This document shows positions 1-64,000 of a stretch of DNA of 64,000 nucleotides, one piece after another. The notes below the pieces were generated by a model. The model was given only the letters and a program-made list of their open reading frames with translations, was not told the DNA's origin and made no database searches. Every line of letters starts with the position of its first letter. Position 1 is the first letter of the stretch. The stretch is from positions 2,025,501-2,089,500 of the forward strand of contig CP123444.1 of the NCBI GenBank assembly GCA_029866965.1, given 5' to 3'. Position numbers and translations under genes: made by a program. This DNA comes from Flavobacteriaceae bacterium YJPT1-3. Lineage in GTDB: Bacteria > Bacteroidota > Bacteroidia > Flavobacteriales > Flavobacteriaceae.

Positions 1-738
1 GATGAATTGGACATGCCCATGGATGCCCTGGATACCTTCCGCTCCATTCTGGAATTGGAGGACGCCAATTTCTCGGTCAAAGTATTGGAGCATTTCTGTC
101 TGTTGCGTAGCCTTAATCTTTCGGCCCATTTGGAACAATTGGAACAGGAGCTGGAAGAGATCTCTAAATTGGGGATCGTGGGCAGAACAAGTACGCGCCT
201 GAATATCGTTGGAAATGCGTATAAGTTTGCGACTCAATACACCAAAGGCCAAAAGCGCCTGAACTACCTCCTGCTGGCTTTGGAGAGTTATACGGAGTCT
301 TACCGTAGAAACAGAGATCCTCTGGATGCTCAGTCGCTGGATGCGGTTTCCAATATGATCCTGTGTGGTCATTTGTTGGAATCAGAAGGTGATTTTAAAT
401 TGAAAAAGCACCTAAGCGAGTTTACAGAGCTTGCGCCCGTCGCCTTCTGTGAAGAGCTGTTGGAGCGACTTAAGGAAGCTGATCCCAAAGGCCTGGATGT
501 ATCTTCCCTGATCGGAGTCACCGAAATCTCCTTTTGCTTACTCCTGCTCACTGATAACCGGGAAGAGGAGATTGTCAACCAGATCAATGATTACTTCGAA
601 GACACCTTTCAATTGCTAAACAGTAAGAAAAGGATGCGCATCGAACGCCTGCAGATCAAATTTTTAGAATCCTTAGCGCTGGGAGCACGAAAAACGCAAG
701 CGCTACACCAGATCATGAAAGCCCTGGATACCCTGTGA
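1..738 (+). CDS. C-terminal part of an uncharacterised alpha-helical protein
   Basis: The reading frame is open from the first base of the window, so the gene begins upstream and only its last 245 codons are visible. The visible part is predicted to be helical and soluble, with repeated leucine-rich amphipathic stretches that recall TPR-like solenoids; no catalytic motif is seen. It ends at TGA 736-738, and the next gene set begins about 80 bases later behind its own ribosome site. I do not recognise the family. A TPR-rich regulator is possible, but that is only an impression from the helical pattern. Confidence 0.7.
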   Translation, partial: DELDMPMDALDTFRSILELEDANFSVKVLEHFCLLRSLNLSAHLEQLEQELEEISKLGIVGRTSTRLNIVGNAYKFATQYTKGQKRLNYLLLALESYTESYRRNRDPLDAQSLDAVSNMILCGHLLESEGDFKLKKHLSEFTELAPVAFCEELLERLKEADPKGLDVSSLIGVTEISFCLLLLTDNREEEIVNQINDYFEDTFQLLNSKKRMRIERLQIKFLESLALGARKTQALHQIMKALDTL

Positions 739-819
739 AATATGGGCATGAAGGACAATTTTCCTTATAGTAGAATGCCGAGTTAATTTGTGTTAATTTT
801 ACCTGAGGAGCCTGCGTAT

Positions 820-918
820 ATGTCTACTTTTCCTCTCGAAAAGCAAAGAGGAGCTATGGACATGAAATTGTTCTTCGTTGTACTTATGTTCTTCTTTATC
901 TGGCCTAACCTCTTATGA
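820..918 (+). CDS. Small membrane peptide, 32 aa, translationally coupled to the dikinase-like gene
   Basis: ATG 820 follows a GAGGAG sequence 13 bases upstream and opens a 32-codon frame; an internal ATG at 856 follows AGAGGAG. The N-terminal dozen residues are polar and basic, and the rest is one hydrophobic stretch rich in Phe, Val and Leu, ending WPNLL. Its TGA overlaps the next gene's start as ATGA (915-918), the typical arrangement for translational coupling. A TAATTTTA element lies at 794-801. It could be a genuine small membrane protein, a regulatory leader, or simply a coupling device. No homologue is known to me. Confidence 0.45.
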   Translation: MSTFPLEKQRGAMDMKLFFVVLMFFFIWPNLL

Positions 919-3824
919 CTAAATTACTGAGTTTCTATATTCTTACTGTTCTTTTAATAGTTCCGGCTGGGCTAAGCGCTCAGGACTTGCCAGTAGAAGA
1001 GATCAAAAATGAAATCGCCGCCTTGAAAAAGGACGTTCGCGGTCCGTATTTCCGCATCAAGTGGTTTTGTGAAGACGGGTCCATAAGAGACCCTAAAGAT
1101 CCTTGTCCCGATGAAATGGAGGGGATTCAACACGCCACCTATAAAGAGTCGGTGCGGCGCCTGGCAGACCGTCACCATATCTTTTTTGGAGAAATTCTGG
1201 CTGCAGCTGATCCGCTGGCGTTTTGGGACGAGTCTAACCAACAAAGCCGGTTGAAGCAATATCAATTGGGTAAATACCTGGCCAGCGTTGATGACGGTTG
1301 GATCTTGAGAAAGGGGCAGTATTATCGTGGGGCGGTACAAGCCGAAGACGAACAGGCCTGGGGCGTGGACTTTTACAAAATGATGCTTTCAGATGATGAT
1401 AAGCTCAAGGAACACTACTACTTACTCCGCCAATCGCTTAGGGACATTCCTCATGACGGTGACAGCAATTTGGCTCAGCAGATGCGCAGTCAATCCAAAG
1501 TGCTTGCCGATGAGGTACCCGCCTTTATGGATGCCCGGATCAAAATTCACGGCAAACCGGAACAAGCCGATATTGCCATGGTCCAGGAGTTCCAACGTAA
1601 AAAGGGCAGTAGCCTAAACCCACCGCAACGAAAGCAGTTGGAGGCTTTGTTGGAAACCATGAGGCAATTTTACGCGCCCATGAATACCAGCGCCCTTCGC
1701 GATCAACTGGCTGCCCTGAGCGCCAGTCCGCTTAAAGATAAGATCGCCGCCTTTTTGGATGATTTTGACAGTAAGACCGATCCGGCCATGTTGGTTCCGG
1801 CTCTGGCGGATATGCTGTATTGCATCCGTGAGGATATTACGGGTCTGGAATCTAGTGAAGACCGACTGACCGTCTTAGACCTGTCCAATGAACTGGAGAA
1901 TATACTCTTGCGCAATACCCAGGAATGGAAGCCGGTTACGGTGAATGACCTGATGAACAAGATCTATGCCCTCAGCTATGCTGCCGCCGGCGCCGGACTG
2001 CTGGAGATCTGGGAGTGGAATGAATTGAATCCACGATTGCAGGCCTACCTGGGAGAGTCAGCCTTGAATCTAAGCCAACTGAACGCTTTTCTGCGCTACG
2101 CGCGTAGTGCAGTCGAGTGGAGCACAGCGCTGGTCAAAGCCAACTACGGAGAAGTGGTGGAGCGCTACAGCAGCTTTGAACCCCTGGCTTCCGGATTTAT
2201 TGATGATCGTATCCGTTCTTCCGTCGATTTAGACCTGGGGGAGAGCGTAAGTGAATTGGCGGCTTTTATCGCGGAGGAGTCGGCACTAAAGAATGAAGTT
2301 ATGGACCTGGATCAGAATGCACTTCGCGGACTCAATCCGGGCTATGCCATGGGCGTTTTGGAGGTGATCAACGGTTCGCCCGAAGGTTTGGAAGTGGACG
2401 CCACCAAGATCTATATTTTTCAAAAACCACCCTCCGATTTGAAGCCGGTAGCAGGCATCATGACCGTTTCCGAGGGGAACCTGGTCTCTCACGTACAATT
2501 ACTGGCCAGGAATTTAGGGATCCCCAATGCAGCCCTTAGCGATAGTGACCTCAGGTCCCTTCAGGAGTACGATGGAGAAAGAGTTTTTTACGCGGTGTCT
2601 AACAAAGGCAATGTGGTACTCAAGAAAGCCGAGGCCATGACCGCAACTGAACAGCAATTATTCGAAAAGCAAGAACGGAATACCAATCGGATCGAGGTGC
2701 CCACCGCTCAGATCAAACTGGAGCAGCAGCAGATACTCACCTTGTCAGAGGTCGATGGCTCGGCTTCCGGGAAGCTCTGCGGTCCCAAAGCCGCTAATTT
2801 GGGCCAGCTCAAATCCATGTTCCCCGAGCAGGTAGTCAATGGTCTGGTACTTCCTTTTGGGATCTTTAAAGACCATATGGACCAGGCCATGCCCGGCTAT
2901 TCAGGCAGCTACTGGGAGTTCTTGAATAACGCTTTCGCGAAAGCGGAAAATCTAAGAAGCTCAGGAAGTACGGAAGCCGAGGCGGAGAAGTTCCAGTTAG
3001 CGCAACTCAATACCCTACGTCAGGCCATCCTGACCATGCCCCTTAAACCGGATTTTGAAGCCTCGTTGGAGCGGAAATTCAGAAGCGCATTGGGTGGATC
3101 GATGGGTAGTGTACCCGTTTTTTTACGTTCCGATACCAATATGGAGGATCTAAAGGAGTTTACCGGAGCCGGACTTAATCTGACCCTGTTCAATATTCTG
3201 GATAAAGAGCGGATCTTAAAAGGCATACGAGAAGTATGGGCGTCACCCTATACGGAGCGTAGTTTCAAATGGAGACAAAAGTACCTGACCAATCCGGAAA
3301 ATGTATTTCCTTCCATCCTGATCATCCCCAGCGTGGATGTGGAGTATTCCGGGGTTTTGATCACCACCGGGATCAATGTAGGCTCGTCTGACGACCTTAC
3401 GGTGGCTTTTAGTAGAGGAGCCGGAGGAGCGGTAGACGGCCAATCAGCGGAAACTCGTTTGGTGACTCCTAAAACCAATGTGCTGTTGGCCCCGGCCCGA
3501 CAACCGGATTACATCCGACTCCCGGAGACCGGAGGAACCACGCGAAAACACACCGCCTTTAACCGTCCCATATTGAATGAAAAAAACCTGAACGATATTC
3601 GCCAATTGGCCAAGACCGTTCGCCAGAAACTGCCCAACACGGCGGCAGAAGGCCAACAAGGAGCTTATGATGTAGAATTGGGCTTTGCCAACAACAAATT
3701 GTGGCTCTTCCAAATTCGCCCCTTCGTGGAGAATAAGAATGCCAAGTCGTCGACTTATCTGAATGCTATCGCACCAACCATTGATTACGATCGCAAGATC
3801 GACTTATCTGCAAATATTGACTAA
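915..3824 (+). CDS. Exported PEP/pyruvate-dikinase-like protein
   Basis: The 969-aa product starts with a signal peptide (hydrophobic core, then LSAQD). Residues ~30-480 are a helical region I cannot assign. A phospho-histidine swivel domain follows, with SH-containing motif LVSHVQLLARN (His526). The PPDK-type ATP-grasp domain is last: KLCGPKAANLGQL, RSDTNMEDL (~737-745) and QIRPF (933-937). Swivel before ATP-grasp is the order of plant glucan water dikinase, and the His motif resembles its LSHVSVRARN; PPDK and PEP synthase have the ATP-grasp first. I see no C-terminal PEP/pyruvate barrel. Export is odd for an ATP-using enzyme. The next gene starts directly after the stop codon, so the two are co-transcribed. 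Substrate unknown. Confidence 0.8.
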   Translation: MTKLLSFYILTVLLIVPAGLSAQDLPVEEIKNEIAALKKDVRGPYFRIKWFCEDGSIRDPKDPCPDEMEGIQHATYKESVRRLADRHHIFFGEILAAADPLAFWDESNQQSRLKQYQLGKYLASVDDGWILRKGQYYRGAVQAEDEQAWGVDFYKMMLSDDDKLKEHYYLLRQSLRDIPHDGDSNLAQQMRSQSKVLADEVPAFMDARIKIHGKPEQADIAMVQEFQRKKGSSLNPPQRKQLEALLETMRQFYAPMNTSALRDQLAALSASPLKDKIAAFLDDFDSKTDPAMLVPALADMLYCIREDITGLESSEDRLTVLDLSNELENILLRNTQEWKPVTVNDLMNKIYALSYAAAGAGLLEIWEWNELNPRLQAYLGESALNLSQLNAFLRYARSAVEWSTALVKANYGEVVERYSSFEPLASGFIDDRIRSSVDLDLGESVSELAAFIAEESALKNEVMDLDQNALRGLNPGYAMGVLEVINGSPEGLEVDATKIYIFQKPPSDLKPVAGIMTVSEGNLVSHVQLLARNLGIPNAALSDSDLRSLQEYDGERVFYAVSNKGNVVLKKAEAMTATEQQLFEKQERNTNRIEVPTAQIKLEQQQILTLSEVDGSASGKLCGPKAANLGQLKSMFPEQVVNGLVLPFGIFKDHMDQAMPGYSGSYWEFLNNAFAKAENLRSSGSTEAEAEKFQLAQLNTLRQAILTMPLKPDFEASLERKFRSALGGSMGSVPVFLRSDTNMEDLKEFTGAGLNLTLFNILDKERILKGIREVWASPYTERSFKWRQKYLTNPENVFPSILIIPSVDVEYSGVLITTGINVGSSDDLTVAFSRGAGGAVDGQSAETRLVTPKTNVLLAPARQPDYIRLPETGGTTRKHTAFNRPILNEKNLNDIRQLAKTVRQKLPNTAAEGQQGAYDVELGFANNKLWLFQIRPFVENKNAKSSTYLNAIAPTIDYDRKIDLSANID
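2931..2944. repeat. Iterated palindrome GCTTTCGCGAAAGC
   Basis: Exact 14-mer inside the dikinase-like gene, read as AFAKA. Confidence 0.95.
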
Positions 3825-5075
3825 ATGAACAGCATCACAAAAATAACCACCCTATCCTTTTTGGTATTGATCACCCTATGGGCGAGTTTGTATCCCATTG
3901 ACGGCTACGAAACTACCGGTATTGCACGCTTAAAGCAACTCCAGCGCATGCGAGCCGATAGCGTCGACATCAAGCGGATTCCGGTGGGAGCACTTAAGAA
4001 TCTGGACGAGATCAAGCTCAACCTGATCGATCGTCAGACCGCGGAAATGGAAACCATTCTTCAGGAAGATCCCGCTTTCGCGAAACGCTTTAACGCCCTA
4101 TTTCCGGGCAGTGGCTATTCGGCCACGGTATTGGATATGACCAATCCGGAGGATCTGAAGTATGCTGCTTTTCGTGAAAACGTAGGGTATCAGCCCGGAA
4201 GTGTAGGCAAATTAGCAGTCCTCGTCGGGATGTTCGATCAGCTGCAGAAATTGTATCCCGATAATTTTGATCTGCGTACTGGATTGCTCTGCAACAAGCG
4301 GGTAGGTGCTCGCTACTGGGGTACAGGTGACCACCACACCATACCCATCTACGATATGGAAAAGGACAAATTGACCCGTCGGCAGGTGGTAGCCAGCGAC
4401 GAATTCTCGCTCTACGAATGGATTGATCATATGTTATCGGTCAGTAACAACGGAGCGGCCAGTGTCGTCTATCGAGAGACCATGCTCATGGCTGCCTTTG
4501 GTCAGGATTATTCCCGACTGACCGCCGAAGAAGCGGAGAATTACTTCAAGGAAACCCCTCGAGACAGCCTCACCCTCTTATCGAATCGCGTCGTGAATGA
4601 GCCCCTTCGGGAAATGGGTATTACAGAAGACGAGTGGCGCTTAGGTGGATTTTTCACCAACGGGCCGGATAAGTATGTCAGTCGGATGGGCGGAAGTATC
4701 GGTACTCCGGTAGGATTGATGAAATTTCTAGTAAAAATGGAACAGGGACTGGCCATCGATCAGTTGAGCAGTCTGGAGATGAAGCGACTCATGTATCTGA
4801 CTGATCGGCGGATTCGCTATGCAGCATCGCCCAAATTGAACGAGGCCGCGGTCTATTTTAAGTCGGGTAGCTTTTACAAATGCGATCGACAGAAGAATCC
4901 CAATTGCGGCGATTATGCCGGTAATGTGTTTAACTATATGAATTCTGTCATCGTTGTGGAGCAGCCGGACGGGCGTAAGTACATCGTCTGTCTGATGACC
5001 AATGTGCTCAATAAGAATTCGGCGGGAGCTCATATGTACCTGGCCGGACAATTAGACGGTTTGATTGGTACCTAA
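3825..5075 (+). CDS. Class A beta-lactamase-fold serine hydrolase
   Basis: A 416-aa protein with an N-terminal hydrophobic signal or anchor. It carries the three active-site motifs of the penicillin-recognising serine hydrolases in order: S126-V-G-K129 (SxxK), S207-N-N (SxN) and K346-S-G. It is longer than ordinary class A beta-lactamases (~290 aa) and lacks an obvious class A ExxLN motif, so it is more likely a hydrolase or transpeptidase-like enzyme acting on the cell envelope than a drug-resistance enzyme. ATG directly abuts the TAA of the dikinase-like gene. A second hydrolase of the same fold lies convergently at 7936-8859. Confidence 0.8.
   Translation: MNSITKITTLSFLVLITLWASLYPIDGYETTGIARLKQLQRMRADSVDIKRIPVGALKNLDEIKLNLIDRQTAEMETILQEDPAFAKRFNALFPGSGYSATVLDMTNPEDLKYAAFRENVGYQPGSVGKLAVLVGMFDQLQKLYPDNFDLRTGLLCNKRVGARYWGTGDHHTIPIYDMEKDKLTRRQVVASDEFSLYEWIDHMLSVSNNGAASVVYRETMLMAAFGQDYSRLTAEEAENYFKETPRDSLTLLSNRVVNEPLREMGITEDEWRLGGFFTNGPDKYVSRMGGSIGTPVGLMKFLVKMEQGLAIDQLSSLEMKRLMYLTDRRIRYAASPKLNEAAVYFKSGSFYKCDRQKNPNCGDYAGNVFNYMNSVIVVEQPDGRKYIVCLMTNVLNKNSAGAHMYLAGQLDGLIGT
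4074..4087. repeat. Iterated palindrome, core TTTCGCGAAA
   Basis: Core exact, one flank diverged; in the 416-aa hydrolase gene, read as AFAKR. Confidence 0.85.
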
Positions 5076-5087
5076 CCGCTGTTTAGC

Positions 5088-7922
5088 TTAAGCAGGAATT
5101 ACAGCCTGTTGCTGTCTGATGACGCGTTCCGCTAATCGACGTACTTCCTTGTTTTTATGCTTGAGCAGGGGAGTGACCAGACTGCGGTAGCGGGAATCAT
5201 TCAATTGATAGATCAAGTGAAGTACCGCCATCTTAATACGTTTTCCGCGGTTGCTCAACAGCATTTTCAGGTAGTTGTATTCCGAAGGCGGAGGTCCGGT
5301 CTTGTCCAGTAAACTGTAGGCATCATTGTCCATCACATGGTATTCCAGTAAAGGAAGCATTTCACTTTTTAATTTACTATTCAGCAGATTATCCAAGAAC
5401 TCCACCGCATTGGCGCGAGCTTCCGGTTTATTGCTTTTTAGACCGTAATAGGCGACTTTGATGTCACCCGGCTCGTATTGCAGGCTGAGCAATTCAAAAA
5501 TACAGGACAGGCTGCTGTTGAGTTGATCATCGAGGATTTCCAAAAGCGCCTCTCGCGCCAGACGTCGTTCCGTTTCTGCGTCTTCCGTTTCCGCCAGCTG
5601 CAGCGATTCAGCAACCATGGGAGTAAGGAAAGCGATCACTTTTAAAGTGCGCTTGTAATAAGCGATCTCCTTAGTGAGGCTTTTGCTGATCTTTTTTCGC
5701 TGTAAGCGAATGGAAGAAGCCTCCGCATTGATCACCGCCAAAGACTTGGCAGCCGCCAATCGAATCACCACGTCATTTCCCTCCAACAATTGGTACAATA
5801 TGGAAACCGTATTGACCGTCTTAAAGGATTGCACCACTTTAGGGACCTGTTTTTTAATTGGATCTTTCAGTACCTCTTCCCGTTGCAAGCGGAGGATGGT
5901 CTTGGTGATTTCCTCTCCGTAATTTTGAAGCGCTTTTCGGGCCGTTTTTCGGAATGCTTTTTCTCCCAAGAAGTCAAGAAGCGGGTTGATGAATTGAGGA
6001 GCTGCGGTGATTCCTGCGGCTTCAATGGCATGTTTGACGACATGTTCCTCTTTGTGGTTGAAGTGAACGGCGATAAACGAATAGAATTTTTTATTGCGGG
6101 TGTAGGCTATGGTGGTTAATAACTCGGCGATCTCCGTGCTGCGACTGTCACTATTGGGTTGGGAGAACTCCTTGATCTTGGCCTCCACCCGTTGCATCAG
6201 ATCGTACTTAAGGGCCATCTTGGGATTGTCTACCGCTTCCTGCGCCAGGCAAAGGAGGGCGGCATTAGCGATATAATCGCTGGAATGATCTAGATAATTT
6301 TTGAATACGTACTCTTCCTTGATTCGGGTGTGTCCCAGCAGATATTCCATGGCAGCGTGAACCAGTTCGTCGTCTTTAACGGTCAACAAGCCTTCAACCT
6401 CTTGTACCGCGGTACCCTTATCGTATTTGTAGAGCTGCTTGATGGTCGCTGCTTTGATCTGATTATTGGGATGCTTCAGCAAATGGATCAAACTGGATTT
6501 TAATGGACTCAAGGTATATTCACTCAAGTGATCCAGCAGGTCTAGGATCTCTTGATCCTTCCCGGATTCCATCACGCGAATAGCGGTGGCAATGGTCCGG
6601 CCCCGGCGTGAGCTTTTGCCATCCTGCTCAGCATTTAAGGTACTTTGAATATTCTTGCGGAAGGAATTGAAATAGGCGTCTCTGAGTTTGTAAATGAGTA
6701 AAAGCCAGATAAAGAGAAAAAACAAGACGATGACGGTGACGTAGGAGGTACTCAGATTTAATTTTCGAATGACAAAGATCAAGAGAAAGCCGGCAATTCC
6801 TGTCGCCAGGCTGTCGATCACCACATCGATGTACGATTTCGCCTGATTCTTAATATGTGTTGGAATGGGCAGGATGGTGAGTTCAAGGGCGGCCTTATTG
6901 ATGGATTGCTTAAAGCTACCGTCCATCCCTTTAATAAGCACCAATACCCAAAGTTCTGGAAAGGTAAGGAACAGCAAACAGCCTATTCCGATACCCACCG
7001 GTAAGAGCAGGAGGGTAGAGGTCACTCCCAAATAGGAGATCAAGCGGTTGGTCAACAGTAGCTGTAAGAGTAAGGCGATCACATTGAAGGTGGAGAACCA
7101 GAATCCAAAAAACGACGCCAATTCATCAGAGTCGGGGATGGCCCGGTTCGCAAAATCACTGAATTGAAAATCGACCAATTTTGCGATCAATACACTAACA
7201 GCAACGATGCTGGCCAGTAGGATCAGGTGATTGGATTTAATGATAAGCCGGAAAGAGGAAGTTTGCCGCTGCCTGTTTTGATTTTTCCGCTGCGCGACTC
7301 GATAGCGATTGATCTTGCGTACCCGCATTTTCCACACCTGATGGAGTAAAGGTGTACAGCAGACGATCAACAGTCCGCCCACCAGAATTGCGATTCGGTT
7401 ACCGTAGAGACCGGCAATGAGGGAGGTCAGATAGCCGCCCAAAATACCTCCGGCGATCGCCCCAGCTCCTATAAAACCAAAGAGCCGCTTGGCCTCCCGT
7501 GAATTGTATACCAGATTGGCCAGGGTCCAGAATTGCGAGGCCGTCATGACCGCAAACAAGGATACATTTACGTAAAAGACATAAAGTACCCAATCGTAGA
7601 TGAGGTTGTTGTATAGCAAAATGCTGAGCAGCACAAAGCTCAGACTGAAAAAAGCCAGGGTAAATCCAATGATGGTCCGAAGGGAAAAGCGATTTAAGGC
7701 TTTATTGTAAAAAAAGGAACTGATCACGGCAGTGATGGCGACGAGCAGGTATCCATTAGGAAGTTCGTCGGCACCCAATTGCGAGAGGAATAAAGCATTG
7801 ACCGTTGGCTTAACGATCAGCAGTGCCGTGATCAGCAAAAAGATATAGCACTGCATAAAAAAAGAGATGCGGAGCTCCCCATCTCTTAGATTAAATGCTT
7901 TTTCCAGAAAATGATTTAACAT
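5088..7922 (-). CDS. NTT/MFS-type transporter with C-terminal HEAT repeats
   Basis: A 944-aa protein. Residues ~20-420 contain about a dozen hydrophobic helices; the pattern, including an FGFIGAGAIAGGILGG stretch, resembles the ATP:ADP antiporter-like (NTT/TlcA) branch of the major facilitator fold. Residues ~430-944 are soluble helical repeats of the HEAT type (for example LLKHPNNQIKAATIKQL). NTT-HEAT fusions are known in cyanobacteria and Bacteroidota; most have no assigned substrate and need not be nucleotide transporters. It lies 13 bp downstream of the hydrolase gene at 7936-8859, so the two probably form an operon. Confidence 0.75.
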   Translation of the reverse strand: MLNHFLEKAFNLRDGELRISFFMQCYIFLLITALLIVKPTVNALFLSQLGADELPNGYLLVAITAVISSFFYNKALNRFSLRTIIGFTLAFFSLSFVLLSILLYNNLIYDWVLYVFYVNVSLFAVMTASQFWTLANLVYNSREAKRLFGFIGAGAIAGGILGGYLTSLIAGLYGNRIAILVGGLLIVCCTPLLHQVWKMRVRKINRYRVAQRKNQNRQRQTSSFRLIIKSNHLILLASIVAVSVLIAKLVDFQFSDFANRAIPDSDELASFFGFWFSTFNVIALLLQLLLTNRLISYLGVTSTLLLLPVGIGIGCLLFLTFPELWVLVLIKGMDGSFKQSINKAALELTILPIPTHIKNQAKSYIDVVIDSLATGIAGFLLIFVIRKLNLSTSYVTVIVLFFLFIWLLLIYKLRDAYFNSFRKNIQSTLNAEQDGKSSRRGRTIATAIRVMESGKDQEILDLLDHLSEYTLSPLKSSLIHLLKHPNNQIKAATIKQLYKYDKGTAVQEVEGLLTVKDDELVHAAMEYLLGHTRIKEEYVFKNYLDHSSDYIANAALLCLAQEAVDNPKMALKYDLMQRVEAKIKEFSQPNSDSRSTEIAELLTTIAYTRNKKFYSFIAVHFNHKEEHVVKHAIEAAGITAAPQFINPLLDFLGEKAFRKTARKALQNYGEEITKTILRLQREEVLKDPIKKQVPKVVQSFKTVNTVSILYQLLEGNDVVIRLAAAKSLAVINAEASSIRLQRKKISKSLTKEIAYYKRTLKVIAFLTPMVAESLQLAETEDAETERRLAREALLEILDDQLNSSLSCIFELLSLQYEPGDIKVAYYGLKSNKPEARANAVEFLDNLLNSKLKSEMLPLLEYHVMDNDAYSLLDKTGPPPSEYNYLKMLLSNRGKRIKMAVLHLIYQLNDSRYRSLVTPLLKHKNKEVRRLAERVIRQQQAVIPA

Positions 7923-7935
7923 GCTCGCGCTCTGT

Positions 7936-8859
7936 CTAGTTCAGCGCCAAAGAACGGGATTTTTTTAGAGCATTTTCAATAGGAACCACTAAATTTCTGA
8001 TGATCTGTTCTCCTTTATTGTCTTCCAAAAGCGCTACTAAAATGTACTTACGCTCCGGACCCCATACCAAAACGGAGTCAGAATGGTAATTTTTCCAGGA
8101 TCCCGATTTACGAAAAACAGTAGCCTTGGGAGCGATACGATCAAGCGTATTTACAAATTTGTGGTGCAGTTCGGGATCTTTCATGATCTCCAACATCTCC
8201 TTGGAGCGCTCTTTACTCACTAAATTGCCCAAAGCCAGTTGGTAGTAAAAACTGCATACCTGACTGGTAGTGGCTGCGTGACTCAAGCCTTTTAAGGGGT
8301 CCGGATGCCGTTTGCCTCCGGCAGCATAGCGCTTACCCACCCAAAGTCCTCCACCAACTTCTTCGTCGTACAATTTCGTTTCCGGACCGCGGAGTACAGA
8401 TTCGATCTTATCGTATCCCAATCGATCGATCATACGGGTAGAAGCGGCATTGTTTGATTTACTGATCATCAGACGAAGATCATCGCGTACTTCCTGAGTA
8501 TCCTTCAACTCACCGTTTTCCATGGCATCCATGGCGGCGAGTAGGATGGCAATTTTAGGCAGGCTGGCCGCGTACATCATGTTTTGATCATTGAGGCCTG
8601 CATACTTTATGTTGTTGACGTCGCTGAGGTCTACGATCCCTACCGACATCTTACCGTCAGCAACCAATTTTTTCCAGACTTTGTTGTTGTTGATCTCATT
8701 TTTCAAGGTGCGCTGTAGCGTAGCATCGCGCAATTCCAGAATCGGTTCTACTTCACCGGGCGTGCTCAGGGGGAGCTTCTTCTGCGCGTGAAGCGACTGA
8801 AGTACGAACATCGACAGAAGGACCGCGACGAATAAGGGGTATTTAAGGTATTTTTTCAT
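7936..8859 (-). CDS. Exported class A beta-lactamase-like serine hydrolase
   Basis: A 307-aa protein with a signal peptide ending LHAQ. Active-site motifs are S99-L-P-K102, S135-N-N and K251-S-G, with the spacing of the beta-lactamase/DD-peptidase fold. It is the first gene of a two-gene operon with the NTT-HEAT transporter. The pairing suggests cleavage of an envelope-derived compound followed by uptake, which is inference. It is not closely similar to the 416-aa hydrolase across the convergent junction beyond the shared fold and motifs. Confidence 0.8.
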   Translation of the reverse strand: MKKYLKYPLFVAVLLSMFVLQSLHAQKKLPLSTPGEVEPILELRDATLQRTLKNEINNNKVWKKLVADGKMSVGIVDLSDVNNIKYAGLNDQNMMYAASLPKIAILLAAMDAMENGELKDTQEVRDDLRLMISKSNNAASTRMIDRLGYDKIESVLRGPETKLYDEEVGGGLWVGKRYAAGGKRHPDPLKGLSHAATTSQVCSFYYQLALGNLVSKERSKEMLEIMKDPELHHKFVNTLDRIAPKATVFRKSGSWKNYHSDSVLVWGPERKYILVALLEDNKGEQIIRNLVVPIENALKKSRSLALN

Positions 8860-9122
8860 ATCAGGTTTAACCTAAGCTATTTAATTTGTTTTACCAATTT
8901 TTTAAGGACCTTTCTGATTAAGCAAAAGCTGTACCAGAACACGATCAAAGGTATTTATTTGCAGCATTGAAAAAAGTTAAATTTATAGGGGTGTCAGTTG
9001 TTGCGGCCCGTGATAAACTCAAGCTATTCAGCGTTTAGTATACCGAACTGTGTTAATTTTTCATGAAAATAAAACGCCCTGCCTTCCCAAGGGACTGCAG
9101 TGTTTTTAAGTATCTTTCATTC

Positions 9123-10649
9123 ATGAGAGTTCTAGTGCTGTTTTTATGTTTGGGTGTATGTGTTCATGGGCTGATCGCTGCTCAGGAGAGTCGGACCTCC
9201 CTGATCCCCCTTCCTCAATCTGTGGAGTATGGCTCGGGTTCTTTCGAGTTGCCAGAAACCTTATCGGTGTACATCCAAGATTTCGATACGGAAACGCTGG
9301 AGGCGGCTATGCTGTTGGAGATCCCGTTTATCGAGAAGCTGCAGCTGGTAAATAAAGAGGAGGCACGTTTGCACCTGATCAAGTCGACGTCAACCTCTTT
9401 TTTAGAGGCTCCTGAGCGTTATTCTTTATTGGTGACTTCCAGAAGGATTACCATCAAAAGCGCTTCGGCTACCGGAGTGTTTTATGGGATGCAAACCTTT
9501 AGGCAATTGTGCGCTTTCGCGAAAGCGAGCCAAAGAAAGGCACAGCCTTCGCAAACGCCAAATGGTGATTCCTCCTCTTTCGTACACAGCATACCTGAAA
9601 TTTACATTGATGACCAACCTCGATATCCCTGGAGGGGGAGTATGCTCGATCTGGCTCGCCGCTTTATGGATGTGGCCTATATCAAGAAGCATATCGACCG
9701 TATGTCGACTTACAAGCTGAACCGATTGCATTTGCATCTGACCGATGATCAGGGCTGGCGTATCGAAATGAAGAATTATCCACGGTTGACCTCAGTGGGG
9801 AGTAAAAGCGCGGTAGGTGATGGCAAGGAAGGGTTTCTCACGCAAGAAGAATATAAAGAACTACAGCAGTATGCGCTGCAACGCGGTATTATGATCATTC
9901 CCGAGATCGATATGCCCGGTCATATCTATGCGGCTCTGCGGGCCTATCCGGAGTTGCTGAATTGTGAGGATACCAGTAATATCGATCCAAAAAGAGCCCT
10001 GCCTCCTAATCCCTACCGGGGGATGCGGGTAGGTTGGAGTAAATTTTGCCTGGCCCGTCCGGAAACCTACGAATTCGTGGAAACGGTAATCAATGAGCTG
10101 AGTGCCATCACCCAAGGTCCCTATATTCACATCGGGGGTGATGAAATTGAAGATGAGCGTTATACAGAATTTATTAAGCGGGCCGAGCGTATGGTCAGCA
10201 ACACCGGTAAGACCATGATTGGTTGGGAGGAGATCGCTAAAGCGGAATTGGAACAAGAGACGGTCGTTCAGTTATGGCGGGGTGATGTTACCATCCAACC
10301 TGCACAACCGCAGATCTATAGCTTGTGCAAACACCTCTATCTAGACCATGCCAATTATCCCGGAGAAGCCCGAACTAACAATTGGTGTAAACCGGACGGC
10401 GTACACCTAAGCGATGTTTACGCTATGGATCTTGCCGAAGGTAAGTCCATTCTAGGAATAGAAGCCCCACTATGGACGGAGTTTGTCGATCAGGGCGCTA
10501 AGGCCGATCGTATGCTCTGGCCACGATTGATCGCCGTAGCAGAACGAGCCTGGACTCCCGAGCAGGATTGCCTCTTCGTTGAGTTTCGAAGACGTTTAAA
10601 CGCCCAGGAGATCTATTTTCCGTTGAGTTTGGAGTTGTCGAAAGAATAG
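9123..10649 (+). CDS. GH20 beta-N-acetylhexosaminidase
   Basis: Family 20 glycoside hydrolase removing terminal beta-linked N-acetylglucosamine or N-acetylgalactosamine, exported. Seen: the GH20 N-terminal domain (IPLPQSVEYGSG), the barrel motif LHLTDDQGWRIEMKNYPRLT, and the catalytic pair in HIGGDEIEDE (Asp340-Glu341). ATG 9123 is chosen because a signal peptide begins there (MRVLVLFLC, ending IAAQ); an in-frame ATG at 9063 would add 20 polar residues ahead of it. The iterated palindrome at 9515 encodes AFAKA at the start of a low-complexity Ser/Gln-rich linker that looks inserted between the two domains. It stands alone between divergent and convergent neighbours. Confidence 0.9.
   Translation: MRVLVLFLCLGVCVHGLIAAQESRTSLIPLPQSVEYGSGSFELPETLSVYIQDFDTETLEAAMLLEIPFIEKLQLVNKEEARLHLIKSTSTSFLEAPERYSLLVTSRRITIKSASATGVFYGMQTFRQLCAFAKASQRKAQPSQTPNGDSSSFVHSIPEIYIDDQPRYPWRGSMLDLARRFMDVAYIKKHIDRMSTYKLNRLHLHLTDDQGWRIEMKNYPRLTSVGSKSAVGDGKEGFLTQEEYKELQQYALQRGIMIIPEIDMPGHIYAALRAYPELLNCEDTSNIDPKRALPPNPYRGMRVGWSKFCLARPETYEFVETVINELSAITQGPYIHIGGDEIEDERYTEFIKRAERMVSNTGKTMIGWEEIAKAELEQETVVQLWRGDVTIQPAQPQIYSLCKHLYLDHANYPGEARTNNWCKPDGVHLSDVYAMDLAEGKSILGIEAPLWTEFVDQGAKADRMLWPRLIAVAERAWTPEQDCLFVEFRRRLNAQEIYFPLSLELSKE
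9513..9526. repeat. Iterated palindrome GCTTTCGCGAAAGC
   Basis: Exact 14-mer in the GH20 gene at the edge of a low-complexity linker, read as AFAKA. Confidence 0.95.
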
Positions 10650-10684
10650 TGTTCTGTGAGAGACTCTTCGGATGGACTATGATC

Positions 10685-11734
10685 TCAGGATTCTTTAAGC
10701 GATTTCATGTCGATCACAAAGCGGTATTTCACGTCTGAATCGACCACGCGACTAAACGCATTATTAATGTCTTGCATATCGATCATTTCGATATCCGCAG
10801 TGACTCCGTGCTCTCCGCAGAAGTCCAACATTTCCTGAGTTTCTTTAATACCCCCAATCATGGATCCGGCTACACGTTTACGTCCCATGATCAAATTGCC
10901 CCCGTGCATGGGTTCTAATGGCTCAATGGCTCCAACAAATACCATCGTTCCATCCCGTTTTAAAAGATTGAGATAGGGATTGTAATCGTGTCCTACCGGG
11001 ATGGTATTCAGTAAAAAGTCGAAGCTGCCTTGATGTTCTTTCATCTGGTCTTCATCCTTGGAAATAAGCACTTCGTCAGCGCCCAGATCTTTGGCATCTT
11101 CACTTTTGGAAGGAGAGGTGGTGATCATCACCGTGTGGGCTCCCAGGGCATGTGCAAATTTTACACCCATATGTCCGAGTCCACCTAAACCAATGACACC
11201 CACTTTATCACCTTCACCGACATTCCAGGTGCTTAATGGTGACCAGGTCGTGATCCCGGCACAGAGAAGTGGAGCGGCCGCTGCTGCATCAATGGATTCC
11301 GGAACGCGCAGAACGAATTTCTTATTGACCACAATGGTTTCACTGTATCCACCAAAAGTGTGACCATCCATATGCTTGTTTTTGCTGTTGTAGGTCAGGG
11401 TCGCCCCGTTTTCGCAGTATTGTTCCAAATCTTCATCACACGCACCGCAGCTCTGGCAGGAATCGACCATACAGCCAACACCTACGAGATCTCCAACTGA
11501 AAAATCACTCACCTGCTCGCCCACTTCCGTTACTTTACCAATGATCTCATGACCTGGGACTACGGGATATTTCGAATTTTTCCAATCATTTCTGACTGTA
11601 TGAATGTCGCTGTGGCAGACGCCACAATACAGAATTTCTATAGCTACATCATCAGCCGTGGGAGATCGCCGTTCAATAGTAAAGGGTTCAAGATCGGCTT
11701 CTTTATCGTGGGCAGCGTAGGCTTTGGTACTCAT
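10685..11734 (-). CDS. Zinc-dependent NAD(P) alcohol dehydrogenase, YahK/cinnamyl-alcohol type
   Basis: A 349-aa medium-chain dehydrogenase oxidising alcohols or reducing aldehydes. The catalytic zinc ligands are in CGVCHSDIH (Cys37) and PGHE; the structural zinc site is the four-Cys lobe around CQSCGACDEDLEQYC; the Rossmann motif is GVIGLGGLGHMG. Length and motifs fit the YahK/AdhC subgroup, usually NADPH-preferring. It is monocistronic and convergent with the hexosaminidase gene. A terminator lies upstream at 11785-11817, separating it from the small reading frame beyond. Confidence 0.9.
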   Translation of the reverse strand: MSTKAYAAHDKEADLEPFTIERRSPTADDVAIEILYCGVCHSDIHTVRNDWKNSKYPVVPGHEIIGKVTEVGEQVSDFSVGDLVGVGCMVDSCQSCGACDEDLEQYCENGATLTYNSKNKHMDGHTFGGYSETIVVNKKFVLRVPESIDAAAAAPLLCAGITTWSPLSTWNVGEGDKVGVIGLGGLGHMGVKFAHALGAHTVMITTSPSKSEDAKDLGADEVLISKDEDQMKEHQGSFDFLLNTIPVGHDYNPYLNLLKRDGTMVFVGAIEPLEPMHGGNLIMGRKRVAGSMIGGIKETQEMLDFCGEHGVTADIEMIDMQDINNAFSRVVDSDVKYRFVIDMKSLKES

Positions 11735-11784
11735 GTTTGGATTTTTTTTAGTTAATAGTGAATGAAATTACTCGATGGTCTTCA

Positions 11785-11817
11785 ATAAAAAAGAGCGCTA
11801 AGATTTATTTAACGCTC
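11785..11817 (-). terminator. Rho-independent terminator on the - strand
   Basis: Read on the - strand, a 9-bp stem (GAGCGTTAA with TTAGCGCTC, one G-U pair) around a 7-base loop is followed by six T residues. It lies just downstream of the small frame 11842-12000, which implies that the frame is transcribed. Confidence 0.65.
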
Positions 11818-11841
11818 ATTTATAATTAAGTGCCATTATCG

Positions 11842-12000
11842 TTAAAAAAGATTGGGTTTTTGCCAGCGATCCTTTCGCGAAAGCAGGTGCAATTGATCAC
11901 TAAGTTTTTTCAGGCGATGGCGTTTGCGTTTTTCTTTCATACTGCTGCGCCTGGTGAACAGTTTGGTGATGGCATAGAGTGGATTAAAGGTAGTAGACAT
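11842..12000 (-). CDS. Small basic protein, 52 aa, uncharacterised
   Basis: A 52-codon frame from ATG 12000 (a longer frame from 12039 adds 13 unlikely residues). The product is very basic (KEKRKRHRLKKL) and contains LSRK encoded by the iterated palindrome at 11873. A rho-independent terminator sits 24 bp past its stop on the same strand, supporting a real transcript. It could be a small nucleic-acid-binding protein, or a small RNA that happens to have an open frame. No family recognised. Confidence 0.4.
   Translation of the reverse strand: MSTTFNPLYAITKLFTRRSSMKEKRKRHRLKKLSDQLHLLSRKDRWQKPNLF
11871..11884. repeat. Iterated palindrome, 13 of 14 positions
   Basis: In the small basic - strand frame, read as LSRK. 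Confidence 0.9.
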
Positions 12001-12276
12001 GATGACAAAAAATTTGAAGCATGTCAAGGGGTAACACACTGATGATTAGTACATAACTAAGATAACTGATTTTAAAAATAATGTAAATCGCAATCCGATT
12101 TTATCGTAACGCTATTAAGATTGGCACAAAAAAGAACAAAAGCGATCAAAACGGGTAAAAAACCCGATTGAGGTATTGTGTGTCCCGATTATGGTCTTAT
12201 TTTTACAATCAGCCAACCCCTAATCATAAATTAAACTTCAAGTTTCACCTTACGACCAGAGAGTTATACCAACTGC

Positions 12277-13728
12277 ATGATTGAGATTAATGTGGATAGT
12301 GCTATGGAAATGCTGCGTGCACTATCTGTAAACTGGGGCGGCGAATTTACGGAGGGTAAGGGAATATCTCGAATTGACCTGGACAATGAAACCGGGAAAG
12401 GCCGGGTGATTTCTTACGATGTCTTACCCGGGCTTTCAGTAATTACTTACAACATTCGATTTCACAGAGATGTTCACATCACCAAAGACGAGCGGGTGAT
12501 GAATCCTATTTATTTTTTGTTTTGTCTGGATGGGCACTTCTATCACAAGTATAGCGACGAGGCTCAGAAGCGCAAAGTTGCGAAAATGCAAAATGTGATT
12601 CTGGCAAGCTCGGCCACCAAAAAGAATGTAGCCACCTTACCGGCCGATGTGGACCTTAAGATCTCGGTATTGATCGTGATGCGCGATCGCCTGGAACTCA
12701 GTGATACGGCCGATGATAAGGATTATTTACTGCATACAACCATCGATAATCTTTACGAGCAGTTCAATAGCGACGCTTCCTACAAATATTTTGGGGAGAT
12801 CAATTTGTCTACAGCCCATCATTCTAGAGCGTTGATCAAAAGCAAGCGCACCGATGTGGTGGGACGCTTACAAATGAAGGCAGCTGTGCTCAATACCCTG
12901 GCTTCCCAATTGGAAGGACATGATAAGCATCGGGACGGAGATCATAAGATGCCTGATCTGACCACGGAAGAATTGGACCGTATCGTACATCTTGGCGATT
13001 ATATTGCCGAGAACATTTCCAAGCGATTGACCATTGCTGATCTGGTGAAAGTGACCGGCTTGTCCTCCAAAAAATTGCAAACCGGTACGCGTTATCTGTA
13101 TGGAGAAACGGTCAACCACTTCATCAAGAACGTTAAATTAGAATATGCCAAAGACCTCATGCTAACTTCTCAGCTGAGTATATCGGAGATCACCTATGAA
13201 GTAGGCATCAGCAGTAAAAGCTATTTCTCCAAGATTTTTAAGGAGCGTTTTGGCATGCTACCCAAAGACTTTTATCAATCAGAAGAAACCGCGAATGCGT
13301 TATTTGAATTGACCTATCGATCCACCATGAGTTCGGGTACCGGAGATCGCGACATTAAAGACATATTAGAGACCTCACGCACCAATAATGAAAAGCATGA
13401 TATTACAGGATGCCTGGTTTGCTATCAAAATGCCTTCTTTCAGATTCTGGAAGGACCCAAGGAAGCGGTTTTGGAATTGTATGCAGCGATCGAGGAAGAT
13501 CCCCGGCATTATGATGTAGAGTTATTGTGGAAGGGTGTTAAGGTAGATCGGCAATTTGAACATTGGAGGTTGGCATTTGTTTCTGAAGAAGGCAAGTTCC
13601 AGGTAGCTGTTGACGGGCGCATCAAGCATATCGATATTGAAAAGCTGGTGTCCAATATGCACGAGCCCTCCATTCTTTCTGATCTGCTTTGGAAACGTAT
13701 CCGCAATATTCTCAAGGTCGCTTCTTAA
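12277..13728 (+). CDS. AraC-type transcription factor fused to a C-terminal BLUF blue-light sensor
   Basis: A 483-aa soluble regulator. Residues ~1-230 are an effector-like region of unknown fold. Residues ~240-335 form an AraC/XylS double helix-turn-helix (LTIADLVKVTGLSSKKLQ, then ISEITYEVGISSKSYFSKIF). Residues ~343-440 are a BLUF flavin photoreceptor domain: Tyr347, Asn371, Gln389 and Trp430 match AppA Tyr21, Asn45, Gln63 and Trp104 with identical spacing; the AppA Met106 position is Leu432. All residues of the flavin hydrogen-bond network are therefore present. Expected action: FAD-dependent blue-light control of DNA binding. It is monocistronic, divergent from the small gene at 11842-12000, and targets are unknown. 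Confidence 0.9.
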   Translation: MIEINVDSAMEMLRALSVNWGGEFTEGKGISRIDLDNETGKGRVISYDVLPGLSVITYNIRFHRDVHITKDERVMNPIYFLFCLDGHFYHKYSDEAQKRKVAKMQNVILASSATKKNVATLPADVDLKISVLIVMRDRLELSDTADDKDYLLHTTIDNLYEQFNSDASYKYFGEINLSTAHHSRALIKSKRTDVVGRLQMKAAVLNTLASQLEGHDKHRDGDHKMPDLTTEELDRIVHLGDYIAENISKRLTIADLVKVTGLSSKKLQTGTRYLYGETVNHFIKNVKLEYAKDLMLTSQLSISEITYEVGISSKSYFSKIFKERFGMLPKDFYQSEETANALFELTYRSTMSSGTGDRDIKDILETSRTNNEKHDITGCLVCYQNAFFQILEGPKEAVLELYAAIEEDPRHYDVELLWKGVKVDRQFEHWRLAFVSEEGKFQVAVDGRIKHIDIEKLVSNMHEPSILSDLLWKRIRNILKVAS

Positions 13729-13968
13729 GTCGCAGAACGTCGGATTCAATTGAAGGCAGGCCCTCCCAAATCCTAGATCCTTTATTGGGCTCCAGCCATT
13801 GAAGCATGTGTATACAGTCCACAGAGCTAAAGTCGGTGCCTGGGAATAATGCTGCGGTCTTCACCAGATAAATCACCATTTCGTTATCCTCTGAAATCTG
13901 CCTGGCAAAAGAATTTATCGTTCTTTTATTATTTAGAATGAGTATGAATAATTAGTTTTGTCCTCCAT
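13712..13968 (-). pseudogene. Possible broken small gene of unknown family
   Basis: From ATG 13879 an open 55-codon - strand frame runs to TGA 13712-13714, overlapping the end of the AraC-BLUF gene. It has protein-like composition (MVIYLVKTAALFPG...). The same frame stays protein-like for 14 codons upstream of any ATG (INSFARQISEDNE). A further ATG at 13968 begins a matching segment ending in one TAA and one frame slip. This suggests a decayed ~85-aa gene, but the AT-rich start could be chance. The intact 55-codon version is the alternative. Confidence 0.3.
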
Positions 13969-13987
13969 TTTAAAGTAGAAGAATACC

Positions 13988-14503
13988 ATGGCGAACGCAC
14001 GCGAACGCAGTTTGAAGATGAGATTGATTCACCGTTACCTGGGCTTTTTCCTGAGCGGAATCATGCTGGTGTACGCCCTCAGCGGCATCATGCTTATTTT
14101 TCGGGATACAGATACCTTTAAAAGAGAAGTGCTGATTGAAAAGTCGGTGGCTCCTCAATTGGAACCGAACAAGATCGGCCCGGCCATCGGTTTGCGCAAT
14201 CTTAAGATCAGCGAAGAGAAAGCAGGCATCTTCTACTTTAGGCAGGGCACCTACAATTCGACCACAGGTAAAGCGCAATACACCAAAATGCAACTCCCTT
14301 ACGTCCTCGATAAGCTGGCCCACTTCCACAAGGCCAAAACAGGAGATCCTCTGTTTTTCCTCAATATCTTTTTTGGATTGGGCTTGTTGTTTTTCGTGAT
14401 CAGTTCCTTCTGGATGTTCCTTCCGCAGACCTCTGTATTCAAAAAGGGTGTTTATTTTAGTCTGGCCGGAGTGGTGCTGGCTTTGGTGCTCCTTTTTGTG
14501 TAG
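13988..14503 (+). CDS. PepSY-associated transmembrane small protein
   Basis: A 171-aa membrane protein with helices near residues 18-38, 115-140 and 150-170. The first segment (HRYLGFFLSGIMLVYALSG) matches the PepSY_TM family start, but the protein has only a fraction of the usual ~370-500 aa and lacks duplicated PepSY domains. Such short forms are common in Bacteroidota; function unknown, sometimes associated with iron or redox traits. It lies 240 bp ahead of the molybdenum hydroxylase genes on the same strand, too far to infer an operon. Confidence 0.6.
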   Translation: MANARERSLKMRLIHRYLGFFLSGIMLVYALSGIMLIFRDTDTFKREVLIEKSVAPQLEPNKIGPAIGLRNLKISEEKAGIFYFRQGTYNSTTGKAQYTKMQLPYVLDKLAHFHKAKTGDPLFFLNIFFGLGLLFFVISSFWMFLPQTSVFKKGVYFSLAGVVLALVLLFV

Positions 14504-14742
14504 TCGTATTTTCGTATTCTTTGAAGTTTACCCACCCTGGTTTTCTGCTACGCCTGGTCAATTATCACTGAGGCTATCCGGCCTACACTGTTTTCGATGT
14601 CGCGTTTGCCGGCCCGCCTTCCGAAGTCTCTTACGGCGGACAGATAGGCAGTAAATCGATCTTGTCTTATGGATTAGAATATTCGATTTAATTCGTTACT
14701 TTTAGAGGACTTCTCAAAAAGGGGACTTTAAATCAAACGATT

Positions 14743-15210
14743 ATGGCCATATATAATTTAAAAGTAAACGGCAAAGCGGTGGAAGTGGATGCCGATGAGA
14801 CCACGCCCATGCTCTGGGTGCTACGCGATCACCTCAAGCTGGTAGGTACTAAATTTGGTTGCGGTGTTGCCCAATGTGGCGCTTGTACCATTCATGTGGA
14901 CGGTACTTCCGTACGTTCCTGCTCTTATCCCATAGCCGCTGCAGACGGCACGGAAATCACCACCATTGAAGGCCTTTCTGAAAAGGGGGATCATCCGGTA
15001 CAGAAAGCCTGGCTCGAGCACGACGTACCACAATGCGGGTATTGCCAGGCCGGACAGATCATGAGCGCTTCTGCACTTCTCAAGAACAATCCCAATCCCA
15101 CCGATCAGGATATTGACGACGCCATGAACGGTAATATTTGCCGTTGTGGAACCTACACGCGCATTAAAGCAGCGATCAAAACAGCCGCAGGGCAAGGAGA
15201 CCTAAGCTAA
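14743..15210 (+). CDS. (2Fe-2S) small subunit of a molybdenum hydroxylase (isoquinoline 1-oxidoreductase type)
   Basis: A 155-aa electron-transfer subunit of the xanthine-oxidase family. The N-terminal plant-ferredoxin-like cluster motif is [15 protein letters not shown] with a later Cys (SCSYP); the C-terminal helical cluster domain has CGYCQAGQ and ICRCGTY. There is no FAD subunit nearby, so electrons probably leave through a cytochrome or other carrier, as in two-subunit IorAB enzymes. The catalytic subunit follows after 20 bp. Confidence 0.9.
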
Positions 15211-15230
15211 ACCCATTAAAAAAAGAAAAG

Positions 15231-17486
15231 ATGACTGTAGTTAAAACAAGTATAGGTAGACGTTCCTTCATCAAGAGTGTAGGTTTGGCCGGCGGGGGAA
15301 TGGTAATTGGTTTCAGCTGGTTGTATTCCTGCAAGGAAGCTGCTGAAGAAGAACTCGCCCTTCAAATGCCGGAAGAGTGGTATGAAATGAATGGCTTCTT
15401 AAAGATTGGCGATAATGGGTTAGTGACCATCATGTCTCCAAATCCGGAGATCGGTCAAAATGTGAAAACCTCCATGCCCATGATCGTAGCCGAAGAACTC
15501 GATGTCGATTGGAGTATGGTTCTGGTAGAGCAGGCACCGCTAAATACGGATGTCTTTACTCGTCAGCTGGCCGGAGGAAGTCAGTCCATCCGTCAGGGCT
15601 GGGAATCGCTGCGTATGGCCGGAGCCACCGTTAAGCACATGCTGAAACAAGCTGCCGCAGATGCCTGGCAAGTCCCGTTTGAAGAAATTACGATAAAAGA
15701 AGGGGTCATTTCCCACGCCGCAAGTAATCAGTCCGCCGGTTTTGGAGAACTCGCAGCAGCCGCGGCTCAAGTGGAAGTTCCGGAAGAAGTTACGCTTAAA
15801 GATAAATCCGACTTTTCCATCATTGGGACCAGTCGGAAAAATGTAGACGCTAAGAAAATTGTTACGGGCCAACCGCTCTACGGCCTGGATATTCAGGAAG
15901 ATGGGATGTTGATCGCCATGCTGGTTCAACCACCGGCTTTTGGGATGCAATTGAAATCGGTAGATACGGAATCAGTGAGGAGCATGCCGGGGATACGGGA
16001 TGTATTTACCATTGACGTCTATCCGGACGACATGGAGAAGGAGTGGAGCGATGTTGCCGCGTTCTCTAAAAATGTGGTTATTCTGGGCGACTCCACCTGG
16101 CAAGTCATGCAGGCGCAAAAAGCCATTGATGTCGAGTGGGAGCTTAACCCGAAACTTACAGAGCAGATCCAGATCTTAGAGAAGGAAGCCGGTCTGGCCG
16201 ATGCCAGCGGACTTGAAAATTCTTCGGTCCATGCTTCGCTCATGGCGGCCAAAGCCTCTCAGGAAGCCAACACCGTGCGAAGAGATGGTGATCCGGAAAA
16301 AGCCTTTAAGAATGCGGCGCGGGTGATCGAACGCAGTTATACCTGTCCATTTCTGGCTCATAACTGTATGGAGCCTATGAATTTCTTTGCCGATGTTTCC
16401 AATGGGAAAGCACGGCTGGTCGGCCCGATTCAAACCCCGGAATATGCGGAGAAGAGTGTTCAAAAACGCCTGGGTCTAGATCTAAAAGATATTGATATTC
16501 AAATGACTCGTATGGGAGGTGGTTTTGGTAGACGCCTATACGGCCACTTCCTGGTGGAAGCAGCGGTCATCTCTGAAAAAGCCGGGAAACCGATCAAATT
16601 GGTGTACACCCGTGAAGACGATATGACCAACGGAGTCTATCGCCCGGCCTATCACGTCACTTATAAAGCGGCTCTCAACGAAAATAATGAATTACTCGGC
16701 TTGCACGTCAATGCCGGAGGGATTCCGGAAAGCCCGTTGTTCGCCGATCGTTTTCCGGCTGGAGCTATTGACAATTACCGAGCAGATAGCTGGGCTCTAC
16801 CCACAAGCATTTCTGTAGGGGCTTTTCGAGCACCGCGCTCCAACTTTATTGCGGGGGCGGAGCAGTCCTTCTTGGATGAGCTGGCTGAAGAAATGGGGAA
16901 AGATCCTATTGATTTCCGTTTGGAGCTCCTCGAACGCGCTCAAAATGATCCGGTGGGCGAGCGCAATGACTATGATCCGGCCCGCTATGCGGGAGTGCTG
17001 AAGAAAGTACGGGAAACCTCCAACTGGGGTAGCGAGAAAGCCGGCGTGAGTCGGGGAGTCTCTGCCTATTTCTGTCACAACTCTTACGTAGCTCAGGTGC
17101 TTGATCTGGAAATGCAGAATAACCGTCCTAAGATCAAAGAAGTCTTTTGTGCGGTAGATTGCGGTATCGTGGTCAATCCCGATGCAGCGACCAATATGGT
17201 GGAAGGAGGGACTGTAGACGGGATCGGACATGCCATGTACAGTGCCATTACCTTTAAGGATGGAAAACCGGAACAGCAGAATTACGATCGCTACCGATTG
17301 ATCAGGCACAGCGAAGCTCCTGAAAAGATTAAAGTGGACTTTATACAAAGTGATACGGATCCAACCGGATTGGGTGAACCACCATTCCCTCCGGTGATGG
17401 GTGCGGTCGCCAATGCATTATACAAAGCCACCGGCAAACGTCATTATCATCAACCCTTTATGGCTCCACCGGAATTCAAGGGATAA
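15231..17486 (+). CDS. Molybdopterin-binding catalytic subunit of xanthine-oxidase-family hydroxylase, Tat-exported
   Basis: A 751-aa large subunit that would hydroxylate an N-heterocycle or oxidise an aldehyde at a Mo-pterin-cytidine site; the substrate cannot be read from sequence. The N-terminus has a twin-arginine signal (GRRSFIKSVGLAGGG) followed by SC, compatible with Tat export. Cofactor-binding stretches include MGGGFGRRLYGHF, AFRAPRSN and, near the C-terminus, GLGEPPFPPVMGA with the conserved active-site Glu. Length and fused-half arrangement match IorB-type subunits. XdhC and MocA downstream supply sulfuration/insertion and cytidylation of the cofactor. A strong hairpin follows at 17504-17543. 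Confidence 0.9.
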   Translation: MTVVKTSIGRRSFIKSVGLAGGGMVIGFSWLYSCKEAAEEELALQMPEEWYEMNGFLKIGDNGLVTIMSPNPEIGQNVKTSMPMIVAEELDVDWSMVLVEQAPLNTDVFTRQLAGGSQSIRQGWESLRMAGATVKHMLKQAAADAWQVPFEEITIKEGVISHAASNQSAGFGELAAAAAQVEVPEEVTLKDKSDFSIIGTSRKNVDAKKIVTGQPLYGLDIQEDGMLIAMLVQPPAFGMQLKSVDTESVRSMPGIRDVFTIDVYPDDMEKEWSDVAAFSKNVVILGDSTWQVMQAQKAIDVEWELNPKLTEQIQILEKEAGLADASGLENSSVHASLMAAKASQEANTVRRDGDPEKAFKNAARVIERSYTCPFLAHNCMEPMNFFADVSNGKARLVGPIQTPEYAEKSVQKRLGLDLKDIDIQMTRMGGGFGRRLYGHFLVEAAVISEKAGKPIKLVYTREDDMTNGVYRPAYHVTYKAALNENNELLGLHVNAGGIPESPLFADRFPAGAIDNYRADSWALPTSISVGAFRAPRSNFIAGAEQSFLDELAEEMGKDPIDFRLELLERAQNDPVGERNDYDPARYAGVLKKVRETSNWGSEKAGVSRGVSAYFCHNSYVAQVLDLEMQNNRPKIKEVFCAVDCGIVVNPDAATNMVEGGTVDGIGHAMYSAITFKDGKPEQQNYDRYRLIRHSEAPEKIKVDFIQSDTDPTGLGEPPFPPVMGAVANALYKATGKRHYHQPFMAPPEFKG

Positions 17487-17503
17487 ACGAAAATGAAAAG
17501 AAT

Positions 17504-17543
17504 AAAAATCTTCTTTGAAGCATCCGCTTCAAAGAAGATTTTT
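17504..17543 (+). terminator. Perfect 18-bp hairpin after the catalytic subunit gene
   Basis: An 18-bp uninterrupted stem with a 4-base loop (ATCC), A-rich on one side and ending in TTTTT on the other, so it can terminate on both strands. It lies between the catalytic subunit stop and xdhC start (17563). Partial termination could lower expression of xdhC and mocA relative to the enzyme. Confidence 0.8.
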
Positions 17544-17562
17544 ACTATCACCGCCATACCTC

Positions 17563-18585
17563 ATGACGCACGAATTTAAAACCCTGGTGGAAACTGCTTT
17601 AGACTGGCAACAGCAACAGAAACGTCTGGTGCTTGCCACGGTGGTGCATGTAGAAGGGCATTCCTACCGCCGTCCAGGAGTACGGATGTTGATCAGCGAT
17701 CAGGGGGAATGGGTAGGTGCCGTGAGCGGCGGCTGCGTTGAAAAAGAGGTCTACAGACAGGCGCTTCAAGTTTTGGAAAGCCAAAGCCCTAAAGTGATGA
17801 GCTACGATGGCCGACTGCGTTTAGGTTGCGAAGGCATCATCTACCTCTTGCTCGAGCCTTTAGAGATCAATAGCGCTTTCGCGAAAGCGTTCCATCAGGC
17901 TTTGTCCTCCAGAACGACCATGCGTATCGAGTCTTTCTATGAAATAAATAGTTTGTCCAACCCAAAAGAGACCCGTATGGGCTCTCAACTGCTCATCGAG
18001 GAGCACGTATATCCGTTTTCGACGCATTCCGCGAATCTGGCTACCGATCTGGAGTGCTTTGCCATGACTTTACCCCCTTTATTCCAGTTGTACCTGATAG
18101 GGGCTGAACACGACGCGGTAGCCTTGTGTAAGATAGCCGCTGCGCTGGGCTGGCAGGTGCAGGTGGTAGCGTCTCCAGACGAACAAAAAAGCATCGAGTA
18201 TTTTCCAGGTGCAGCCAGGCTATTGACTCCTGCGATTGATCAATTGGATACGAAGGCTATTGACCAGCAAACGGCTGTAGTCCTCATGACGCATAGTTTT
18301 AATAAAGACGTGCAGTACTTGATGCAATTACGCCACACGGAGCCGGCCTACTTCGGACTCTTGGGTCCGCGGCACCGGCGAGAACGGCTGTTTGAAGAGC
18401 TGTTGGAGCGCTACCCGGAAACCGAACCGGAATTTTTGGAGCGTCTGCACGGTCCGGCAGGTATTAATATTGGAGCCGAGAATGCGGCAGAGATCGCTAT
18501 TTCAGTGCTTGCCGAGATCCTCTCCGTACTTCGGGATCAGCAACCTGTGCCGCTACGCGAAAAGACCGGGAGCATTCATGAGTAA
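17563..18585 (+). CDS. xdhC: XdhC/CoxI family molybdenum-enzyme maturation factor
   Basis: A 340-aa XdhC-family protein that binds the Mo cofactor and prepares it for insertion into a xanthine-oxidase-type enzyme. Seen: the N-terminal XdhC motif GHSYRRPGVRMLI and AVSGGCVEKEV, then a C-terminal Rossmann part (LIGAEHDAVALCKIAAALGW) and YFGLLGPRHRRERL. The frame extends to 17515, but those 16 codons lie in the terminator hairpin, so ATG 17563 is the start. The palindrome at 17877 encodes AFAKA in a variable loop. It overlaps mocA by 8 bp. Confidence 0.9.
   Translation: MTHEFKTLVETALDWQQQQKRLVLATVVHVEGHSYRRPGVRMLISDQGEWVGAVSGGCVEKEVYRQALQVLESQSPKVMSYDGRLRLGCEGIIYLLLEPLEINSAFAKAFHQALSSRTTMRIESFYEINSLSNPKETRMGSQLLIEEHVYPFSTHSANLATDLECFAMTLPPLFQLYLIGAEHDAVALCKIAAALGWQVQVVASPDEQKSIEYFPGAARLLTPAIDQLDTKAIDQQTAVVLMTHSFNKDVQYLMQLRHTEPAYFGLLGPRHRRERLFEELLERYPETEPEFLERLHGPAGINIGAENAAEIAISVLAEILSVLRDQQPVPLREKTGSIHE
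17875..17888. repeat. Iterated palindrome GCTTTCGCGAAAGC
   Basis: Exact 14-mer in xdhC, read as AFAKA. Confidence 0.95.
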
Positions 18586-19168
18586 GGTACCCATTTTACT
18601 GCTGGCTGCCGGTGGCTCCCGCCGCATGAAGACCAGTAAGCCCTTGTTGGAGTGGGAGCAGGTGACGTTGCTTGAACACCAGATCAGGACCTTAAAACAA
18701 ACCGGTTGCGCAGTGCACGTGGTGCTGGGCGCTTTCGCGAAAGCGATACAAAGCACAATTAACGCTGAATCGGTTACTATTCATTATTTCGAAGATTGGG
18801 AGCAGGGTATGGGCGCCTCCATCGCCTTTGGTCTGCGGAAGCTCCATAGTTTATATCCGAAGATGGAGGGAGTACTGATCGCGCTCGTTGATCAGCCCTT
18901 GTTGAACACGGCCGATTATCAAAAGCTGTTGGATGCTTTTCGTCCGGGACAGCAGCAAATCATCCTTTCACGATCGGAAGATCAGATCAGCGGCCCGCCC
19001 GTACTTTTTGACGCGACTTATTTTGAAGTGTTGTCCCAATTGACCGGCGATGAAGGAGCCAGAGCAGTCATTCCACAGCACCGGGAGCATGTTGTCTACA
19101 TCGATCAGGGCGCACGGATGCAGGATATGGATACGCCGGAAAGGTACCGTCAGTTGCGAAAACCCTAA
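18578..19168 (+). CDS. mocA: Molybdenum cofactor cytidylyltransferase-like NTP transferase
   Basis: A 196-aa GT-A fold nucleotidyltransferase expected to convert Mo-molybdopterin plus CTP to the cytosine dinucleotide form used by the upstream hydroxylase. Seen: the nucleotide-binding loop LLAAGGSRRMKTSKPLL and the LVDQPLL metal-site motif. The frame is open further upstream to 18392, but that stretch overlaps xdhC in another frame and is not protein-like; ATG 18578 gives a canonical N-terminus. Its 3' end overlaps moaA of the opposite strand by 4 bp. The palindrome at 18733 encodes AFAKA. Confidence 0.88.
   Translation: MSKVPILLLAAGGSRRMKTSKPLLEWEQVTLLEHQIRTLKQTGCAVHVVLGAFAKAIQSTINAESVTIHYFEDWEQGMGASIAFGLRKLHSLYPKMEGVLIALVDQPLLNTADYQKLLDAFRPGQQQIILSRSEDQISGPPVLFDATYFEVLSQLTGDEGARAVIPQHREHVVYIDQGARMQDMDTPERYRQLRKP
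18731..18744. repeat. Iterated palindrome GCTTTCGCGAAAGC
   Basis: Exact 14-mer in mocA, read as AFAKA. Confidence 0.95.
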
Positions 19169-20178
19169 CCCCCTATACGGATCATACTGCGGTTGTCCTG
19201 ATGCTCTTTCGGATCATTGAATTGCTCGGGAGTGCTTAAACCGGCACGGACTACTTTTTTCGCCCAAACGGCTTTTTGTATCAAAGGACGTAGGTCTTCC
19301 CCTAGACGGAAGGGCGTGAGAAGATCACTTTCACTGCCGGAGAACAGGCAATTCTTAAGATGCCCGTTGGCGGTCAGGCGCAGCCGATTGCAGCTGTCGC
19401 AAAAGGGATTGGTCACCGTGCTGATGATCCCGAATTGCCCCTGATAACCGTCTATTTTAAAATTGCGCGCGGTATCATTTGGCGCATCCTCCAGACGAAT
19501 AATGTCCTGCGGCTTAGTCTGATAATGTCCTTCCAAAAGATCGAGAATTTCCTGTTCTGCCACCGTTTTCTCACGGTTCCATTGATTACCATCAAAAGGC
19601 ATGAATTCAATAAACCGAACGATAAATGGTTGGTCTTTGGTGAGTTCAATAAAATCAATGATCTCGTCATCATTGATCCCCTTCATGAGCACTACATTGA
19701 TCTTGACCTTAATCCCGTGATCGAGCAGCCGATGCATGTTGGTGTAGACCGCATCAAAATAATTACGGAAGGTGATTTTTTTGAATTTGGCGGCATCCAA
19801 GGTATCCAGACTGAGGTTGACCGTTTCCACCCGATTGTTTTGAAGCAGTTCCAGATGACGATCGATACTGACCCCATTAGTCGTGATGGAGAGTTTTACC
19901 GGCAGTTGGGACAGAGCACTGATGATCTCCGGGAAGTCTTTACGGACCAACGGTTCGCCGCCGGTCAGGCGAATTTTATCCACCCCGTGCTCCACAAAGA
20001 GTCCTGCGATCGCTACCAGTTCTTCAGCATTCATCAAATGCGGTTTAGGAGTTAAAGGAACCCCTTCCTGAGGCATGCAATAAGAACAGCGCAAGTTGCA
20101 GCGTTCCGTAAGTGAAATGCGCAAGTAATTGTGGATGCGCTGATGTTGATCAGTCAATATGCGGTTGGATTCAGTCAT
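19165..20178 (-). CDS. moaA: GTP 3',8-cyclase MoaA
   Basis: Radical-SAM enzyme for the first step of molybdopterin synthesis. The N-terminal 4Fe-4S motif is C27-NLR-C31-SY-C34; the second cluster ligands are in NPFCDSCNRLRLTANGHLKNC; the C-terminus ends GG, as required for activity in known MoaA proteins. Length 337 aa is normal. Its ATG overlaps the stop of moaCB, so it is the last gene of the - strand cofactor operon. Confidence 0.96.
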   Translation of the reverse strand: MTESNRILTDQHQRIHNYLRISLTERCNLRCSYCMPQEGVPLTPKPHLMNAEELVAIAGLFVEHGVDKIRLTGGEPLVRKDFPEIISALSQLPVKLSITTNGVSIDRHLELLQNNRVETVNLSLDTLDAAKFKKITFRNYFDAVYTNMHRLLDHGIKVKINVVLMKGINDDEIIDFIELTKDQPFIVRFIEFMPFDGNQWNREKTVAEQEILDLLEGHYQTKPQDIIRLEDAPNDTARNFKIDGYQGQFGIISTVTNPFCDSCNRLRLTANGHLKNCLFSGSESDLLTPFRLGEDLRPLIQKAVWAKKVVRAGLSTPEQFNDPKEHQDNRSMIRIGG

Positions 20179-21083
20179 TAGTGTCGATTGCCTTTAAGGA
20201 TGTCAAAAACGTGCAAAACAGCCGGGAAAATGGCGTGTATGGACTCGCGTGCGCCCACGGTAGATCCGGGTACGGCCAGAATCAAGGTGTTTCCCATAAA
20301 TCCTGCAACAGATCGGGAGAGCATGGCATAGGTCGTTCTGTTTTGACCGTAAGATCGGATCGCTTCCTCAATTCCCGGTACTCGCCGGTCGAGTAGGGGG
20401 ATCAATGCTTCCGGAGTTTGGTCTCGGGGCCCCAGGCCGGTACCTCCGGTAAACAGGAGTAGAGCCACCTCTTGGGCTACTTGTTTTTGAACCATGGTTT
20501 GTATTGCCTCCACCTCGTCAGGGATCACTTGATAATCGCTCATGATGACGGGATAGGGCTTCAGTAATTCGATGATCTCTTTTCCGGCCTTGTCTTTATT
20601 TTTCCCTTGACTAATGGAATCAGAACAGACGATTACAGCGGTTTTAATGGCTATTTTCGGTAAAGGATGATCGGACTTCCCTCCTTTTTTCTGAAGGAGT
20701 TTGATGTTTTGAATTTCAATGTTTTTGTCAATGGGCTTGAGCATATCGTACACATTCAAAGCGACTACACTGGCCCCGTGCATGGCTTCCACTTCCACTC
20801 CCGTTTTATAAATGGTCTTGATCGTACACTGAATGGAGATGGTCTTTTCCTCCAGAGCGTATTCGATCTGAGCGAATTCAATAGGTAAGGGATGGCAATC
20901 CGGCAAGATATCCGGTGTCTTTTTAATGGCCAATAAGCCCGCCGCCCGGCTCATCTCCAGCACATTGCCCTTAGGGACCGTGCCTTTACGGATTGCTTCC
21001 AAGGTGTCGGTATGACCCACCTTCACTAGGGCTTGAGCGGTGGCTATGCGTAGGGTGGTATTCTTATGTGTGATGTCAACCAT
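20178..21083 (-). CDS. moaCB: Bifunctional MoaC-MoaB fusion (cyclic pyranopterin phosphate synthase / molybdopterin adenylyltransferase-like)
   Basis: A 301-aa two-domain protein. Residues 1-~145 are MoaC (KGTVPKGNVLEMSRAAG, CHPLP, EAMHGASVVALNVYDMLKPIDK), completing cyclic pyranopterin formation with MoaA. Residues ~150-301 are a MoaB/MogA domain (VCSDSISQGKNKDKAG, LLFTGGTGLGPRDQTPEAL). Such moaCB fusions are known in Bacteroidota. Its start is separated from moaE by a 559-bp insertion, whereas every other junction of the operon overlaps or abuts. Confidence 0.93.
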   Translation of the reverse strand: MVDITHKNTTLRIATAQALVKVGHTDTLEAIRKGTVPKGNVLEMSRAAGLLAIKKTPDILPDCHPLPIEFAQIEYALEEKTISIQCTIKTIYKTGVEVEAMHGASVVALNVYDMLKPIDKNIEIQNIKLLQKKGGKSDHPLPKIAIKTAVIVCSDSISQGKNKDKAGKEIIELLKPYPVIMSDYQVIPDEVEAIQTMVQKQVAQEVALLLFTGGTGLGPRDQTPEALIPLLDRRVPGIEEAIRSYGQNRTTYAMLSRSVAGFMGNTLILAVPGSTVGARESIHAIFPAVLHVFDILKGNRH

Positions 21084-21095
21084 TGTTTTTTTGTT

Positions 21096-21122
21096 AAATC
21101 GTTTAGTTGTTCAATCGTTTAG
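21096..21122. repeat. Degenerate direct repeat next to moaC
   Basis: Two copies of AATCGTTTAG, 16-17 bp apart, lie between the four-helix-bundle frame and the moaCB start. They are unlike the rest of the operon and may mark the other edge of the insertion. Confidence 0.5.
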
Positions 21123-21148
21123 CTTTAGTCATCAGTTGGTAGTCGGTA

Positions 21149-21529
21149 CTATTTGTTGAGTTCTGTAATATCAGTTTGAGACTTTCTCAGGGCATTGATT
21201 TTGTTCGATATTTTTTCTACCTGGGTTCGAATATTCCCATAGTCTGTCTGTTCTATATATCCCAGTTCGTAAGCGATTATGACTTAATTGAGCACTTCCA
21301 TTAAAGAGCTATAGGCGAGATTCGAAAAATGTGCTTGATCTTTTTTTGATCTTCGAGAGGTTCCCTCAGCTAAATTAGATCCTACAGAAACTGCAGCTCT
21401 ACGCAGCTGACTGGTTAGACTAAATTTTTCATCATCTGGAAATTTTTTGGTCTGAGTATAAATTTGCTTCACCAAGTCCTTAGCATCAGACCAGACTTCC
21501 AGCTTTTCAAATGAAAATTCATAGGCCAT
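21149..21529 (-). pseudogene. Four-helix-bundle (23S rRNA-intervening-sequence / Avd-like) protein gene with in-frame TAA
   Basis: From ATG 21529 the frame encodes 81 residues typical of the four-helix-bundle family (FEKLEVWSDAKDLVKQIY, SQLRRAAVSVGSNLAEGTSR, KKDQAHFSNLAYSSLMEVLN), then meets TAA at 21284-21286. The same frame resumes at once with VIIAYELGYIEQTDYG and runs 44 codons to TAG at 21149-21151, giving the normal ~126-aa length. A single CAA-to-TAA change explains the stop. It is therefore a one-mutation pseudogene, a read-through gene, or a base error. The family is related to Avd of diversity-generating retroelements and to proteins inside 23S rRNA insertions; neither a reverse transcriptase nor an rRNA is in the window. 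It sits inside the molybdopterin operon beside a tandem array. Confidence 0.85.
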
Positions 21530-21542
21530 AACCTTTATTTTA

Positions 21543-21646
21543 CACCTCAACACCTCAACACCTCAACACCTCAACACCTCAACACCTCAACACCTCAACA
21601 CCTCAACACCTCAACACCTCAACACCTCAACACCTCAACACCTCAA
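21543..21646. repeat. Tandem array of 13 perfect 8-bp units
   Basis: Thirteen uninterrupted copies of CACCTCAA (TTGAGGTG on the - strand), 104 bp with no mismatch. On the transcribed strand every unit offers TTG and GTG codons, a GAGGTG Shine-Dalgarno-like stretch and a TGA. Because 8 is not a multiple of 3, all frames meet TGA, so ribosomes cannot pass. The first TGA is the stop codon of moaE; the four-helix-bundle gene starts 13 bp beyond the other end. Confidence 0.98.
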
Positions 21647-22086
21647 CGATTCACTTTCCATTGATGGGAATCATCTTCAAAAATCTCTTTACCAAAAATG
21701 GGGACTCGGGCTTTGATGGCATCAACTAAATAGGGGAGGGCTCCAAACACTTCTTTGCGATGGCCTCCGGAGACGAATACAAAAAAGCAGAGTTCGCCAA
21801 CAGCTACCTTTCCTGTGCTGTGGTAGATGTGCATGCAATGAAGATCAAACTTCTCAAAGACTTCCTCTCTGATCTCGGCACAAACGGCATTGGCCATGTC
21901 GTGCTGTGCACTGAACTCTATCGCCTGCACTTGCTTTCCGTCGATCGTATCTGCACGTACTTGCCCGAGAAATATATCGTGGGCTCCGATCCCGGTTTTG
22001 GATTGATGCTTTGCGATGGACTCCGCTATCTGTTCCGGCGAAATGGCGCCTTCCTTAAAAATGTTCTTAATCGTTTTGGCTTTCAT
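21643..22086 (-). CDS. moaE: Molybdopterin synthase large subunit MoaE
   Basis: A 147-aa catalytic subunit that transfers sulfur from MoaD to cyclic pyranopterin. Seen: VRADTIDGKQVQAIEFSAQ, IYHSTGKVAVGE and SGGHRKEVFGALPYLVDAIKARVPIFGKE. It ends normally (HQWKVNR), but its TGA is provided by the last unit of the 8-bp array. Its start overlaps the moeB stop by 4 bp. Confidence 0.95.
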   Translation of the reverse strand: MKAKTIKNIFKEGAISPEQIAESIAKHQSKTGIGAHDIFLGQVRADTIDGKQVQAIEFSAQHDMANAVCAEIREEVFEKFDLHCMHIYHSTGKVAVGELCFFVFVSGGHRKEVFGALPYLVDAIKARVPIFGKEIFEDDSHQWKVNR

Positions 22087-23153
22087 AGTCCTTGTTTAAT
22101 GCTTGTTGTATTTGTGAGGCTCCCCTCTTTGAGTGGATATACCTGATCCATACCGCGTTCTTGCAATAGTTTAGCCGCTTGTTGGGCCCGTTTCCCGGAT
22201 TGACAGAATACATAATAAACCTGCCCCGGATCTAAATGCTCGAGTTCCGCTTCCAACTGAGTTAAGGGAAGGGTACGTACCTCCGGAAAGTTCAGTCGGG
22301 GATGCTCATGCGGTTCCCGTACATCCAGCCAGACCGGGTTTTTCTCGTTCTGCAGCGCTTGACTGATGGCAACGGACGCTATCCAATGGCAATCAGCGGT
22401 GTCGACCAATCGCAAGGGTTGTTCTTTGATCAGTAACACGTGTTCCTCCTTACGCTCGATCCGTATTTTACGGCTTTCCTGAGTCAATACATTCAGATGC
22501 AGAAGTTCTCCGCTCAACAGTTCATCCCAGTTCAGTATCCATTTCAGGGCCTCCGTGGCTTGCAATAAGCCTATTTGTCCGGGCACCACACCCAGTACGC
22601 CGACTTCATTGCAGTTGGGCACTTCTCCTGCCTGAGGAGGCTGTGGAAACAGGCAACGGTAGGTAGGTCCGCCCTGATGATTAAATACAGCCACCTGTCC
22701 CTCAAACTTGTAGATAGAACCGTAAATAAAAGGCTTATCCAGTTTCACGCAAACATCATTGATCAGATAACGGGTCACAAAATTGTCCGTTCCGTCAATC
22801 ACTAGATCGTAGGCTGCGATCCGGTTGGCGGCATTTTCCAGGCCGAGCGCTTCCGGATACGCCATGATGTCGATCTCCGAATTCATGCGTTGCAGCCGAT
22901 CGCGAGCCGTGATGGCCTTATTCTTTCCGATATCCGTTTCGGTAAAGAGCAGTTGGCGCTGCAAATTGGAGAGCGAAACCGTATCGAAATCGATGATCCC
23001 CAGGGTGCCTACGCCGGCCCCGGCCAAGTATTGCAAAGCCGGACAACCCAGTCCGCCGGCCCCCACCACTAACACTTTGGCACGCTGCAACCGTTGCTGA
23101 CCGTCAAGGCCAATGTCTTTCAAGCTGATATGTCTGCTGTATCGTTCGCTCAT
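22083..23153 (-). CDS. moeB: MoeB/ThiF-type adenylyltransferase with C-terminal rhodanese domain
   Basis: A 356-aa protein activating the MoaD C-terminus by adenylation and supplying sulfur. The ATP site is VVGAGGLGCPALQYLAGAG; the conserved NCNEVGVLGVVPGQIG stretch is present. The paired CxxC zinc motifs of E. coli MoeB are not seen. Residues ~270-350 are a rhodanese domain with active Cys in YVFCQSGKRAQQ. This MoeB-rhodanese layout resembles MOCS3/Uba4 and can make MoaD thiocarboxylate in one polypeptide. Its ATG abuts the moaD stop. Confidence 0.93.
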   Translation of the reverse strand: MSERYSRHISLKDIGLDGQQRLQRAKVLVVGAGGLGCPALQYLAGAGVGTLGIIDFDTVSLSNLQRQLLFTETDIGKNKAITARDRLQRMNSEIDIMAYPEALGLENAANRIAAYDLVIDGTDNFVTRYLINDVCVKLDKPFIYGSIYKFEGQVAVFNHQGGPTYRCLFPQPPQAGEVPNCNEVGVLGVVPGQIGLLQATEALKWILNWDELLSGELLHLNVLTQESRKIRIERKEEHVLLIKEQPLRLVDTADCHWIASVAISQALQNEKNPVWLDVREPHEHPRLNFPEVRTLPLTQLEAELEHLDPGQVYYVFCQSGKRAQQAAKLLQERGMDQVYPLKEGSLTNTTSIKQGL

Positions 23154-23386
23154 TAGCCGCCAGAGAATGGTGGAAAGACATCAATCGCTTGCGTCGTCAA
23201 ATCGTCTTTGCCATGAATAATGCTGTTGTTTTGCGCGAGTTGGTAGGAGCTTTCGCGAAAGCGTTCATCCATTCCGTCTAAAGCTTGTCTCAATTCCTCA
23301 GCGGTACGCACATCCATCTGAATGGTACGTTCTTTTTGCTCAAAAAGTTCTGTAAGTCGGCCGTGAAAACGCAATGTGATCTCCAT
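23153..23386 (-). CDS. moaD: Molybdopterin synthase sulfur carrier MoaD
   Basis: A 77-aa beta-grasp ubiquitin-like carrier ending in the required Gly-Gly (PPFSGG). Start ATG 23386 is chosen over an open extension to 23464, which overlaps the TSUP gene and is not MoaD-like. The palindrome at 23251 encodes FRES in the middle of the protein. The gene sits between the TSUP permease and moeB with 2-bp or shorter gaps. Confidence 0.92.
   Translation of the reverse strand: MEITLRFHGRLTELFEQKERTIQMDVRTAEELRQALDGMDERFRESSYQLAQNNSIIHGKDDLTTQAIDVFPPFSGG
23249..23262. repeat. Iterated palindrome GCTTTCGCGAAAGC
   Basis: Exact 14-mer in moaD, read as FRES on the - strand. Confidence 0.95.
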
Positions 23387-23388
23387 AA

Positions 23389-24132
23389 CTAAAAAAATAA
23401 AAGTTTGGCCGAGGCCGTGATCAGTACCGTGGCCAGACAATATTCTAAAATACGGTTGTTCCATTTGCGGCTGCCCAGATAGCTACCTGCTAATCCGCCC
23501 AATACGGCTATGGGAACCATGACCAGAGCCAGGGGGTAGAGATCGATTCCCGTACTGAACTGCCCCAATAGACCGGCCGCTGAATTCACCCAAATAAAGA
23601 GGGCTGAAACCGCGGCAGCCTCTTTCATATCGCCCCAATGTAGCAACAGGATGACGGGGGTGAGGATGATCCCTCCGCCTATACCGATCAGACCTGAGAA
23701 AAAGCCAATAGCAACACCCACCAGCAACGCGGGAGCAAACTTCAGCGCCTTGGGATCCCCTTGAAACGTCTTGCGTTGCCACAGCATGCGTGCAATGGCA
23801 AAAACCAGTAAGACGCCTAATATTTTTTTATACAGATCAGATTCCACCGGCATAGAACCTCCCAAAAAGGCGGCGGGAATGGATCCGAGGGCAAAAGGAA
23901 TAAACAGTTTTTTCTTAAAATGTCCGGCTTTATAATAGTGGTAGAATGCGATACCGGCCACAAACAGATTAAGCAGTAAGGCGGTCTGCTTCATGGTATC
24001 ATTGGGAAAGCTAAACAGCGCCATAAGGGCCAAATACCCACTGGCTCCCCCGTGGCCCACACTGGCGTATAGGAAGGAGAGCACCGGCAATACAGCCAGA
24101 AATAGCACGAGAAGAGTTGTATCTAGCTCCAT
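23389..24132 (-). CDS. TSUP (TauE/SafE) family permease
   Basis: A 247-aa inner-membrane protein of about eight helices with the TSUP pattern (ASVGHGGASGYLA near the start, GLIGIGGGIILTPVILLLHWGDMKEAAAVSALFIWVNS in the second half). TSUP members move sulfite, sulfoacetate or other small anions. Its place inside the cofactor operon suggests molybdate or a sulfur oxyanion as substrate, which is inference; no ModABC genes are present. It overlaps the modE-like gene by 10 bp. Confidence 0.85.
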   Translation of the reverse strand: MELDTTLLVLFLAVLPVLSFLYASVGHGGASGYLALMALFSFPNDTMKQTALLLNLFVAGIAFYHYYKAGHFKKKLFIPFALGSIPAAFLGGSMPVESDLYKKILGVLLVFAIARMLWQRKTFQGDPKALKFAPALLVGVAIGFFSGLIGIGGGIILTPVILLLHWGDMKEAAAVSALFIWVNSAAGLLGQFSTGIDLYPLALVMVPIAVLGGLAGSYLGSRKWNNRILEYCLATVLITASAKLLFF

Positions 24133-24467
24133 AGTTCCTGGTTTAGAGCAAGCAAAGCCTTCAATTCTTTTTCACTCTGTGCAAGCAAACGCTCAAAAAA
24201 TTTCAATAGTTCCAATCCGTAGGGAGTCACCCGGGCTCCTCCGCCACCGGCACCGCCTTTCTGTAGCTGAACGACCTCACGAGGCGATAACTCATTGATC
24301 TTATTGATGAGGCGCCAGGTCTTGCGATACGAGATCCCGGTTTTTTTGGAGGCTCCATTCAACGAACCCGTTTCCTGGATGGCGCGTAGCAATTGTACGT
24401 GTCCTTTCCCCATATACTTGGCCCCGTCCATCTCGAGCCATACCCGATTTCTAATTTGAACTTCCAT
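24123..24467 (-). CDS. ModE-like winged-helix regulator, DNA-binding domain only
   Basis: A 114-aa protein with the ModE N-terminal winged helix (KGHVQLLRAIQETGSLNGASKKTGISYRKTWRLINKIN), then a Gly-rich turn (GGAGGGGARVTPYG). The molybdate-binding MOP domains of full ModE are missing, so it belongs to the short form found in many genomes. ATG 24467 fits the family start; the frame is open to 24491 inside moeA. It is likely an autoregulator of this operon. Confidence 0.85.
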   Translation of the reverse strand: MEVQIRNRVWLEMDGAKYMGKGHVQLLRAIQETGSLNGASKKTGISYRKTWRLINKINELSPREVVQLQKGGAGGGGARVTPYGLELLKFFERLLAQSEKELKALLALNQELWS

Positions 24468-25641
24468 AGGGCAAGAGTAGTAGTTCGACAAGACTTCCTG
24501 CAGCGCAATGGGTGCTGCTTTCGGGTATATAGGCTAAGGCATTCGCTTTCGCGAAAGTGATTAGCGTAGCAGAGCTTTGGTAATCCAGGAGGTGTACTTT
24601 TCTGTCCTGAATTCGGGCTTTGAGGAAGAGGGCTCTTCCAAAGCTATTTTTGAAAGCTGCTGCGAGGGGCAATTTAATACGCAATAAGCCCGCTGATTGT
24701 ACCTGTTGCCAGCGATTGAGGAAGGGGAGCACATAAACGTAAAAACAGGTTAACGTGGAGGCCGGATTCCCGGGTAAAGCGAAGACGAATTGATTTTTGC
24801 GCCGCCCGAAAAACAGGGGTTTCCCTGGTTTTTGCCTGACTTTATAAAAGAGTTCGCGAACCTTCAACTCATTTAAGGCCTGCCCCACAAAATCGTAATC
24901 TCCCACAGATATACCCCCGGAAAGGAGCACCAAATCACTTTGATCAAGGGCTTTTTTTAAGGTGTCTCGAGTAGCTTTCAAAGTATCTTTCACCTTGAGT
25001 TTAAGGATGGGAATAATGCCGAACTGTTTAAGGGCTGCTTCGAGAACCTGACCATTACTTTCATAGATCTGACCCGGCTGCAAGGGCATGCCCGGCTCCA
25101 CCAACTCATCACCGGTTACCAGGATACTGATCCGGGGAGGGGCGGACACCTCAATTTGTTCCAGTCCCAGACTGCGAAAAAGTCCGATACTGGCCGGGGT
25201 GATTACATGTCCTTTTTGGAGCGGTACGCTGCCTTTTTTGATCTGACTGCCGGCCGTTCGAATTTGTTCACCCGGTTCCGGCTGATGCAGCAGTTCAATT
25301 TGATTATTCGTTTTTTTTGTTTTCTCCTGCATGATCACGGCATTAGCCGATTCCGGAACCGGTGCTCCGGTGAAAATCCTTACTGCTTCTCCCAGTTTCA
25401 GTGCAAAGGTGGAGGAGGAGCCGGCTTGAATTTCGCCAACGAGCTTGTACTGGGAAGAACCGTTTAAGTGTAAGGCATACCCATCCATGATCGATTGACG
25501 GAAAGGAGGAAGGTCGATTGGAGCGGTCAAATCCTGAGCCAGCACATGACCTACAGTCTGATTCACTGCCAACTTGATCCTTTTGGAAGCAGGGAGCTCC
25601 TGTTCATACAGGATGCGAAGAGCGTGTTCTACAGTGATCAT
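24451..25641 (-). CDS. moeA: Molybdopterin molybdotransferase MoeA
   Basis: A 396-aa enzyme inserting molybdate into adenylated molybdopterin. Seen: LPPFRQSIMDGYAL, FTGAPVPESANAVIMQE, VTGDELVEPG, LSGGISVGDYDF and ALPGNPASTLTCFYVYVLP, all in normal order. It is the first gene of the - strand operon; the upstream gap 25642-25781 holds its promoter. The palindrome at 24547 encodes ITFAKANA near the C-terminus. Confidence 0.95.
   Translation of the reverse strand: MITVEHALRILYEQELPASKRIKLAVNQTVGHVLAQDLTAPIDLPPFRQSIMDGYALHLNGSSQYKLVGEIQAGSSSTFALKLGEAVRIFTGAPVPESANAVIMQEKTKKTNNQIELLHQPEPGEQIRTAGSQIKKGSVPLQKGHVITPASIGLFRSLGLEQIEVSAPPRISILVTGDELVEPGMPLQPGQIYESNGQVLEAALKQFGIIPILKLKVKDTLKATRDTLKKALDQSDLVLLSGGISVGDYDFVGQALNELKVRELFYKVRQKPGKPLFFGRRKNQFVFALPGNPASTLTCFYVYVLPFLNRWQQVQSAGLLRIKLPLAAAFKNSFGRALFLKARIQDRKVHLLDYQSSATLITFAKANALAYIPESSTHCAAGSLVELLLLPYGSSN
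24545..24558. repeat. Iterated palindrome, 13 of 14 positions
   Basis: In moeA, read as TFAKA on the - strand. Confidence 0.9.
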
Positions 25642-25781
25642 CGTGAAGCGTTATGCATGTGTGAATATAACGAAATTTTGGCACTCATGATCTCCTCTGA
25701 TCCCATTATAGTTAAATTGTGGGGGAGGTATTTTTATAAGCATTTGAAAGAAGCGAAATTTGCAATAACAAAAACAAAGAA

Positions 25782-26684
25782 GTGGAACGCTATTTAAGAG
25801 GTTTTGTTGAGGCCATCCTCGGGACTTTAGACTGGACCTGGAAATCCATTGTTTTTGAAGTGCCCTGGTATACCAATTACTTTTGGGGTCTGGTGATCAT
25901 TTCTCTACTGGTCTGGGCTTTAGAAATCGCTTTTCCCTGGCGGAAAGAGCAGTCGATCTTTAGAAAAGACTTTTGGCTGGATGCGGCTTATATGTTCTTT
26001 AATTTTTTTCTCTTCGCCATCGTCATTAGTGGGGTGTACCGCATTCTTGAAATCGCTTTCGCCGATTTGGGGGTTACGGCCCAATCGATCGCCCTCTTCA
26101 ATCCGGATGCCTGGCCCATGGCCGTACAGTTGCTGGTGTTTTTTGTAGTGCTCGATTTTGTACAATGGTTTACGCACATTCTTCTTCATAAGTATCCGGT
26201 GCTGTGGCAATTTCATAAAGTGCATCACAGCGTTCAGGAAATGGGCTTTGCTGCACACTTGCGTTATCACTGGATGGAGAATATTCTTTACAAACCCCTC
26301 AAGACTTTTGGGGTGATGATCCTATTTGGTTTTGAACCTGCCCAGGCCTTTATTGTGCATTTCGCGGCCATTGCAATAGGTCATTTAAATCACGCCAATA
26401 TCAAGCTGACCTGGGGACCATTAAAGTATGTACTCAATAACCCGGTCATGCACTTGTATCACCATGCTTATGATCTTCCTCCGGGAACCTATGGGGTCAA
26501 TTTTGGAATTAGTTTAAGTCTTTGGGACTACCTCTTTCAAACAAACTATCTTCCGGAAGATAGTGGTCGTGTCAAATTGGGCTTTCCCGGAGACGACAAC
26601 TTTCCCAGAGACTTTCTGCATCAGAATACCTACGGCTTTAGGAAGGAGCAAAAGGATCAAGATCAAACCGGAATAGGAGAATAA
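25782..26684 (+). CDS. Sterol desaturase / fatty acid hydroxylase family protein
   Basis: A 300-aa membrane di-iron oxygenase. Histidine clusters: HILLHKYPVLWQFHKVHHS, HLRYHWMEN, HLNHAN and HLYHHAYD. Four to five hydrophobic helices surround them. The natural substrate in flavobacteria is uncertain; lipid or carotenoid hydroxylation is possible. GTG 25782 is the only plausible start. It is divergent from moeA and monocistronic. Confidence 0.85.
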   Translation: MERYLRGFVEAILGTLDWTWKSIVFEVPWYTNYFWGLVIISLLVWALEIAFPWRKEQSIFRKDFWLDAAYMFFNFFLFAIVISGVYRILEIAFADLGVTAQSIALFNPDAWPMAVQLLVFFVVLDFVQWFTHILLHKYPVLWQFHKVHHSVQEMGFAAHLRYHWMENILYKPLKTFGVMILFGFEPAQAFIVHFAAIAIGHLNHANIKLTWGPLKYVLNNPVMHLYHHAYDLPPGTYGVNFGISLSLWDYLFQTNYLPEDSGRVKLGFPGDDNFPRDFLHQNTYGFRKEQKDQDQTGIGE

Positions 26685-26762
26685 CGTCAGCAGTAATCAG
26701 CAACGAATGGCCTTTTCGTGGTCAACAAGGGACGAAACTTAGGTATAAGCTCGCTCTTGCAC

Positions 26763-26805
26763 TGATTTAAATCATTTCCTAGCCTCCTAGACCCCTCTAT
26801 TTTTA
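26763..26805 (+). promoter_or_regulatory. Crp/Fnr-type operator plus -7 element, mlaE operon
   Basis: TGATTTAAATCA at 26763-26774, then exactly 23 nt, then TATTTTTA at 26798-26805, a TAnnTTTG-like -7 element. The palindrome centre falls near -41.5, the class II activator position. Confidence 0.75.
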
Positions 26806-26819
26806 GGAAAAATGGAAGG

Positions 26820-27602
26820 GTGGACAATCGATCAATGATGCTGGATCGCGGATTGCGATTTTTTGAGGAAATAGGAGCCCTCTCTTTATTCGCTCAGCGG
26901 TATTTCAAAGCTTTATTTTCCAGGCCTTTTGAATTTCAGGAGTTGCTTCGGCAATGCTATGCGGTAGGCAACAAATCGTTACTCCTGGTAGGCGTTACCG
27001 GCTTTATTTTAGGACTGGTCTTTACCCTTCAATCCCGGCCCACCCTGCAGGAATTTGGCGCGGTATCCTGGATGCCCTCCATGGTGAGTATTTCTATCGT
27101 TCGCGAGATAGGACCTGTGATCACAGCACTGATTTGCGCCGGAAAGGTGGGTTCCGGGATGGGAGCCGAACTGGGTTCTATGCGGGTCACTGAACAGATT
27201 GATGCTATGGAAGTTTCAGGCACCAACCCCTTCAAGTATCTTATCGTCACCCGGATCACAGCCACTACATTAATGCTTCCCTTGCTGATCATTTTTGGTG
27301 ATACCATCGCCTTGTTGGGATCCGCTTTTGTGGAAAACCTGAAAGGCGGCGTCTCCTACACACTCTATTTCAATAAAGTATTTGATGCGCTCTCGTATAC
27401 TGACCTCATTCCTGCCACCGTAAAATCCTTCTTTTTTGGATTTGTTATTGGCCTAGTAGGATGCTTCAAGGGGTATAATTGTAAAAAAGGCACGGTGGGT
27501 GTAGGAGAGGCTTCTAATGCCGCAGTGGTTTATGCTTCTATGCTCCTGTTTATAGTCGATTTCATCGCCGTCTTCGTGTCGGACATTTTCTTTGAGATAT
27601 GA
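26820..27602 (+). CDS. mlaE: MlaE-type ABC permease for lipid trafficking
   Basis: A 260-aa inner-membrane permease of the Mla/MCE lipid transport system. Five or six helices and the family signature REIGPVITALICAGKVGSGMGAELGSMRVTEQIDAMEV are present. GTG 26820 or ATG 26835 could start the protein. Its end overlaps the following ABC-MCE fusion by 4 bp. It is the first gene behind a Crp/Fnr-type operator, so lipid asymmetry maintenance seems tied to the stress regulon. Confidence 0.9.
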   Translation: MDNRSMMLDRGLRFFEEIGALSLFAQRYFKALFSRPFEFQELLRQCYAVGNKSLLLVGVTGFILGLVFTLQSRPTLQEFGAVSWMPSMVSISIVREIGPVITALICAGKVGSGMGAELGSMRVTEQIDAMEVSGTNPFKYLIVTRITATTLMLPLLIIFGDTIALLGSAFVENLKGGVSYTLYFNKVFDALSYTDLIPATVKSFFFGFVIGLVGCFKGYNCKKGTVGVGEASNAAVVYASMLLFIVDFIAVFVSDIFFEI

Positions 27603-29326
27603 ACGAGCTGAAGACACAACATCCGGTACTGGAGCTGCAGCATTTGAAAAAGCAATTTGGCGATCACGTCGTTTTGGCCGATTTCAACATCAAGCTATTT
27701 TCCGGAGAGAATGTGGTAGTGATGGGAAAATCAGGAAGTGGCAAGTCGGTCATGATCAAATGTTTGGTAGGACTCATGGCGGCTGATGGGGGTCTAATCA
27801 AAATTAAGGATCAGGTGATCACGCAATTGGATCAGGAAAGTTTGGATGTGCTGCGCACAGAGATTGGATTTTTATTTCAGGGGAGTGCGCTCTATGATTC
27901 TATGACGGTTCGAGAGAATCTGGAGTTCCCTTTGAGACGCCATAAAAAGCGATTAAAGATGAAGGAGTCGACTGATTTTTTAGTCCGCGAAGCTCTAAGT
28001 AATGTCGGTCTAAGTGATGCTATCGATTTAATGCCGGCAGAACTTTCGGGAGGGATGAAACGCAGGGTCGCCCTGGCAAGGGCATTGATTCTCAAACCCT
28101 CCATCATGCTATACGACGAACCTACCACCGGCTTGGATCCCATTACGGCCAAGGAAATTATCAATTTGATGCAAAGTATTCAGCGTGAATACGGGACTTC
28201 TTCTTTGATCATTACCCATGATGTGGATTGCGCGCGAGTGATCGCTGATCGGATCGTTCTCTTGGTAGAGGGGGTCAATTATGCAGAGGGGACATTTCAA
28301 ACGCTATCTAACTCGCAAGACCCCAAGATCAAAGCTTTTTTAAATGATAAGATGATGGAAAAGAAATCTTTTAGGATACGACTCGGTGTATTTGTGGTAA
28401 TTGGCACACTAGTGCTGATTAGCGCCTTGTATTTTATCGGCAACCGACAACATCTTTTTACTCAAAATATTACAGTTCATGCGCTTTTTACCAATTTAAA
28501 TGGTCTGCAATTGGGCAATACGGTGAGGTTTTCGGGCATAGACGTAGGTACGGTGAGCGATATTGTCATGCAATCCGACACGCTCATTCTCGTGGAAATG
28601 CGCATCAAAGAAAGCACGCGAGAGCATCTTCGAAAAAATGCCATTGCGACCATTGCCTCAGACGGTTTGGTGGGGAATATGTTGATCAGCATACTGCCCG
28701 CGGATCACTCGGGTCCTTTTATCAGTCACCAGGATACTTTGGCTACCTATAGCAAGATTAGAACTGATGACATGTTGACGACTCTCAATGCAACCAATGA
28801 AAATGCAGCTTTGCTTACTGCAGACCTGCTGGAAATTACGACAGCCATTAAAAATGCGGAAGGCACCTTAGGGATGTTGATTCATGATCCCACCGTGGCA
28901 AATAATCTCAAGCAAATGGTTTCCAATTTAAACGGAGCGACCCAAGAGGCAAAAAAGGTAATTCGAGAGGTACAAGAATTCACCAGCCAAATGAATCAGG
29001 AATCAGGATTGCTTTATACGCTAACCGGAGATACTCTGGCTAGCAGACAATTTAAAGCTACTCTAGCCAATCTTGAAAAGTCTTCTCATACCATAGTGCA
29101 AAGTACCAGTATTATAGATACTCTTTTGCGCGACATGAAAACGGGTCGCGGCGCACTGCACTATCTGACTCAGGATACGGTACTGGTGAGTCGTATAAGA
29201 ACCACCGTAGATGAAGTCACCAGCAGCAGTCAGAAACTGAATGAGAATTTGGAGGCCATGCGCCACAATTTCTTATTCAGACGCTACTTCAAAAAACAAG
29301 AAAGAGCCCAGAAAAAGGACAATTAA
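27599..29326 (+). CDS. Fusion of MlaF-type ATPase and MlaD-type MCE protein
   Basis: A 575-aa protein. Residues 1-~250 are an ABC ATPase (MGKSGSGKS Walker A, LSGGMKRRVALARAL signature, IMLYDEPTTGLDP Walker B). A transmembrane helix follows (RLGVFVVIGTLVLISALYFIG, ~257-279). Residues ~285-370 are an MCE domain (LNGLQLGNTVRFSGIDVGTV) and the rest is periplasmic helical coil. The parts are normally separate genes. The topology is consistent, since MlaD has a cytoplasmic N-terminus. A fused chain gives 1:1 stoichiometry, while known Mla has two ATPases to six MCE chains; tandem ATGs at 28352 and 28355 could start free MCE protein. A lost stop codon or base error is the alternative. Confidence 0.88.
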   Translation: MNELKTQHPVLELQHLKKQFGDHVVLADFNIKLFSGENVVVMGKSGSGKSVMIKCLVGLMAADGGLIKIKDQVITQLDQESLDVLRTEIGFLFQGSALYDSMTVRENLEFPLRRHKKRLKMKESTDFLVREALSNVGLSDAIDLMPAELSGGMKRRVALARALILKPSIMLYDEPTTGLDPITAKEIINLMQSIQREYGTSSLIITHDVDCARVIADRIVLLVEGVNYAEGTFQTLSNSQDPKIKAFLNDKMMEKKSFRIRLGVFVVIGTLVLISALYFIGNRQHLFTQNITVHALFTNLNGLQLGNTVRFSGIDVGTVSDIVMQSDTLILVEMRIKESTREHLRKNAIATIASDGLVGNMLISILPADHSGPFISHQDTLATYSKIRTDDMLTTLNATNENAALLTADLLEITTAIKNAEGTLGMLIHDPTVANNLKQMVSNLNGATQEAKKVIREVQEFTSQMNQESGLLYTLTGDTLASRQFKATLANLEKSSHTIVQSTSIIDTLLRDMKTGRGALHYLTQDTVLVSRIRTTVDEVTSSSQKLNENLEAMRHNFLFRRYFKKQERAQKKDN

Positions 29327-29337
29327 ATACTTACATC

Positions 29338-29826
29338 ATGACTATTGAACACCTTTCCGATCGTATTGAGGATTATAAAAAAACCATTAAGACAGTAGTT
29401 GATAAGCGCTTGTACTGGGATGAAACGGTAAAGCCTTTGCTCTTGTCACTATTAGAGAATCTCTGTAAAACATATCCCATTGGTTGGAGTACACAGCAAT
29501 TGAAATGGCTTCAAAATACGGAAGCTATCAACATCACTTTTGAATCGTTTCCACCGGAGCTATTGGATTGCACCAATTTAGTTCCTGCTTTTCAGTTTCT
29601 TGGAGGAGGCGCCTTGATTTTTTCCCAGTCCTACAGCGGTGATGTGGCCATTTTTATGATTTTGCCAGCCGTTGGTCATGATATTTCAGAGGAATATACG
29701 GTGGATCTGGGCATCTACAGACCTTCAGAAGTAGATCAAAAACTAATCATTGAAAAGGTAGATGAGTTTCTAAAACGGATGATCGAATGGGAAGTACCCA
29801 CTCATCAGAAAAAGTTAGGTTTTTAA
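29338..29826 (+). CDS. Uncharacterised 162-aa soluble protein, last gene of the mla operon
   Basis: A soluble acidic protein without signal peptide, starting ATG 29338, 11 bp after the ABC-MCE fusion. A helical N-terminus is followed by an alpha/beta part (GGGALIFSQSYSGDVAIFMILP). Its 3' end overlaps the opposite-strand LolD-like gene by 12 bp. I do not recognise the family. Its position suggests a role with the lipid transporter. Confidence 0.75.
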   Translation: MTIEHLSDRIEDYKKTIKTVVDKRLYWDETVKPLLLSLLENLCKTYPIGWSTQQLKWLQNTEAINITFESFPPELLDCTNLVPAFQFLGGGALIFSQSYSGDVAIFMILPAVGHDISEEYTVDLGIYRPSEVDQKLIIEKVDEFLKRMIEWEVPTHQKKLGF

Positions 29827-30492
29827 AATCTGACCGTCGCTCATCTCAATAATGCGATCGGTTTTTTCGGCAAAATCCAGATCATGCGTTACTACCAGTA
29901 GGGATAATTTTTGGGTTGCACTGAGTTCGCGAAATATTTGAAATACGTTCTCCGAATTATAGCTGTCTAAATTTCCTGTGGGCTCATCACCCATGAGGAT
30001 CGCGGGATCATTGATGAGGGCCCGGGCGATGGCTACACGCTGTTTTTCACCCCCTGACAATTGATAGGCTTTTTTCAACGCCAGATCATGAATGTGCAGG
30101 GCTTTCAGTTTTTCCATGGCTCGATGTTCGATCTCTTCCTCACTATACTGCGCCCTTTTTCTTGCGGGTAGCATGACGTTTTCCAAAGCCGTGAATTCAG
30201 CCAGCAGGTAGTGAAATTGGAAAACAAATCCTATACTTTGGTTTCGAATTCGGGCAAGTTCGTCAGCCCTCTTGCCCGTGATCAATTCTTCATTGAAATA
30301 AAGCTCGCCTGTATAGTCAGTGTCTAAGGTTGACAAGATATAGAGTAGGGTAGACTTACCGCATCCACTTTTTCCCATGATGGAAGCGAATTCACCCGGT
30401 GCGATGGAAAAGCTAACGTCTTTAAGTACCTGAAATCGCTTCGGGGACTCAAAAAATTTATTGATATTTTTTGTTCTAAGTACTGATTTCAT
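29815..30492 (-). CDS. LolD/MacB-type ABC transporter ATP-binding protein
   Basis: A 225-aa ATPase with Walker [10 protein letters not shown], signature [15 protein letters not shown] and Walker [13 protein letters not shown]. It belongs to the LolCDE/MacB class of mechanotransmitting exporters and pairs with the permease 2 bp upstream. It is the last gene of the exporter operon. Confidence 0.93.
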
Positions 30493-30494
30493 AC

Positions 30495-31754
30495 TCAGCG
30501 TCCTCTGATGATTTCGACCGGATCGATGCGCCGCGCACGCAACGAGGGTAAATACCCGGCGACGCAGGTGGAACCTATAGCAAAAACAATTCCTATGGCG
30601 TAAAACACAGGGTTGTGATTGACCGGATAGGTCTCTACCGTAGGTAATGCCGAAGTGTTGAATGGAGTATTGTCAATAAGCACAGAGAGTCCGAGGCCGA
30701 TCATTAGACCGAGTAGCCCTCCTACGATGCCGATAATTAAAGCCTGACTTAAGAAGATAAACTGCACATCTTTTCCTGAAAATCCGGTTGCTCTCAGGAT
30801 GGCGATATCATTCATTTTTTCATAGATCAGCATGTTCAGGATGTTGTAAATACCAAATCCGGCCACGATCAATAGCGTAATACTGACCGAGTAGGTAATT
30901 AAATTCCTGATGGTCGTTCCCGTTTCGTATTGTGCGTTCGCTGTATTGATATCTACTGCCGTCACCTCATAACGCGCCTCAATACTTTGGGCGTAGGCGT
31001 AGGCCTGGTCGATATTCTTAAGGCGTACCTGGATATCCGTGATGTAATTATTGGCCTCACCCAGGACTTGCTGTGCGGTATTCAGCGAAACAAAACTAAC
31101 TACGTCATCAAGCTCTGCAATTCCGCTCCGGTACAACGCGACAATCTTCATGGCATGAATTCCGCCTGAAGAAGTGGTAATCTGAATCCGATCACCGGGC
31201 CGAAGCGCCATTTTTTCAGCAATTCCATATCCCAGGATGATGCCGTTGTTGATTTTGTCAAAAGACTGCAGATTACCGTCAACTACATAATCTCCAAAAT
31301 TGAAGTGATTTAACTGGTCATCCACCCGGAACCCGGTAAGCGTACCTGCCATTTGAATATCGCCGGAAATATAGAATAGGGGACTGCGGACCTGGGGCGT
31401 GGCCACAACAACATCCGGATCTCTGTTTAAATTTTTGAGAAGGGGGAGTGCGTTGTAGATTTGCTTTCGCGAAAGCTTGGGACGTATCGATCTAATCTGA
31501 TTAAGGCCGTAATAGGTTGGATCTTTCTCTACGGGCTGCTGCTCTGAAGGCTTTATTTCATTGTAGATCTGAATGTCAGGCGTTTGGTTTAGGATCAAGT
31601 CATCCAGCATCGTATTGAGGCCGGTCATAAAGCAAACGAGCGTAATGTAAGCGCCAATTCCAAAAGCAACCCCTAAAGTGGCTGTCACCGTCTGCTTGAG
31701 CTTACTCAACAAATGCGTTTTGGCAATACTTAAGACCAACCTGGAATGGATCAT
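30495..31754 (-). CDS. MacB/FtsX-type ABC permease
   Basis: A 419-aa permease with one N-terminal helix, a large periplasmic domain (~45-275) and three C-terminal helices, the usual MacB/LolE layout. It ends with ARRIDPVEIIRGR, the conserved C-terminal motif. The palindrome at 31465 encodes KLSRKQ in the periplasmic domain. ATG overlaps the adaptor gene by 4 bp. Confidence 0.92.
   Translation of the reverse strand: MIHSRLVLSIAKTHLLSKLKQTVTATLGVAFGIGAYITLVCFMTGLNTMLDDLILNQTPDIQIYNEIKPSEQQPVEKDPTYYGLNQIRSIRPKLSRKQIYNALPLLKNLNRDPDVVVATPQVRSPLFYISGDIQMAGTLTGFRVDDQLNHFNFGDYVVDGNLQSFDKINNGIILGYGIAEKMALRPGDRIQITTSSGGIHAMKIVALYRSGIAELDDVVSFVSLNTAQQVLGEANNYITDIQVRLKNIDQAYAYAQSIEARYEVTAVDINTANAQYETGTTIRNLITYSVSITLLIVAGFGIYNILNMLIYEKMNDIAILRATGFSGKDVQFIFLSQALIIGIVGGLLGLMIGLGLSVLIDNTPFNTSALPTVETYPVNHNPVFYAIGIVFAIGSTCVAGYLPSLRARRIDPVEIIRGR
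31463..31476. repeat. Iterated palindrome GCTTTCGCGAAAGC
   Basis: Exact 14-mer in the MacB-type permease gene, read as LSRK on the - strand. Confidence 0.95.
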
Positions 31755-32833
31755 CGCTCCGGTTTTAAAAGTTGATCTCCAGGCTGGAGTCCTTCAATGA
31801 TTTCAATGCTGTCCGTTGTTTCTATACCGGTTTGAACGGTTAGCAGCCCATCCGGGGTACGCACCTTGCAGTCGGGCGTTACGTAGGCCTGTGGAATCAC
31901 GATCGCCTTCTCCTTAGCCTGGATGATGATATTGCCTTCTCCGGACATACCGGAATACAAAGTCTTTGGTGGGTCTACAAAGGAGGCCTCCACCACAAAG
32001 GTCTGATTCGTCAAATCTTTTTGGGGATAGATTTTAGAAACGTGGGCTTGAAATACTTGTTCTGGATAAGCATCTAATGCAACCAAAACTTGTTGGTCCA
32101 GATTTATTTCTACTATATCGCGTTCATCAATCAACATGCGAATCAAGAAGTTGGAAGCGCTACCCAGGGTGGCCAAAGGCTCCATGGGATTTACGCTCTC
32201 TCCGCGCTTTTTATTAACGCTGTATACCAATCCGTCTATTTCACTTTTTACGCTGTAGTCATTGAATATGGAACGCGCACTTTGATAATTATTCCGGGCC
32301 TGTTCTAATTGGTTCTGGAGTTCTGCTTTGGTTAAGGCATAGTTGTTTTTTAAGGCACGCCATTGACTTTTAGATCGCTCTAGTTGCAACGCTGAATTTT
32401 CCAATTTCGACAACGACCCAATACGCTGTTCCCATAACCGCTTTTGCCTTTCATAATTGAGGGAGTCTAGCTGTACGGCAAATGCTGCCGTTTGTATTTG
32501 TTGCTCAATGTCTTCGAGCAAAGCGGCCCCGCCCTCATAGCGTTCAAAGGCAAGATCAACGGCAAGGGAGGCATTGCGAACACTCATTTTGGAATTTATA
32601 TTGTCAATCTTGAAAAGAGCATCGCCTGGCTTTACCCTTTGATTCTCTTCCACGTAGACCGCGTCTATCGTTCCGTTTACGATCGCATAAGCCTGGTACA
32701 AACTATCCGGTACTATGGTGACAGAAGCATATACCGATTCGGAAATAGGTCGTTCCTCTGCCGTAATCGTGTCCTTTTCTTTTTGACAGGAGATCAAAGC
32801 GGAACCAAGTAGGAGATGATAAATGATGCGCAT
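31751..32833 (-). CDS. MacA/HlyD-type periplasmic adaptor lipoprotein
   Basis: A 360-aa membrane-fusion protein. The N-terminus has a lipobox (ALISC, Cys ~16). A barrel-sandwich half (AVNGTIDAVYVEENQRVKPGD), a long helical hairpin (~75-200) and the second half (VYSVNKKRGESVNPMEPLATLG) follow. With the permease and ATPase it forms a MacAB-like tripartite exporter; an outer-membrane TolC is not in the window. The cargo may be a lipoprotein, peptide or drug. A Crp/Fnr-type operator with ideal spacing lies upstream. Confidence 0.9.
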   Translation of the reverse strand: MRIIYHLLLGSALISCQKEKDTITAEERPISESVYASVTIVPDSLYQAYAIVNGTIDAVYVEENQRVKPGDALFKIDNINSKMSVRNASLAVDLAFERYEGGAALLEDIEQQIQTAAFAVQLDSLNYERQKRLWEQRIGSLSKLENSALQLERSKSQWRALKNNYALTKAELQNQLEQARNNYQSARSIFNDYSVKSEIDGLVYSVNKKRGESVNPMEPLATLGSASNFLIRMLIDERDIVEINLDQQVLVALDAYPEQVFQAHVSKIYPQKDLTNQTFVVEASFVDPPKTLYSGMSGEGNIIIQAKEKAIVIPQAYVTPDCKVRTPDGLLTVQTGIETTDSIEIIEGLQPGDQLLKPER

Positions 32834-32850
32834 CGTTCAAATGTTATGCT

Positions 32851-32893
32851 CAAAGTTGTTGTTTCTCAACGAGTTCAATTATGACGAGAATCA
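32851..32893 (-). promoter_or_regulatory. Crp/Fnr-type operator plus -7 element, exporter operon
   Basis: On the - strand TGATTCTCGTCA (32882-32893), 23 nt, then CAACTTTG (32851-32858), one mismatch to TAnnTTTG. The ATG of the adaptor is 17 bp further. Confidence 0.7.
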
Positions 32894-32906
32894 GTGGAAA
32901 GAGAAA

Positions 32907-33569
32907 CTAACGAAGGGATTTTGACTTTTTTCCGAAGCTGAGGTCTCCCGCATCCCCCAATCCGGGAACGATGTATTTCTTCTTACTCAAGTGTTCATCA
33001 ATGGCGGCTATCCAAAGATGGGTGTTGGAGGGAAAGCTGCGTTCAATGTGCGCTATCCCTTCTCGAGAGCCGATCACGGCGACGAGGTGTATTTCTTTAG
33101 CAAGTTGTGCGGTCTGCAGTACTTCATGAACGGTTTCCAAGGTGGTACCCGAAGCAATCATGGGATCGCAAATGATGACGATCTTATCTTTGAGTTCAGG
33201 CGCCGCGAGATACTCGACTATGGTTTTGATCGCGTGATCGTCCTGATGCGTCCGATAAGCAGAGATAAAGGCGAGATCAGCCTGAACGAAACAATCTCGT
33301 ACTCCTTGTTGCAAGGGCAATCCAGCCCTGAGCACAGCACAGATGACAGGAAGGTTTGCAGGAAGGGACATGGTTTTGACACCCAACGGGGTGCGTACGT
33401 CTCGTGTAGCATAAGGCAAGGTCTTACTCAATTCATAGCCTAGCGTAAAGCCAATTTTTCGAATATGCTCCGTAAAACGTATACGATCGATTTGTTGCTC
33501 TGCCGAACGGAGTTCAGCTACGAATTGCTGGAGCACGGATTGATGCTGTGTAAAGTCGTGGATGATCAC
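32907..33569 (-). CDS. upp: Uracil phosphoribosyltransferase
   Basis: A 220-aa salvage enzyme making UMP from uracil and PRPP. The PRPP-binding motif is IICDPMIASGTTLETV, and the uracil-binding C-terminus PGLGDAGDLSFG is normal. It follows the peroxiredoxin gene after 1 bp. Nucleobase salvage fits an energy-saving regulon; deoD and another salvage step are nearby. Confidence 0.95.
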   Translation of the reverse strand: MIIHDFTQHQSVLQQFVAELRSAEQQIDRIRFTEHIRKIGFTLGYELSKTLPYATRDVRTPLGVKTMSLPANLPVICAVLRAGLPLQQGVRDCFVQADLAFISAYRTHQDDHAIKTIVEYLAAPELKDKIVIICDPMIASGTTLETVHEVLQTAQLAKEIHLVAVIGSREGIAHIERSFPSNTHLWIAAIDEHLSKKKYIVPGLGDAGDLSFGKKSKSLR

Positions 33570-33570
33570 C

Positions 33571-34245
33571 TTAGGCTTCTATGGATTGCGGAAGACTCTT
33601 CCGGACCAGATAAAAATCGACTTTCTCACAGCTGTCATCGGCGATACGTTCTTCCATCTGCTCCAACGTCTTGGGTGGAGGTACAATGACCTGATCACCC
33701 GGCTTCCAATTGAGTGGCAGGGCTACCTTATACTTATCTGCGGTTTGTAGGGCCTTCAGAGCACGGATAATCTCTTCCATATTGCGGCCTACATTGAGCG
33801 GGTAGTACATAATGAGCCTTATTTTTTGATACGGATCTATAAAAAATACAGCTCGAACTGCCGCGGTTTCGCTTTCATTGGGCTGCAACATGCCATAGAG
33901 TTTGGCGACGTTCATATCGATATCAGCGATGATGGGGAAATCCAGATAGACTCCAGTCTTTTCTCTTACATTATTTACCCAGGCCAAGTGGGAGTGAATA
34001 CTATCAATACTCAATCCCAATAATTTCGTGTCTAAAGCCTGAAATGATTTGTGTTCTTGAGCAAATCCACTCATCTCTGTGGTGCATACCGGAGTGAAAT
34101 CGGCCGGGTGCGAAAACAGCAGTACCCAATGTCCGTTGATGTAATCGGAAAATTGGATTTTCCCTTGTGTGGTCACCGCCTCAAAGTCCGGTGCATGATC
34201 TCCAATTCGGGGCATTATTGTACGCTCTCGAGTTTCCATGATCAA
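33571..34245 (-). CDS. 1-Cys (Prx6-type) peroxiredoxin
   Basis: A 224-aa thiol peroxidase reducing hydrogen peroxide and organic peroxides. The peroxidatic Cys54 is in DFTPVCTTEM; the Prx6-type C-terminal extension (LNWKPGDQVIVPPP) is present. The start overlaps the stop of the WG-repeat gene by 4 bp. It is the middle gene of a three-gene operon with upp. Confidence 0.93.
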   Translation of the reverse strand: MIMETRERTIMPRIGDHAPDFEAVTTQGKIQFSDYINGHWVLLFSHPADFTPVCTTEMSGFAQEHKSFQALDTKLLGLSIDSIHSHLAWVNNVREKTGVYLDFPIIADIDMNVAKLYGMLQPNESETAAVRAVFFIDPYQKIRLIMYYPLNVGRNMEEIIRALKALQTADKYKVALPLNWKPGDQVIVPPPKTLEQMEERIADDSCEKVDFYLVRKSLPQSIEA

Positions 34246-34856
34246 TTAGAATTGGAGAGGGCATTAATAATGTTCCAGGAATTATTGGCATTCTTAAGTA
34301 CCACCAGGTTTCCGGATATAAATCGTGCCTGAATCTCAGGAATCTTCCGTAAGGGATCCTTATTGGGGATGATGTGTTTGGGTTCCGTTAAGTACTGAAG
34401 CACTTTACCGTCCTGATCAATAATGACTTCCGTATAGGTATAGCGTACCATATTCTTGTCCAACAAATCATTAGTGCCTAGAATTTCCTTAGTGAGGAGC
34501 AAGGCTATGGCTTTTCCCTGCTCATTGAAGGGAGTGGCGTTGAGGAATTGGGGGTTGATGACAGTTTTTCCCGTTTTGTTGATATACCCATACAATTCGA
34601 TGTCATCCTCAAGGGTCGTGATCAAGGCTCTTTCACTGGCGAAGTAAGGAAATCCTTTTTCCTCATCGACCACCAGATCAGAGCGAAAGGGAATGACCAA
34701 CTGAGCCTCTTGATTAATAAAACCCCAGGCTCCTCCTTTTTTAATGGCTGCTAGTCCGTTGTGAAAGGGAGACACCTGATCCAGGTTGTTAGGTGCCTGT
34801 GCGTGAAGTACGGGAAAGGCAAGCAGCAGCGAAATAAAGTAAATGAACGTTTTCAT
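34242..34856 (-). CDS. WG-repeat-containing exported protein
   Basis: A 204-aa protein with a signal peptide ending LHAQ and WG/KWG repeats: GLAAIKKGGAWGFINQE and a second degenerate copy (YGYINKTGKTVINPQF). WG repeats form beta-propeller-like structures of unknown role. First gene of the WG-peroxiredoxin-upp operon, preceded by one half of a divergent operator region. Confidence 0.8.
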   Translation of the reverse strand: MKTFIYFISLLLAFPVLHAQAPNNLDQVSPFHNGLAAIKKGGAWGFINQEAQLVIPFRSDLVVDEEKGFPYFASERALITTLEDDIELYGYINKTGKTVINPQFLNATPFNEQGKAIALLLTKEILGTNDLLDKNMVRYTYTEVIIDQDGKVLQYLTEPKHIIPNKDPLRKIPEIQARFISGNLVVLKNANNSWNIINALSNSN

Positions 34857-34884
34857 CGTGTTTTAATTTAAAAAAAATGTGAGG

Positions 34885-34959
34885 GTAAGGTAGCTCCCGC
34901 TGTCGGCTGCAACAATGAGATTCGTCATAGATGGGCAAGAGCCCTTGCTTTTACTTTAG
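34885..34959. promoter_or_regulatory. Divergent Crp/Fnr-type operator between WG-repeat and outer-membrane genes
   Basis: TGAGATTCGTCA at 34916-34927. On the - strand TACCTTAC (34885-34892) is 23 nt away; on the + strand TACTTTAG (34952-34959) is 24 nt away. One palindrome may drive both directions. Confidence 0.6.
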
Positions 34960-34979
34960 CCCTCGTAAAATTGGCGTTT

Positions 34980-35570
34980 ATGCGACTCAAAACCCTCCTT
35001 CTTACCGCGCTTCTTATGTTGAGTGTTCTCCCATTGGACTGCTATGCACAGGAGGCTTGGAACCTCTCTTTTTCACCGGCACTGAATTTTCCTATTTCCA
35101 AAGTGCAGGACGAACCGCTTCGAATTGGGAACGGTTTTGAATTCGGTGTAGACTATCAGTGGTCTGAACGTATTCAACCGTACGTAGGCGTGATCTGGAA
35201 TCGTTTCGATACCGATGAAGACTTTGATGAGCCCAATATCCGCTATGTGCAAAAGGGGGTGGCTGTGGGTTTGAGATACCACTTTGCCTTAGCCAACGGT
35301 AAAGCTAAAATCTGCTTTCTCCGCGGAGGGATGGTTTTGATGGATTTACGAACGCGGAGCGAAGGTGGGGAATTTGACATAAACACCTCCTTCAATATCG
35401 GCGCACAATTTGGGGCCGGCCTTTCTTTACCTCTAGCTCATCAGTGGGCGCTTCGGCCGGAATTACGATGGACGCTTATCAATCATCAAGCAGATGCCCC
35501 TTTTTCATCGGCAGACCTAGACTTTAGACACCTTTCCTTGGCAGTGGGGCTCAGATACAGTTGGCAATAA
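34980..35570 (+). CDS. Outer-membrane beta-barrel protein, ~196 aa
   Basis: A signal peptide (MRLKTLLLTALL..., ending CYAQ) precedes alternating beta-strand segments (FGVDYQWSERIQPYVGVIW, AVGLRYHFA) and a C-terminal strand ending RYSWQ, as in OmpW/OmpA-like eight-stranded barrels of Bacteroidota. ATG 34980 gives a normal signal. No TonB box. Its role in the stress island is unknown; small barrels can act in envelope stability or diffusion. Confidence 0.8.
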   Translation: MRLKTLLLTALLMLSVLPLDCYAQEAWNLSFSPALNFPISKVQDEPLRIGNGFEFGVDYQWSERIQPYVGVIWNRFDTDEDFDEPNIRYVQKGVAVGLRYHFALANGKAKICFLRGGMVLMDLRTRSEGGEFDINTSFNIGAQFGAGLSLPLAHQWALRPELRWTLINHQADAPFSSADLDFRHLSLAVGLRYSWQ

Positions 35571-35608
35571 TACCCTCAGCGCTGCCGGATGCGCATTCAA
35601 GCAGGAAC

Positions 35609-35651
35609 TGACCAATATCATGGTAAGGGTGCACAGTGCCACCTACTTTTA
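35609..35651 (+). promoter_or_regulatory. Crp/Fnr-type operator plus -7 element, hibernation factor-USP operon
   Basis: TGACCAATATCA (35609-35620), 23 nt, TACTTTTA (35644-35651). The start codon is 15 bp beyond. Confidence 0.75.
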
Positions 35652-35666
35652 ATCAAAATAAAGATC

Positions 35667-35975
35667 ATGAAGGTAGTTTTCCAATACGTCAAAATGAAGG
35701 AAAGTGAAACGCTGAGCAACATCACCAGGCATCAGCTTGAAAAGTTGCACAAACGCTTTCCGTATTTTATGAGAGCTAATGTGTTTTTTAAGATGGAACA
35801 GGGCAATACCGATGCCATTCGGACCTGTGAGATCGAATTGACCGGTCCCGGACCCATACTCTTTGCCACCACAACGGCTGCCAATTTTGAACAGGCCATG
35901 AAAGAAACGGTATCCGACTTACAACGTCAATTGCGCAAGCGCAAAGAAATCTATAAACCCCATTTAAATCGATAA
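35667..35975 (+). CDS. hpf: Ribosome hibernation factor, HPF/RaiA family
   Basis: A 102-aa short HPF/YfiA-type protein that binds the 30S decoding region and silences ribosomes in stationary phase. ATG 35667 is used; the frame upstream to 35589 crosses the promoter. Seen: a beta-alpha-beta-beta-beta-alpha layout with FKMEQGNTDAIRTCEIEL and a basic last helix (LQRQLRKRKEIYKP). Co-transcribed with the USP gene 2 bp downstream. Confidence 0.85.
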   Translation: MKVVFQYVKMKESETLSNITRHQLEKLHKRFPYFMRANVFFKMEQGNTDAIRTCEIELTGPGPILFATTTAANFEQAMKETVSDLQRQLRKRKEIYKPHLNR

Positions 35976-35977
35976 CG

Positions 35978-36814
35978 ATGAAAAAGATTCTAGTACCCGT
36001 CGACTTTTCCGAGCATTCTAAAAACGCACTTCAGGTGGCGGCCGCTTTCGCGAAGGCGCACCAAGCAGAAATTCTGGTCGTACACATGATGGGATTAAGT
36101 GATGCGGTCTTGACCCGAGACGAAGATCAGGAAATTGCCGAAGCCGTATTTCATATGAAATTGGCCAAGAAGCAATTCAGACAGTTCTTGGATGAAGATT
36201 TTCTAAAAGGAATTAGGGTCTCAGAGATGGTGCAGAATTACACGGTCTTTGAAGAACTCAATGAGATTGCCAAAGAGCAGGACGCCGACTTTATCGTGAT
36301 GGGCTCTCATGGTACGACCAATCTTCGTGAAGAATTTGTAGGCAGCAACACCGAGCGCGTGGTGCGAACCGCAGAAGTTCCGGTATTGGTGGTTAAGAAT
36401 AGCCTGGGCGATTTCGCCATTAAGCAAGTACTCTTTGCCTGCGATTTCAAAACCGAAAATGTGAAGCCCTATCGCGAGGCCATGGCTTTTTTTGAGGAGT
36501 TAGGTGTTCAGGTGCATTTGGTTTATGTGAATCTGCCCGCAGACCGTTTCAGAAGTTCCAAAGAAATAGAAGAACGCATGGACGATTTTCTCAAACTGGC
36601 AGAATTTAGTAAACCCACGTTCCGTAAAGAATTGGTGATAATCAATGGCTACACTATGGAAAGTGCCCTATACGACTATGCTGTGAAAGTAGGGGCAGAC
36701 GCGCTGGCCATATCCACGCATGGCCGCAAAGGCCTGGCTCATTTCTTCAAGGGAAGTATAGCAGAGCATTTGGTGAACCATACGCAATTGCCCGTCTTTA
36801 CTTTTAAAATGTAA
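35978..36814 (+). CDS. Universal stress protein, two-domain
   Basis: A 278-aa tandem UspA protein. Domain 1 starts KKILVPVDFSEHSKNAL and has the ATP-binding motif GSHGTTNLREEFVGSNT (G-x2-G-x9-G-S). Domain 2 ends with STHGRKGLAHFFKGS, also near-complete. Likely ATP-binding and acting in stress or dormancy. A variant palindrome (TTTCGCGAAG, 36046) encodes AFAKA. It shares an operon with hpf, away from the main USP cluster. Confidence 0.9.
   Translation: MKKILVPVDFSEHSKNALQVAAAFAKAHQAEILVVHMMGLSDAVLTRDEDQEIAEAVFHMKLAKKQFRQFLDEDFLKGIRVSEMVQNYTVFEELNEIAKEQDADFIVMGSHGTTNLREEFVGSNTERVVRTAEVPVLVVKNSLGDFAIKQVLFACDFKTENVKPYREAMAFFEELGVQVHLVYVNLPADRFRSSKEIEERMDDFLKLAEFSKPTFRKELVIINGYTMESALYDYAVKVGADALAISTHGRKGLAHFFKGSIAEHLVNHTQLPVFTFKM
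36044..36057. repeat. Variant of the iterated palindrome (TTTCGCGAAG core)
   Basis: One core mismatch; in the USP gene at 35978, read as AFAKA. Confidence 0.7.
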
Positions 36815-36823
36815 GTCCGTTTC

Positions 36824-37525
36824 TCATTCGAACGTATGTAAAGCCATCTCCACCATCTGCGTGAAGGAACGCTCCCGCTCGTCGGCGGAGGTTCTTTCTT
36901 GGGTGACTAGCGAGTCGGAAATGGTGAGGATCGATAAGGCCTGAACCTGATATTTAGCCGCAATGGTATAGAGGCCAGCGGTTTCCATCTTTACGCAGAG
37001 TACCCCAAACTCTGCCCAGAGTTTGTAGGCTTCTGGATCGTCTTCATAAAATTCGTCAGTGGTCAATACATTTCCCGCTTGTATGGCAATCTGATTCGCT
37101 TCCGCGAAAAGAACCGCTCGTCGGAACAATTGGAAATTGGCGGTGGGTGAGTAGTCGGCATTGATGAATCGAGAGTTATTAATACCTGAAGTGCTGGAGG
37201 CAGCCATCGCAATCACCAGATCCCGAAGCTTTATGGAAGGTTGGTAAGAGCCGGCTGACCCCACCCGGATCAATTGGTTGACTCCGTAGTCATTGATCAA
37301 TTCATGGGCGTAAATGAGCGCTGAGGGTATGCCCATACCTGTACCCTGTACCGAAATTCGCTTTCCCTGATATAGCCCGGTATAACCCAGCATGGCGCGT
37401 ACATCGTTATAGCAGTATGCCTCTTCCAAAAAAGTCTCCGCAATCCACTTGGCGCGCATGGGATCTCCGGGTAAGAGTACCCGCTCTGCAATTTCACCCG
37501 CTTTGGCTTCAATATGGGTACTCAT
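36824..37525 (-). CDS. deoD: Purine-nucleoside phosphorylase, DeoD type
   Basis: A 233-aa hexameric-type phosphorylase splitting purine (deoxy)nucleosides. Seen: LLPGDPMRAKWIAETFLE, GYTGLYQGKRISVQGTGMGIPS, GSAG and the active-site Glu in KMETAGLY. ISDSLVTQERTSADERERSF is the usual C-terminal region. No Crp/Fnr-type operator is visible upstream. trxA is 28 bp upstream on the same strand and may be co-transcribed. Confidence 0.94.
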   Translation of the reverse strand: MSTHIEAKAGEIAERVLLPGDPMRAKWIAETFLEEAYCYNDVRAMLGYTGLYQGKRISVQGTGMGIPSALIYAHELINDYGVNQLIRVGSAGSYQPSIKLRDLVIAMAASSTSGINNSRFINADYSPTANFQLFRRAVLFAEANQIAIQAGNVLTTDEFYEDDPEAYKLWAEFGVLCVKMETAGLYTIAAKYQVQALSILTISDSLVTQERTSADERERSFTQMVEMALHTFE

Positions 37526-37553
37526 TGGTTATCGGCTTAGTGGATCATTATCC

Positions 37554-37853
37554 TTAGAAATATTGCTGTATGGTTTGGAGCAGCTGTTCTTTGGGAACTA
37601 CACCCGACTGTCGCCAGACGGGCTTCCCGGACTTGAACAAAATCAAAGTGGGTACTCCGCGCACTTGAAATTCCTGGGACAAGGGTTGATTTTTATCCAC
37701 ATCTATTTTGACAATTTTGACCTGATCGCCCAGGCTGGCTTTTACTTCCTTTAAAATAGGGGCCAGGGCTTTGCAGGGTCCACACCAATCGGCAAAAAAA
37801 TCAACGAGTACCGGAGTTTGTGCCTCTATGATGGACTTGAAGTTACTTTTCAT
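37554..37853 (-). CDS. trxA: Thioredoxin
   Basis: A 99-aa thioredoxin with active site DWC24-GP-C27K and cis-Pro in RGVPTLILFKSGKP. No signal peptide, so cytoplasmic. A TATCTTTA -7-like element is found at 37874-37881 on the - strand. The nearby TGA-N5-TCA has the wrong spacer and distance, so it is not counted as part of the regulon. Confidence 0.95.
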   Translation of the reverse strand: MKSNFKSIIEAQTPVLVDFFADWCGPCKALAPILKEVKASLGDQVKIVKIDVDKNQPLSQEFQVRGVPTLILFKSGKPVWRQSGVVPKEQLLQTIQQYF

Positions 37854-37889
37854 GGGTCTTTGATTTTCTTTTTTAAAGATAACAAATGA

Positions 37890-38789
37890 TCAAGTCAATA
37901 AGGGCTTTTGGAACTCCCGAATCAAGTGGAGCACTTCTGGTAAGGGAATCGCAATAGAATAAGTCCCGGTGTAGGCCGGACAGATGATACAATCGTCAAA
38001 ATAAAATTCAACGGCCTCCCCATTGACCACAAAATTGTTTTTGTAAATCTGAAAATCACTTGGGGCTAATTCCCAGCAGGCGATATAAAGATCACCGGAA
38101 GTTATCTTTTTCTCGATGGTTCGATTGATGATCTCCAACATCTCACGCTGGGCATGGTCCACAAAAAAGTCGTCAAAATAAATGAAGTCCTGTTTGTTGA
38201 CGTCGTAATTCAGGCAGTCAAAGGTATAGGCACTGTGTGCCATCCCGGAATAATAATTTTCCTTATACAGCAAGATACTGATGAGGTCATTGGCAGTGGC
38301 GTGAATTTTAAAGTCAATCAATCGTTGCTCTTTGATGCGAACTCCGTTGATCGTATCGCACAGAAATTGACGATCTTCCAACAGGTCTTCCCGGGTCTTC
38401 TCTAGATCCAGATAATTTTCCTTCATATAGGCATTGAACGTGCTGTAGCCGGCATTTCTTTCTTCATTGAGGTAGGGATAGCGATAGTCGATCACATAAT
38501 CATCGGTTTCTTCAAAAAGTTCTTTGGTTAGTACATCTTCTTGAAGCGACTTTCGATCATCCTGCTTCCGCAGTAAACCTTCTTTCTTTAGTGCCTGGTT
38601 TTTTTGTTGCCATTCTAAAGCTGTTTCTGAAGTCAAAGCATCTACAGTATCCCGTGCGGTCGAAGTGTTAACTGTAGCGGGTTGGACTGGCTCCGTTGTT
38701 TTATTTTGATTTTTTTGACAGCCCAGGTACAAGAGCAGGAGCATAGAAAAAAGCCAGATTACTAAGCGAGATTTGTTGATCGTTTTCAT
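37890..38789 (-). CDS. RsiV/DUF3298-type lipoprotein
   Basis: A 299-aa protein with a lipoprotein signal (LLYLGC) and a Ser/Thr-rich linker. Residues ~95-295 match the DUF4163-DUF3298 pattern: YRYPYLN...YSTFNAYMKENY, then a SAYTFDCLNYD core and EFYFDDCIICPAYTGTYSIAIPLPEV at the end. In Bacillus RsiV this fold binds lysozyme and controls a sigma factor; here there is no anti-sigma domain or transmembrane anchor beyond the lipid. It has its own operator upstream. Confidence 0.8.
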   Translation of the reverse strand: MKTINKSRLVIWLFSMLLLLYLGCQKNQNKTTEPVQPATVNTSTARDTVDALTSETALEWQQKNQALKKEGLLRKQDDRKSLQEDVLTKELFEETDDYVIDYRYPYLNEERNAGYSTFNAYMKENYLDLEKTREDLLEDRQFLCDTINGVRIKEQRLIDFKIHATANDLISILLYKENYYSGMAHSAYTFDCLNYDVNKQDFIYFDDFFVDHAQREMLEIINRTIEKKITSGDLYIACWELAPSDFQIYKNNFVVNGEAVEFYFDDCIICPAYTGTYSIAIPLPEVLHLIREFQKPLLT

Positions 38790-38814
38790 AGGGATCTTTT
38801 AATGGATTTCGGGA

Positions 38815-38857
38815 CCAAGGTAGTTCGGAAAGAGCAGGTGTTCTATGAGTAAAATCA
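38815..38857 (-). promoter_or_regulatory. Crp/Fnr-type operator plus -7 element, RsiV-like gene
   Basis: On the - strand TGATTTTACTCA (38846-38857), 23 nt, TACCTTGG (38815-38822). The site is only 9 bp upstream of the end of the MscS gene. Confidence 0.65.
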
Positions 38858-38865
38858 GTTCAGGT

Positions 38866-39774
38866 CTAGGCTTTTGGTTTTTCGTTAGTGAGTGGAATGC
38901 GTACGATTTCTAAGGTGGTAGAAGCGGTTTGTACGTTCCCGTTTGTAGCCTCAATAGCTCGTTCTAGACGCTCGTGCAGCCGGTGCTTGGTCAGTCGGCG
39001 TTTCTTAAAGTCGACGATGTATCGCAGATTAAATTGCAACCAATTGTCGGTAATGGTCAACGCTAGTGTCGGTTCTACTTCTGCATTTTCGATGTAGTAT
39101 TTTTTGACCACCTCTTGCCAGGATTGTTTAGACTGCATGGCAAAGGCACTGAGCTCTTCCTGAGCGATTTTCATGATGATCTGCTGAGTCATTTCCACAT
39201 CAGAGCCGTGGCGAATGGGTAGATTGAACTCATCCCAGATAAAGGGAAAGTCGCGCGAGTAATTGTATATAGGACCTCGAAACACAAAAGCATTACTCAA
39301 TTTAACGATGCGTCCGCTGTAATTATCGGTACTTACCCATTCACCAATCTCCATCAGGGTAGTGTAGATGCTGTCAATGTCAATGACATCGCCCTGGATA
39401 CCGTGCATTTCAATACGGTCGCCCGGAGCATACACCTTGGCCGCAAAAATGTATAGGGAACCTGCAATACTCAAAAAAAGTTCTTGCAACGTGATGGCAA
39501 CCCCAGCAGAGAACAAACCAATAGCCAGCGTAAAATCTTTGATCGACCCGGTAAAATAGGCGAGGGATAGCAGAATCACCAGGAGGTAGCCAAAAATCTC
39601 TACGGCTTTTTGCGATTTATAGCGGGTTTGAATAGCGGGAATGGTGCGCTTGAGTAATTTTCGTATTCGGGTGATCAGGAGTATGATCAGGAGGACCCAG
39701 AGAGCATACTTTACTGCTTGAACGGCATTGGGATGGTTTTCCCACCAGGTTTGAAACGATCTCCAGGTATCCAT
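38866..39774 (-). CDS. MscS-type mechanosensitive channel
   Basis: A 302-aa membrane protein: three helices in the first ~110 residues, then the MscS pore-lining and beta domain (LQELFLSIAGSLYIFAAKVYAPGDRIEMHGIQGDVIDI) and a cytoplasmic C-terminal domain. It would release solutes on osmotic downshock. It follows the TerB-like gene by 10 bp and shares its promoter. Confidence 0.9.
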   Translation of the reverse strand: MDTWRSFQTWWENHPNAVQAVKYALWVLLIILLITRIRKLLKRTIPAIQTRYKSQKAVEIFGYLLVILLSLAYFTGSIKDFTLAIGLFSAGVAITLQELFLSIAGSLYIFAAKVYAPGDRIEMHGIQGDVIDIDSIYTTLMEIGEWVSTDNYSGRIVKLSNAFVFRGPIYNYSRDFPFIWDEFNLPIRHGSDVEMTQQIIMKIAQEELSAFAMQSKQSWQEVVKKYYIENAEVEPTLALTITDNWLQFNLRYIVDFKKRRLTKHRLHERLERAIEATNGNVQTASTTLEIVRIPLTNEKPKA

Positions 39775-39784
39775 GATTGAGATT

Positions 39785-40192
39785 TCAGTCGGCGAGATTC
39801 AAGAACAGTTTTAATTTTCCCAAAAGGACCAGCTCCGATTTATTCATTCCTGAGAAGGAGCTGGCAATCGCCCGGGCTGTTTTGAATATAAGTCGGTCGA
39901 TTTCTGGAGTGAAGTATTCCGGGAATGTCGTTCTGAAGTCTACAAAGTCGCGATAGGTTTCTTCAGAACTGAGCTGAAAATAGTCTGAACCTTCAAAAAC
40001 GACTTTGATCAGGTGGGCAGCATCCTCTCCCATTACATCCTCTAGATCATCAATGGCCGTCCAATAGTCGCTTACATAGCGCTGAAGACGTTGATATTCT
40101 TCCTCCCTCACCTCCCGGTCAGCATTAGCGATAGCATAAAATAGCTTTCCCAAACTGTGATAAAAGGATAAGCTTTTCGTAGAAGACTCCAT
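39785..40192 (-). CDS. TerB-like helical protein
   Basis: A 135-aa cytoplasmic protein, all helical, with the TerB-type start LGKLFYAIANADREVREEEYQRLQRYV. TerB domains bind divalent metals and appear in stress loci; here there are no other ter genes. It is the first gene of the TerB-MscS operon, 21 bp from a -7 element with an ideally spaced operator. Confidence 0.7.
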   Translation of the reverse strand: MESSTKSLSFYHSLGKLFYAIANADREVREEEYQRLQRYVSDYWTAIDDLEDVMGEDAAHLIKVVFEGSDYFQLSSEETYRDFVDFRTTFPEYFTPEIDRLIFKTARAIASSFSGMNKSELVLLGKLKLFLNLAD

Positions 40193-40213
40193 GTTTTTTT
40201 GGTGTTACGAACG

Positions 40214-40287
40214 TAAAGCTAGGCTTAGCCAACAAAAGGAATCATGACTTTGGTCATTGTTCATACCTCGCTAGCATCTCAATTTTA
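40214..40287. promoter_or_regulatory. Divergent Crp/Fnr-type operator between TerB-MscS and the sigma-like gene
   Basis: TGACTTTGGTCA at 40245-40256 has a -7-like element exactly 23 nt away on both sides: TAGCTTTA (40214-40221, - strand) and CAATTTTA (40280-40287, + strand). Confidence 0.7.
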
Positions 40288-40306
40288 TGCTCTAATCTTG
40301 AGACCC

Positions 40307-41071
40307 ATGAGCACTTCCTTTTCCAATAACAAAGCCCCTCAAAAGAACTATCGTCTGTATGTAGAACAGTATTATCAACAGTTGTATCGCTATCGCAGTG
40401 ATGAACAACGCGATCAGTTCTTAGCCATGCTCATCGCCTTACTGCCGGAACTGGAAGGGTATGTAAAACTACGCTTAGATCAGGCCGTCCATGCGGGAAA
40501 TTTTCCCCACAACAAGTACAAGCCGCAGGATGTCACCGATGATCTTTACTTGATCTTGTACGCCAGTTTCGACGAGATTGATAATGAAGATGAATTTTAC
40601 CTCTGGCTGTTTGAAAAGACCAATCAGGTCATCGAAGAGTTGATCGCCAATGAAGCCGAGTACGCAGCCCGTTTCGAATCGCTGGATCGCTATTCAAACG
40701 CAGAATGGCGCGGACTTAAAGAGCGTTTCACCAGCGAGTTTGACGGCGATTTGATCATGAAGGAAGATCTTACCGACGTCTCATATAAAATACCAAAACT
40801 TCAATGGAGCCACTTCTTAACCGGTACCGATAAGGAGCAAGAATGGGATCAAAAGATTGATGCTTTGCTTCAACAAGAACAAGCTGATCAAGAACTGGAT
40901 CGCTTACTGGAGCGGCTCTCCTTTCGCGTACGCGAAATCGTTCAACTCCATCATAAATATTTATTCTCTGTTGCTGAGATCGCCCGACTGAAGAACGAAT
41001 CGAAGGGCGATGTAGAGCAGGCTTTAGAAGAAGCCAAACGAATCATTCAAGTCAGTTTATTTAATTCTTAA
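40307..41071 (+). CDS. Sigma-70-like transcription factor, 254 aa
   Basis: ATG 40307 is chosen because the frame upstream contains the operator. The N-terminal half (YVKLRLDQAVHAGNFPHNKYKPQDVTDDLYLILY) resembles region 2 of ECF-type sigma factors, and the C-terminal half (RLSFRVREIVQLHHKYLFSVAEIARLKNESKGDVEQAL) resembles region 4 with a helix-turn-helix. The linker of ~120 residues is longer than usual. It may be a divergent sigma factor or a sigma-derived regulator for part of the island. No anti-sigma gene is adjacent. Confidence 0.7.
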   Translation: MSTSFSNNKAPQKNYRLYVEQYYQQLYRYRSDEQRDQFLAMLIALLPELEGYVKLRLDQAVHAGNFPHNKYKPQDVTDDLYLILYASFDEIDNEDEFYLWLFEKTNQVIEELIANEAEYAARFESLDRYSNAEWRGLKERFTSEFDGDLIMKEDLTDVSYKIPKLQWSHFLTGTDKEQEWDQKIDALLQQEQADQELDRLLERLSFRVREIVQLHHKYLFSVAEIARLKNESKGDVEQALEEAKRIIQVSLFNS

Positions 41072-41079
41072 CGAGTGCA

Positions 41080-41295
41080 TTAGGCCGAGTGGGAGTGCGT
41101 CTTTTTGTATTGTTGTAGCAGTTGCTCTAAACTGTTTAAGTACGATTGTAGATCGGCTTCTTCCATGGTGTCTCCCGGTGAATTTCCCAGGGTCATGGGT
41201 TGCTCATCAAGAAAAGCCTGTAATTCTGGAAAATGGGATTCTATCTCGCTAAGCGCACTGCTGATTTTTTGAATGATGTTCTCTAGGGCTTCCAT
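41080..41295 (-). CDS. Small uncharacterised acidic protein, ~71 aa
   Basis: The frame is open to 41343, but that region carries the operator, so ATG 41295 (MEALENIIQKISSAL) or 41301 is preferred. The product is helical and acidic, with a His-containing tail. It is convergent with the sigma-like gene (8 bp gap) and divergent from the histidine kinase. No family recognised. Confidence 0.55.
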   Translation of the reverse strand: MEALENIIQKISSALSEIESHFPELQAFLDEQPMTLGNSPGDTMEEADLQSYLNSLEQLLQQYKKTHSHSA

Positions 41296-41343
41296 GATCA
41301 TCTTATTTCTCACCAAGTTCTTGATTAAGTCAAAATATTTCAA

Positions 41344-41355
41344 TGATTTTCATCA
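41344..41355. promoter_or_regulatory. TGA-N6-TCA palindrome upstream of the histidine kinase
   Basis: TGATTTTCATCA. At 23 nt the -7-like matches are weak on both sides (AAGAATTG on +, GAACTTGG on -), unlike the other sites. It could feed back on the kinase-regulator operon or drive the small - strand gene. Confidence 0.4.
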
Positions 41356-41425
41356 TGGACCACTAGTGGTCTCTAAGCAAGAATTGACCTTGTGACTGCG
41401 CTCGAACTATCGTACTTTTAAAAGG

Positions 41426-42655
41426 ATGAAATTTTTTGAAAAAAGTATAGAGGAAGCCTTCCTGATCTTGTTTGAAGGGGCTTCCGAAGGCATAGTGGTG
41501 GTTAATTCGGCACAGGTCATTGTAGCGACCAATGAATCAGCCCGCACCATTTTTGGTTATCGGGAGAAGGAATTGGAGGGGAAACCCTTAAATATCCTGA
41601 TTCCTGATAAGTATGAGCAGGCCCATCGTCACCACTTTGAGGATTTCATGCATCACAGCAAAAAACGTCGTATGGGCCATGGCCGCGACTTGTACGGAGT
41701 CCGTAAAGACGGAACGACTTTTCCAGTAGAGGCCGGACTCAATCCCTTTGTCTTGCACAACCATCGTTATGTTATGGCACTAGTTTCAGACATCACCTTA
41801 CGTAAGAAACAGGAAAGGGAAATTCTGGAACTGAATGAGCATTTAGAGGAGAGAATCGAAAAGCGAACCCACACGCTCAACGAGACCGTTTCCCAGTTAA
41901 AGGAGGAGGTAGCTCTACGTCTGGAGGCTGAAAACAACGCCAAAGAAGCCTTACGGCGGGAAAAAGAACTCAATGAATTAAAAACGAAATTTTTATCCTT
42001 GGTTTCCCACGAATTTAAGACACCATTAAGCGGTATTGCCTCCTCAGCCAGTTTAGCCGCAAAGTATACCAAAGAAGAACAGCAGGAGAAACGGGAGAAG
42101 CATTTTAAAACTATTCAATCAAAGGTCAAATACCTGAATACCATCATTGATGATTTTCTGTCTATCGAGCGATTGGATAGCAATAAAACGACCTACCGTT
42201 ATACCCGATTTCCGTTGAGCCAGGTCTTGGATGAAGTCGTGTACGATGCCCAGGTCCATTTAAAGCAGGGCCAGCAGATCAATTATCCTAAAAATGCAGA
42301 AGAATTTGAATTGGAGTTTGACGCCAAAATTTTGGAGCTGGTGCTTAAAAATTTGCTGCATAATGCATTGAAATATTCCCGTGAAAATTCTCAGGTAACC
42401 CTGAATATTAGCGAACAGGAAGAGTATATCAAATTAGACATCACAGACGAAGGGATAGGCATTCCTCAAGAAGAGCAGAAATTTATTTTCGATCGTTACT
42501 TTAGAGCGGCTAATGTCTTGACTACGGCAGGCACAGGCATCGGACTTAATATTGTAAAAAGTCATATCGAAAATCTAGGTGGAGAGATCAGTTTTACCAG
42601 TCAGGAAGGAGAAGGCTCCACCTTTACTATATTAATCCCATATAAGAATCACTAA
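41426..42655 (+). CDS. PAS-domain sensor histidine kinase
   Basis: A 409-aa soluble kinase without transmembrane segments. PAS domain ~10-130 (GIVVVNSAQVIVATNESARTIFGY, GRDLYGVRKDGTTFPVEAG), coiled coil ~130-185, HisKA with His195 in LVSHEFKTPLSG, and HATPase ~290-405 (NLLHNALKYS, DEGIGIPQEEQ, GTGIGLNIVKSH). The PAS F-helix has a His cluster (AHRHHFEDFMHH) near the FixL haem-ligand position, so gas or redox sensing is possible but unproven. Its TAA overlaps the ATG of the regulator gene, so the two are a pair. Confidence 0.92.
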   Translation: MKFFEKSIEEAFLILFEGASEGIVVVNSAQVIVATNESARTIFGYREKELEGKPLNILIPDKYEQAHRHHFEDFMHHSKKRRMGHGRDLYGVRKDGTTFPVEAGLNPFVLHNHRYVMALVSDITLRKKQEREILELNEHLEERIEKRTHTLNETVSQLKEEVALRLEAENNAKEALRREKELNELKTKFLSLVSHEFKTPLSGIASSASLAAKYTKEEQQEKREKHFKTIQSKVKYLNTIIDDFLSIERLDSNKTTYRYTRFPLSQVLDEVVYDAQVHLKQGQQINYPKNAEEFELEFDAKILELVLKNLLHNALKYSRENSQVTLNISEQEEYIKLDITDEGIGIPQEEQKFIFDRYFRAANVLTTAGTGIGLNIVKSHIENLGGEISFTSQEGEGSTFTILIPYKNH

Positions 42656-43704
42656 TGGAACGTATTTTAATTATTGAAGACGACACCGCGTTACGGGAAA
42701 ATATAGCAGAACTTCTCGAACTTAGCGGATATCAAACCTTGACCGCAGCCAATGGCACCCTAGGTGTTGATCAGGCCCTTAGACATCAGCCCAACTTGAT
42801 TGTGTGCGATATCATGATGCCCGAAATGGATGGATATCAGGTCTTGGAAGTGCTATCCCACGATGCAAATACCCAGCATATTCCTTTTATCTTTTTATCG
42901 GCGCGAACCGAGCACGCAGAAATAAGGAAAGGGATGGATTTAGGGGCTGATGATTACCTGACCAAGCCTTTTGAGGAAGAAGAATTGCTTAGCGCCATCA
43001 GGAGCAGACTCGCAAAGGCTCATCTGTTGGAAAAAATGCTCAAGGCGCCGACTGAGGAAGGAGGAGAGGAAAGTGAATTGCGCAGTTTGCATCAATTAAA
43101 AAATTTCTTTGACGATGAGGGGGAGATTAAAACCTTCAAGAGTGGAGAAGCGATCTACAAGGAGGGAGACCATTCCAACAACATTTTTCTAATCCTTAAA
43201 GGGGTAGTCAAAACCCATAAGATAGAAGAAAGCGGAAAGGAGTTGACTACGGCTTTGTTTCAGGAAGATGATTTTTTAGGATTCACCTCTTTTTTTGAGA
43301 ACGCTCCCTATCAAGAATCTGCCACGGCCATGCAGGACGTAGAAGTAGCAGCCGTGAGCAAAAAAGAATTACGGGGCATTCTGGAACACAGCAATCAGGT
43401 ATCCTTAGAGTTTGTCGAGCTCCTGGCAGAGAATCTTACCGAAATCAAAGGGCAATTGTTACAAATGGCCTACAGCTCAGTTCGCAAAAAAACAGCGCAA
43501 ACCATACTGCAGTTTGCACAGGTACTCAGAAAGAAACCGGAGGATCCCATCCGTATTTCACGCAATGACCTCGCTCACGTGGCCGGTATCGCAACCGAGA
43601 GTTTGATTCGCACGCTATCTGCCTTTAAAAAGGAAGGGCTCATCGAGATTGAAGGCAGAAATATTAAGTTGGTCGATCAGAAGGCTTTAGAACAAATCGA
43701 TTAG
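42655..43704 (+). CDS. Response regulator with cNMP-binding and Crp-type DNA-binding domains
   Basis: A 349-aa REC-CAP fusion. REC ~1-122: acidic pocket IIEDD, phospho-Asp52 in CDIMMPEMDG, Thr/Lys switch LSAR and TKPF. CAP_ED ~145-255 (FKSGEAIYKEGDHSNNIFLILKGVVKTHK). HTH_Crp ~275-345: ISRNDLAHVAGIATESLIRTLSAFKKEGLI. The recognition helix keeps the Glu and Arg (E-SLI-R) that read the TGA half-site in CRP and FNR. No FNR-type N-terminal Cys cluster. It is the natural candidate to bind the TGA-N6-TCA operators of this island. Confidence 0.93.
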   Translation: MERILIIEDDTALRENIAELLELSGYQTLTAANGTLGVDQALRHQPNLIVCDIMMPEMDGYQVLEVLSHDANTQHIPFIFLSARTEHAEIRKGMDLGADDYLTKPFEEEELLSAIRSRLAKAHLLEKMLKAPTEEGGEESELRSLHQLKNFFDDEGEIKTFKSGEAIYKEGDHSNNIFLILKGVVKTHKIEESGKELTTALFQEDDFLGFTSFFENAPYQESATAMQDVEVAAVSKKELRGILEHSNQVSLEFVELLAENLTEIKGQLLQMAYSSVRKKTAQTILQFAQVLRKKPEDPIRISRNDLAHVAGIATESLIRTLSAFKKEGLIEIEGRNIKLVDQKALEQID

Positions 43705-43710
43705 ATCAGC

Positions 43711-43753
43711 TGATTTTTGTCATTTCTTGCCTTAGGAGTGGCGGTTAGTTTTG
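43711..43753 (+). promoter_or_regulatory. Crp/Fnr-type operator plus -7 element, first USP gene of cluster
   Basis: TGATTTTTGTCA (43711-43722), 23 nt, TAGTTTTG (43746-43753), a perfect TAnnTTTG match. Confidence 0.8.
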
Positions 43754-43772
43754 ATTGGTTAACCGTCCAATC

Positions 43773-44570
43773 ATGACACGAATACTGATTCCTGTAGCAT
43801 TTTCTACAACTGCACGGCATGCGGTCTTATGTGTGCTCCAACTCTTTAACCAAGCTGCGGTTCAATTCTTTTTGTGGAATACAGAAGCCATAGATTCCTC
43901 AGCGCCGGAGACCGATCGCAGCGTGCTTCAAAAGATGACGGAATTCATGAAGCAGTTACAGGATGTCGTTTCGGCCGGTCAAGAACTCATACCGATATTC
44001 AGCAGTACCTTTGGAGGTCAAGATTTGGAGCCTATCCTGAAGCAGCACCAGATTGATTTGCTGGTATTATCCCATCCCTTGCAACGGTCTATCCAAGTTT
44101 TTGACACCGAGATGGCTTTAAAACGACTGGTCTATCAGGTAAAAATTCCGGTGCTCATTCTACCACAACACTGTTCATGCAGGCCGCTCAAACAAATTGC
44201 CTTGTTGACCAATTATCAACAGCGACACAGTATTCAGGCTACTTCGCAGGTTAAACGACTTGTTGAAATCCATGAAGGCTGTCTTCAACTTATACATTTG
44301 TCAAAGAAGCACACAGCCCTATCTGAACATCAAAAAGAAAATAAAGAATTTCTGGAAAGCGCCCTGGACGGCATACCTATTGACCATCAGTTCATCACAG
44401 CAGAAAATCCGGAACAAGCGCTACAGCAACATAACCAAGGTCACGCTATTGATGTGCTCCTTTTCTTTGCTAAGAATATCAACCTCTCAGAGCACTATGT
44501 GTTCCCTGCATTAAACAATTCAACTATAGCTTCTGCTCCTAAGGTACCTATTCTGGTCATCCACGAGTAG
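43773..44570 (+). CDS. Universal stress protein-like, degenerate ATP site
   Basis: A 265-aa two-domain UspA-fold protein beginning MTRILIPVAFSTTARHAV. The G-x2-G-x9-G-S/T motif is missing where domain 1 should carry it (LLVLSHPLQRSIQVFD), so it probably does not bind ATP and may act as a partner of the other USPs. ATG 43773 is chosen because ATG-like codons upstream lie in the -7 region. Monocistronic between two operators. Confidence 0.8.
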   Translation: MTRILIPVAFSTTARHAVLCVLQLFNQAAVQFFLWNTEAIDSSAPETDRSVLQKMTEFMKQLQDVVSAGQELIPIFSSTFGGQDLEPILKQHQIDLLVLSHPLQRSIQVFDTEMALKRLVYQVKIPVLILPQHCSCRPLKQIALLTNYQQRHSIQATSQVKRLVEIHEGCLQLIHLSKKHTALSEHQKENKEFLESALDGIPIDHQFITAENPEQALQQHNQGHAIDVLLFFAKNINLSEHYVFPALNNSTIASAPKVPILVIHE

Positions 44571-44574
44571 CGAC

Positions 44575-44617
44575 TGATTTTAATCATAGTTTCGACTGAA
44601 ATCCCTGTCTAGTTTTG
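44575..44617 (+). promoter_or_regulatory. Crp/Fnr-type operator plus -7 element, three-gene USP operon
   Basis: TGATTTTAATCA (44575-44586), 23 nt, TAGTTTTG (44610-44617), a perfect TAnnTTTG match; ATG 44637 lies 19 bp further. Confidence 0.8.
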
Positions 44618-44636
44618 AATCAAGACCGGTGCTGCT

Positions 44637-45482
44637 ATGCGAACAATTATATTTCCTACTGATTTTTCTGATTGTGCTTTGAATGCACTCTGTTGCGCTA
44701 TGCAGTATTTCAAATACGAGCGCACAGAGTTTATCCTACTGCACACCTACGCAGAAGAAGTTTACGCCAATGATAGTTTAATGTCCAGAGAACTTCTGGA
44801 GGACTTTAAACAAATAAAAAAGAAAGAAGCAGAGCAGGGACTTCAACGAGTTTTCCAAGATGCGCGTAAAATGGAGCCCAACCCCAGGCATCAATTTTCT
44901 CAGCATGCGCGCTTTGGGTTACTTCTCGATGAAGTCAATGATTTGGTCAATGCACTCAATGCCGATCTTATCGTTATGGGCACACAGGGCAAGACCGCCA
45001 GTAAAACGATAACTTACGGCAGTAATACGTTACAGGTGATGAAGTACGTGAAGTGCCCTGTACTTGCGGTGCCGGCCAGCTTCACCTACCACCGCCCTAC
45101 CCATGTCTTATTTCCTTCTGATCTGATGATCCCGTTTAAAGCGCGCGAGCTCAAGCTCATTGCCTGCCTGGCTAAAAGCTTCCGCTCCACCTTGCACTTG
45201 CTCCACCTGTCTAAATCGAAGCAGCTCTCCATACGTCAGGAAGATGTCAAATCGCAATGGGAAGAAAGCTTTCGCGAAAGCAAAACTGAATTTGTGATGG
45301 TTAGTGAGGGAGACCGGGCAGAGCGCATCAATGACTATATCGAACACCATCAAATTAATCTGCTAGTGATGGTCAATTTCAGACATACCTATATGGAATC
45401 GCTATTAATTAATTCAACCATAGACCAGGTGGGATTAAATACTCAGATCCCTTTTCTAGTCCTTCAAAACTTACCTCGTTAA
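44637..45482 (+). CDS. Universal stress protein, two-domain
   Basis: A 281-aa protein starting MRTIIFPTDFSDCALNAL. Domain 1 has GTQGKTASKTITYGSNT, a full ATP-type motif; domain 2 lacks it. First gene of a three-USP operon (gaps 10 bp, then 4-bp overlap). The palindrome at 45270 encodes FRES in domain 2. Confidence 0.9.
   Translation: MRTIIFPTDFSDCALNALCCAMQYFKYERTEFILLHTYAEEVYANDSLMSRELLEDFKQIKKKEAEQGLQRVFQDARKMEPNPRHQFSQHARFGLLLDEVNDLVNALNADLIVMGTQGKTASKTITYGSNTLQVMKYVKCPVLAVPASFTYHRPTHVLFPSDLMIPFKARELKLIACLAKSFRSTLHLLHLSKSKQLSIRQEDVKSQWEESFRESKTEFVMVSEGDRAERINDYIEHHQINLLVMVNFRHTYMESLLINSTIDQVGLNTQIPFLVLQNLPR
45268..45281. repeat. Iterated palindrome GCTTTCGCGAAAGC
   Basis: Exact 14-mer in the USP gene at 44637, read as FRES. 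Confidence 0.95.
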
Positions 45483-45492
45483 TCCGTACATC

Positions 45493-46356
45493 ATGAAAAA
45501 TATTCTCCTTCCTACCGATTTTTCTGAACCCTCTTATAATGCCATGGACTATGCCTTGCGCATTTTTGATGAAGAACCGTGTAATTTTTTCGTCTTACAT
45601 ACGTATACGCCAGTCGTATTATACACCTCTACAGTCTATGAAACCCATAGCGCTCTCGATTTTGATCTGGAGCAATTGTATAAAAACAATGCGCTCGAAA
45701 AGGTGCACGCAGCCATTGATCGCTTGAAAACGATAACAACCAAAAACAGGCATACCTTCAAGGCCCTGTCGGCCTATAATGTGCTCAGTGTTGAAGTGGA
45801 CGAAGTAGTCGAAGAGTATGGGATGGATTGCATCGTCATGGGTACCCAAGGTGCCAGTGGTTTAAAAGAGGTTTTTGTGGGCTCTCAGACCATGCAGGTG
45901 ATCAAACAGGCGAAGGTTCCGGTCATTGGTGTGCCTGCCCAATATGCGTACGAAGGTCTAAAAGACGTCCTTTTTGCAACGGATTATTTAACCGGAGTTG
46001 ACCTAAAGGGACTGCCCTTACTGCGCTCCCTCTGCACAGAACAGATTTCCAGACTCATTTTTCTCAATGTCTATTTTGGAGTGGCCTTGAGTGAAAAGCA
46101 GCAAAAAAATAAGAAAGAGCTGGATGCCTATTTCAAAAAGGTAGCCCATCTGAATGAGATGATGGAAAAGGTAGAGGTCCTGGAGGCCATTGATCAATTT
46201 CAATCGAAACATAAGATCGATTTGCTGGTCCTGGTGCACAACAAACATAATTTCTTCGAAAATCTTTTATTTACGCCTATTGTGAAGCGGGTGGTGCACC
46301 ATTCCCAAACTCCATTTATGATTCTCCCACCGGTTAAAATGAAAACATCATCATGA
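45493..46356 (+). CDS. Universal stress protein, two-domain
   Basis: A 287-aa protein starting MKNILLPTDFSEPSYNAM with motif GTQGASGLKEVFVGSQT in domain 1 and a degenerate domain 2. Its closest relatives in the window are the USPs at 46353 and 47254 (shared GLKEVF or GLKAVF in the loop), which points to tandem duplication. Confidence 0.9.
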   Translation: MKNILLPTDFSEPSYNAMDYALRIFDEEPCNFFVLHTYTPVVLYTSTVYETHSALDFDLEQLYKNNALEKVHAAIDRLKTITTKNRHTFKALSAYNVLSVEVDEVVEEYGMDCIVMGTQGASGLKEVFVGSQTMQVIKQAKVPVIGVPAQYAYEGLKDVLFATDYLTGVDLKGLPLLRSLCTEQISRLIFLNVYFGVALSEKQQKNKKELDAYFKKVAHLNEMMEKVEVLEAIDQFQSKHKIDLLVLVHNKHNFFENLLFTPIVKRVVHHSQTPFMILPPVKMKTSS

Positions 46357-47195
46357 AGGTACTGATCCCTACCGATTTCTCAGCTGCGGCCACCAAAGCC
46401 CTGAATTATGCTCAGATGCTGTTTGAAGGAGCCAGCGTCGAATTTCATCTGCTTCATGCTTGTCAGGCCCCGACCTATAAAATTATTGGGAACAGAAGTC
46501 CGAGAAGCCTTAGTGCCGCTTTTGCAACTGAAAGGAGTAAACAAAAGGTGAGGCTTGATCAATACCTGGAAGATCAAGTGGGGAAGAGCAGTAATCAGTT
46601 CCATAACTACTACGGTGAGGTTCATCTAGGTACTTTGAAGGAAGTTTTGGACTCTGTGCGTTGGGATTCTTATGACTTTGTCGTCATGGGTACACGAGGT
46701 GCCACGGGTCTTAAGGAGGTTTTTTGGGGAAGTAATGCGTATGACGTGGCACGCATGCTACCCCCTGTGCCGGTCTTGTTTGTTCCAGAACACGCTACTT
46801 TCAGTCCTTTAAAGACCATCGGTTTCGCTACTGACTTTAGACGACCATTCACTGCTCAACAGCTCCGTTCCATCAAAGAAATTGCCTCCCTTTGGAAAGC
46901 TACCATTCATATGATCGAAGTGTATCGCACCCCCGAATTGAACGAAGAGCAAGAGCGCAATTTGGAAGCCCTTCAGCTTTATTTTAAAGATCTGGAACAC
47001 GAATTCCATGTCATTTCAGCCTTTGGAAACCTGGAGAGCTGTATCGCTGCCTTTGACGAGGAACTCGAAGTGGAACTGTTGGTTTTGATCAATTATCCTA
47101 AATCGTTCTTTCAACGTCTTGGCCGAGAGCCTATAATTAAGAAAGAACTATTTCATTCCCAAATACCCGTTCTGATCATCTCAGCCACGGGCTGA
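46353..47195 (+). CDS. Universal stress protein, two-domain
   Basis: A 280-aa protein starting MKVLIPTDFSAAATKAL with motif GTRGATGLKEVFWGSNA. It overlaps the preceding gene by 4 bp. Its TGA stop is also the first half-site of the next operator (47193-47204), so gene end and regulatory site are fused. Confidence 0.9.
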   Translation: MKVLIPTDFSAAATKALNYAQMLFEGASVEFHLLHACQAPTYKIIGNRSPRSLSAAFATERSKQKVRLDQYLEDQVGKSSNQFHNYYGEVHLGTLKEVLDSVRWDSYDFVVMGTRGATGLKEVFWGSNAYDVARMLPPVPVLFVPEHATFSPLKTIGFATDFRRPFTAQQLRSIKEIASLWKATIHMIEVYRTPELNEEQERNLEALQLYFKDLEHEFHVISAFGNLESCIAAFDEELEVELLVLINYPKSFFQRLGREPIIKKELFHSQIPVLIISATG

Positions 47196-47235
47196 TTCTT
47201 GTCATAAAATGATTGTTCTTTTCCTCGTATGTTAG
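47193..47235 (+). promoter_or_regulatory. Crp/Fnr-type operator plus -7 element, USP at 47254
   Basis: TGATTCTTGTCA (47193-47204), 23 nt, TATGTTAG (47228-47235), one mismatch to TAnnTTTG. Confidence 0.7.
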
Positions 47236-47253
47236 CGTTTTAATTTTCGTATT

Positions 47254-48096
47254 ATGCCACATATTCTTGTACCCACCGACTTTTCTACGAATGCGTACAA
47301 CGCTTTGTTTTACGCTTCTCGTTTCTTTAGTTACGAGCCGCTCAAGATTACCTTAGTACACTCTTTTGAAGAAGAACTTCGCCGTCAGCTCAGTGTTTCC
47401 AAGCGGGATAACCGCGATGAACTCTACGGGGAGATCAAAGAACAAATAGAAGACCGACTGGAAGCACTCCGTCATCAGATCATACGCGATACCGAAGATT
47501 ATGATGTTGAGGTTTTTTGCACAGAAACGGCTAGTCCGCTACACAGCTCCATCGATCATTTAATCAATATCACAGAAGCTGATTATCTCATCATGGGTAC
47601 CAAAGGAGCTTCCGGTCTGAAAGCGGTGTTTATCGGTAGCCAGACCGTATCCATCATGAAAAAAGCGCTTAAGATACCCATGATGGTGATCCCAGAGCAG
47701 AGTGATTTTCAGGCGCCTAACAAAGTGACCTATGCTACTGACTTTAAGGAGGATTATTCGGATCAGGTGGTTCCGCTGTTGAAAGAACTCTATAATGCCT
47801 ATCCCTTTCAAGTGCAACTCGTGCATGTATATACTCAAGAGACCCCCGAAGAGGAAGTGCAGCAACATTATCGCGAACTCAAAACCGCCCTGGATTTTCT
47901 GACGCACAGCACCCATTGGGTAGCCAGTAAAGAACCAAAAAATAAGGTAATTGCTGCATTTCTTCGGCAGCACTCGAGTTCGCTCTTGCTCATGAACTAT
48001 CACAAACATGGTTTTCTAAAAACGCTTTTGAATCGGTCGGTGGTAGAACGAGTCAGTTTTGACCTGACCGTACCCTTAATGCTCTTACCTGCCTAA
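47254..48096 (+). CDS. Universal stress protein, two-domain
   Basis: A 280-aa protein starting MPHILVPTDFSTNAYNAL with motif GTKGASGLKAVFIGSQT in domain 1. Domain 2 is degenerate. It is flanked on both sides by operator sites, so it is transcribed on its own. Confidence 0.9.
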   Translation: MPHILVPTDFSTNAYNALFYASRFFSYEPLKITLVHSFEEELRRQLSVSKRDNRDELYGEIKEQIEDRLEALRHQIIRDTEDYDVEVFCTETASPLHSSIDHLINITEADYLIMGTKGASGLKAVFIGSQTVSIMKKALKIPMMVIPEQSDFQAPNKVTYATDFKEDYSDQVVPLLKELYNAYPFQVQLVHVYTQETPEEEVQQHYRELKTALDFLTHSTHWVASKEPKNKVIAAFLRQHSSSLLLMNYHKHGFLKTLLNRSVVERVSFDLTVPLMLLPA

Positions 48097-48099
48097 ACT

Positions 48100-48142
48100 T
48101 GATATTTGTCATTTTTCAGGCAAGTGTTAGGGGGTAGTTTTA
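48100..48142 (+). promoter_or_regulatory. Crp/Fnr-type operator plus -7 element, USP-nuclease-RNase operon
   Basis: TGATATTTGTCA (48100-48111), 23 nt, TAGTTTTA (48135-48142); ATG 48164 follows. Confidence 0.78.
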
Positions 48143-48163
48143 TACAGATTTAAAAACGAAGCC

Positions 48164-49015
48164 ATGAAAAAACGAATTGCCTTACCCACCGACTTTTCTA
48201 AAAATGCCTGGAATGCTTGCGCCTATGCCTTTGAGCTGTTCAAAGATGAGGAGTGTATTTTCTATATCGTCAATGCTTATGAGGTCAAATCATACGCCCT
48301 GGGCGATATGATGGTGCCGGAACCTGGTCAGGAAGGCTACGAGCGCGCCGCTCAGATATCCAGCAATGGATTACATAAAATCCTGGATATGATCGATTTT
48401 AGGAATGAAAATTCTAAGCATAGTTTTGAAACAATCTCAGAGCTGAACAGTCCCATGGAGGCACTTAAGCAATTGATTGAAAAGAAAGATATTGATATGG
48501 TGGTCATGGGAACCAAAGGGGCGACCAATAGCCGCGCTGCCATATTGGGTAGTAATGCCGTTATGGCCATGGAGCACATTAGAAACTGCCCTGTACTGGC
48601 CGTACCTGCAGAAGCCCAGTTTGAGGGCGTTAAAGAAATCGTATTTCCAACGAGTTTTAAAACCCATTACAAACGCCGTGAATTGGAATACCTTACTGAT
48701 ATTGCTCAACACCACAACGCCACCATTGCTGTGGTGCATGTGGATAAGGATGAGGAGCTTTCTTCTTCTCAAGAGGAGAATAAAGAATTACTTCTTGACC
48801 GACTTGAGGGTGTTGAGGTAGCATTTCATCACCTGCGTGGAAGTAATCCCACAGATGCCGTCTTTCATTTTGTAGAAAGTAGAAAGAGCGATCTGATTGC
48901 CTTTGTGAACAAAAAGCACCTGTTCTTCGGGAGTATTTTCACTAATCCCATGGTTAAAGAATTGGGCATGTACAGTAAAGTTCCTTTGCTGGCCTTGCAC
49001 GATCTTAGAAACTAG
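48164..49015 (+). CDS. Universal stress protein, two-domain
   Basis: A 283-aa protein starting MKKRIALPTDFSKNAWNAC with motif GTKGATNSRAAILGSNA. It heads a probable three-gene operon with the ATP-cone nuclease and the beta-CASP RNase, which links USP signalling to nucleic-acid processing. Confidence 0.9.
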   Translation: MKKRIALPTDFSKNAWNACAYAFELFKDEECIFYIVNAYEVKSYALGDMMVPEPGQEGYERAAQISSNGLHKILDMIDFRNENSKHSFETISELNSPMEALKQLIEKKDIDMVVMGTKGATNSRAAILGSNAVMAMEHIRNCPVLAVPAEAQFEGVKEIVFPTSFKTHYKRRELEYLTDIAQHHNATIAVVHVDKDEELSSSQEENKELLLDRLEGVEVAFHHLRGSNPTDAVFHFVESRKSDLIAFVNKKHLFFGSIFTNPMVKELGMYSKVPLLALHDLRN

Positions 49016-49020
49016 GAGAG

Positions 49021-49932
49021 TTGGTCTCCAGTACAAAGTTCACTTTCGTGAAATCCAAAACGGATCTAATCCCGCCTATTCCAGAAGCTGTGCAAAAATC
49101 AATTCAAATCAAAAAATCTTCTGGCGAACAGGTTGATTTCTCCATCCCCAAATTACGGGGGTCCTTGCTCAAGAGCGGGGCTGCTAAGCAGGAGGTAGAT
49201 CAGATCATTGACACCGTTCGCGATGAATTGTATCAGGGGATTTCCACCCGGGAGATCTACAACAGGGCGTTTGCCTTACTCAAAAAAAAGAAAAGGGTCT
49301 ATGCCTCCAAATACAAGCTCAAACGCGCTATTTATGAATTGGGACCTACAGGCTTTCCTTTTGAGCAATTTGTGGGGCAATTGTACCATTATGCAGGCTA
49401 CGAAGTAGCCGTGAACTGTGAATTGCAGGGTCAATGCGTCAAACATGAAGTGGATGTGGTCGCTCAGAAAAATAAGCATGTACTTTACATGGAATGTAAA
49501 TTTCATCGGGAGGCCGGCCGCAAATGCGATGTTAAGGTGCCTTTATATATCCATTCCAGATACCAGGATCTTATTCAGCATCCTCCCAACGTTAAAAAAC
49601 AAACGCAGGGCTGGGTCGTCACCAACACCCAGTTCACCGGCGATGCCGTGCAGTATGGTTCCTGCGTGGGCTTGTTGTTGCTCAGCTGGGATTATCCCAA
49701 AGATCAGGGACTGAAAGATATGATTGATCGATTAGGGCTCTATCCCATCACGGTGAGTACGCTGCTTTCCAACCGAGAGAAAGGATTTTTGCTGAGTAGA
49801 AATGTCGTTTTATGCAGACAACTTTTGAATGACCGCTTCTATCTGGACCATTTGGGAATCTCAGAGACCCGAATAAAGCGAATCCTCGAAGAGGTCGAAC
49901 AACTTTGTGATGTCGACAGCACCCTCCATTAG
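49021..49932 (+). CDS. ATP-cone domain fused to an Mrr-like restriction endonuclease fold
   Basis: Up to 303 aa; TTG 49021 follows AGGAGAG, and GTG 49048 is an alternative start. Residues ~25-110 form an ATP-cone (IKKSSGEQVDFSIPKLRGSL), the nucleotide-sensing domain of ribonucleotide reductases and NrdR. Residues ~115-210 are an Mrr_cat-type nuclease fold with the D-ExK core in HEVDVVAQKNKHVLYMECKFH. Together they suggest a DNA nuclease gated by ATP/dATP levels. The C-terminal ~70 residues are helical. It follows the USP gene by 5 bp and overlaps the RNase gene by 23 bp. Confidence 0.8.
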   Translation: MVSSTKFTFVKSKTDLIPPIPEAVQKSIQIKKSSGEQVDFSIPKLRGSLLKSGAAKQEVDQIIDTVRDELYQGISTREIYNRAFALLKKKKRVYASKYKLKRAIYELGPTGFPFEQFVGQLYHYAGYEVAVNCELQGQCVKHEVDVVAQKNKHVLYMECKFHREAGRKCDVKVPLYIHSRYQDLIQHPPNVKKQTQGWVVTNTQFTGDAVQYGSCVGLLLLSWDYPKDQGLKDMIDRLGLYPITVSTLLSNREKGFLLSRNVVLCRQLLNDRFYLDHLGISETRIKRILEEVEQLCDVDSTLH

Positions 49933-51310
49933 TCAAACCACAGTGCAGTTCTTAGGAGCTGCAAAAACAGTCACCGGCTCTAAGACCCTTGTGGAAGGTT
50001 TGGGGAAGAAATTGTTGATTGATTGTGGCGTATTTCAGGGGATCAAAGAATTACGTCAGAAAAACTGGGATCCTTTACCTGTAGCGGTAGATACTTTAGC
50101 TGTGGTGCTACTCACCCATGGTCATTTGGATCATGTTGGTTATTTACCCAGACTGCTCAAACAGGGGTTTCAAGGCGAAATATGGGGTACAGGACCCACC
50201 TTAGCCATTGCCCGAATCGTGCTGAGGGACAGTGGAAAAATCCATGAAGAAGAAGCGGAGCAGGCTAATAAAGAAGGCTATTCCGTACATCATCCTGCCC
50301 TGCCTTTTTTTACTCAGGACGAGGCGGAACAAACCATAGGCTTATTTCAAACCATTCCAGCCGAGCAGTGGCTAAGCCTGGGAGATAAAATGCAATGTCG
50401 ATTTAGGCCTGTGGGACATATACTCGGCGCCTGTTTTATTGAATTGGAAATGGATGAACGTCTTTTGGTCTTTTCCGGTGATGTGGGTAGGCCGGAAGAT
50501 TATTTATTGCGCCCGCCCGTTAAGCCAGAATGGGCTGATTTTCTATTTTTGGAGAGCACCTATGGAGATCGATTGCACATACATGAGAATCCGGAAGAGG
50601 AACTCGCCCGTATGGTTCGTCAGGTGGTTCTTACCCGAGGAACTTTAATCATCCCCACCTTTGCGGTAGAGCGTTTGCAATCGCTAATGTATCTGCTCTA
50701 TCGACTGTACCAAACGAATCGGATCCCCAATATTCCTATTTACGTAGACAGCCCTATGGGGTACAATACCCTGAAAGTATTCCAGCAGTATCCAGACTGG
50801 CACAAATTGAGTACGGAAGCCTATCAGGCCATGTGCGATCATGTTCATATCGTTTCTTCCTATGCGGAAACCTGGGAAGTGATCGATAATCCGCAACCGA
50901 AGATCGTGATCGCAGGTAGCGGAATGGTCACCGGAGGGCGCGTACTGACGTATTTGAAACAGCTGGTTGATGTAGGAACTACCCATATTTTGTTGGTGGG
51001 ATTTCAGGCAGAAGGCACTCGTGGAAGGCAATTACAAGAAGGTGCCCACGAAATTCGAATTTTCGGCCGATACTATCCGGTTAAAGCGCAAGTTCACCAA
51101 TTGCGAAGTCTCTCAGCGCATGCTGATCAGGAAGAGCTTTTGAATTGGCTGGATACCGTTAAGAACATTCCGGAACGGGTGTTCTTGATGCACGGCGAGC
51201 CGGGAGCCAGTGATGCTTTGCGTGTAAAATTGCAAAATACGTATCAGTGGCCTTGTGCGATCCCGCATCTTCACGAAAAATTTGTGCTCTTCTCTTCCAG
51301 AGCTGAGTAA
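49910..51310 (+). CDS. Metallo-beta-lactamase/beta-CASP RNase, CPSF-like
   Basis: A 466-aa RNA-processing nuclease. Zinc motif LTHGHLDHVG, then GHILGACFIELE, FSGDVGRP and STYGD; the beta-CASP part has PTFAVERLQ and VIAGSGMVTGGRV, and the RMMBL end has SAHADQEELLNWL. It belongs to the Ysh1/CPSF-73-like bacterial family (TTHA0252 type). Such genes often sit with usp and hsp20 genes in anaerobic stress clusters of other bacteria. ATG 49910 is used. Confidence 0.92.
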   Translation: MSTAPSISQTTVQFLGAAKTVTGSKTLVEGLGKKLLIDCGVFQGIKELRQKNWDPLPVAVDTLAVVLLTHGHLDHVGYLPRLLKQGFQGEIWGTGPTLAIARIVLRDSGKIHEEEAEQANKEGYSVHHPALPFFTQDEAEQTIGLFQTIPAEQWLSLGDKMQCRFRPVGHILGACFIELEMDERLLVFSGDVGRPEDYLLRPPVKPEWADFLFLESTYGDRLHIHENPEEELARMVRQVVLTRGTLIIPTFAVERLQSLMYLLYRLYQTNRIPNIPIYVDSPMGYNTLKVFQQYPDWHKLSTEAYQAMCDHVHIVSSYAETWEVIDNPQPKIVIAGSGMVTGGRVLTYLKQLVDVGTTHILLVGFQAEGTRGRQLQEGAHEIRIFGRYYPVKAQVHQLRSLSAHADQEELLNWLDTVKNIPERVFLMHGEPGASDALRVKLQNTYQWPCAIPHLHEKFVLFSSRAE

Positions 51311-51346
51311 TATCATAGTTTCAGCAGTGTTCTCCATATAATTTTA
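51304..51346 (+). promoter_or_regulatory. Crp/Fnr-type operator plus -7 element, 134-aa gene
   Basis: TGAGTAATATCA (51304-51315) overlaps the stop of the RNase gene; 23 nt later TAATTTTA (51339-51346), and ATG 51366 lies 19 bp beyond. Confidence 0.75.
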
Positions 51347-51365
51347 CGCCTTTAAACGATGGATT

Positions 51366-51770
51366 ATGGACACTCTATTTGAACAACAATTGGATGATTA
51401 TCATGCGGATGTAAAAGCGTGGAAGTCAAAATTAGCCCTGGTGCGAGATGAATTGATTTTTATTGATCATTTGCTGCACTCCTATGTTTTTGAGCCCAGA
51501 ACACCTAATTTATTCGAACGCTTAGAACAATTTAAGACCGATCTCAAAGAGATTAAAGAGTCCCTGAATGAAACCGAGGAGGTTCTGGCTAAACACGATG
51601 CTGAACTCAGTGGTTTATTGGATTGTGAGACGGTGGCCTGTGATGCAGCATTCGAACATCGGCATAAGGAAGCTAAAGAACACTACCGCCATTTTGCACT
51701 GGAGTACGGCAAGATCAAGCAGAATATATTTTCGTACTGCGGAAAAATATTGAAGAGTAATAAAAAATAA
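51366..51770 (+). CDS. Uncharacterised coiled-coil protein, 134 aa
   Basis: A soluble, all-helical protein with heptad-like leucines and a C-terminal segment LLDCETVACDAAFEHRHKEAKEHYRHFALEYGKIK. It looks like a distant paralogue of the 147-aa protein at 52411: same size, same order of helices, a similar start (W-x3-L-x4-DE-x2-FI/L) and a similar late D-x3-F-x2-H-x(5)-Y/H pattern. The two flank hsp20, suggesting a shared role in this regulon. No known family recognised. Confidence 0.75.
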   Translation: MDTLFEQQLDDYHADVKAWKSKLALVRDELIFIDHLLHSYVFEPRTPNLFERLEQFKTDLKEIKESLNETEEVLAKHDAELSGLLDCETVACDAAFEHRHKEAKEHYRHFALEYGKIKQNIFSYCGKILKSNKK

Positions 51771-51786
51771 GCATCTCGGTTTTAGC

Positions 51787-51829
51787 TGATTTCGGTCATA
51801 GTTAATTGTCATTCCGGCCTGTACATTTA
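51787..51829 (+). promoter_or_regulatory. Crp/Fnr-type operator plus -7 element, hsp20
   Basis: TGATTTCGGTCA (51787-51798), 23 nt, TACATTTA (51822-51829). The leader to ATG 51870 is ~40 nt, longer than at other sites. Confidence 0.75.
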
Positions 51830-51869
51830 TCCTGTCAAATAAATTATTAATGCTTTAAATGTTTAAGCC

Positions 51870-52313
51870 ATGTCACTGGTCAGATTTAACAAAAACAGAT
51901 TTCCTTGGTTTGCTAACGGAGCGACCGACGTATGGGATTCTAGCGATTTTCTTGCCGATGATTTTTTCACGCGTCAGGAAAGTTTACCCGCTATGAATGT
52001 CAAAGAAACCGAAAACGACTTTCAAGTCGAATTGGCTATTCCCGGCTTTTCTAAGGAAGAGATTGAGGTAACTATGGAGAACGATTTGCTTTTTATTCAA
52101 GGAAATCGCTCTCAAGAAGAAGTGGAAGAAGAGGAAGATTACACCCGCAAGGAGTTTAGCTACAACCATTTTGAACGCAAATTGCAACTACCCGCCACGG
52201 TAGATCAGGAAAAAGAGGTCAAGGCTAAGTACAAGAACGGTGTACTCCGACTGAATTTGGCAAAGTATCCAGAGAGCGCAGGTCAATCTAAAAAGAAGAT
52301 AGCCATCGCGTAA
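51870..52313 (+). CDS. Hsp20/alpha-crystallin small heat shock protein
   Basis: A 147-aa chaperone. The alpha-crystallin domain spans ~40-140 (MNVKETENDFQVELAIPGFSKEEIEVTMENDLLFI, YNHFERKLQLPATVD, AKYKNGVLRLNLAK) and the C-terminal tail is short and basic. A rho-independent terminator follows. In mycobacteria the DosR regulon also contains an Hsp20 (Acr) beside USPs. Confidence 0.94.
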   Translation: MSLVRFNKNRFPWFANGATDVWDSSDFLADDFFTRQESLPAMNVKETENDFQVELAIPGFSKEEIEVTMENDLLFIQGNRSQEEVEEEEDYTRKEFSYNHFERKLQLPATVDQEKEVKAKYKNGVLRLNLAKYPESAGQSKKKIAIA

Positions 52314-52330
52314 TCTGAGTGATTCGGAAG

Positions 52331-52373
52331 CTGCCCTCTTGTTTTTAGGGGAATCGAGGGCAGTTTCTTTTTT
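52331..52373 (+). terminator. Rho-independent terminator after hsp20
   Basis: Stem CTGCCCTC / GAGGGCAG (52331-52338 with 52356-52363), then TTTCTTTTTT. The T-run overlaps an iterated TTTCGCGAAA palindrome core (52371-52380). Read-through would supply the downstream gene. Confidence 0.85.
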
Positions 52374-52380
52374 CGCGAAA
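52371..52380. repeat. Iterated palindrome core TTTCGCGAAA, intergenic
   Basis: The only copy outside any coding frame, fused to the T-run of the hsp20 terminator. Confidence 0.85.
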
Positions 52381-52410
52381 GCGAAATACAACCTTTCGAA
52401 ATAGCAAATC

Positions 52411-52854
52411 ATGTATTTCAATCAATACAAGTTCAAATATCTTGAATGGCACAGCGCCGAGGAGATTCATGAGATTACCTTACGCTGGCAATCGCAACTG
52501 GACTTCATTAAAGACGAGCAGCAATTTCTGACGCAATTGTTGAAGGAATATACGCTCGCACTTCTTTCTGATAAAGATTTCAGCAGTATACGTTCGCAAG
52601 TTGAACTACTCAGCGGTTTACAACAGCAATTGCCAACACTTCGGAAAAAGATCATCAAGCACCGCAATGATCTGGAGGTATTGGTAGACGGGATCAATGA
52701 GATCAAAAGAGAACGGGCCTTTCAGGACCGGCATTTGTTATTGGAGCTCAAAATTGAACATTACCTCAAAGAATATAAAGTCATTAAAAAACAATTGTTT
52801 GATGTGGTGCGCCAGGCCATCAAAAGTCAACGAAAAAAACGTCTACTTACCTAA
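52411..52854 (+). CDS. Uncharacterised coiled-coil protein, 147 aa
   Basis: All-helical soluble protein (LRWQSQLDFIKDEQQFLTQLL ... AFQDRHLLLELKIEHYLKEYKVIKKQLFDVV), apparently paralogous to the 134-aa gene on the other side of hsp20. No operator is visible in front of it; transcription may come by read-through of the hsp20 terminator. Its stop is followed directly by the next gene's ATG. Confidence 0.72.
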   Translation: MYFNQYKFKYLEWHSAEEIHEITLRWQSQLDFIKDEQQFLTQLLKEYTLALLSDKDFSSIRSQVELLSGLQQQLPTLRKKIIKHRNDLEVLVDGINEIKRERAFQDRHLLLELKIEHYLKEYKVIKKQLFDVVRQAIKSQRKKRLLT

Positions 52855-53514
52855 ATGTATCCCATGAAGTATTTTGTGCAAATCCTAACACTGATCCTAG
52901 TGTACCTCAGCGTAAGCTGTTCCAGCAGCGAACTGGTGGAAAACTGGAAGAATCCGGAGATTGAAGAATTCTACGCTCAGAAAGTCCTGGTTATAGCCAT
53001 CAGTAGCGATCAGGATAATCGAAAAATTTTCGAAAGACAACTGGCTAAACGGCTTGAGGAAGAAGGAGTTTTTGCCGTCACCAGCCAGGATGTCTTTAAA
53101 TCCGATTTTACCAGCATGCTGCGCTCAGAGGCAGAACTAGACGCGCTTCGCACGGATTTGGTTGAAGAAGGCATCGATGCCGTGCTCTTGTCTAAATTAT
53201 TAGGGGCAGAAGATAAAGTCACTTTAGTACAGGCCTATGGTAATCTCAGGGATTCGTTCCGCGGATTTGAAGAAGATTACATGCACAATCAAGAGATTTA
53301 CAACCAGGAAAATGAAATTCAAAAGTATACGGTCTACCATGCCAGTAGCGCGCTCTATTGCATTTGCCCAGACAAGGAAAAAGAATTGATCTGGCAAGGC
53401 TCCATTGATATTACCGAGCCGGACAGTCCGAGAAAAGCCATCAAAGATTATATCAATTTGCTAACTTGGGCTTTAGAAGAACAACAGCTACTCTTTGTAA
53501 AGCCCATGCTCTAG
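52855..53514 (+). CDS. Small periplasmic lipoprotein, unknown function
   Basis: A 219-aa lipoprotein (signal ending LSVSC). Start ATG 52855 or 52864. After the anchor it has an alpha/beta part (KVLVIAISSDQDNRKIFERQLAKRLEEEG) with a segment IDAVLLSKLLGAE, recalling DUF4136/LptE-like lipoproteins, but I cannot assign it firmly. It lies in an operon with the 147-aa gene and the dehydrogenase (1 bp gap). Confidence 0.7.
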   Translation: MYPMKYFVQILTLILVYLSVSCSSSELVENWKNPEIEEFYAQKVLVIAISSDQDNRKIFERQLAKRLEEEGVFAVTSQDVFKSDFTSMLRSEAELDALRTDLVEEGIDAVLLSKLLGAEDKVTLVQAYGNLRDSFRGFEEDYMHNQEIYNQENEIQKYTVYHASSALYCICPDKEKELIWQGSIDITEPDSPRKAIKDYINLLTWALEEQQLLFVKPML

Positions 53515-53515
53515 T

Positions 53516-54505
53516 ATGAAAACATTAATCTTCTCTGCCAAAGATTTTGAAATACCGTATTTGAAAAAAGCGAACGATGGAAAACATCAGTTCACTTTTA
53601 CTAAAGATCGTCTCACCAATGATACGGCCATGCAGGCGTTAAATCACAAAGCCATTTCTATTTTCTCCGCCGATGAGGCCTCGACTATGGTTCTGGAAAA
53701 GCTGGCTGATTTTGGCGTGGAGCATATCAGTTTACGGTCTGCAGGCTATGATAATGTTAATCTCAAGACAGCAAAAGAATTGGGAATCAAAGTGGCTAAT
53801 GCCCCCGATTATTCTCCTAACGCTATAGCAGAGCACGCGATCGCTCTGGCGCTGGCATTGAACCGAAATATTATTGGAGCGCATCATCAAGTCAATGCCT
53901 ATGACTTTAGGCTTGATCAACTCATCGGTTTCGATTTCAAAGGCAAAACCATGGGCGTGGTGGGCACCGGAAGGATAGGAGCTATCATCGTTAAAATACT
54001 TTCGGCTTTTGATACTCAAATTTTGGCTGTTGACACGAATCCAGATTCGGAATTAAAAAAACGTTATCTGGTAGACTACCGTTCCTTGGATGAGGTTTGT
54101 CAACAGGCAGATGTACTCTTTCTGTCAGTACCCTTGAATAGTGAGACCCATTATTTGTTTGATGAGAACCGCTTGCGCGACTTAAAGGCAAATTCTTTAA
54201 TGATCAATGTGGCTCGAGGAGCCGTAGTCAAGACAGAGGCCATCTTAGATGCTCTGGATCAAGATCAATTGAGCGGATATGCCGCTGATGTCTATGAGCA
54301 CGAAAAGGAAATTTTCTTCTATGATCGCTCCAAAAATCGCCCGAAGGATGATTTACTTGATCGGCTGATCAATCATCCCAAAGTGCTTTTAACGCCGCAT
54401 CAGGCCTGGGCCACTCAAGATGCTATTCAGCGTATCGCTGAGATCACCATCGATAATCTGGATCACTGGGAGCGGGGAGAGGCAGCTGCTTCAGAACTGG
54501 TTTGA
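53516..54505 (+). CDS. D-2-hydroxyacid dehydrogenase, D-lactate dehydrogenase type
   Basis: A 329-aa NAD-dependent enzyme. NAD motif GVVGTGRIGAIIVKIL; catalytic Arg in INVARGAVV, Glu in AADVYEHEKE and His in LTPHQAWAT. Substrate-binding segment LRSAGYDNV and the FFYDRS stretch fit the fermentative LdhA branch reducing pyruvate to D-lactate. Placement at the end of an operon in a putative low-oxygen regulon fits NADH disposal. Confidence 0.88.
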   Translation: MKTLIFSAKDFEIPYLKKANDGKHQFTFTKDRLTNDTAMQALNHKAISIFSADEASTMVLEKLADFGVEHISLRSAGYDNVNLKTAKELGIKVANAPDYSPNAIAEHAIALALALNRNIIGAHHQVNAYDFRLDQLIGFDFKGKTMGVVGTGRIGAIIVKILSAFDTQILAVDTNPDSELKKRYLVDYRSLDEVCQQADVLFLSVPLNSETHYLFDENRLRDLKANSLMINVARGAVVKTEAILDALDQDQLSGYAADVYEHEKEIFFYDRSKNRPKDDLLDRLINHPKVLLTPHQAWATQDAIQRIAEITIDNLDHWERGEAAASELV

Positions 54506-54559
54506 ATTGGGGATAGACCTCTTTCTTCAAATTTGGTTCATGAAAGTTCACTGACTCGA

Positions 54560-54943
54560 TTATTGATTCCCAATGATTAAATCCAGGTCTCTGGAATTTA
54601 AAAAGCGACGGAGCAAAGATATCTGAAAATCGCCCACGGCTTCGTGTCTGGGATCTGCGTTCAACAAGACCAAGCCATACCCTAGGCTGGAGAGTTTACA
54701 ATCCTGGATCACTTCGTGATTTAGACTACTACATACCGGTTTAAAATGAGCCTGGGTGGATAGCCCGGCCGTGTTGGCCACCTTTATCGCACAATTTATG
54801 GCGTCAGAGATCTGCTGAGGTGTAAATCCCTTATTCAATAGATCACTGGCCAGGTGTTTCATTTGTCTCCCGTAGTAAGCATCCATAAAGTCATCAATGA
54901 CCGGTAGGTAGGGTCTTGTTTTGCTGTAAATAATGAGTTCCAT
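54560..54943 (-). CDS. Uncharacterised 127-aa protein downstream of the DnaJ-type gene
   Basis: Soluble and partly helical; a stretch ASDLLNKGFTPQQISDAINCAIKVANTAGL is helix-rich and Cys-containing, and the C-terminus has LLRRFLNSRDLDLIIGNQ. It begins 11 bp after the DnaJ-type stop codon and is likely co-transcribed. I do not recognise it; a client-specific cofactor would be consistent but is unsupported. Confidence 0.65.
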   Translation of the reverse strand: MELIIYSKTRPYLPVIDDFMDAYYGRQMKHLASDLLNKGFTPQQISDAINCAIKVANTAGLSTQAHFKPVCSSLNHEVIQDCKLSSLGYGLVLLNADPRHEAVGDFQISLLRRFLNSRDLDLIIGNQ

Positions 54944-54954
54944 AATTCAATTTT

Positions 54955-55899
54955 TTAAATGGTGGCTCCCTGGCGGGTACGCAGGGTTTGTAATTTTTTA
55001 AATAAGGCTACTTCATCAGGGTTAAGATCTTTAGGTAGACGGAGTTGTATTTCTACAAAGAGATCGCCAAATAGTCCGGGGCGGTTATACATAGGCATAC
55101 CTTTACCCTTAATGCGCAACACCTTACCCGGGTCACTACCTTTGGGCACCGTGATATTGATGGCACCGGATAGGGTAGGAACCTTCACTTTACCCCCTAG
55201 AACGGCTGTAAAGAGATCAATGGTAGTCTGATGGTAGAGGTGATCGCCTTCCCGACGAAAACGATCATCAGGTTGTACCCGTAATTCGATGTATAAATCT
55301 CCCCGTCTGCCTTGACCGGTTCCGGCCTGGCCTTTTCCCTTTATTTTTAATTGTTGTCCGTCGTAAGATCCCGGTTTGATGGTGATGCGTAGATTTTCAT
55401 TATTCAGGCTAAAGGTGCGCTTGGCACCGTGATAGGCTTCGGTGAGCGTGATCGGGAGCTCAGCCTGGATGTCACCACCTTGAAAATCAAAGGGGCTTCC
55501 CTGCGTACGCTGACGTCCTCGACCGCCAAAAAATGTTTCGAAAAAGCTGGAAAAGTCTTCTGCTGATCCCCCCTGACCATAAAAGCTACCGGGATCTCCC
55601 TGATAGCGTCTGCCGCTTTGTTCTTTCGCGTAAGCGTAGTCCCTCCAATCGTCGCCGGCATGTTGATAGGCCTCCCAGTTGGACCCTAAGGTGTCGTACT
55701 TCTCTCTTTTCTCTGCATCACTCAACACCGCATGGGCTTCATTGATCTCCTTGAATTTTTCTTCAGCCTGGGGATTGTCAGGATTTTTATCAGGATGGTA
55801 CTGGGCCGCCAATTTCCGATACGCCTTTTTGATTTCTTTAGTGGTGGCGTTTTTATCGACATTTAAGATTTTATAGTAGTCCTTGTTCTGCATGTTCAA
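54955..55899 (-). CDS. DnaJ/CbpA-type co-chaperone
   Basis: A 314-aa type II J-protein. J domain 5-75 with HPD in [12 protein letters not shown]; a G/F-rich linker (~75-145, [23 protein letters not shown]); the C-terminal substrate domains, without the zinc finger. This is the CbpA layout of a stationary-phase DnaJ homologue that stimulates DnaK. ATG 55899 or 55893. Its promoter has an operator with the regulon spacing. Confidence 0.9.
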
Positions 55900-55949
55900 T
55901 CGATCATTTACCTGTTAACATACTCACTTAAAGTTAATTAAAAGCGCTG

Positions 55950-55992
55950 TAAATTTGAAAAAAGAGCGGCTACTATTCCGTGATTTTGATCA
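55950..55992 (-). promoter_or_regulatory. Crp/Fnr-type operator plus -7 element, DnaJ-type gene
   Basis: On the - strand TGATCAAAATCA (55981-55992), 23 nt, CAAATTTA (55950-55957), one mismatch to TAnnTTTG/A. The leader to ATG is ~45 nt. Confidence 0.65.
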
Positions 55993-56188
55993 GGTTTGCA
56001 GCATAAAATCACCGGGTAGAATCCCAACTTGTAGATCGCGTTAGCAATTGGTGAACCATGTGGATCTGTGCTCTGGATGCTGAGGCTTAGTGCACCGTAT
56101 GTTGTTTTTGCAGGGTCTCTTCAGCATCAGAATGATTAGGAAATCCCTTCGTAGAGGATTGGAATTGATTAGATTTATCACGTCTACT

Positions 56189-58942
56189 ATGTTTAGAGGT
56201 TCGATCTTGAGATATTCGATTTTATTGCTGCTATTGATCGCCGGGCTTTTCCAGGGCTTCGCCCAACGGTTTAGTCCCGAGATCGACAATTACACCTTTG
56301 GGGACAACCAGAATTGGGATATCCATGTCGATGCGCAAGGGCTGGTACTCGTGGCTAATAACGAAGGGCTAATTGTCTTTAATGGCCAGCAATCTGAACT
56401 TTTAGAACTTCCCGGACAGACCATTATTCGATCCGTTTTTCCAGATGATGAGCGTATCTATACCGGTTCCTATGAAGAGTTTGGATTTTGGAAGCGGGAT
56501 GACTATGGCGAGTATCAATACACTTCTCTTACAGCATTGATCCGGCCTTCCGAGGATATCAACAGCGAGGAATTCTGGCAAATCTTAAAGTTTCAGGATC
56601 AAATCATCTTTCGATCTTTTGGTGGCGTTTATATTTATGATGGTACCCGCATCGAAAAAGTGGCCCAAAGTGATGGGGTGTCGGCAATGACTGTATTCGG
56701 GAATCGGTTGCTTGTAGATCATCCGCAAGGGGGCTTCGCGGCCGTGGTGGATAGCGAACTGGTCATACTCCCCGAATTTGAAGCCTATGCCCAGCAGCAA
56801 ATTAGTCAATTGGCTTCTTTTGAGGATCAGTTATTCTTCTATGTAGAGTCGGGGAGTGCCGTGATCTATGATGGAGACGTATTTTCAGCCCTTCCTTCAA
56901 GTATCAATACACTTTTGCTGCGTGAGGTGCTTAATAAAGTAAGTTTTATTGATCGGGACTATCTCGCTTTTGGAACGATCAAACAAGGGTTGATGTTTTA
57001 TCAGCTGCGCACCCAGGAAACGCAATTCATCAATAAAGAATCCGGATTAAACAATAATACCGTCCTGGGAATTCATTACAGCCAGGGCAACTTGTGGGCA
57101 GCTTTGGATAATGGATTCAGTAAGGTCGATCTCGACAGTCCCTTTCGCTATTACTTCGATCTTTCCGGGGATCTAGGAACAGTCTATGACATTGCCTATT
57201 ACAACAAGGCCTACTATTTGGCGAGTAATACAGGTATATACTCCTTCAATGAAGCCGATGAGCTTCAATTGATACAGAACTCAGAAGGCCATGTCTGGAA
57301 TTTACAGATTTTAGACGGTCGTTTATTTGCAGGTCATAATAACGGTACCTACGAGATTGATCAGTCGCGAATCCTTCCACGGGATATCACCTCTGGTGGA
57401 GTCTATCAATTTGTCCCGATTCCGGATTTACGTAACACCTATTTGCTATGCACCTATTCAGGAATCTTTAAGATGCATTTGGGAGCCCTTATACCTCAAA
57501 TCAGTAAAGTAACCGGCGTCGATTTTCCAATCAATGACATCATATTTGCGGACGACAGGACCATTTGGGCAACACATCCCTACAAGGGGCTGTACCGGCT
57601 GACCTTAGATGAAGATTATACTCAGATTCTCGAAAGGGAGGACTTTACCGAGCACCCGCAGCTAACGCAGTACAGGACCACCATACTGGAGGCCAATCAA
57701 AAGGTGTTATTCAACAATTCAGAGGAATGGTTGCGATTTGATGAGAAAGCAGAAGAAAACGATAACTTCATACCACTTCCTCAATTAGCGAAAATGAAAT
57801 CCATAGGGCGTGAGGAAGAAGGATTCTGGTTTTTCAAATCAGCAGGCGCTCCCAGTATTTTTTTGTTGGACGATCAGTTCAATGAAAAATACCAGATCAG
57901 TGATGTTGAGCTTATGGAGCATATGGTCGTTAATTATGAAAAAATAATAGCCCAAAATGATTCTATACGGCTCGTTAATCTCAACGATGGATTTGCCTAT
58001 TTTAACATCAACAATTTAGCTGAATCGGTTACCAAGGCACCGCGTATTCATAAATTTTATTCGCCCTCTTCCAGTTATCCCGTGGTTCAGGAGAGCTATG
58101 AAATTCCCTTCCGCCAATCCCGAAGTCTCACTCTGGAAGTCTATACCCCTGAAACCTTTGGAAATACCTTGACGTACCACTTGACGGGTGAAGAAGAGCA
58201 ACAAGAAGCGGTACAAGATGGATTGATACAGCTAAGGAATTTGGATTATGGGGACTACCTGCTTAAAATCTACAATGCCAGACCTGGTGGATCGGAGGGA
58301 GAGGAAAAACAAATCGCCCTAACCATACTGCCGCCCTGGTATTATTCCGCTTTCGCGAAAGCGTCTTACGTCGTACTGATCCTGCTGCTATTATTTTTCG
58401 TTTACCGGATCAATAGAAAAAAGGTGAAACAGGAACTGGCCCAACTAAAACGCCAGTATACACGAGAGACCCAAAAGAAAATCTTTGAACTGGAGAAGTC
58501 CAATCTAGAACGGGAAATTGGCAATAAAAAGAAAGAATTGACCAACTCTGTGGCGTCCATCATTAAAAAGAATGAAACCATCATTCAATTGCGTAATGAA
58601 CTTGAACGTTTGAAGGAGGTTTCTACCAACCCGTACAGAACCAAGATGATTTTGGCCTCTTCCAAAAAAACAATTCACAATCAGAAGGATTGGAGTCAAT
58701 TTGAACTTAATTTCAGGCAGATAAACGCCGATTTCTTTGATAACCTGGTGGCTGTGCATCCCAAAATTTCGACTCGCGATCTAAAGCTTTGCGCGTACAT
58801 CAAAACCGGTTTGACCTCCAAAGAAATTGCACCACTTATGGGTATATCAGTTCGTGGGGTTGAATTGAGGAGATACCGCTTGAGGAAAAAATTGGGAATG
58901 AATGCCGAAGAAAGTTTTCAGGACTATTTTCAATCGTTTTAG
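56189..58942 (+). CDS. Propeller/Y_Y_Y sensor with cytoplasmic LuxR-type helix-turn-helix
   Basis: From ATG 56189 (an upstream frame to 56090 lacks a signal) the protein has 917 aa: signal peptide (ILLLLLIAGLFQGFAQ), a periplasmic beta-propeller of repeated W/Y-rich blades (~25-620), a Y_Y_Y-like domain, one transmembrane helix (~760-780), a coiled coil, and a C-terminal GerE/LuxR HTH (STRDLKLCAYIKTGLTSKEIAPLMGISVRGVELRRYRLRKKLG). This matches one-piece Bacteroidota sugar regulators that bind oligosaccharide outside and DNA inside. It directly precedes susC, so it probably controls this locus. The palindrome at 58351 encodes AFAKA at the membrane edge. Confidence 0.88.
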   Translation: MFRGSILRYSILLLLLIAGLFQGFAQRFSPEIDNYTFGDNQNWDIHVDAQGLVLVANNEGLIVFNGQQSELLELPGQTIIRSVFPDDERIYTGSYEEFGFWKRDDYGEYQYTSLTALIRPSEDINSEEFWQILKFQDQIIFRSFGGVYIYDGTRIEKVAQSDGVSAMTVFGNRLLVDHPQGGFAAVVDSELVILPEFEAYAQQQISQLASFEDQLFFYVESGSAVIYDGDVFSALPSSINTLLLREVLNKVSFIDRDYLAFGTIKQGLMFYQLRTQETQFINKESGLNNNTVLGIHYSQGNLWAALDNGFSKVDLDSPFRYYFDLSGDLGTVYDIAYYNKAYYLASNTGIYSFNEADELQLIQNSEGHVWNLQILDGRLFAGHNNGTYEIDQSRILPRDITSGGVYQFVPIPDLRNTYLLCTYSGIFKMHLGALIPQISKVTGVDFPINDIIFADDRTIWATHPYKGLYRLTLDEDYTQILEREDFTEHPQLTQYRTTILEANQKVLFNNSEEWLRFDEKAEENDNFIPLPQLAKMKSIGREEEGFWFFKSAGAPSIFLLDDQFNEKYQISDVELMEHMVVNYEKIIAQNDSIRLVNLNDGFAYFNINNLAESVTKAPRIHKFYSPSSSYPVVQESYEIPFRQSRSLTLEVYTPETFGNTLTYHLTGEEEQQEAVQDGLIQLRNLDYGDYLLKIYNARPGGSEGEEKQIALTILPPWYYSAFAKASYVVLILLLLFFVYRINRKKVKQELAQLKRQYTRETQKKIFELEKSNLEREIGNKKKELTNSVASIIKKNETIIQLRNELERLKEVSTNPYRTKMILASSKKTIHNQKDWSQFELNFRQINADFFDNLVAVHPKISTRDLKLCAYIKTGLTSKEIAPLMGISVRGVELRRYRLRKKLGMNAEESFQDYFQSF
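58349..58362. repeat. Iterated palindrome GCTTTCGCGAAAGC
   Basis: Exact 14-mer in the propeller regulator gene, read as AFAKA just before the membrane helix. Confidence 0.95.
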
Positions 58943-58962
58943 GAATATCTCAAAATATTCCT
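58941..58962 (+). terminator. Weak hairpin overlapping the stop of the propeller regulator
   Basis: AGGAATAT / ATATTCCT, 8-bp stem and 6-base loop. No clean T-run follows on the + strand, so termination is uncertain. The rest of 58963-59180 is AT-rich leader of susC without a recognisable operator. Confidence 0.35.
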
Positions 58963-59180
58963 TAAAAAAGTAGTAGATTAATAGTTAAATCACTTAATCA
59001 TCACTACATCACTTTGTTAAAAATTCAAATTAGCGGCTAATTTAACTATCATAAAATCAGTTAGTTAAAATATTTTGCCGACTTCATCATTTTCGCTACA
59101 ACGTTTTCGCTCTTTTCCTCTTTAATTTTACAAGGCACGACATATAAGTCGGAAAGAAACCAAATAAAGAACGAAAAACT

Positions 59181-62100
59181 ATGGTTCTAAAACCACTTCA
59201 AATTCTAGTAGTCCTTTGTTGTATAACCAATCTGCTCTGGGCACAAAAAACCATTACAGGAACGGTAACCTCGGCAGACAGCACACCCATACCCGGAGCG
59301 AATGTGTTGATTCAGGGCACGACCCAGGGTGTACAAACCGATTTCGATGGAAAGTTTAGTCTTGAGGCATCGGTAGGTGATGTGCTCTTAGTGACTTATG
59401 TAGGTTTCAATGAAAAAGAAGTTACGGTAACTGATGCACAAGCTGATTACACCATTGTCCTTACTGAGGACATCAGTGAATTGAATGAAGTGGTTGTGGT
59501 GGGTTATGGCTCCCAGCGTAAAGAGGTGCTTACCAGTTCCGTTTCTCAGGTGGACGGAGAAGAGATTGCTAAAGAGACCGTGTTGAATGCGAGTCAGGCA
59601 CTACAAGGTAAGGCAGCTGGAGTACAAGTGATTGCCTCTGATGCTCCGGGTCAGGCTTCTAATATTGTGATTCGCGGACTCGGAACGGTACAGGGAGGTC
59701 GAGATCCCTTGTATGTTGTGGATGGGGTACTTACAGACAATATAAATAACATCAACACCGCAGATATAGAGTCGATCAACATCCTTAAGGATGCTGCATC
59801 ACTCGCCATCTATGGGAATAGAGGGGCAAATGGCGTTGTCATTGTCACCACAAAACAAGCTAAGGAAGGTGTTATGACCATTAATGCGAATCACTTTACC
59901 GGGGTTCGTGATATTTTAAGTAAGGTAGAAATGGCTCGAGCCGATCAATTTGTGATATACAGTAATGAAGCCGCCCTTCGTGACTTGAGAACAGACAACG
60001 ATCCGAGTAATGATAATGACTTTAGCAATTTTTTGGCTACCAATCAGCCTTACGATACAGACTGGCTAGACGCGATAACACGAATAGGATTAATCAGAGA
60101 TTATTACGTATCCATTGCCGGAGGATCAGAAAAAGTAAAGTCGTTTTTCAGCGTCGGATTTAATGACGAAGAGGGTATACTCCTTAATAACGACTTCAAC
60201 AGACTTACGGTAAGAAGCAACGTTGATTATCAAATTTCAGACAAGCTCTCGTTCTCCTCTAAAGTAGGAACTCAATTAGCCTCTGGAACACCACAGAGTT
60301 TCGGTTTATTCACAGCGGCCTATAAACAGGCTCCCATAATACCGGCCCGTACAGAAGACGGGGTATTTGGTTCTTCCATTGGGCTAAACAATGTAGCAAA
60401 TCCATTGATTGACGCTACCAATGAATTTAAGCGGGAGAAAAATCGATTTTTCAAAGTCCAGGGTGCCTTTAAACTGGATTATGAGATTATTGAGGCACTC
60501 ACCTTTACGTCACGTTTTTCGATAGAAACAGAGTACGGACGTTTCTATAATTTTAGAAATCGTTTGGGTCGTTTTTTGGCTGACAATCCCTCGAATACAG
60601 AAAGCAGTTTTGAAGGGGGTATTGATAATCCCGCAAGAACACGACTTACAGTAACCCATACGAACACCTACCGCTGGTTTTTAGATAATTATTTCACCTA
60701 TGATAAGACCTTTGCTGAAGTTCACGGACTCAACCTTACGGTGGGAATTACTGCAGAAGAAAGTAGAAACGAATTTTTATCAGCGACTCGAAATAATGTT
60801 CCCCTAGACAATGCCCTAAATTTCAATTTGAACACGGGAGATGAAGATACATCACAATTGAACGGGGGAGCTATCAGTGTTCAGGATCGTTTGTATTCCT
60901 ATTTGGCTCGTGTAAATTACGATTATGACGGAAAATATTTGCTGGGAGGATCATTTCGCCGAGATGGATCCAGTCGGTTCCAGGCTGGTAGCCGATTTGG
61001 TAATTTTTATGCCGTAAGTGCCGGGTGGGTCGTCACACAAGAGTCTTTTTTTGACGATACGGTCTTTGATGTCTTAAAACTTAGAGCCAGCTTTGGGCAG
61101 TTAGGAAATCAAAATGTGCCTTTCAATGTAGTCACGGCTACTACGGGTGCAGGTGGCTTTTACGCGTTTGGACCCAATCAGGATTTACAGCAAGGAATAA
61201 CCATAACGGGAACTGTACAAGAAGATCTTTCCTGGGAAGTAACGGAGGAAACAAACTTAGGTCTCGAGTACACCCTATTTGATTTCCGACTTTCGGGTGA
61301 GATTGAAGCTTACCAGCGAACCAACACCAATGCGATTCTTCAAATTGAACTGCCTGACGTTATTGGTTTTGATCCCTTCAATTCGGCTGTTGGGGAAGTG
61401 GAGAATCGGGGGATTGAATTCTCCATCAATTGGTCTGACCAAATAGGAGAGGAGTTTTCTTATAGTATTGGAGGAAATTTCTCCTACAATGAAAATGAAA
61501 TTACCAACGCCACGAACCCGTTTTTCAATGAGCAAATTGGTGGTTTCATCAATAATGGACAGTACACCAAGAAAATTGCGGTTGGCCAACCCTTAGGAAG
61601 CTTCTTTTTGTATGAGGTAGAAGGAATTAATGATTCTGGTGATCTTGTATACCGCGATAATAACGGCAATGGTATCGTTGATGAAGGTGATCGTCGATAC
61701 TTTGGTTCCTACTTGCCTAAATACTACGGTACAGTCAACCTATCCATGAACTATAAGAATTTTGATTTTAGCACCACCTTATTTGGAAACTTTGGGAACC
61801 AGGTGTATAACGGTAAAAAGGCTCAGCGTTTCGGTAACGAGAATATAGAATTGACAGATTTCAACAACCGCTATACCTCTGGGCGTCCCAGCAACACGAC
61901 GCCACGAGCTTCAAATGACGTTCCTTTATCCTCCAACTACTATTTGGAGTCCGGTGACTTCGTTCGCATGAATTCAGTCACCTTAGGGTATACCATTCCT
62001 GAAAACACGCTGAAATACTTTACGAAGGTTCGTCTTTACCTCTCTGCGCGAAATCCATTGATATGGAAGAAATTTTCCGGATTTACACCGGAACTACCGG

Positions 62101-62186
62101 GAGCTCCACTGGGAACCGCCGGAATTGAACTGGACGCCTATCCAACACTACGTTCATTTTATATTGGTATTAACTCCTCATTTTAG
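59181..62186 (+). CDS. SusC/RagA-type TonB-linked outer-membrane transporter
   Basis: A 1001-aa protein: signal (ending LLWAQ), carboxypeptidase-like domain (ITGTVTSADSTPIPGANVLIQGTTQGVQTDFDGKFSL), plug (VVVVGYGSQRKEVLTSSVSQVDGEEI, PLYVVDGV, DAASLAIYGNRGANGVVIVTTK) and a large beta-barrel with terminal Phe (GINSSF). It imports glycan fragments with the SusD lipoprotein. Its long leader (58963-59180) leaves room for regulation by the upstream sensor. Confidence 0.95.
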   Translation: MVLKPLQILVVLCCITNLLWAQKTITGTVTSADSTPIPGANVLIQGTTQGVQTDFDGKFSLEASVGDVLLVTYVGFNEKEVTVTDAQADYTIVLTEDISELNEVVVVGYGSQRKEVLTSSVSQVDGEEIAKETVLNASQALQGKAAGVQVIASDAPGQASNIVIRGLGTVQGGRDPLYVVDGVLTDNINNINTADIESINILKDAASLAIYGNRGANGVVIVTTKQAKEGVMTINANHFTGVRDILSKVEMARADQFVIYSNEAALRDLRTDNDPSNDNDFSNFLATNQPYDTDWLDAITRIGLIRDYYVSIAGGSEKVKSFFSVGFNDEEGILLNNDFNRLTVRSNVDYQISDKLSFSSKVGTQLASGTPQSFGLFTAAYKQAPIIPARTEDGVFGSSIGLNNVANPLIDATNEFKREKNRFFKVQGAFKLDYEIIEALTFTSRFSIETEYGRFYNFRNRLGRFLADNPSNTESSFEGGIDNPARTRLTVTHTNTYRWFLDNYFTYDKTFAEVHGLNLTVGITAEESRNEFLSATRNNVPLDNALNFNLNTGDEDTSQLNGGAISVQDRLYSYLARVNYDYDGKYLLGGSFRRDGSSRFQAGSRFGNFYAVSAGWVVTQESFFDDTVFDVLKLRASFGQLGNQNVPFNVVTATTGAGGFYAFGPNQDLQQGITITGTVQEDLSWEVTEETNLGLEYTLFDFRLSGEIEAYQRTNTNAILQIELPDVIGFDPFNSAVGEVENRGIEFSINWSDQIGEEFSYSIGGNFSYNENEITNATNPFFNEQIGGFINNGQYTKKIAVGQPLGSFFLYEVEGINDSGDLVYRDNNGNGIVDEGDRRYFGSYLPKYYGTVNLSMNYKNFDFSTTLFGNFGNQVYNGKKAQRFGNENIELTDFNNRYTSGRPSNTTPRASNDVPLSSNYYLESGDFVRMNSVTLGYTIPENTLKYFTKVRLYLSARNPLIWKKFSGFTPELPGAPLGTAGIELDAYPTLRSFYIGINSSF

Positions 62187-62187
62187 C

Positions 62188-63633
62188 ATGATTATGAAAA
62201 CAGAAAGCCTACAAAAAATTACAATTCTGCTCTTATCTGTAGCTCTTAGCGGCTTCTTAGGATGCAGTGAAGAATTTATCGATGTCGAGTCCAACCAGGA
62301 AACTGAGTCCGCAATAAGTGCCGAAAGGGCACCTGAATTAGTCAATGCGGTGTACAACAGTCTGCTTACTTGGGAAGTCAGTTCCTTCAGTTGGACAGGG
62401 ATTACCAGTATCGCCTCAGACGATGCCGATAAGGGTAGTGTACCCAGCGATACTGGGGTAGATAAACACCTGCTGGATGCCCTTGAAATTTCTCCAACCA
62501 TGGTCTCCGTTGGCGATGTTTGGCGCGGTCATTTTGGTGGTATTCAGCGTGCAAACCAGGCGCTGAATCGGATTGCCTTATTTGAGGAAATTGATGCTGC
62601 ACTTCAAAGCAGATTGATAGGGGAGGCGAAATTTTTGCGGGCCCTCTATTATTTTCGATTAGTCCAAACCTTTGGAGGGGTGCCTATCATTACGACAATC
62701 AATAGCCTGGATGACATCAATGAAACTCTTCTTACCCGGGCTACACGTGAAGAAACTTTCGCGTTCATTGAGCAGGATCTGAGAGATGCAATTGATGCGC
62801 TACCCGAAAAAAGCGAATATCCTACCTCGGAATTGGGACGTGCAACTCGAGGTGCAGCAAAAACCTTACTGGCTAAGGTCTTTATGTATCAGGAAAATTG
62901 GGAAGAAGTTAGAGCACTGACCAACGAGATCATAGCTTCTGGGGAGTATGGTCTGACCCCCAATTATGAGGACATTTGGAAGGAAAGCAGTGAAAACAAC
63001 ATAGAATCCATTTTCGAGATCCAGTCCCGAGGTGCTGATCCTGCAGCCGGAGTTGATAAATACAGTACCATCCAAGGCGCTCGAGGTGCTGGTGGTTGGG
63101 GCTGGGGTTTTAATACGCCATCTGCTGACTTAAATGATTCCTACGAGGAAGGTGATACGCGACGTGATGCAACCATTATGTACGCTGGAGAAACTTTATT
63201 CGATGGTCGGGAGATTAGCGCCGATGCGCCCAATCCGCGTTACAATCAAAAAGCCTATGCTAGTGAGCTAACCGAGGCTGAAATTACAGGAAAAAATGTT
63301 CGTTTATTGCGCTATGCTGAAGTGCTCCTTATGAATGCTGAAGCGGCTGCCGTGCTTGGTGGCGACGTAGCAACGCCTCTTAATCAAGTGCGCGGAAGAG
63401 CAGGACTTGCACCAGCCATTACGCCATCGCGACTGGCTGTGTGGGAAGAACGCCGCTTTGAACTGGCTTTTGAACACGACCGCTACTTTGACTTGGTGCG
63501 TCAGGGAAGGGCACAAGAAGTACTCAATGCCAAGGGCATTCCTTTTGTTGCCGGAAAGCATGAAGTATTTCCGATACCTCAAGAACAAATCGATCTAAGT
63601 GGGGGCGTACTCACCCAAAATCCAGGATACTAA
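62188..63633 (+). CDS. SusD/RagB-type surface glycan-binding lipoprotein
   Basis: A 481-aa lipoprotein (FLGC lipobox). ATG 62188 lies 1 bp after susC; the frame upstream to 62125 lies inside susC. Features: TPR-like helices (AKFLRALYYFRLVQTFGGVPIIT), RGAAKTLLAKVFMYQENWEEVRALTNEII, and the C-terminal WEERRFELAFEHDRYFDLVR. It forms the lid of the SusC barrel. Confidence 0.95.
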   Translation: MIMKTESLQKITILLLSVALSGFLGCSEEFIDVESNQETESAISAERAPELVNAVYNSLLTWEVSSFSWTGITSIASDDADKGSVPSDTGVDKHLLDALEISPTMVSVGDVWRGHFGGIQRANQALNRIALFEEIDAALQSRLIGEAKFLRALYYFRLVQTFGGVPIITTINSLDDINETLLTRATREETFAFIEQDLRDAIDALPEKSEYPTSELGRATRGAAKTLLAKVFMYQENWEEVRALTNEIIASGEYGLTPNYEDIWKESSENNIESIFEIQSRGADPAAGVDKYSTIQGARGAGGWGWGFNTPSADLNDSYEEGDTRRDATIMYAGETLFDGREISADAPNPRYNQKAYASELTEAEITGKNVRLLRYAEVLLMNAEAAAVLGGDVATPLNQVRGRAGLAPAITPSRLAVWEERRFELAFEHDRYFDLVRQGRAQEVLNAKGIPFVAGKHEVFPIPQEQIDLSGGVLTQNPGY

Positions 63634-63656
63634 AAAAAATAAATTGACATATTGAA

Positions 63657-64000
63657 ATGATAGCTTTTCTAAGAATCTTACAGATGAATACATTTTATAC
63701 CTGCCTTGCTTTGATCTTTCTTACGGTCAGCGGATGCTCTGATGACGAAATTGCACCACCTCCGCCAGACGTAGGCTTTATCGAAGAGTCTAATGTAGAA
63801 ACACTGCCCCTCGAAAAGTTACTGGATACGGTACAGCGGCAAACCTTCCGCTATTTTTGGGAATTTGCAGAGCCCAATAGCGGTTTGGCCAGAGAGCGAT
63901 CTCAAGAAGATGCTTTAGGTGGAGAATCCAGAAATATTGTGACCATCGGAGGATCTGGTTTTGGAATTTCGTGTTTTCCTGCGGCGGTGGAACGAGGCTG
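63657..64000 (+). CDS. N-terminal part of a glucoamylase-family (GH144-like) lipoprotein
   Basis: Incomplete: the frame runs off the window. ATG 63657 or 63684; a lipoprotein signal (LTVSGC) and a Pro-rich linker precede LLDTVQRQTFRYFWEFAEPNSGLARERS and VTIGGSGFGIS, the start of the PF10091 glucoamylase-like/GH144 family, which includes endo-beta-1,2-glucanases. It suggests a beta-glucan as the target of this locus. The rest of the enzyme is beyond position 64000. Confidence 0.85.
   Translation, partial: MIAFLRILQMNTFYTCLALIFLTVSGCSDDEIAPPPPDVGFIEESNVETLPLEKLLDTVQRQTFRYFWEFAEPNSGLARERSQEDALGGESRNIVTIGGSGFGISCFPAAVERG

Follow-up and report, generated by a model that had tools for sequence, protein, structure and literature searches.

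The sensor kinase and response regulator encoded side by side in Flavobacteriaceae bacterium YJPT1-3 probably form a two-component system whose response regulator is itself a Crp/Fnr-type activator, and which would answer low oxygen with class II activation of a survival regulon. Judged from the sequences compared here, the pair very probably turns on the surrounding stress-survival island from one fixed kind of promoter. The stretch analysed, referred to as the window, comprises 64,000 nucleotides (positions 2,025,501-2,089,500) of a single contig of 3.16 Mb. Within it, the sensor histidine kinase gene (41426-42655, +) was assigned from its Pfam domains, the FixL/DosP matches of its PAS domain in the PDB and residues shared with its orthologues, and the gene of the REC-cNMP-Crp response regulator (42655-43704, +) from its Pfam domains and invariant residues. 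The two ORFs have one base in common (TAATG).

The neighbourhood of the pair encodes an OMP, an S30EA/HPF protein, seven universal stress proteins (USPs), a purine nucleoside phosphorylase, a thioredoxin, an Mrr-like/ATP-cone protein, a beta-CASP MBL protein, Hsp20, a D-2-hydroxyacid dehydrogenase and CbpA; the names of the USPs, the thioredoxin and an MscS-like channel of the window were given by eye from the ORF translations. Among these, the six tandem genes USP2-USP7 (43755-49015, +) would be the core targets. The OMP, the S30EA/HPF hibernation factor and USP1 (34971-36814, +) are predicted targets as well, and further island members follow at 49021-54505 (+), namely the Mrr-like/ATP-cone and beta-CASP MBL proteins, Hsp20, unknown proteins and the D-2-hydroxyacid (lactate-type) dehydrogenase. 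The Mrr-like nuclease fold with its ATP-cone precedes the MBL protein (49021-51310, +), whose nearest NCBIfam models are aCPSF1 and type VII Cas14, both far under the cut-off, and the pair is kept in 29 of 60 islands. Between the gene of a 135-aa protein and the kinase gene lies that of a 275-aa protein (40244-41071, +) with a weak match to sigma-70 region 4 only. Elsewhere in the window, a 483-aa protein (12277-13728, +) fuses an AraC-type HTH to a BLUF blue-light domain, an unusual layout for a light-responsive regulator, and 14743-25641 holds molybdenum-cofactor synthesis genes, a xanthine-dehydrogenase-type oxidoreductase and XdhC/MobA-like proteins.

The pairing of this kinase with this regulator is widespread in Bacteroidota. 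A full-length regulator was found in 85 of 199 sampled Flavobacteriaceae genomes, one of these matches ending at residue 243, and the regulator was found in 44 of 296 genomes sampled across the phylum. With a single exception, which matched in the receiver only, these belong to the same class, where the architecture extends to further families. These frequencies rule out a rare or unique architecture, and the initial annotation, which had called it uncommon, was wrong on this point within Bacteroidota. Close relatives of the regulator are 49-71% identical to it and distant ones about 38-46%. The kinase adjoins the regulator on the same strand in 60/60 close islands and adjoins it in 27/30 distant loci. 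Both the domains and the pairing are well established at the level of sequence. Across the 60 islands, the recurring gene set includes USPs (in 59), the 135-aa protein (38), thioredoxin (30) and the Mrr/ATP-cone and MBL pair (29).

By Pfam, the kinase consists of PAS, HisKA and HATPase_c domains, with the PAS domain at about residues 16-124 followed by a coiled coil, and with H195 in HisKA as the phospho-acceptor. Compared against the PDB, the PAS domain matched FixL best and DosP next, and 13 of its first fourteen matches were FixL or DosP-type heme sensors (best 5e-13), the lone exception being another kinase. More specifically, H67 aligns with the proximal histidine of FixL and R87 with its ligand arginine, so that the window kinase combines best similarity to a heme PAS with both residues of a FixL-type heme-PAS kinase. 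A histidine at the FixL proximal position alone is no proof of heme; the combination nevertheless suggests that the PAS domain binds heme. In a distant relative from Sphingobacteria, the PAS domain of the partner kinase is plainly FixL-like (FixL match 7e-37).

An alternative with the same wiring and operators is that the kinase senses a cue other than oxygen, such as redox state, NO or membrane energy, through a PAS domain of FixL-derived fold without heme or with an altered ligand. R87 is kept in 48 of 61 close kinases and replaced in the other 13, as well as in about a third of the distant ones, so oxygen is not necessarily the ligand everywhere. Several orthologous kinases are longer, at 500-809 aa, and hence contain more input sequence, and this genome encodes no cbb3 FixO, which leaves it without the hallmark that oxygen-controlled regulons classically have. 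We nevertheless regard a non-oxygen cue as rather unlikely. H67 is kept in 60/61 close kinases, and both H67 and R87 are invariant in alignment A2, made up of 26 kinases (the window kinase and 25 others). None of the six further PAS domains that could be read in this genome has the proximal histidine, a comparison that covered these six and left three minus-strand PAS domains aside. Furthermore, in eight genera the kinase, the regulator, a USP and fnr lie in one cluster, mostly with the cbb3-oxidase CcoNO (COX1 + FixO) and CcoG/FixG nearby. Taken together, the FixL-like PAS domain, the kept His and Arg and the fnr/cbb3 neighbourhood make oxygen the best-supported signal, and low oxygen would most likely be the cue to which the kinase responds.

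The regulator comprises Response_reg (residues 4-116), cNMP_binding (159-245) and HTH_Crp_2 (281-348) domains in Pfam. Its receiver has the conserved acidic pair E8 and D9, the phospho-acceptor D52 and K104, and the presence of a cNMP-type domain together with a Crp HTH that has the Glu and Arg of TGA-reading helices places the protein in the Crp/Fnr superfamily. Every sequence compared, 61/61 in the close set and 31/31 in the distant set, has Asp52, and the same holds for Glu315 and Arg319 of the recognition helix. The overlap of the two genes, the joining of a receiver (Asp52) to a CAP-type domain and a Crp HTH, and the Glu and Arg kept in the recognition helix, all described in the initial annotation, are thereby borne out. 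Its further proposal, that phosphorylation is combined with a second input from a nucleotide or other ligand, fared differently as regards a cyclic nucleotide on the CAP-type domain. Although the cNMP_binding domain is complete (70 bits in Pfam), alignment with mycobacterial CRP places F210 at the position of the cAMP-binding Glu and the Arg position within P-Y-Q-E. At position 210 most relatives carry Y/F/I/V, and around the Arg position relatives show E or D; the CRP contact pair (Glu72 and Arg82 in E. coli numbering) was found neither in the window protein (F210; Y219-Q220-E221) nor in its relatives. By this comparison the regulator family has lost the cAMP-contact residues, which makes a canonical cNMP input very unlikely and leaves a dual input of phosphorylation plus a cyclic nucleotide with hardly any probability. 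Given the replaced contacts in the relatives, the CAP domain resembles a module for dimerisation and activation that works without a ligand, though it may bind some other, non-canonical one.

Several familiar identities were ruled out for the regulator: a cAMP-responsive CRP by the lost contact residues; an Fnr with its own [4Fe-4S] cluster by the lack of a cysteine set, the single cysteine being C51 in the receiver; and FixJ by the output, which is cNMP plus HTH_Crp_2 and not a LuxR/NarL-type HTH. No NCBIfam model reached its cut-off with the regulator. In a tree, the Crp parts of the REC-Crp proteins group apart from the Fnr group, with long branches leaving the placement of the small Crp proteins unsure. 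Structure models of kinase and regulator had low pTM values (0.40 and 0.45), and their domain arrangement was for this reason not used; when the folds of the two models were compared over their full length, the matches were mostly to kinase cores and receivers, with the PAS and Crp parts barely covered. A search of the open-access literature, with subscription papers outside its scope, returned no description of this kinase-regulator system.

The putative operator of the system, TGA-N6-TCA, occurs 50 times in the window versus 22 +/- 5 times in shuffles, with 0 of 100 shuffles reaching 50. About 14 of these sites are in promoter position. In 11 cases a box resembling TAnnTTTG, with at least 5 of 6 letters matching, follows at a gap of exactly 23 bp, versus 0-2 sites for each of the other gaps from 15 to 31 bp. 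TAnnTTTG is the known -7 element of Bacteroidota. Of 427 conserved genes from the 60 orthologous islands, 275 have TGA-N6-TCA in their upstream region, compared with 12-35 of 427 when these half-sites are spaced by 2-5 or 7-10 bp; other triplets with a similar ratio have fewer than ten occurrences each. The consensus over these islands is (A/C)TGAT-N4-(A/G)TCAT. Measured from the end of the operator, TAnnTTT follows after precisely 23 bp in 167 cases; gap 0 accounts for 17 cases, and none of the remaining gaps larger than 0 for more than 8. Control dyads gave no peak in their gap to TAnnTTT. These counts argue firmly for the operator and for its fixed promoter position in the islands. Taken with the Bacteroidota -7 element, a 23-bp gap would centre the operator near -41.5, as in class II activation, and fits a class II Crp-dependent promoter, in which the operator takes the place of the upstream promoter element.

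A scan of the own genome gave 14 occurrences of the composite pattern (reversed control, 1), eight of them within the window; one of the eight, at 35609, sits inside the HPF gene and is probably due to chance. Outside the window, at about 2,101,000 of the contig (L109), a composite promoter precedes a gene resembling CDP-alcohol phosphatidyltransferase. Genes of this type recur in other islands, some with an operator (L099:2365-2952), and are likely a further target. In Sphingobacteria, the full promoter is located 19 bp behind the regulator gene (L132, L134, L205, L206, L208).

The predicted operators of the window are arranged around the kinase-regulator pair on both strands. On the plus strand, TGATTTTTGTCA (43711-43722) and TGATTTTAATCA (44575-44586) are each followed after 23 bp by TAGTTTTG and would form the promoters of USP2 and USP3, respectively. 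With the same 23-bp gap, TGATTCTTGTCA (47193-47204, +) and TATGTTAG are assigned to USP6, and TGATATTTGTCA (48100-48111, +) and TAGTTTTA to USP7, from where transcription probably also covers the Mrr/ATP-cone and MBL genes behind it. Further downstream, the promoter of a 134-aa protein combines TGAGTAATATCA (51304-51315, +), 23 bp and TAATTTTA, and that of Hsp20 TGATTTCGGTCA (51787-51798, +), 23 bp and TACATTTA; Hsp20 has an operator upstream in 15/15 islands. Likewise on the plus strand, the MlaE/MlaD transport genes are preceded by TGATTTAAATCA (26763-26774), 23 bp and TATTTTTA.

On the minus strand, operators with a box at 23 bp are predicted for the conserved 135-aa protein (TGACCAAAGTCA, 40245-40256, then TAGCTTTA), for a 299-aa protein (TGATTTTACTCA, 38846-38857, then TACCTTGG) and for HlyD-FtsX-ABC export genes (TGATTCTCGTCA, 32882-32893, then CAACTTTG). 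The 135-aa protein (39785-40192, -) has no Pfam or NCBIfam match and adjoins the kinase in 38/60 islands; with an operator upstream of its gene in 29/34 orthologues and, counted over the islands that have it, in 34/38, it is an uncharacterised core member of the regulon. Other sites deviate from the rule. Between the WG-repeat and OMP/HPF/USP1 genes, TGAGATTCGTCA (34916-34927, +) has its box, TACTTTAG, at 24 bp; HPF orthologues have the full promoter in 14/14 cases. The operator TGATTTTCATCA (41344-41355, +) lies upstream of the kinase gene with no good -7 box at 23 bp. Kinase orthologues have an operator upstream in 45/57 cases and a composite in 13, and autoregulation of the kinase gene via this site is possible. 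Finally, TGATCAAAATCA (55981-55992, -) is located between the CbpA/DnaJ and LuxR-type genes and has a weak box, CAAATTTA.

To relate regulator and operator across genomes, the composite TGA-N6-TCA-N23-TAnnTTTG was counted in the same 199 Flavobacteriaceae genomes in which the regulator had been searched. Compared by presence or absence of the regulator alone, the counts differed, but 32 regulator-less genomes were still rich in sites, an apparent contradiction that was resolved once Fnr carriage entered the comparison. Encoded in the exception genomes is an Fnr, about 225 aa long, with an N-terminal C-x2-C and more cysteines, and its recognition helix, ATESAIR, is nearly identical to ATESLIR of the window regulator. 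Median composites per genome were 9 with REC-Crp only (n=37), 7 with Fnr only (n=69), 14 with both (n=48) and 1 with neither (n=45), and the reversed-pattern control had a mean of 0.4 in the class with neither and of 0.4-1.2 over the classes. The comparison of regulator only versus neither gave p = 6e-13; because the genomes are related, such p-values overstate independence. By these counts, REC-Crp and Fnr each predict the composite promoter by themselves, and the regulator is linked to its operator across genomes. The Fnr group (L254-L265, e.g. L257:9388-10065, +) replaces or accompanies REC-Crp across Flavobacteriaceae, and the two proteins share one promoter code as far as sequence can tell, which would place two sensing chemistries on one operator.

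The initial annotation had counted 14 operators around the regulator gene, named the regulator as candidate master of the island through TGA-N6-TCA, and suggested looking for co-occurrence of this architecture with such promoters in other flavobacteria. The operator count agrees with ours, the co-occurrence is evident in the medians of 9 and 1, and the role as island master is well supported by the conserved island, the conserved spacing and the co-occurrence. It had also pointed out that a different Crp/Fnr protein matching the operators better would speak against this role. Such a reader is real in genomes that lack REC-Crp and whose composite promoters are explained by the [4Fe-4S]-type Fnr, but no Fnr of this type was found in the own genome, where the best hit reached 2.9e-30 versus 7e-58 or better for the Fnr group. 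With REC-Crp and without Fnr, this genome has REC-Crp as its only strongly supported candidate. The other cNMP proteins of the genome are a 645-aa frame, a kinase-like protein and three small Crp-like proteins, among which only L036 keeps Glu and Arg in an E..SR helix (HTH PETLSR). That one of these reads the island sites, leaving REC-Crp with other targets, is very improbable, since L036 has no Pfam HTH match, PF13545 exceeds its cut-off only twice in the genome with the second protein, L002, lacking the Glu, and genomes with REC-Crp only are promoter-rich.

We propose that, when oxygen falls or respiration stops, the FixL-like PAS domain would change state and the kinase would autophosphorylate on H195 and transfer its phosphoryl group to D52 in the receiver. 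Once phosphorylated, the receiver would enable the Crp part to dock as a dimer on TGA-N6-TCA, its centre at about -41.5, from where, 23 bp upstream of the -7 box TAnnTTTG, it would recruit polymerase in class II fashion. In this scheme phosphotransfer, DNA binding, activation rather than repression and oxygen/heme as the signal are inferred. The predicted targets would constitute an energy-stress survival regulon of universal stress proteins, a ribosome hibernation factor, Hsp20 and others, and two proteins would do what FixL, FixJ and FixK do as three. On a larger scale, we lean slightly towards a Bacteroidota-wide oxygen/energy-stress regulon in which a FixL-like kinase acts on a receiver-Crp fusion with the FixJ step removed, its promoters being passed to or shared with the [4Fe-4S] Fnr depending on the genus. 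If this is true, two unrelated sensing chemistries feed one operator.

Aerobic Bacteroidota are dominant polymer degraders in sea and soil, and to our knowledge their oxygen regulation is poorly described. Our analysis offers a specific candidate regulator, an operator, a promoter geometry and a target list, together with a promoter rule for reading such genomes, TGA-N6-TCA-N23-TAnnTTTG. It also provides a putative example of a two-component system wired directly to a Crp-type activator, and would explain the universal-stress-protein islands of Flavobacteriaceae as one regulon, parallel to lxa and DosR.

Among known systems, we compared the pair with the FixL-FixJ-FixK cascade of rhizobia, for which Burkholderia dolosa FixLJ served as a comparison case of the oxygen cascade (PMC5234846). 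Shared features are a FixL-like PAS kinase, a Crp/Fnr-type final activator at an Fnr-like palindrome and, in several Bacteroidota genera, a neighbourhood of fnr, cbb3 and ccoG. In contrast to the cascade, the present system skips FixJ (REC-LuxR HTH): a direct fusion joins the receiver to the Crp-type activator, which leaves no transcriptional step between them. The low-oxygen-activated (lxa) locus of Burkholderia cenocepacia contains six universal stress proteins and an alpha-crystallin Hsp20 and is thought to be under the Crp/Fnr protein BCAM0049/anr2, a FixK homologue of a type tied to anoxic survival in this species (PMC6127331, PMC9104464). It resembles our island in its USP and Hsp20 targets, but belongs to another phylum and has its regulator encoded by a Crp/Fnr gene of its own, the expression of which is controlled by FixLJ in the related B. 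dolosa. The lxa locus has in turn been compared with the DosR/DevR dormancy regulon of Mycobacterium tuberculosis (PMC6127331). This regulon shares with the present system the two-component control of USPs and alpha-crystallin in hypoxia, but differs in the types of regulator and kinase sensor. The DosR/DevR regulator is of the NarL type, and its kinases carry GAF heme domains. Closest to home, the Flavobacteriaceae themselves have the [4Fe-4S]-type Fnr (L257, L254 and others), whose recognition helix is almost that of the regulator described here and whose promoters have an identical architecture; unlike this regulator, Fnr has an N-terminal Cys cluster and no receiver domain, and would sense directly.
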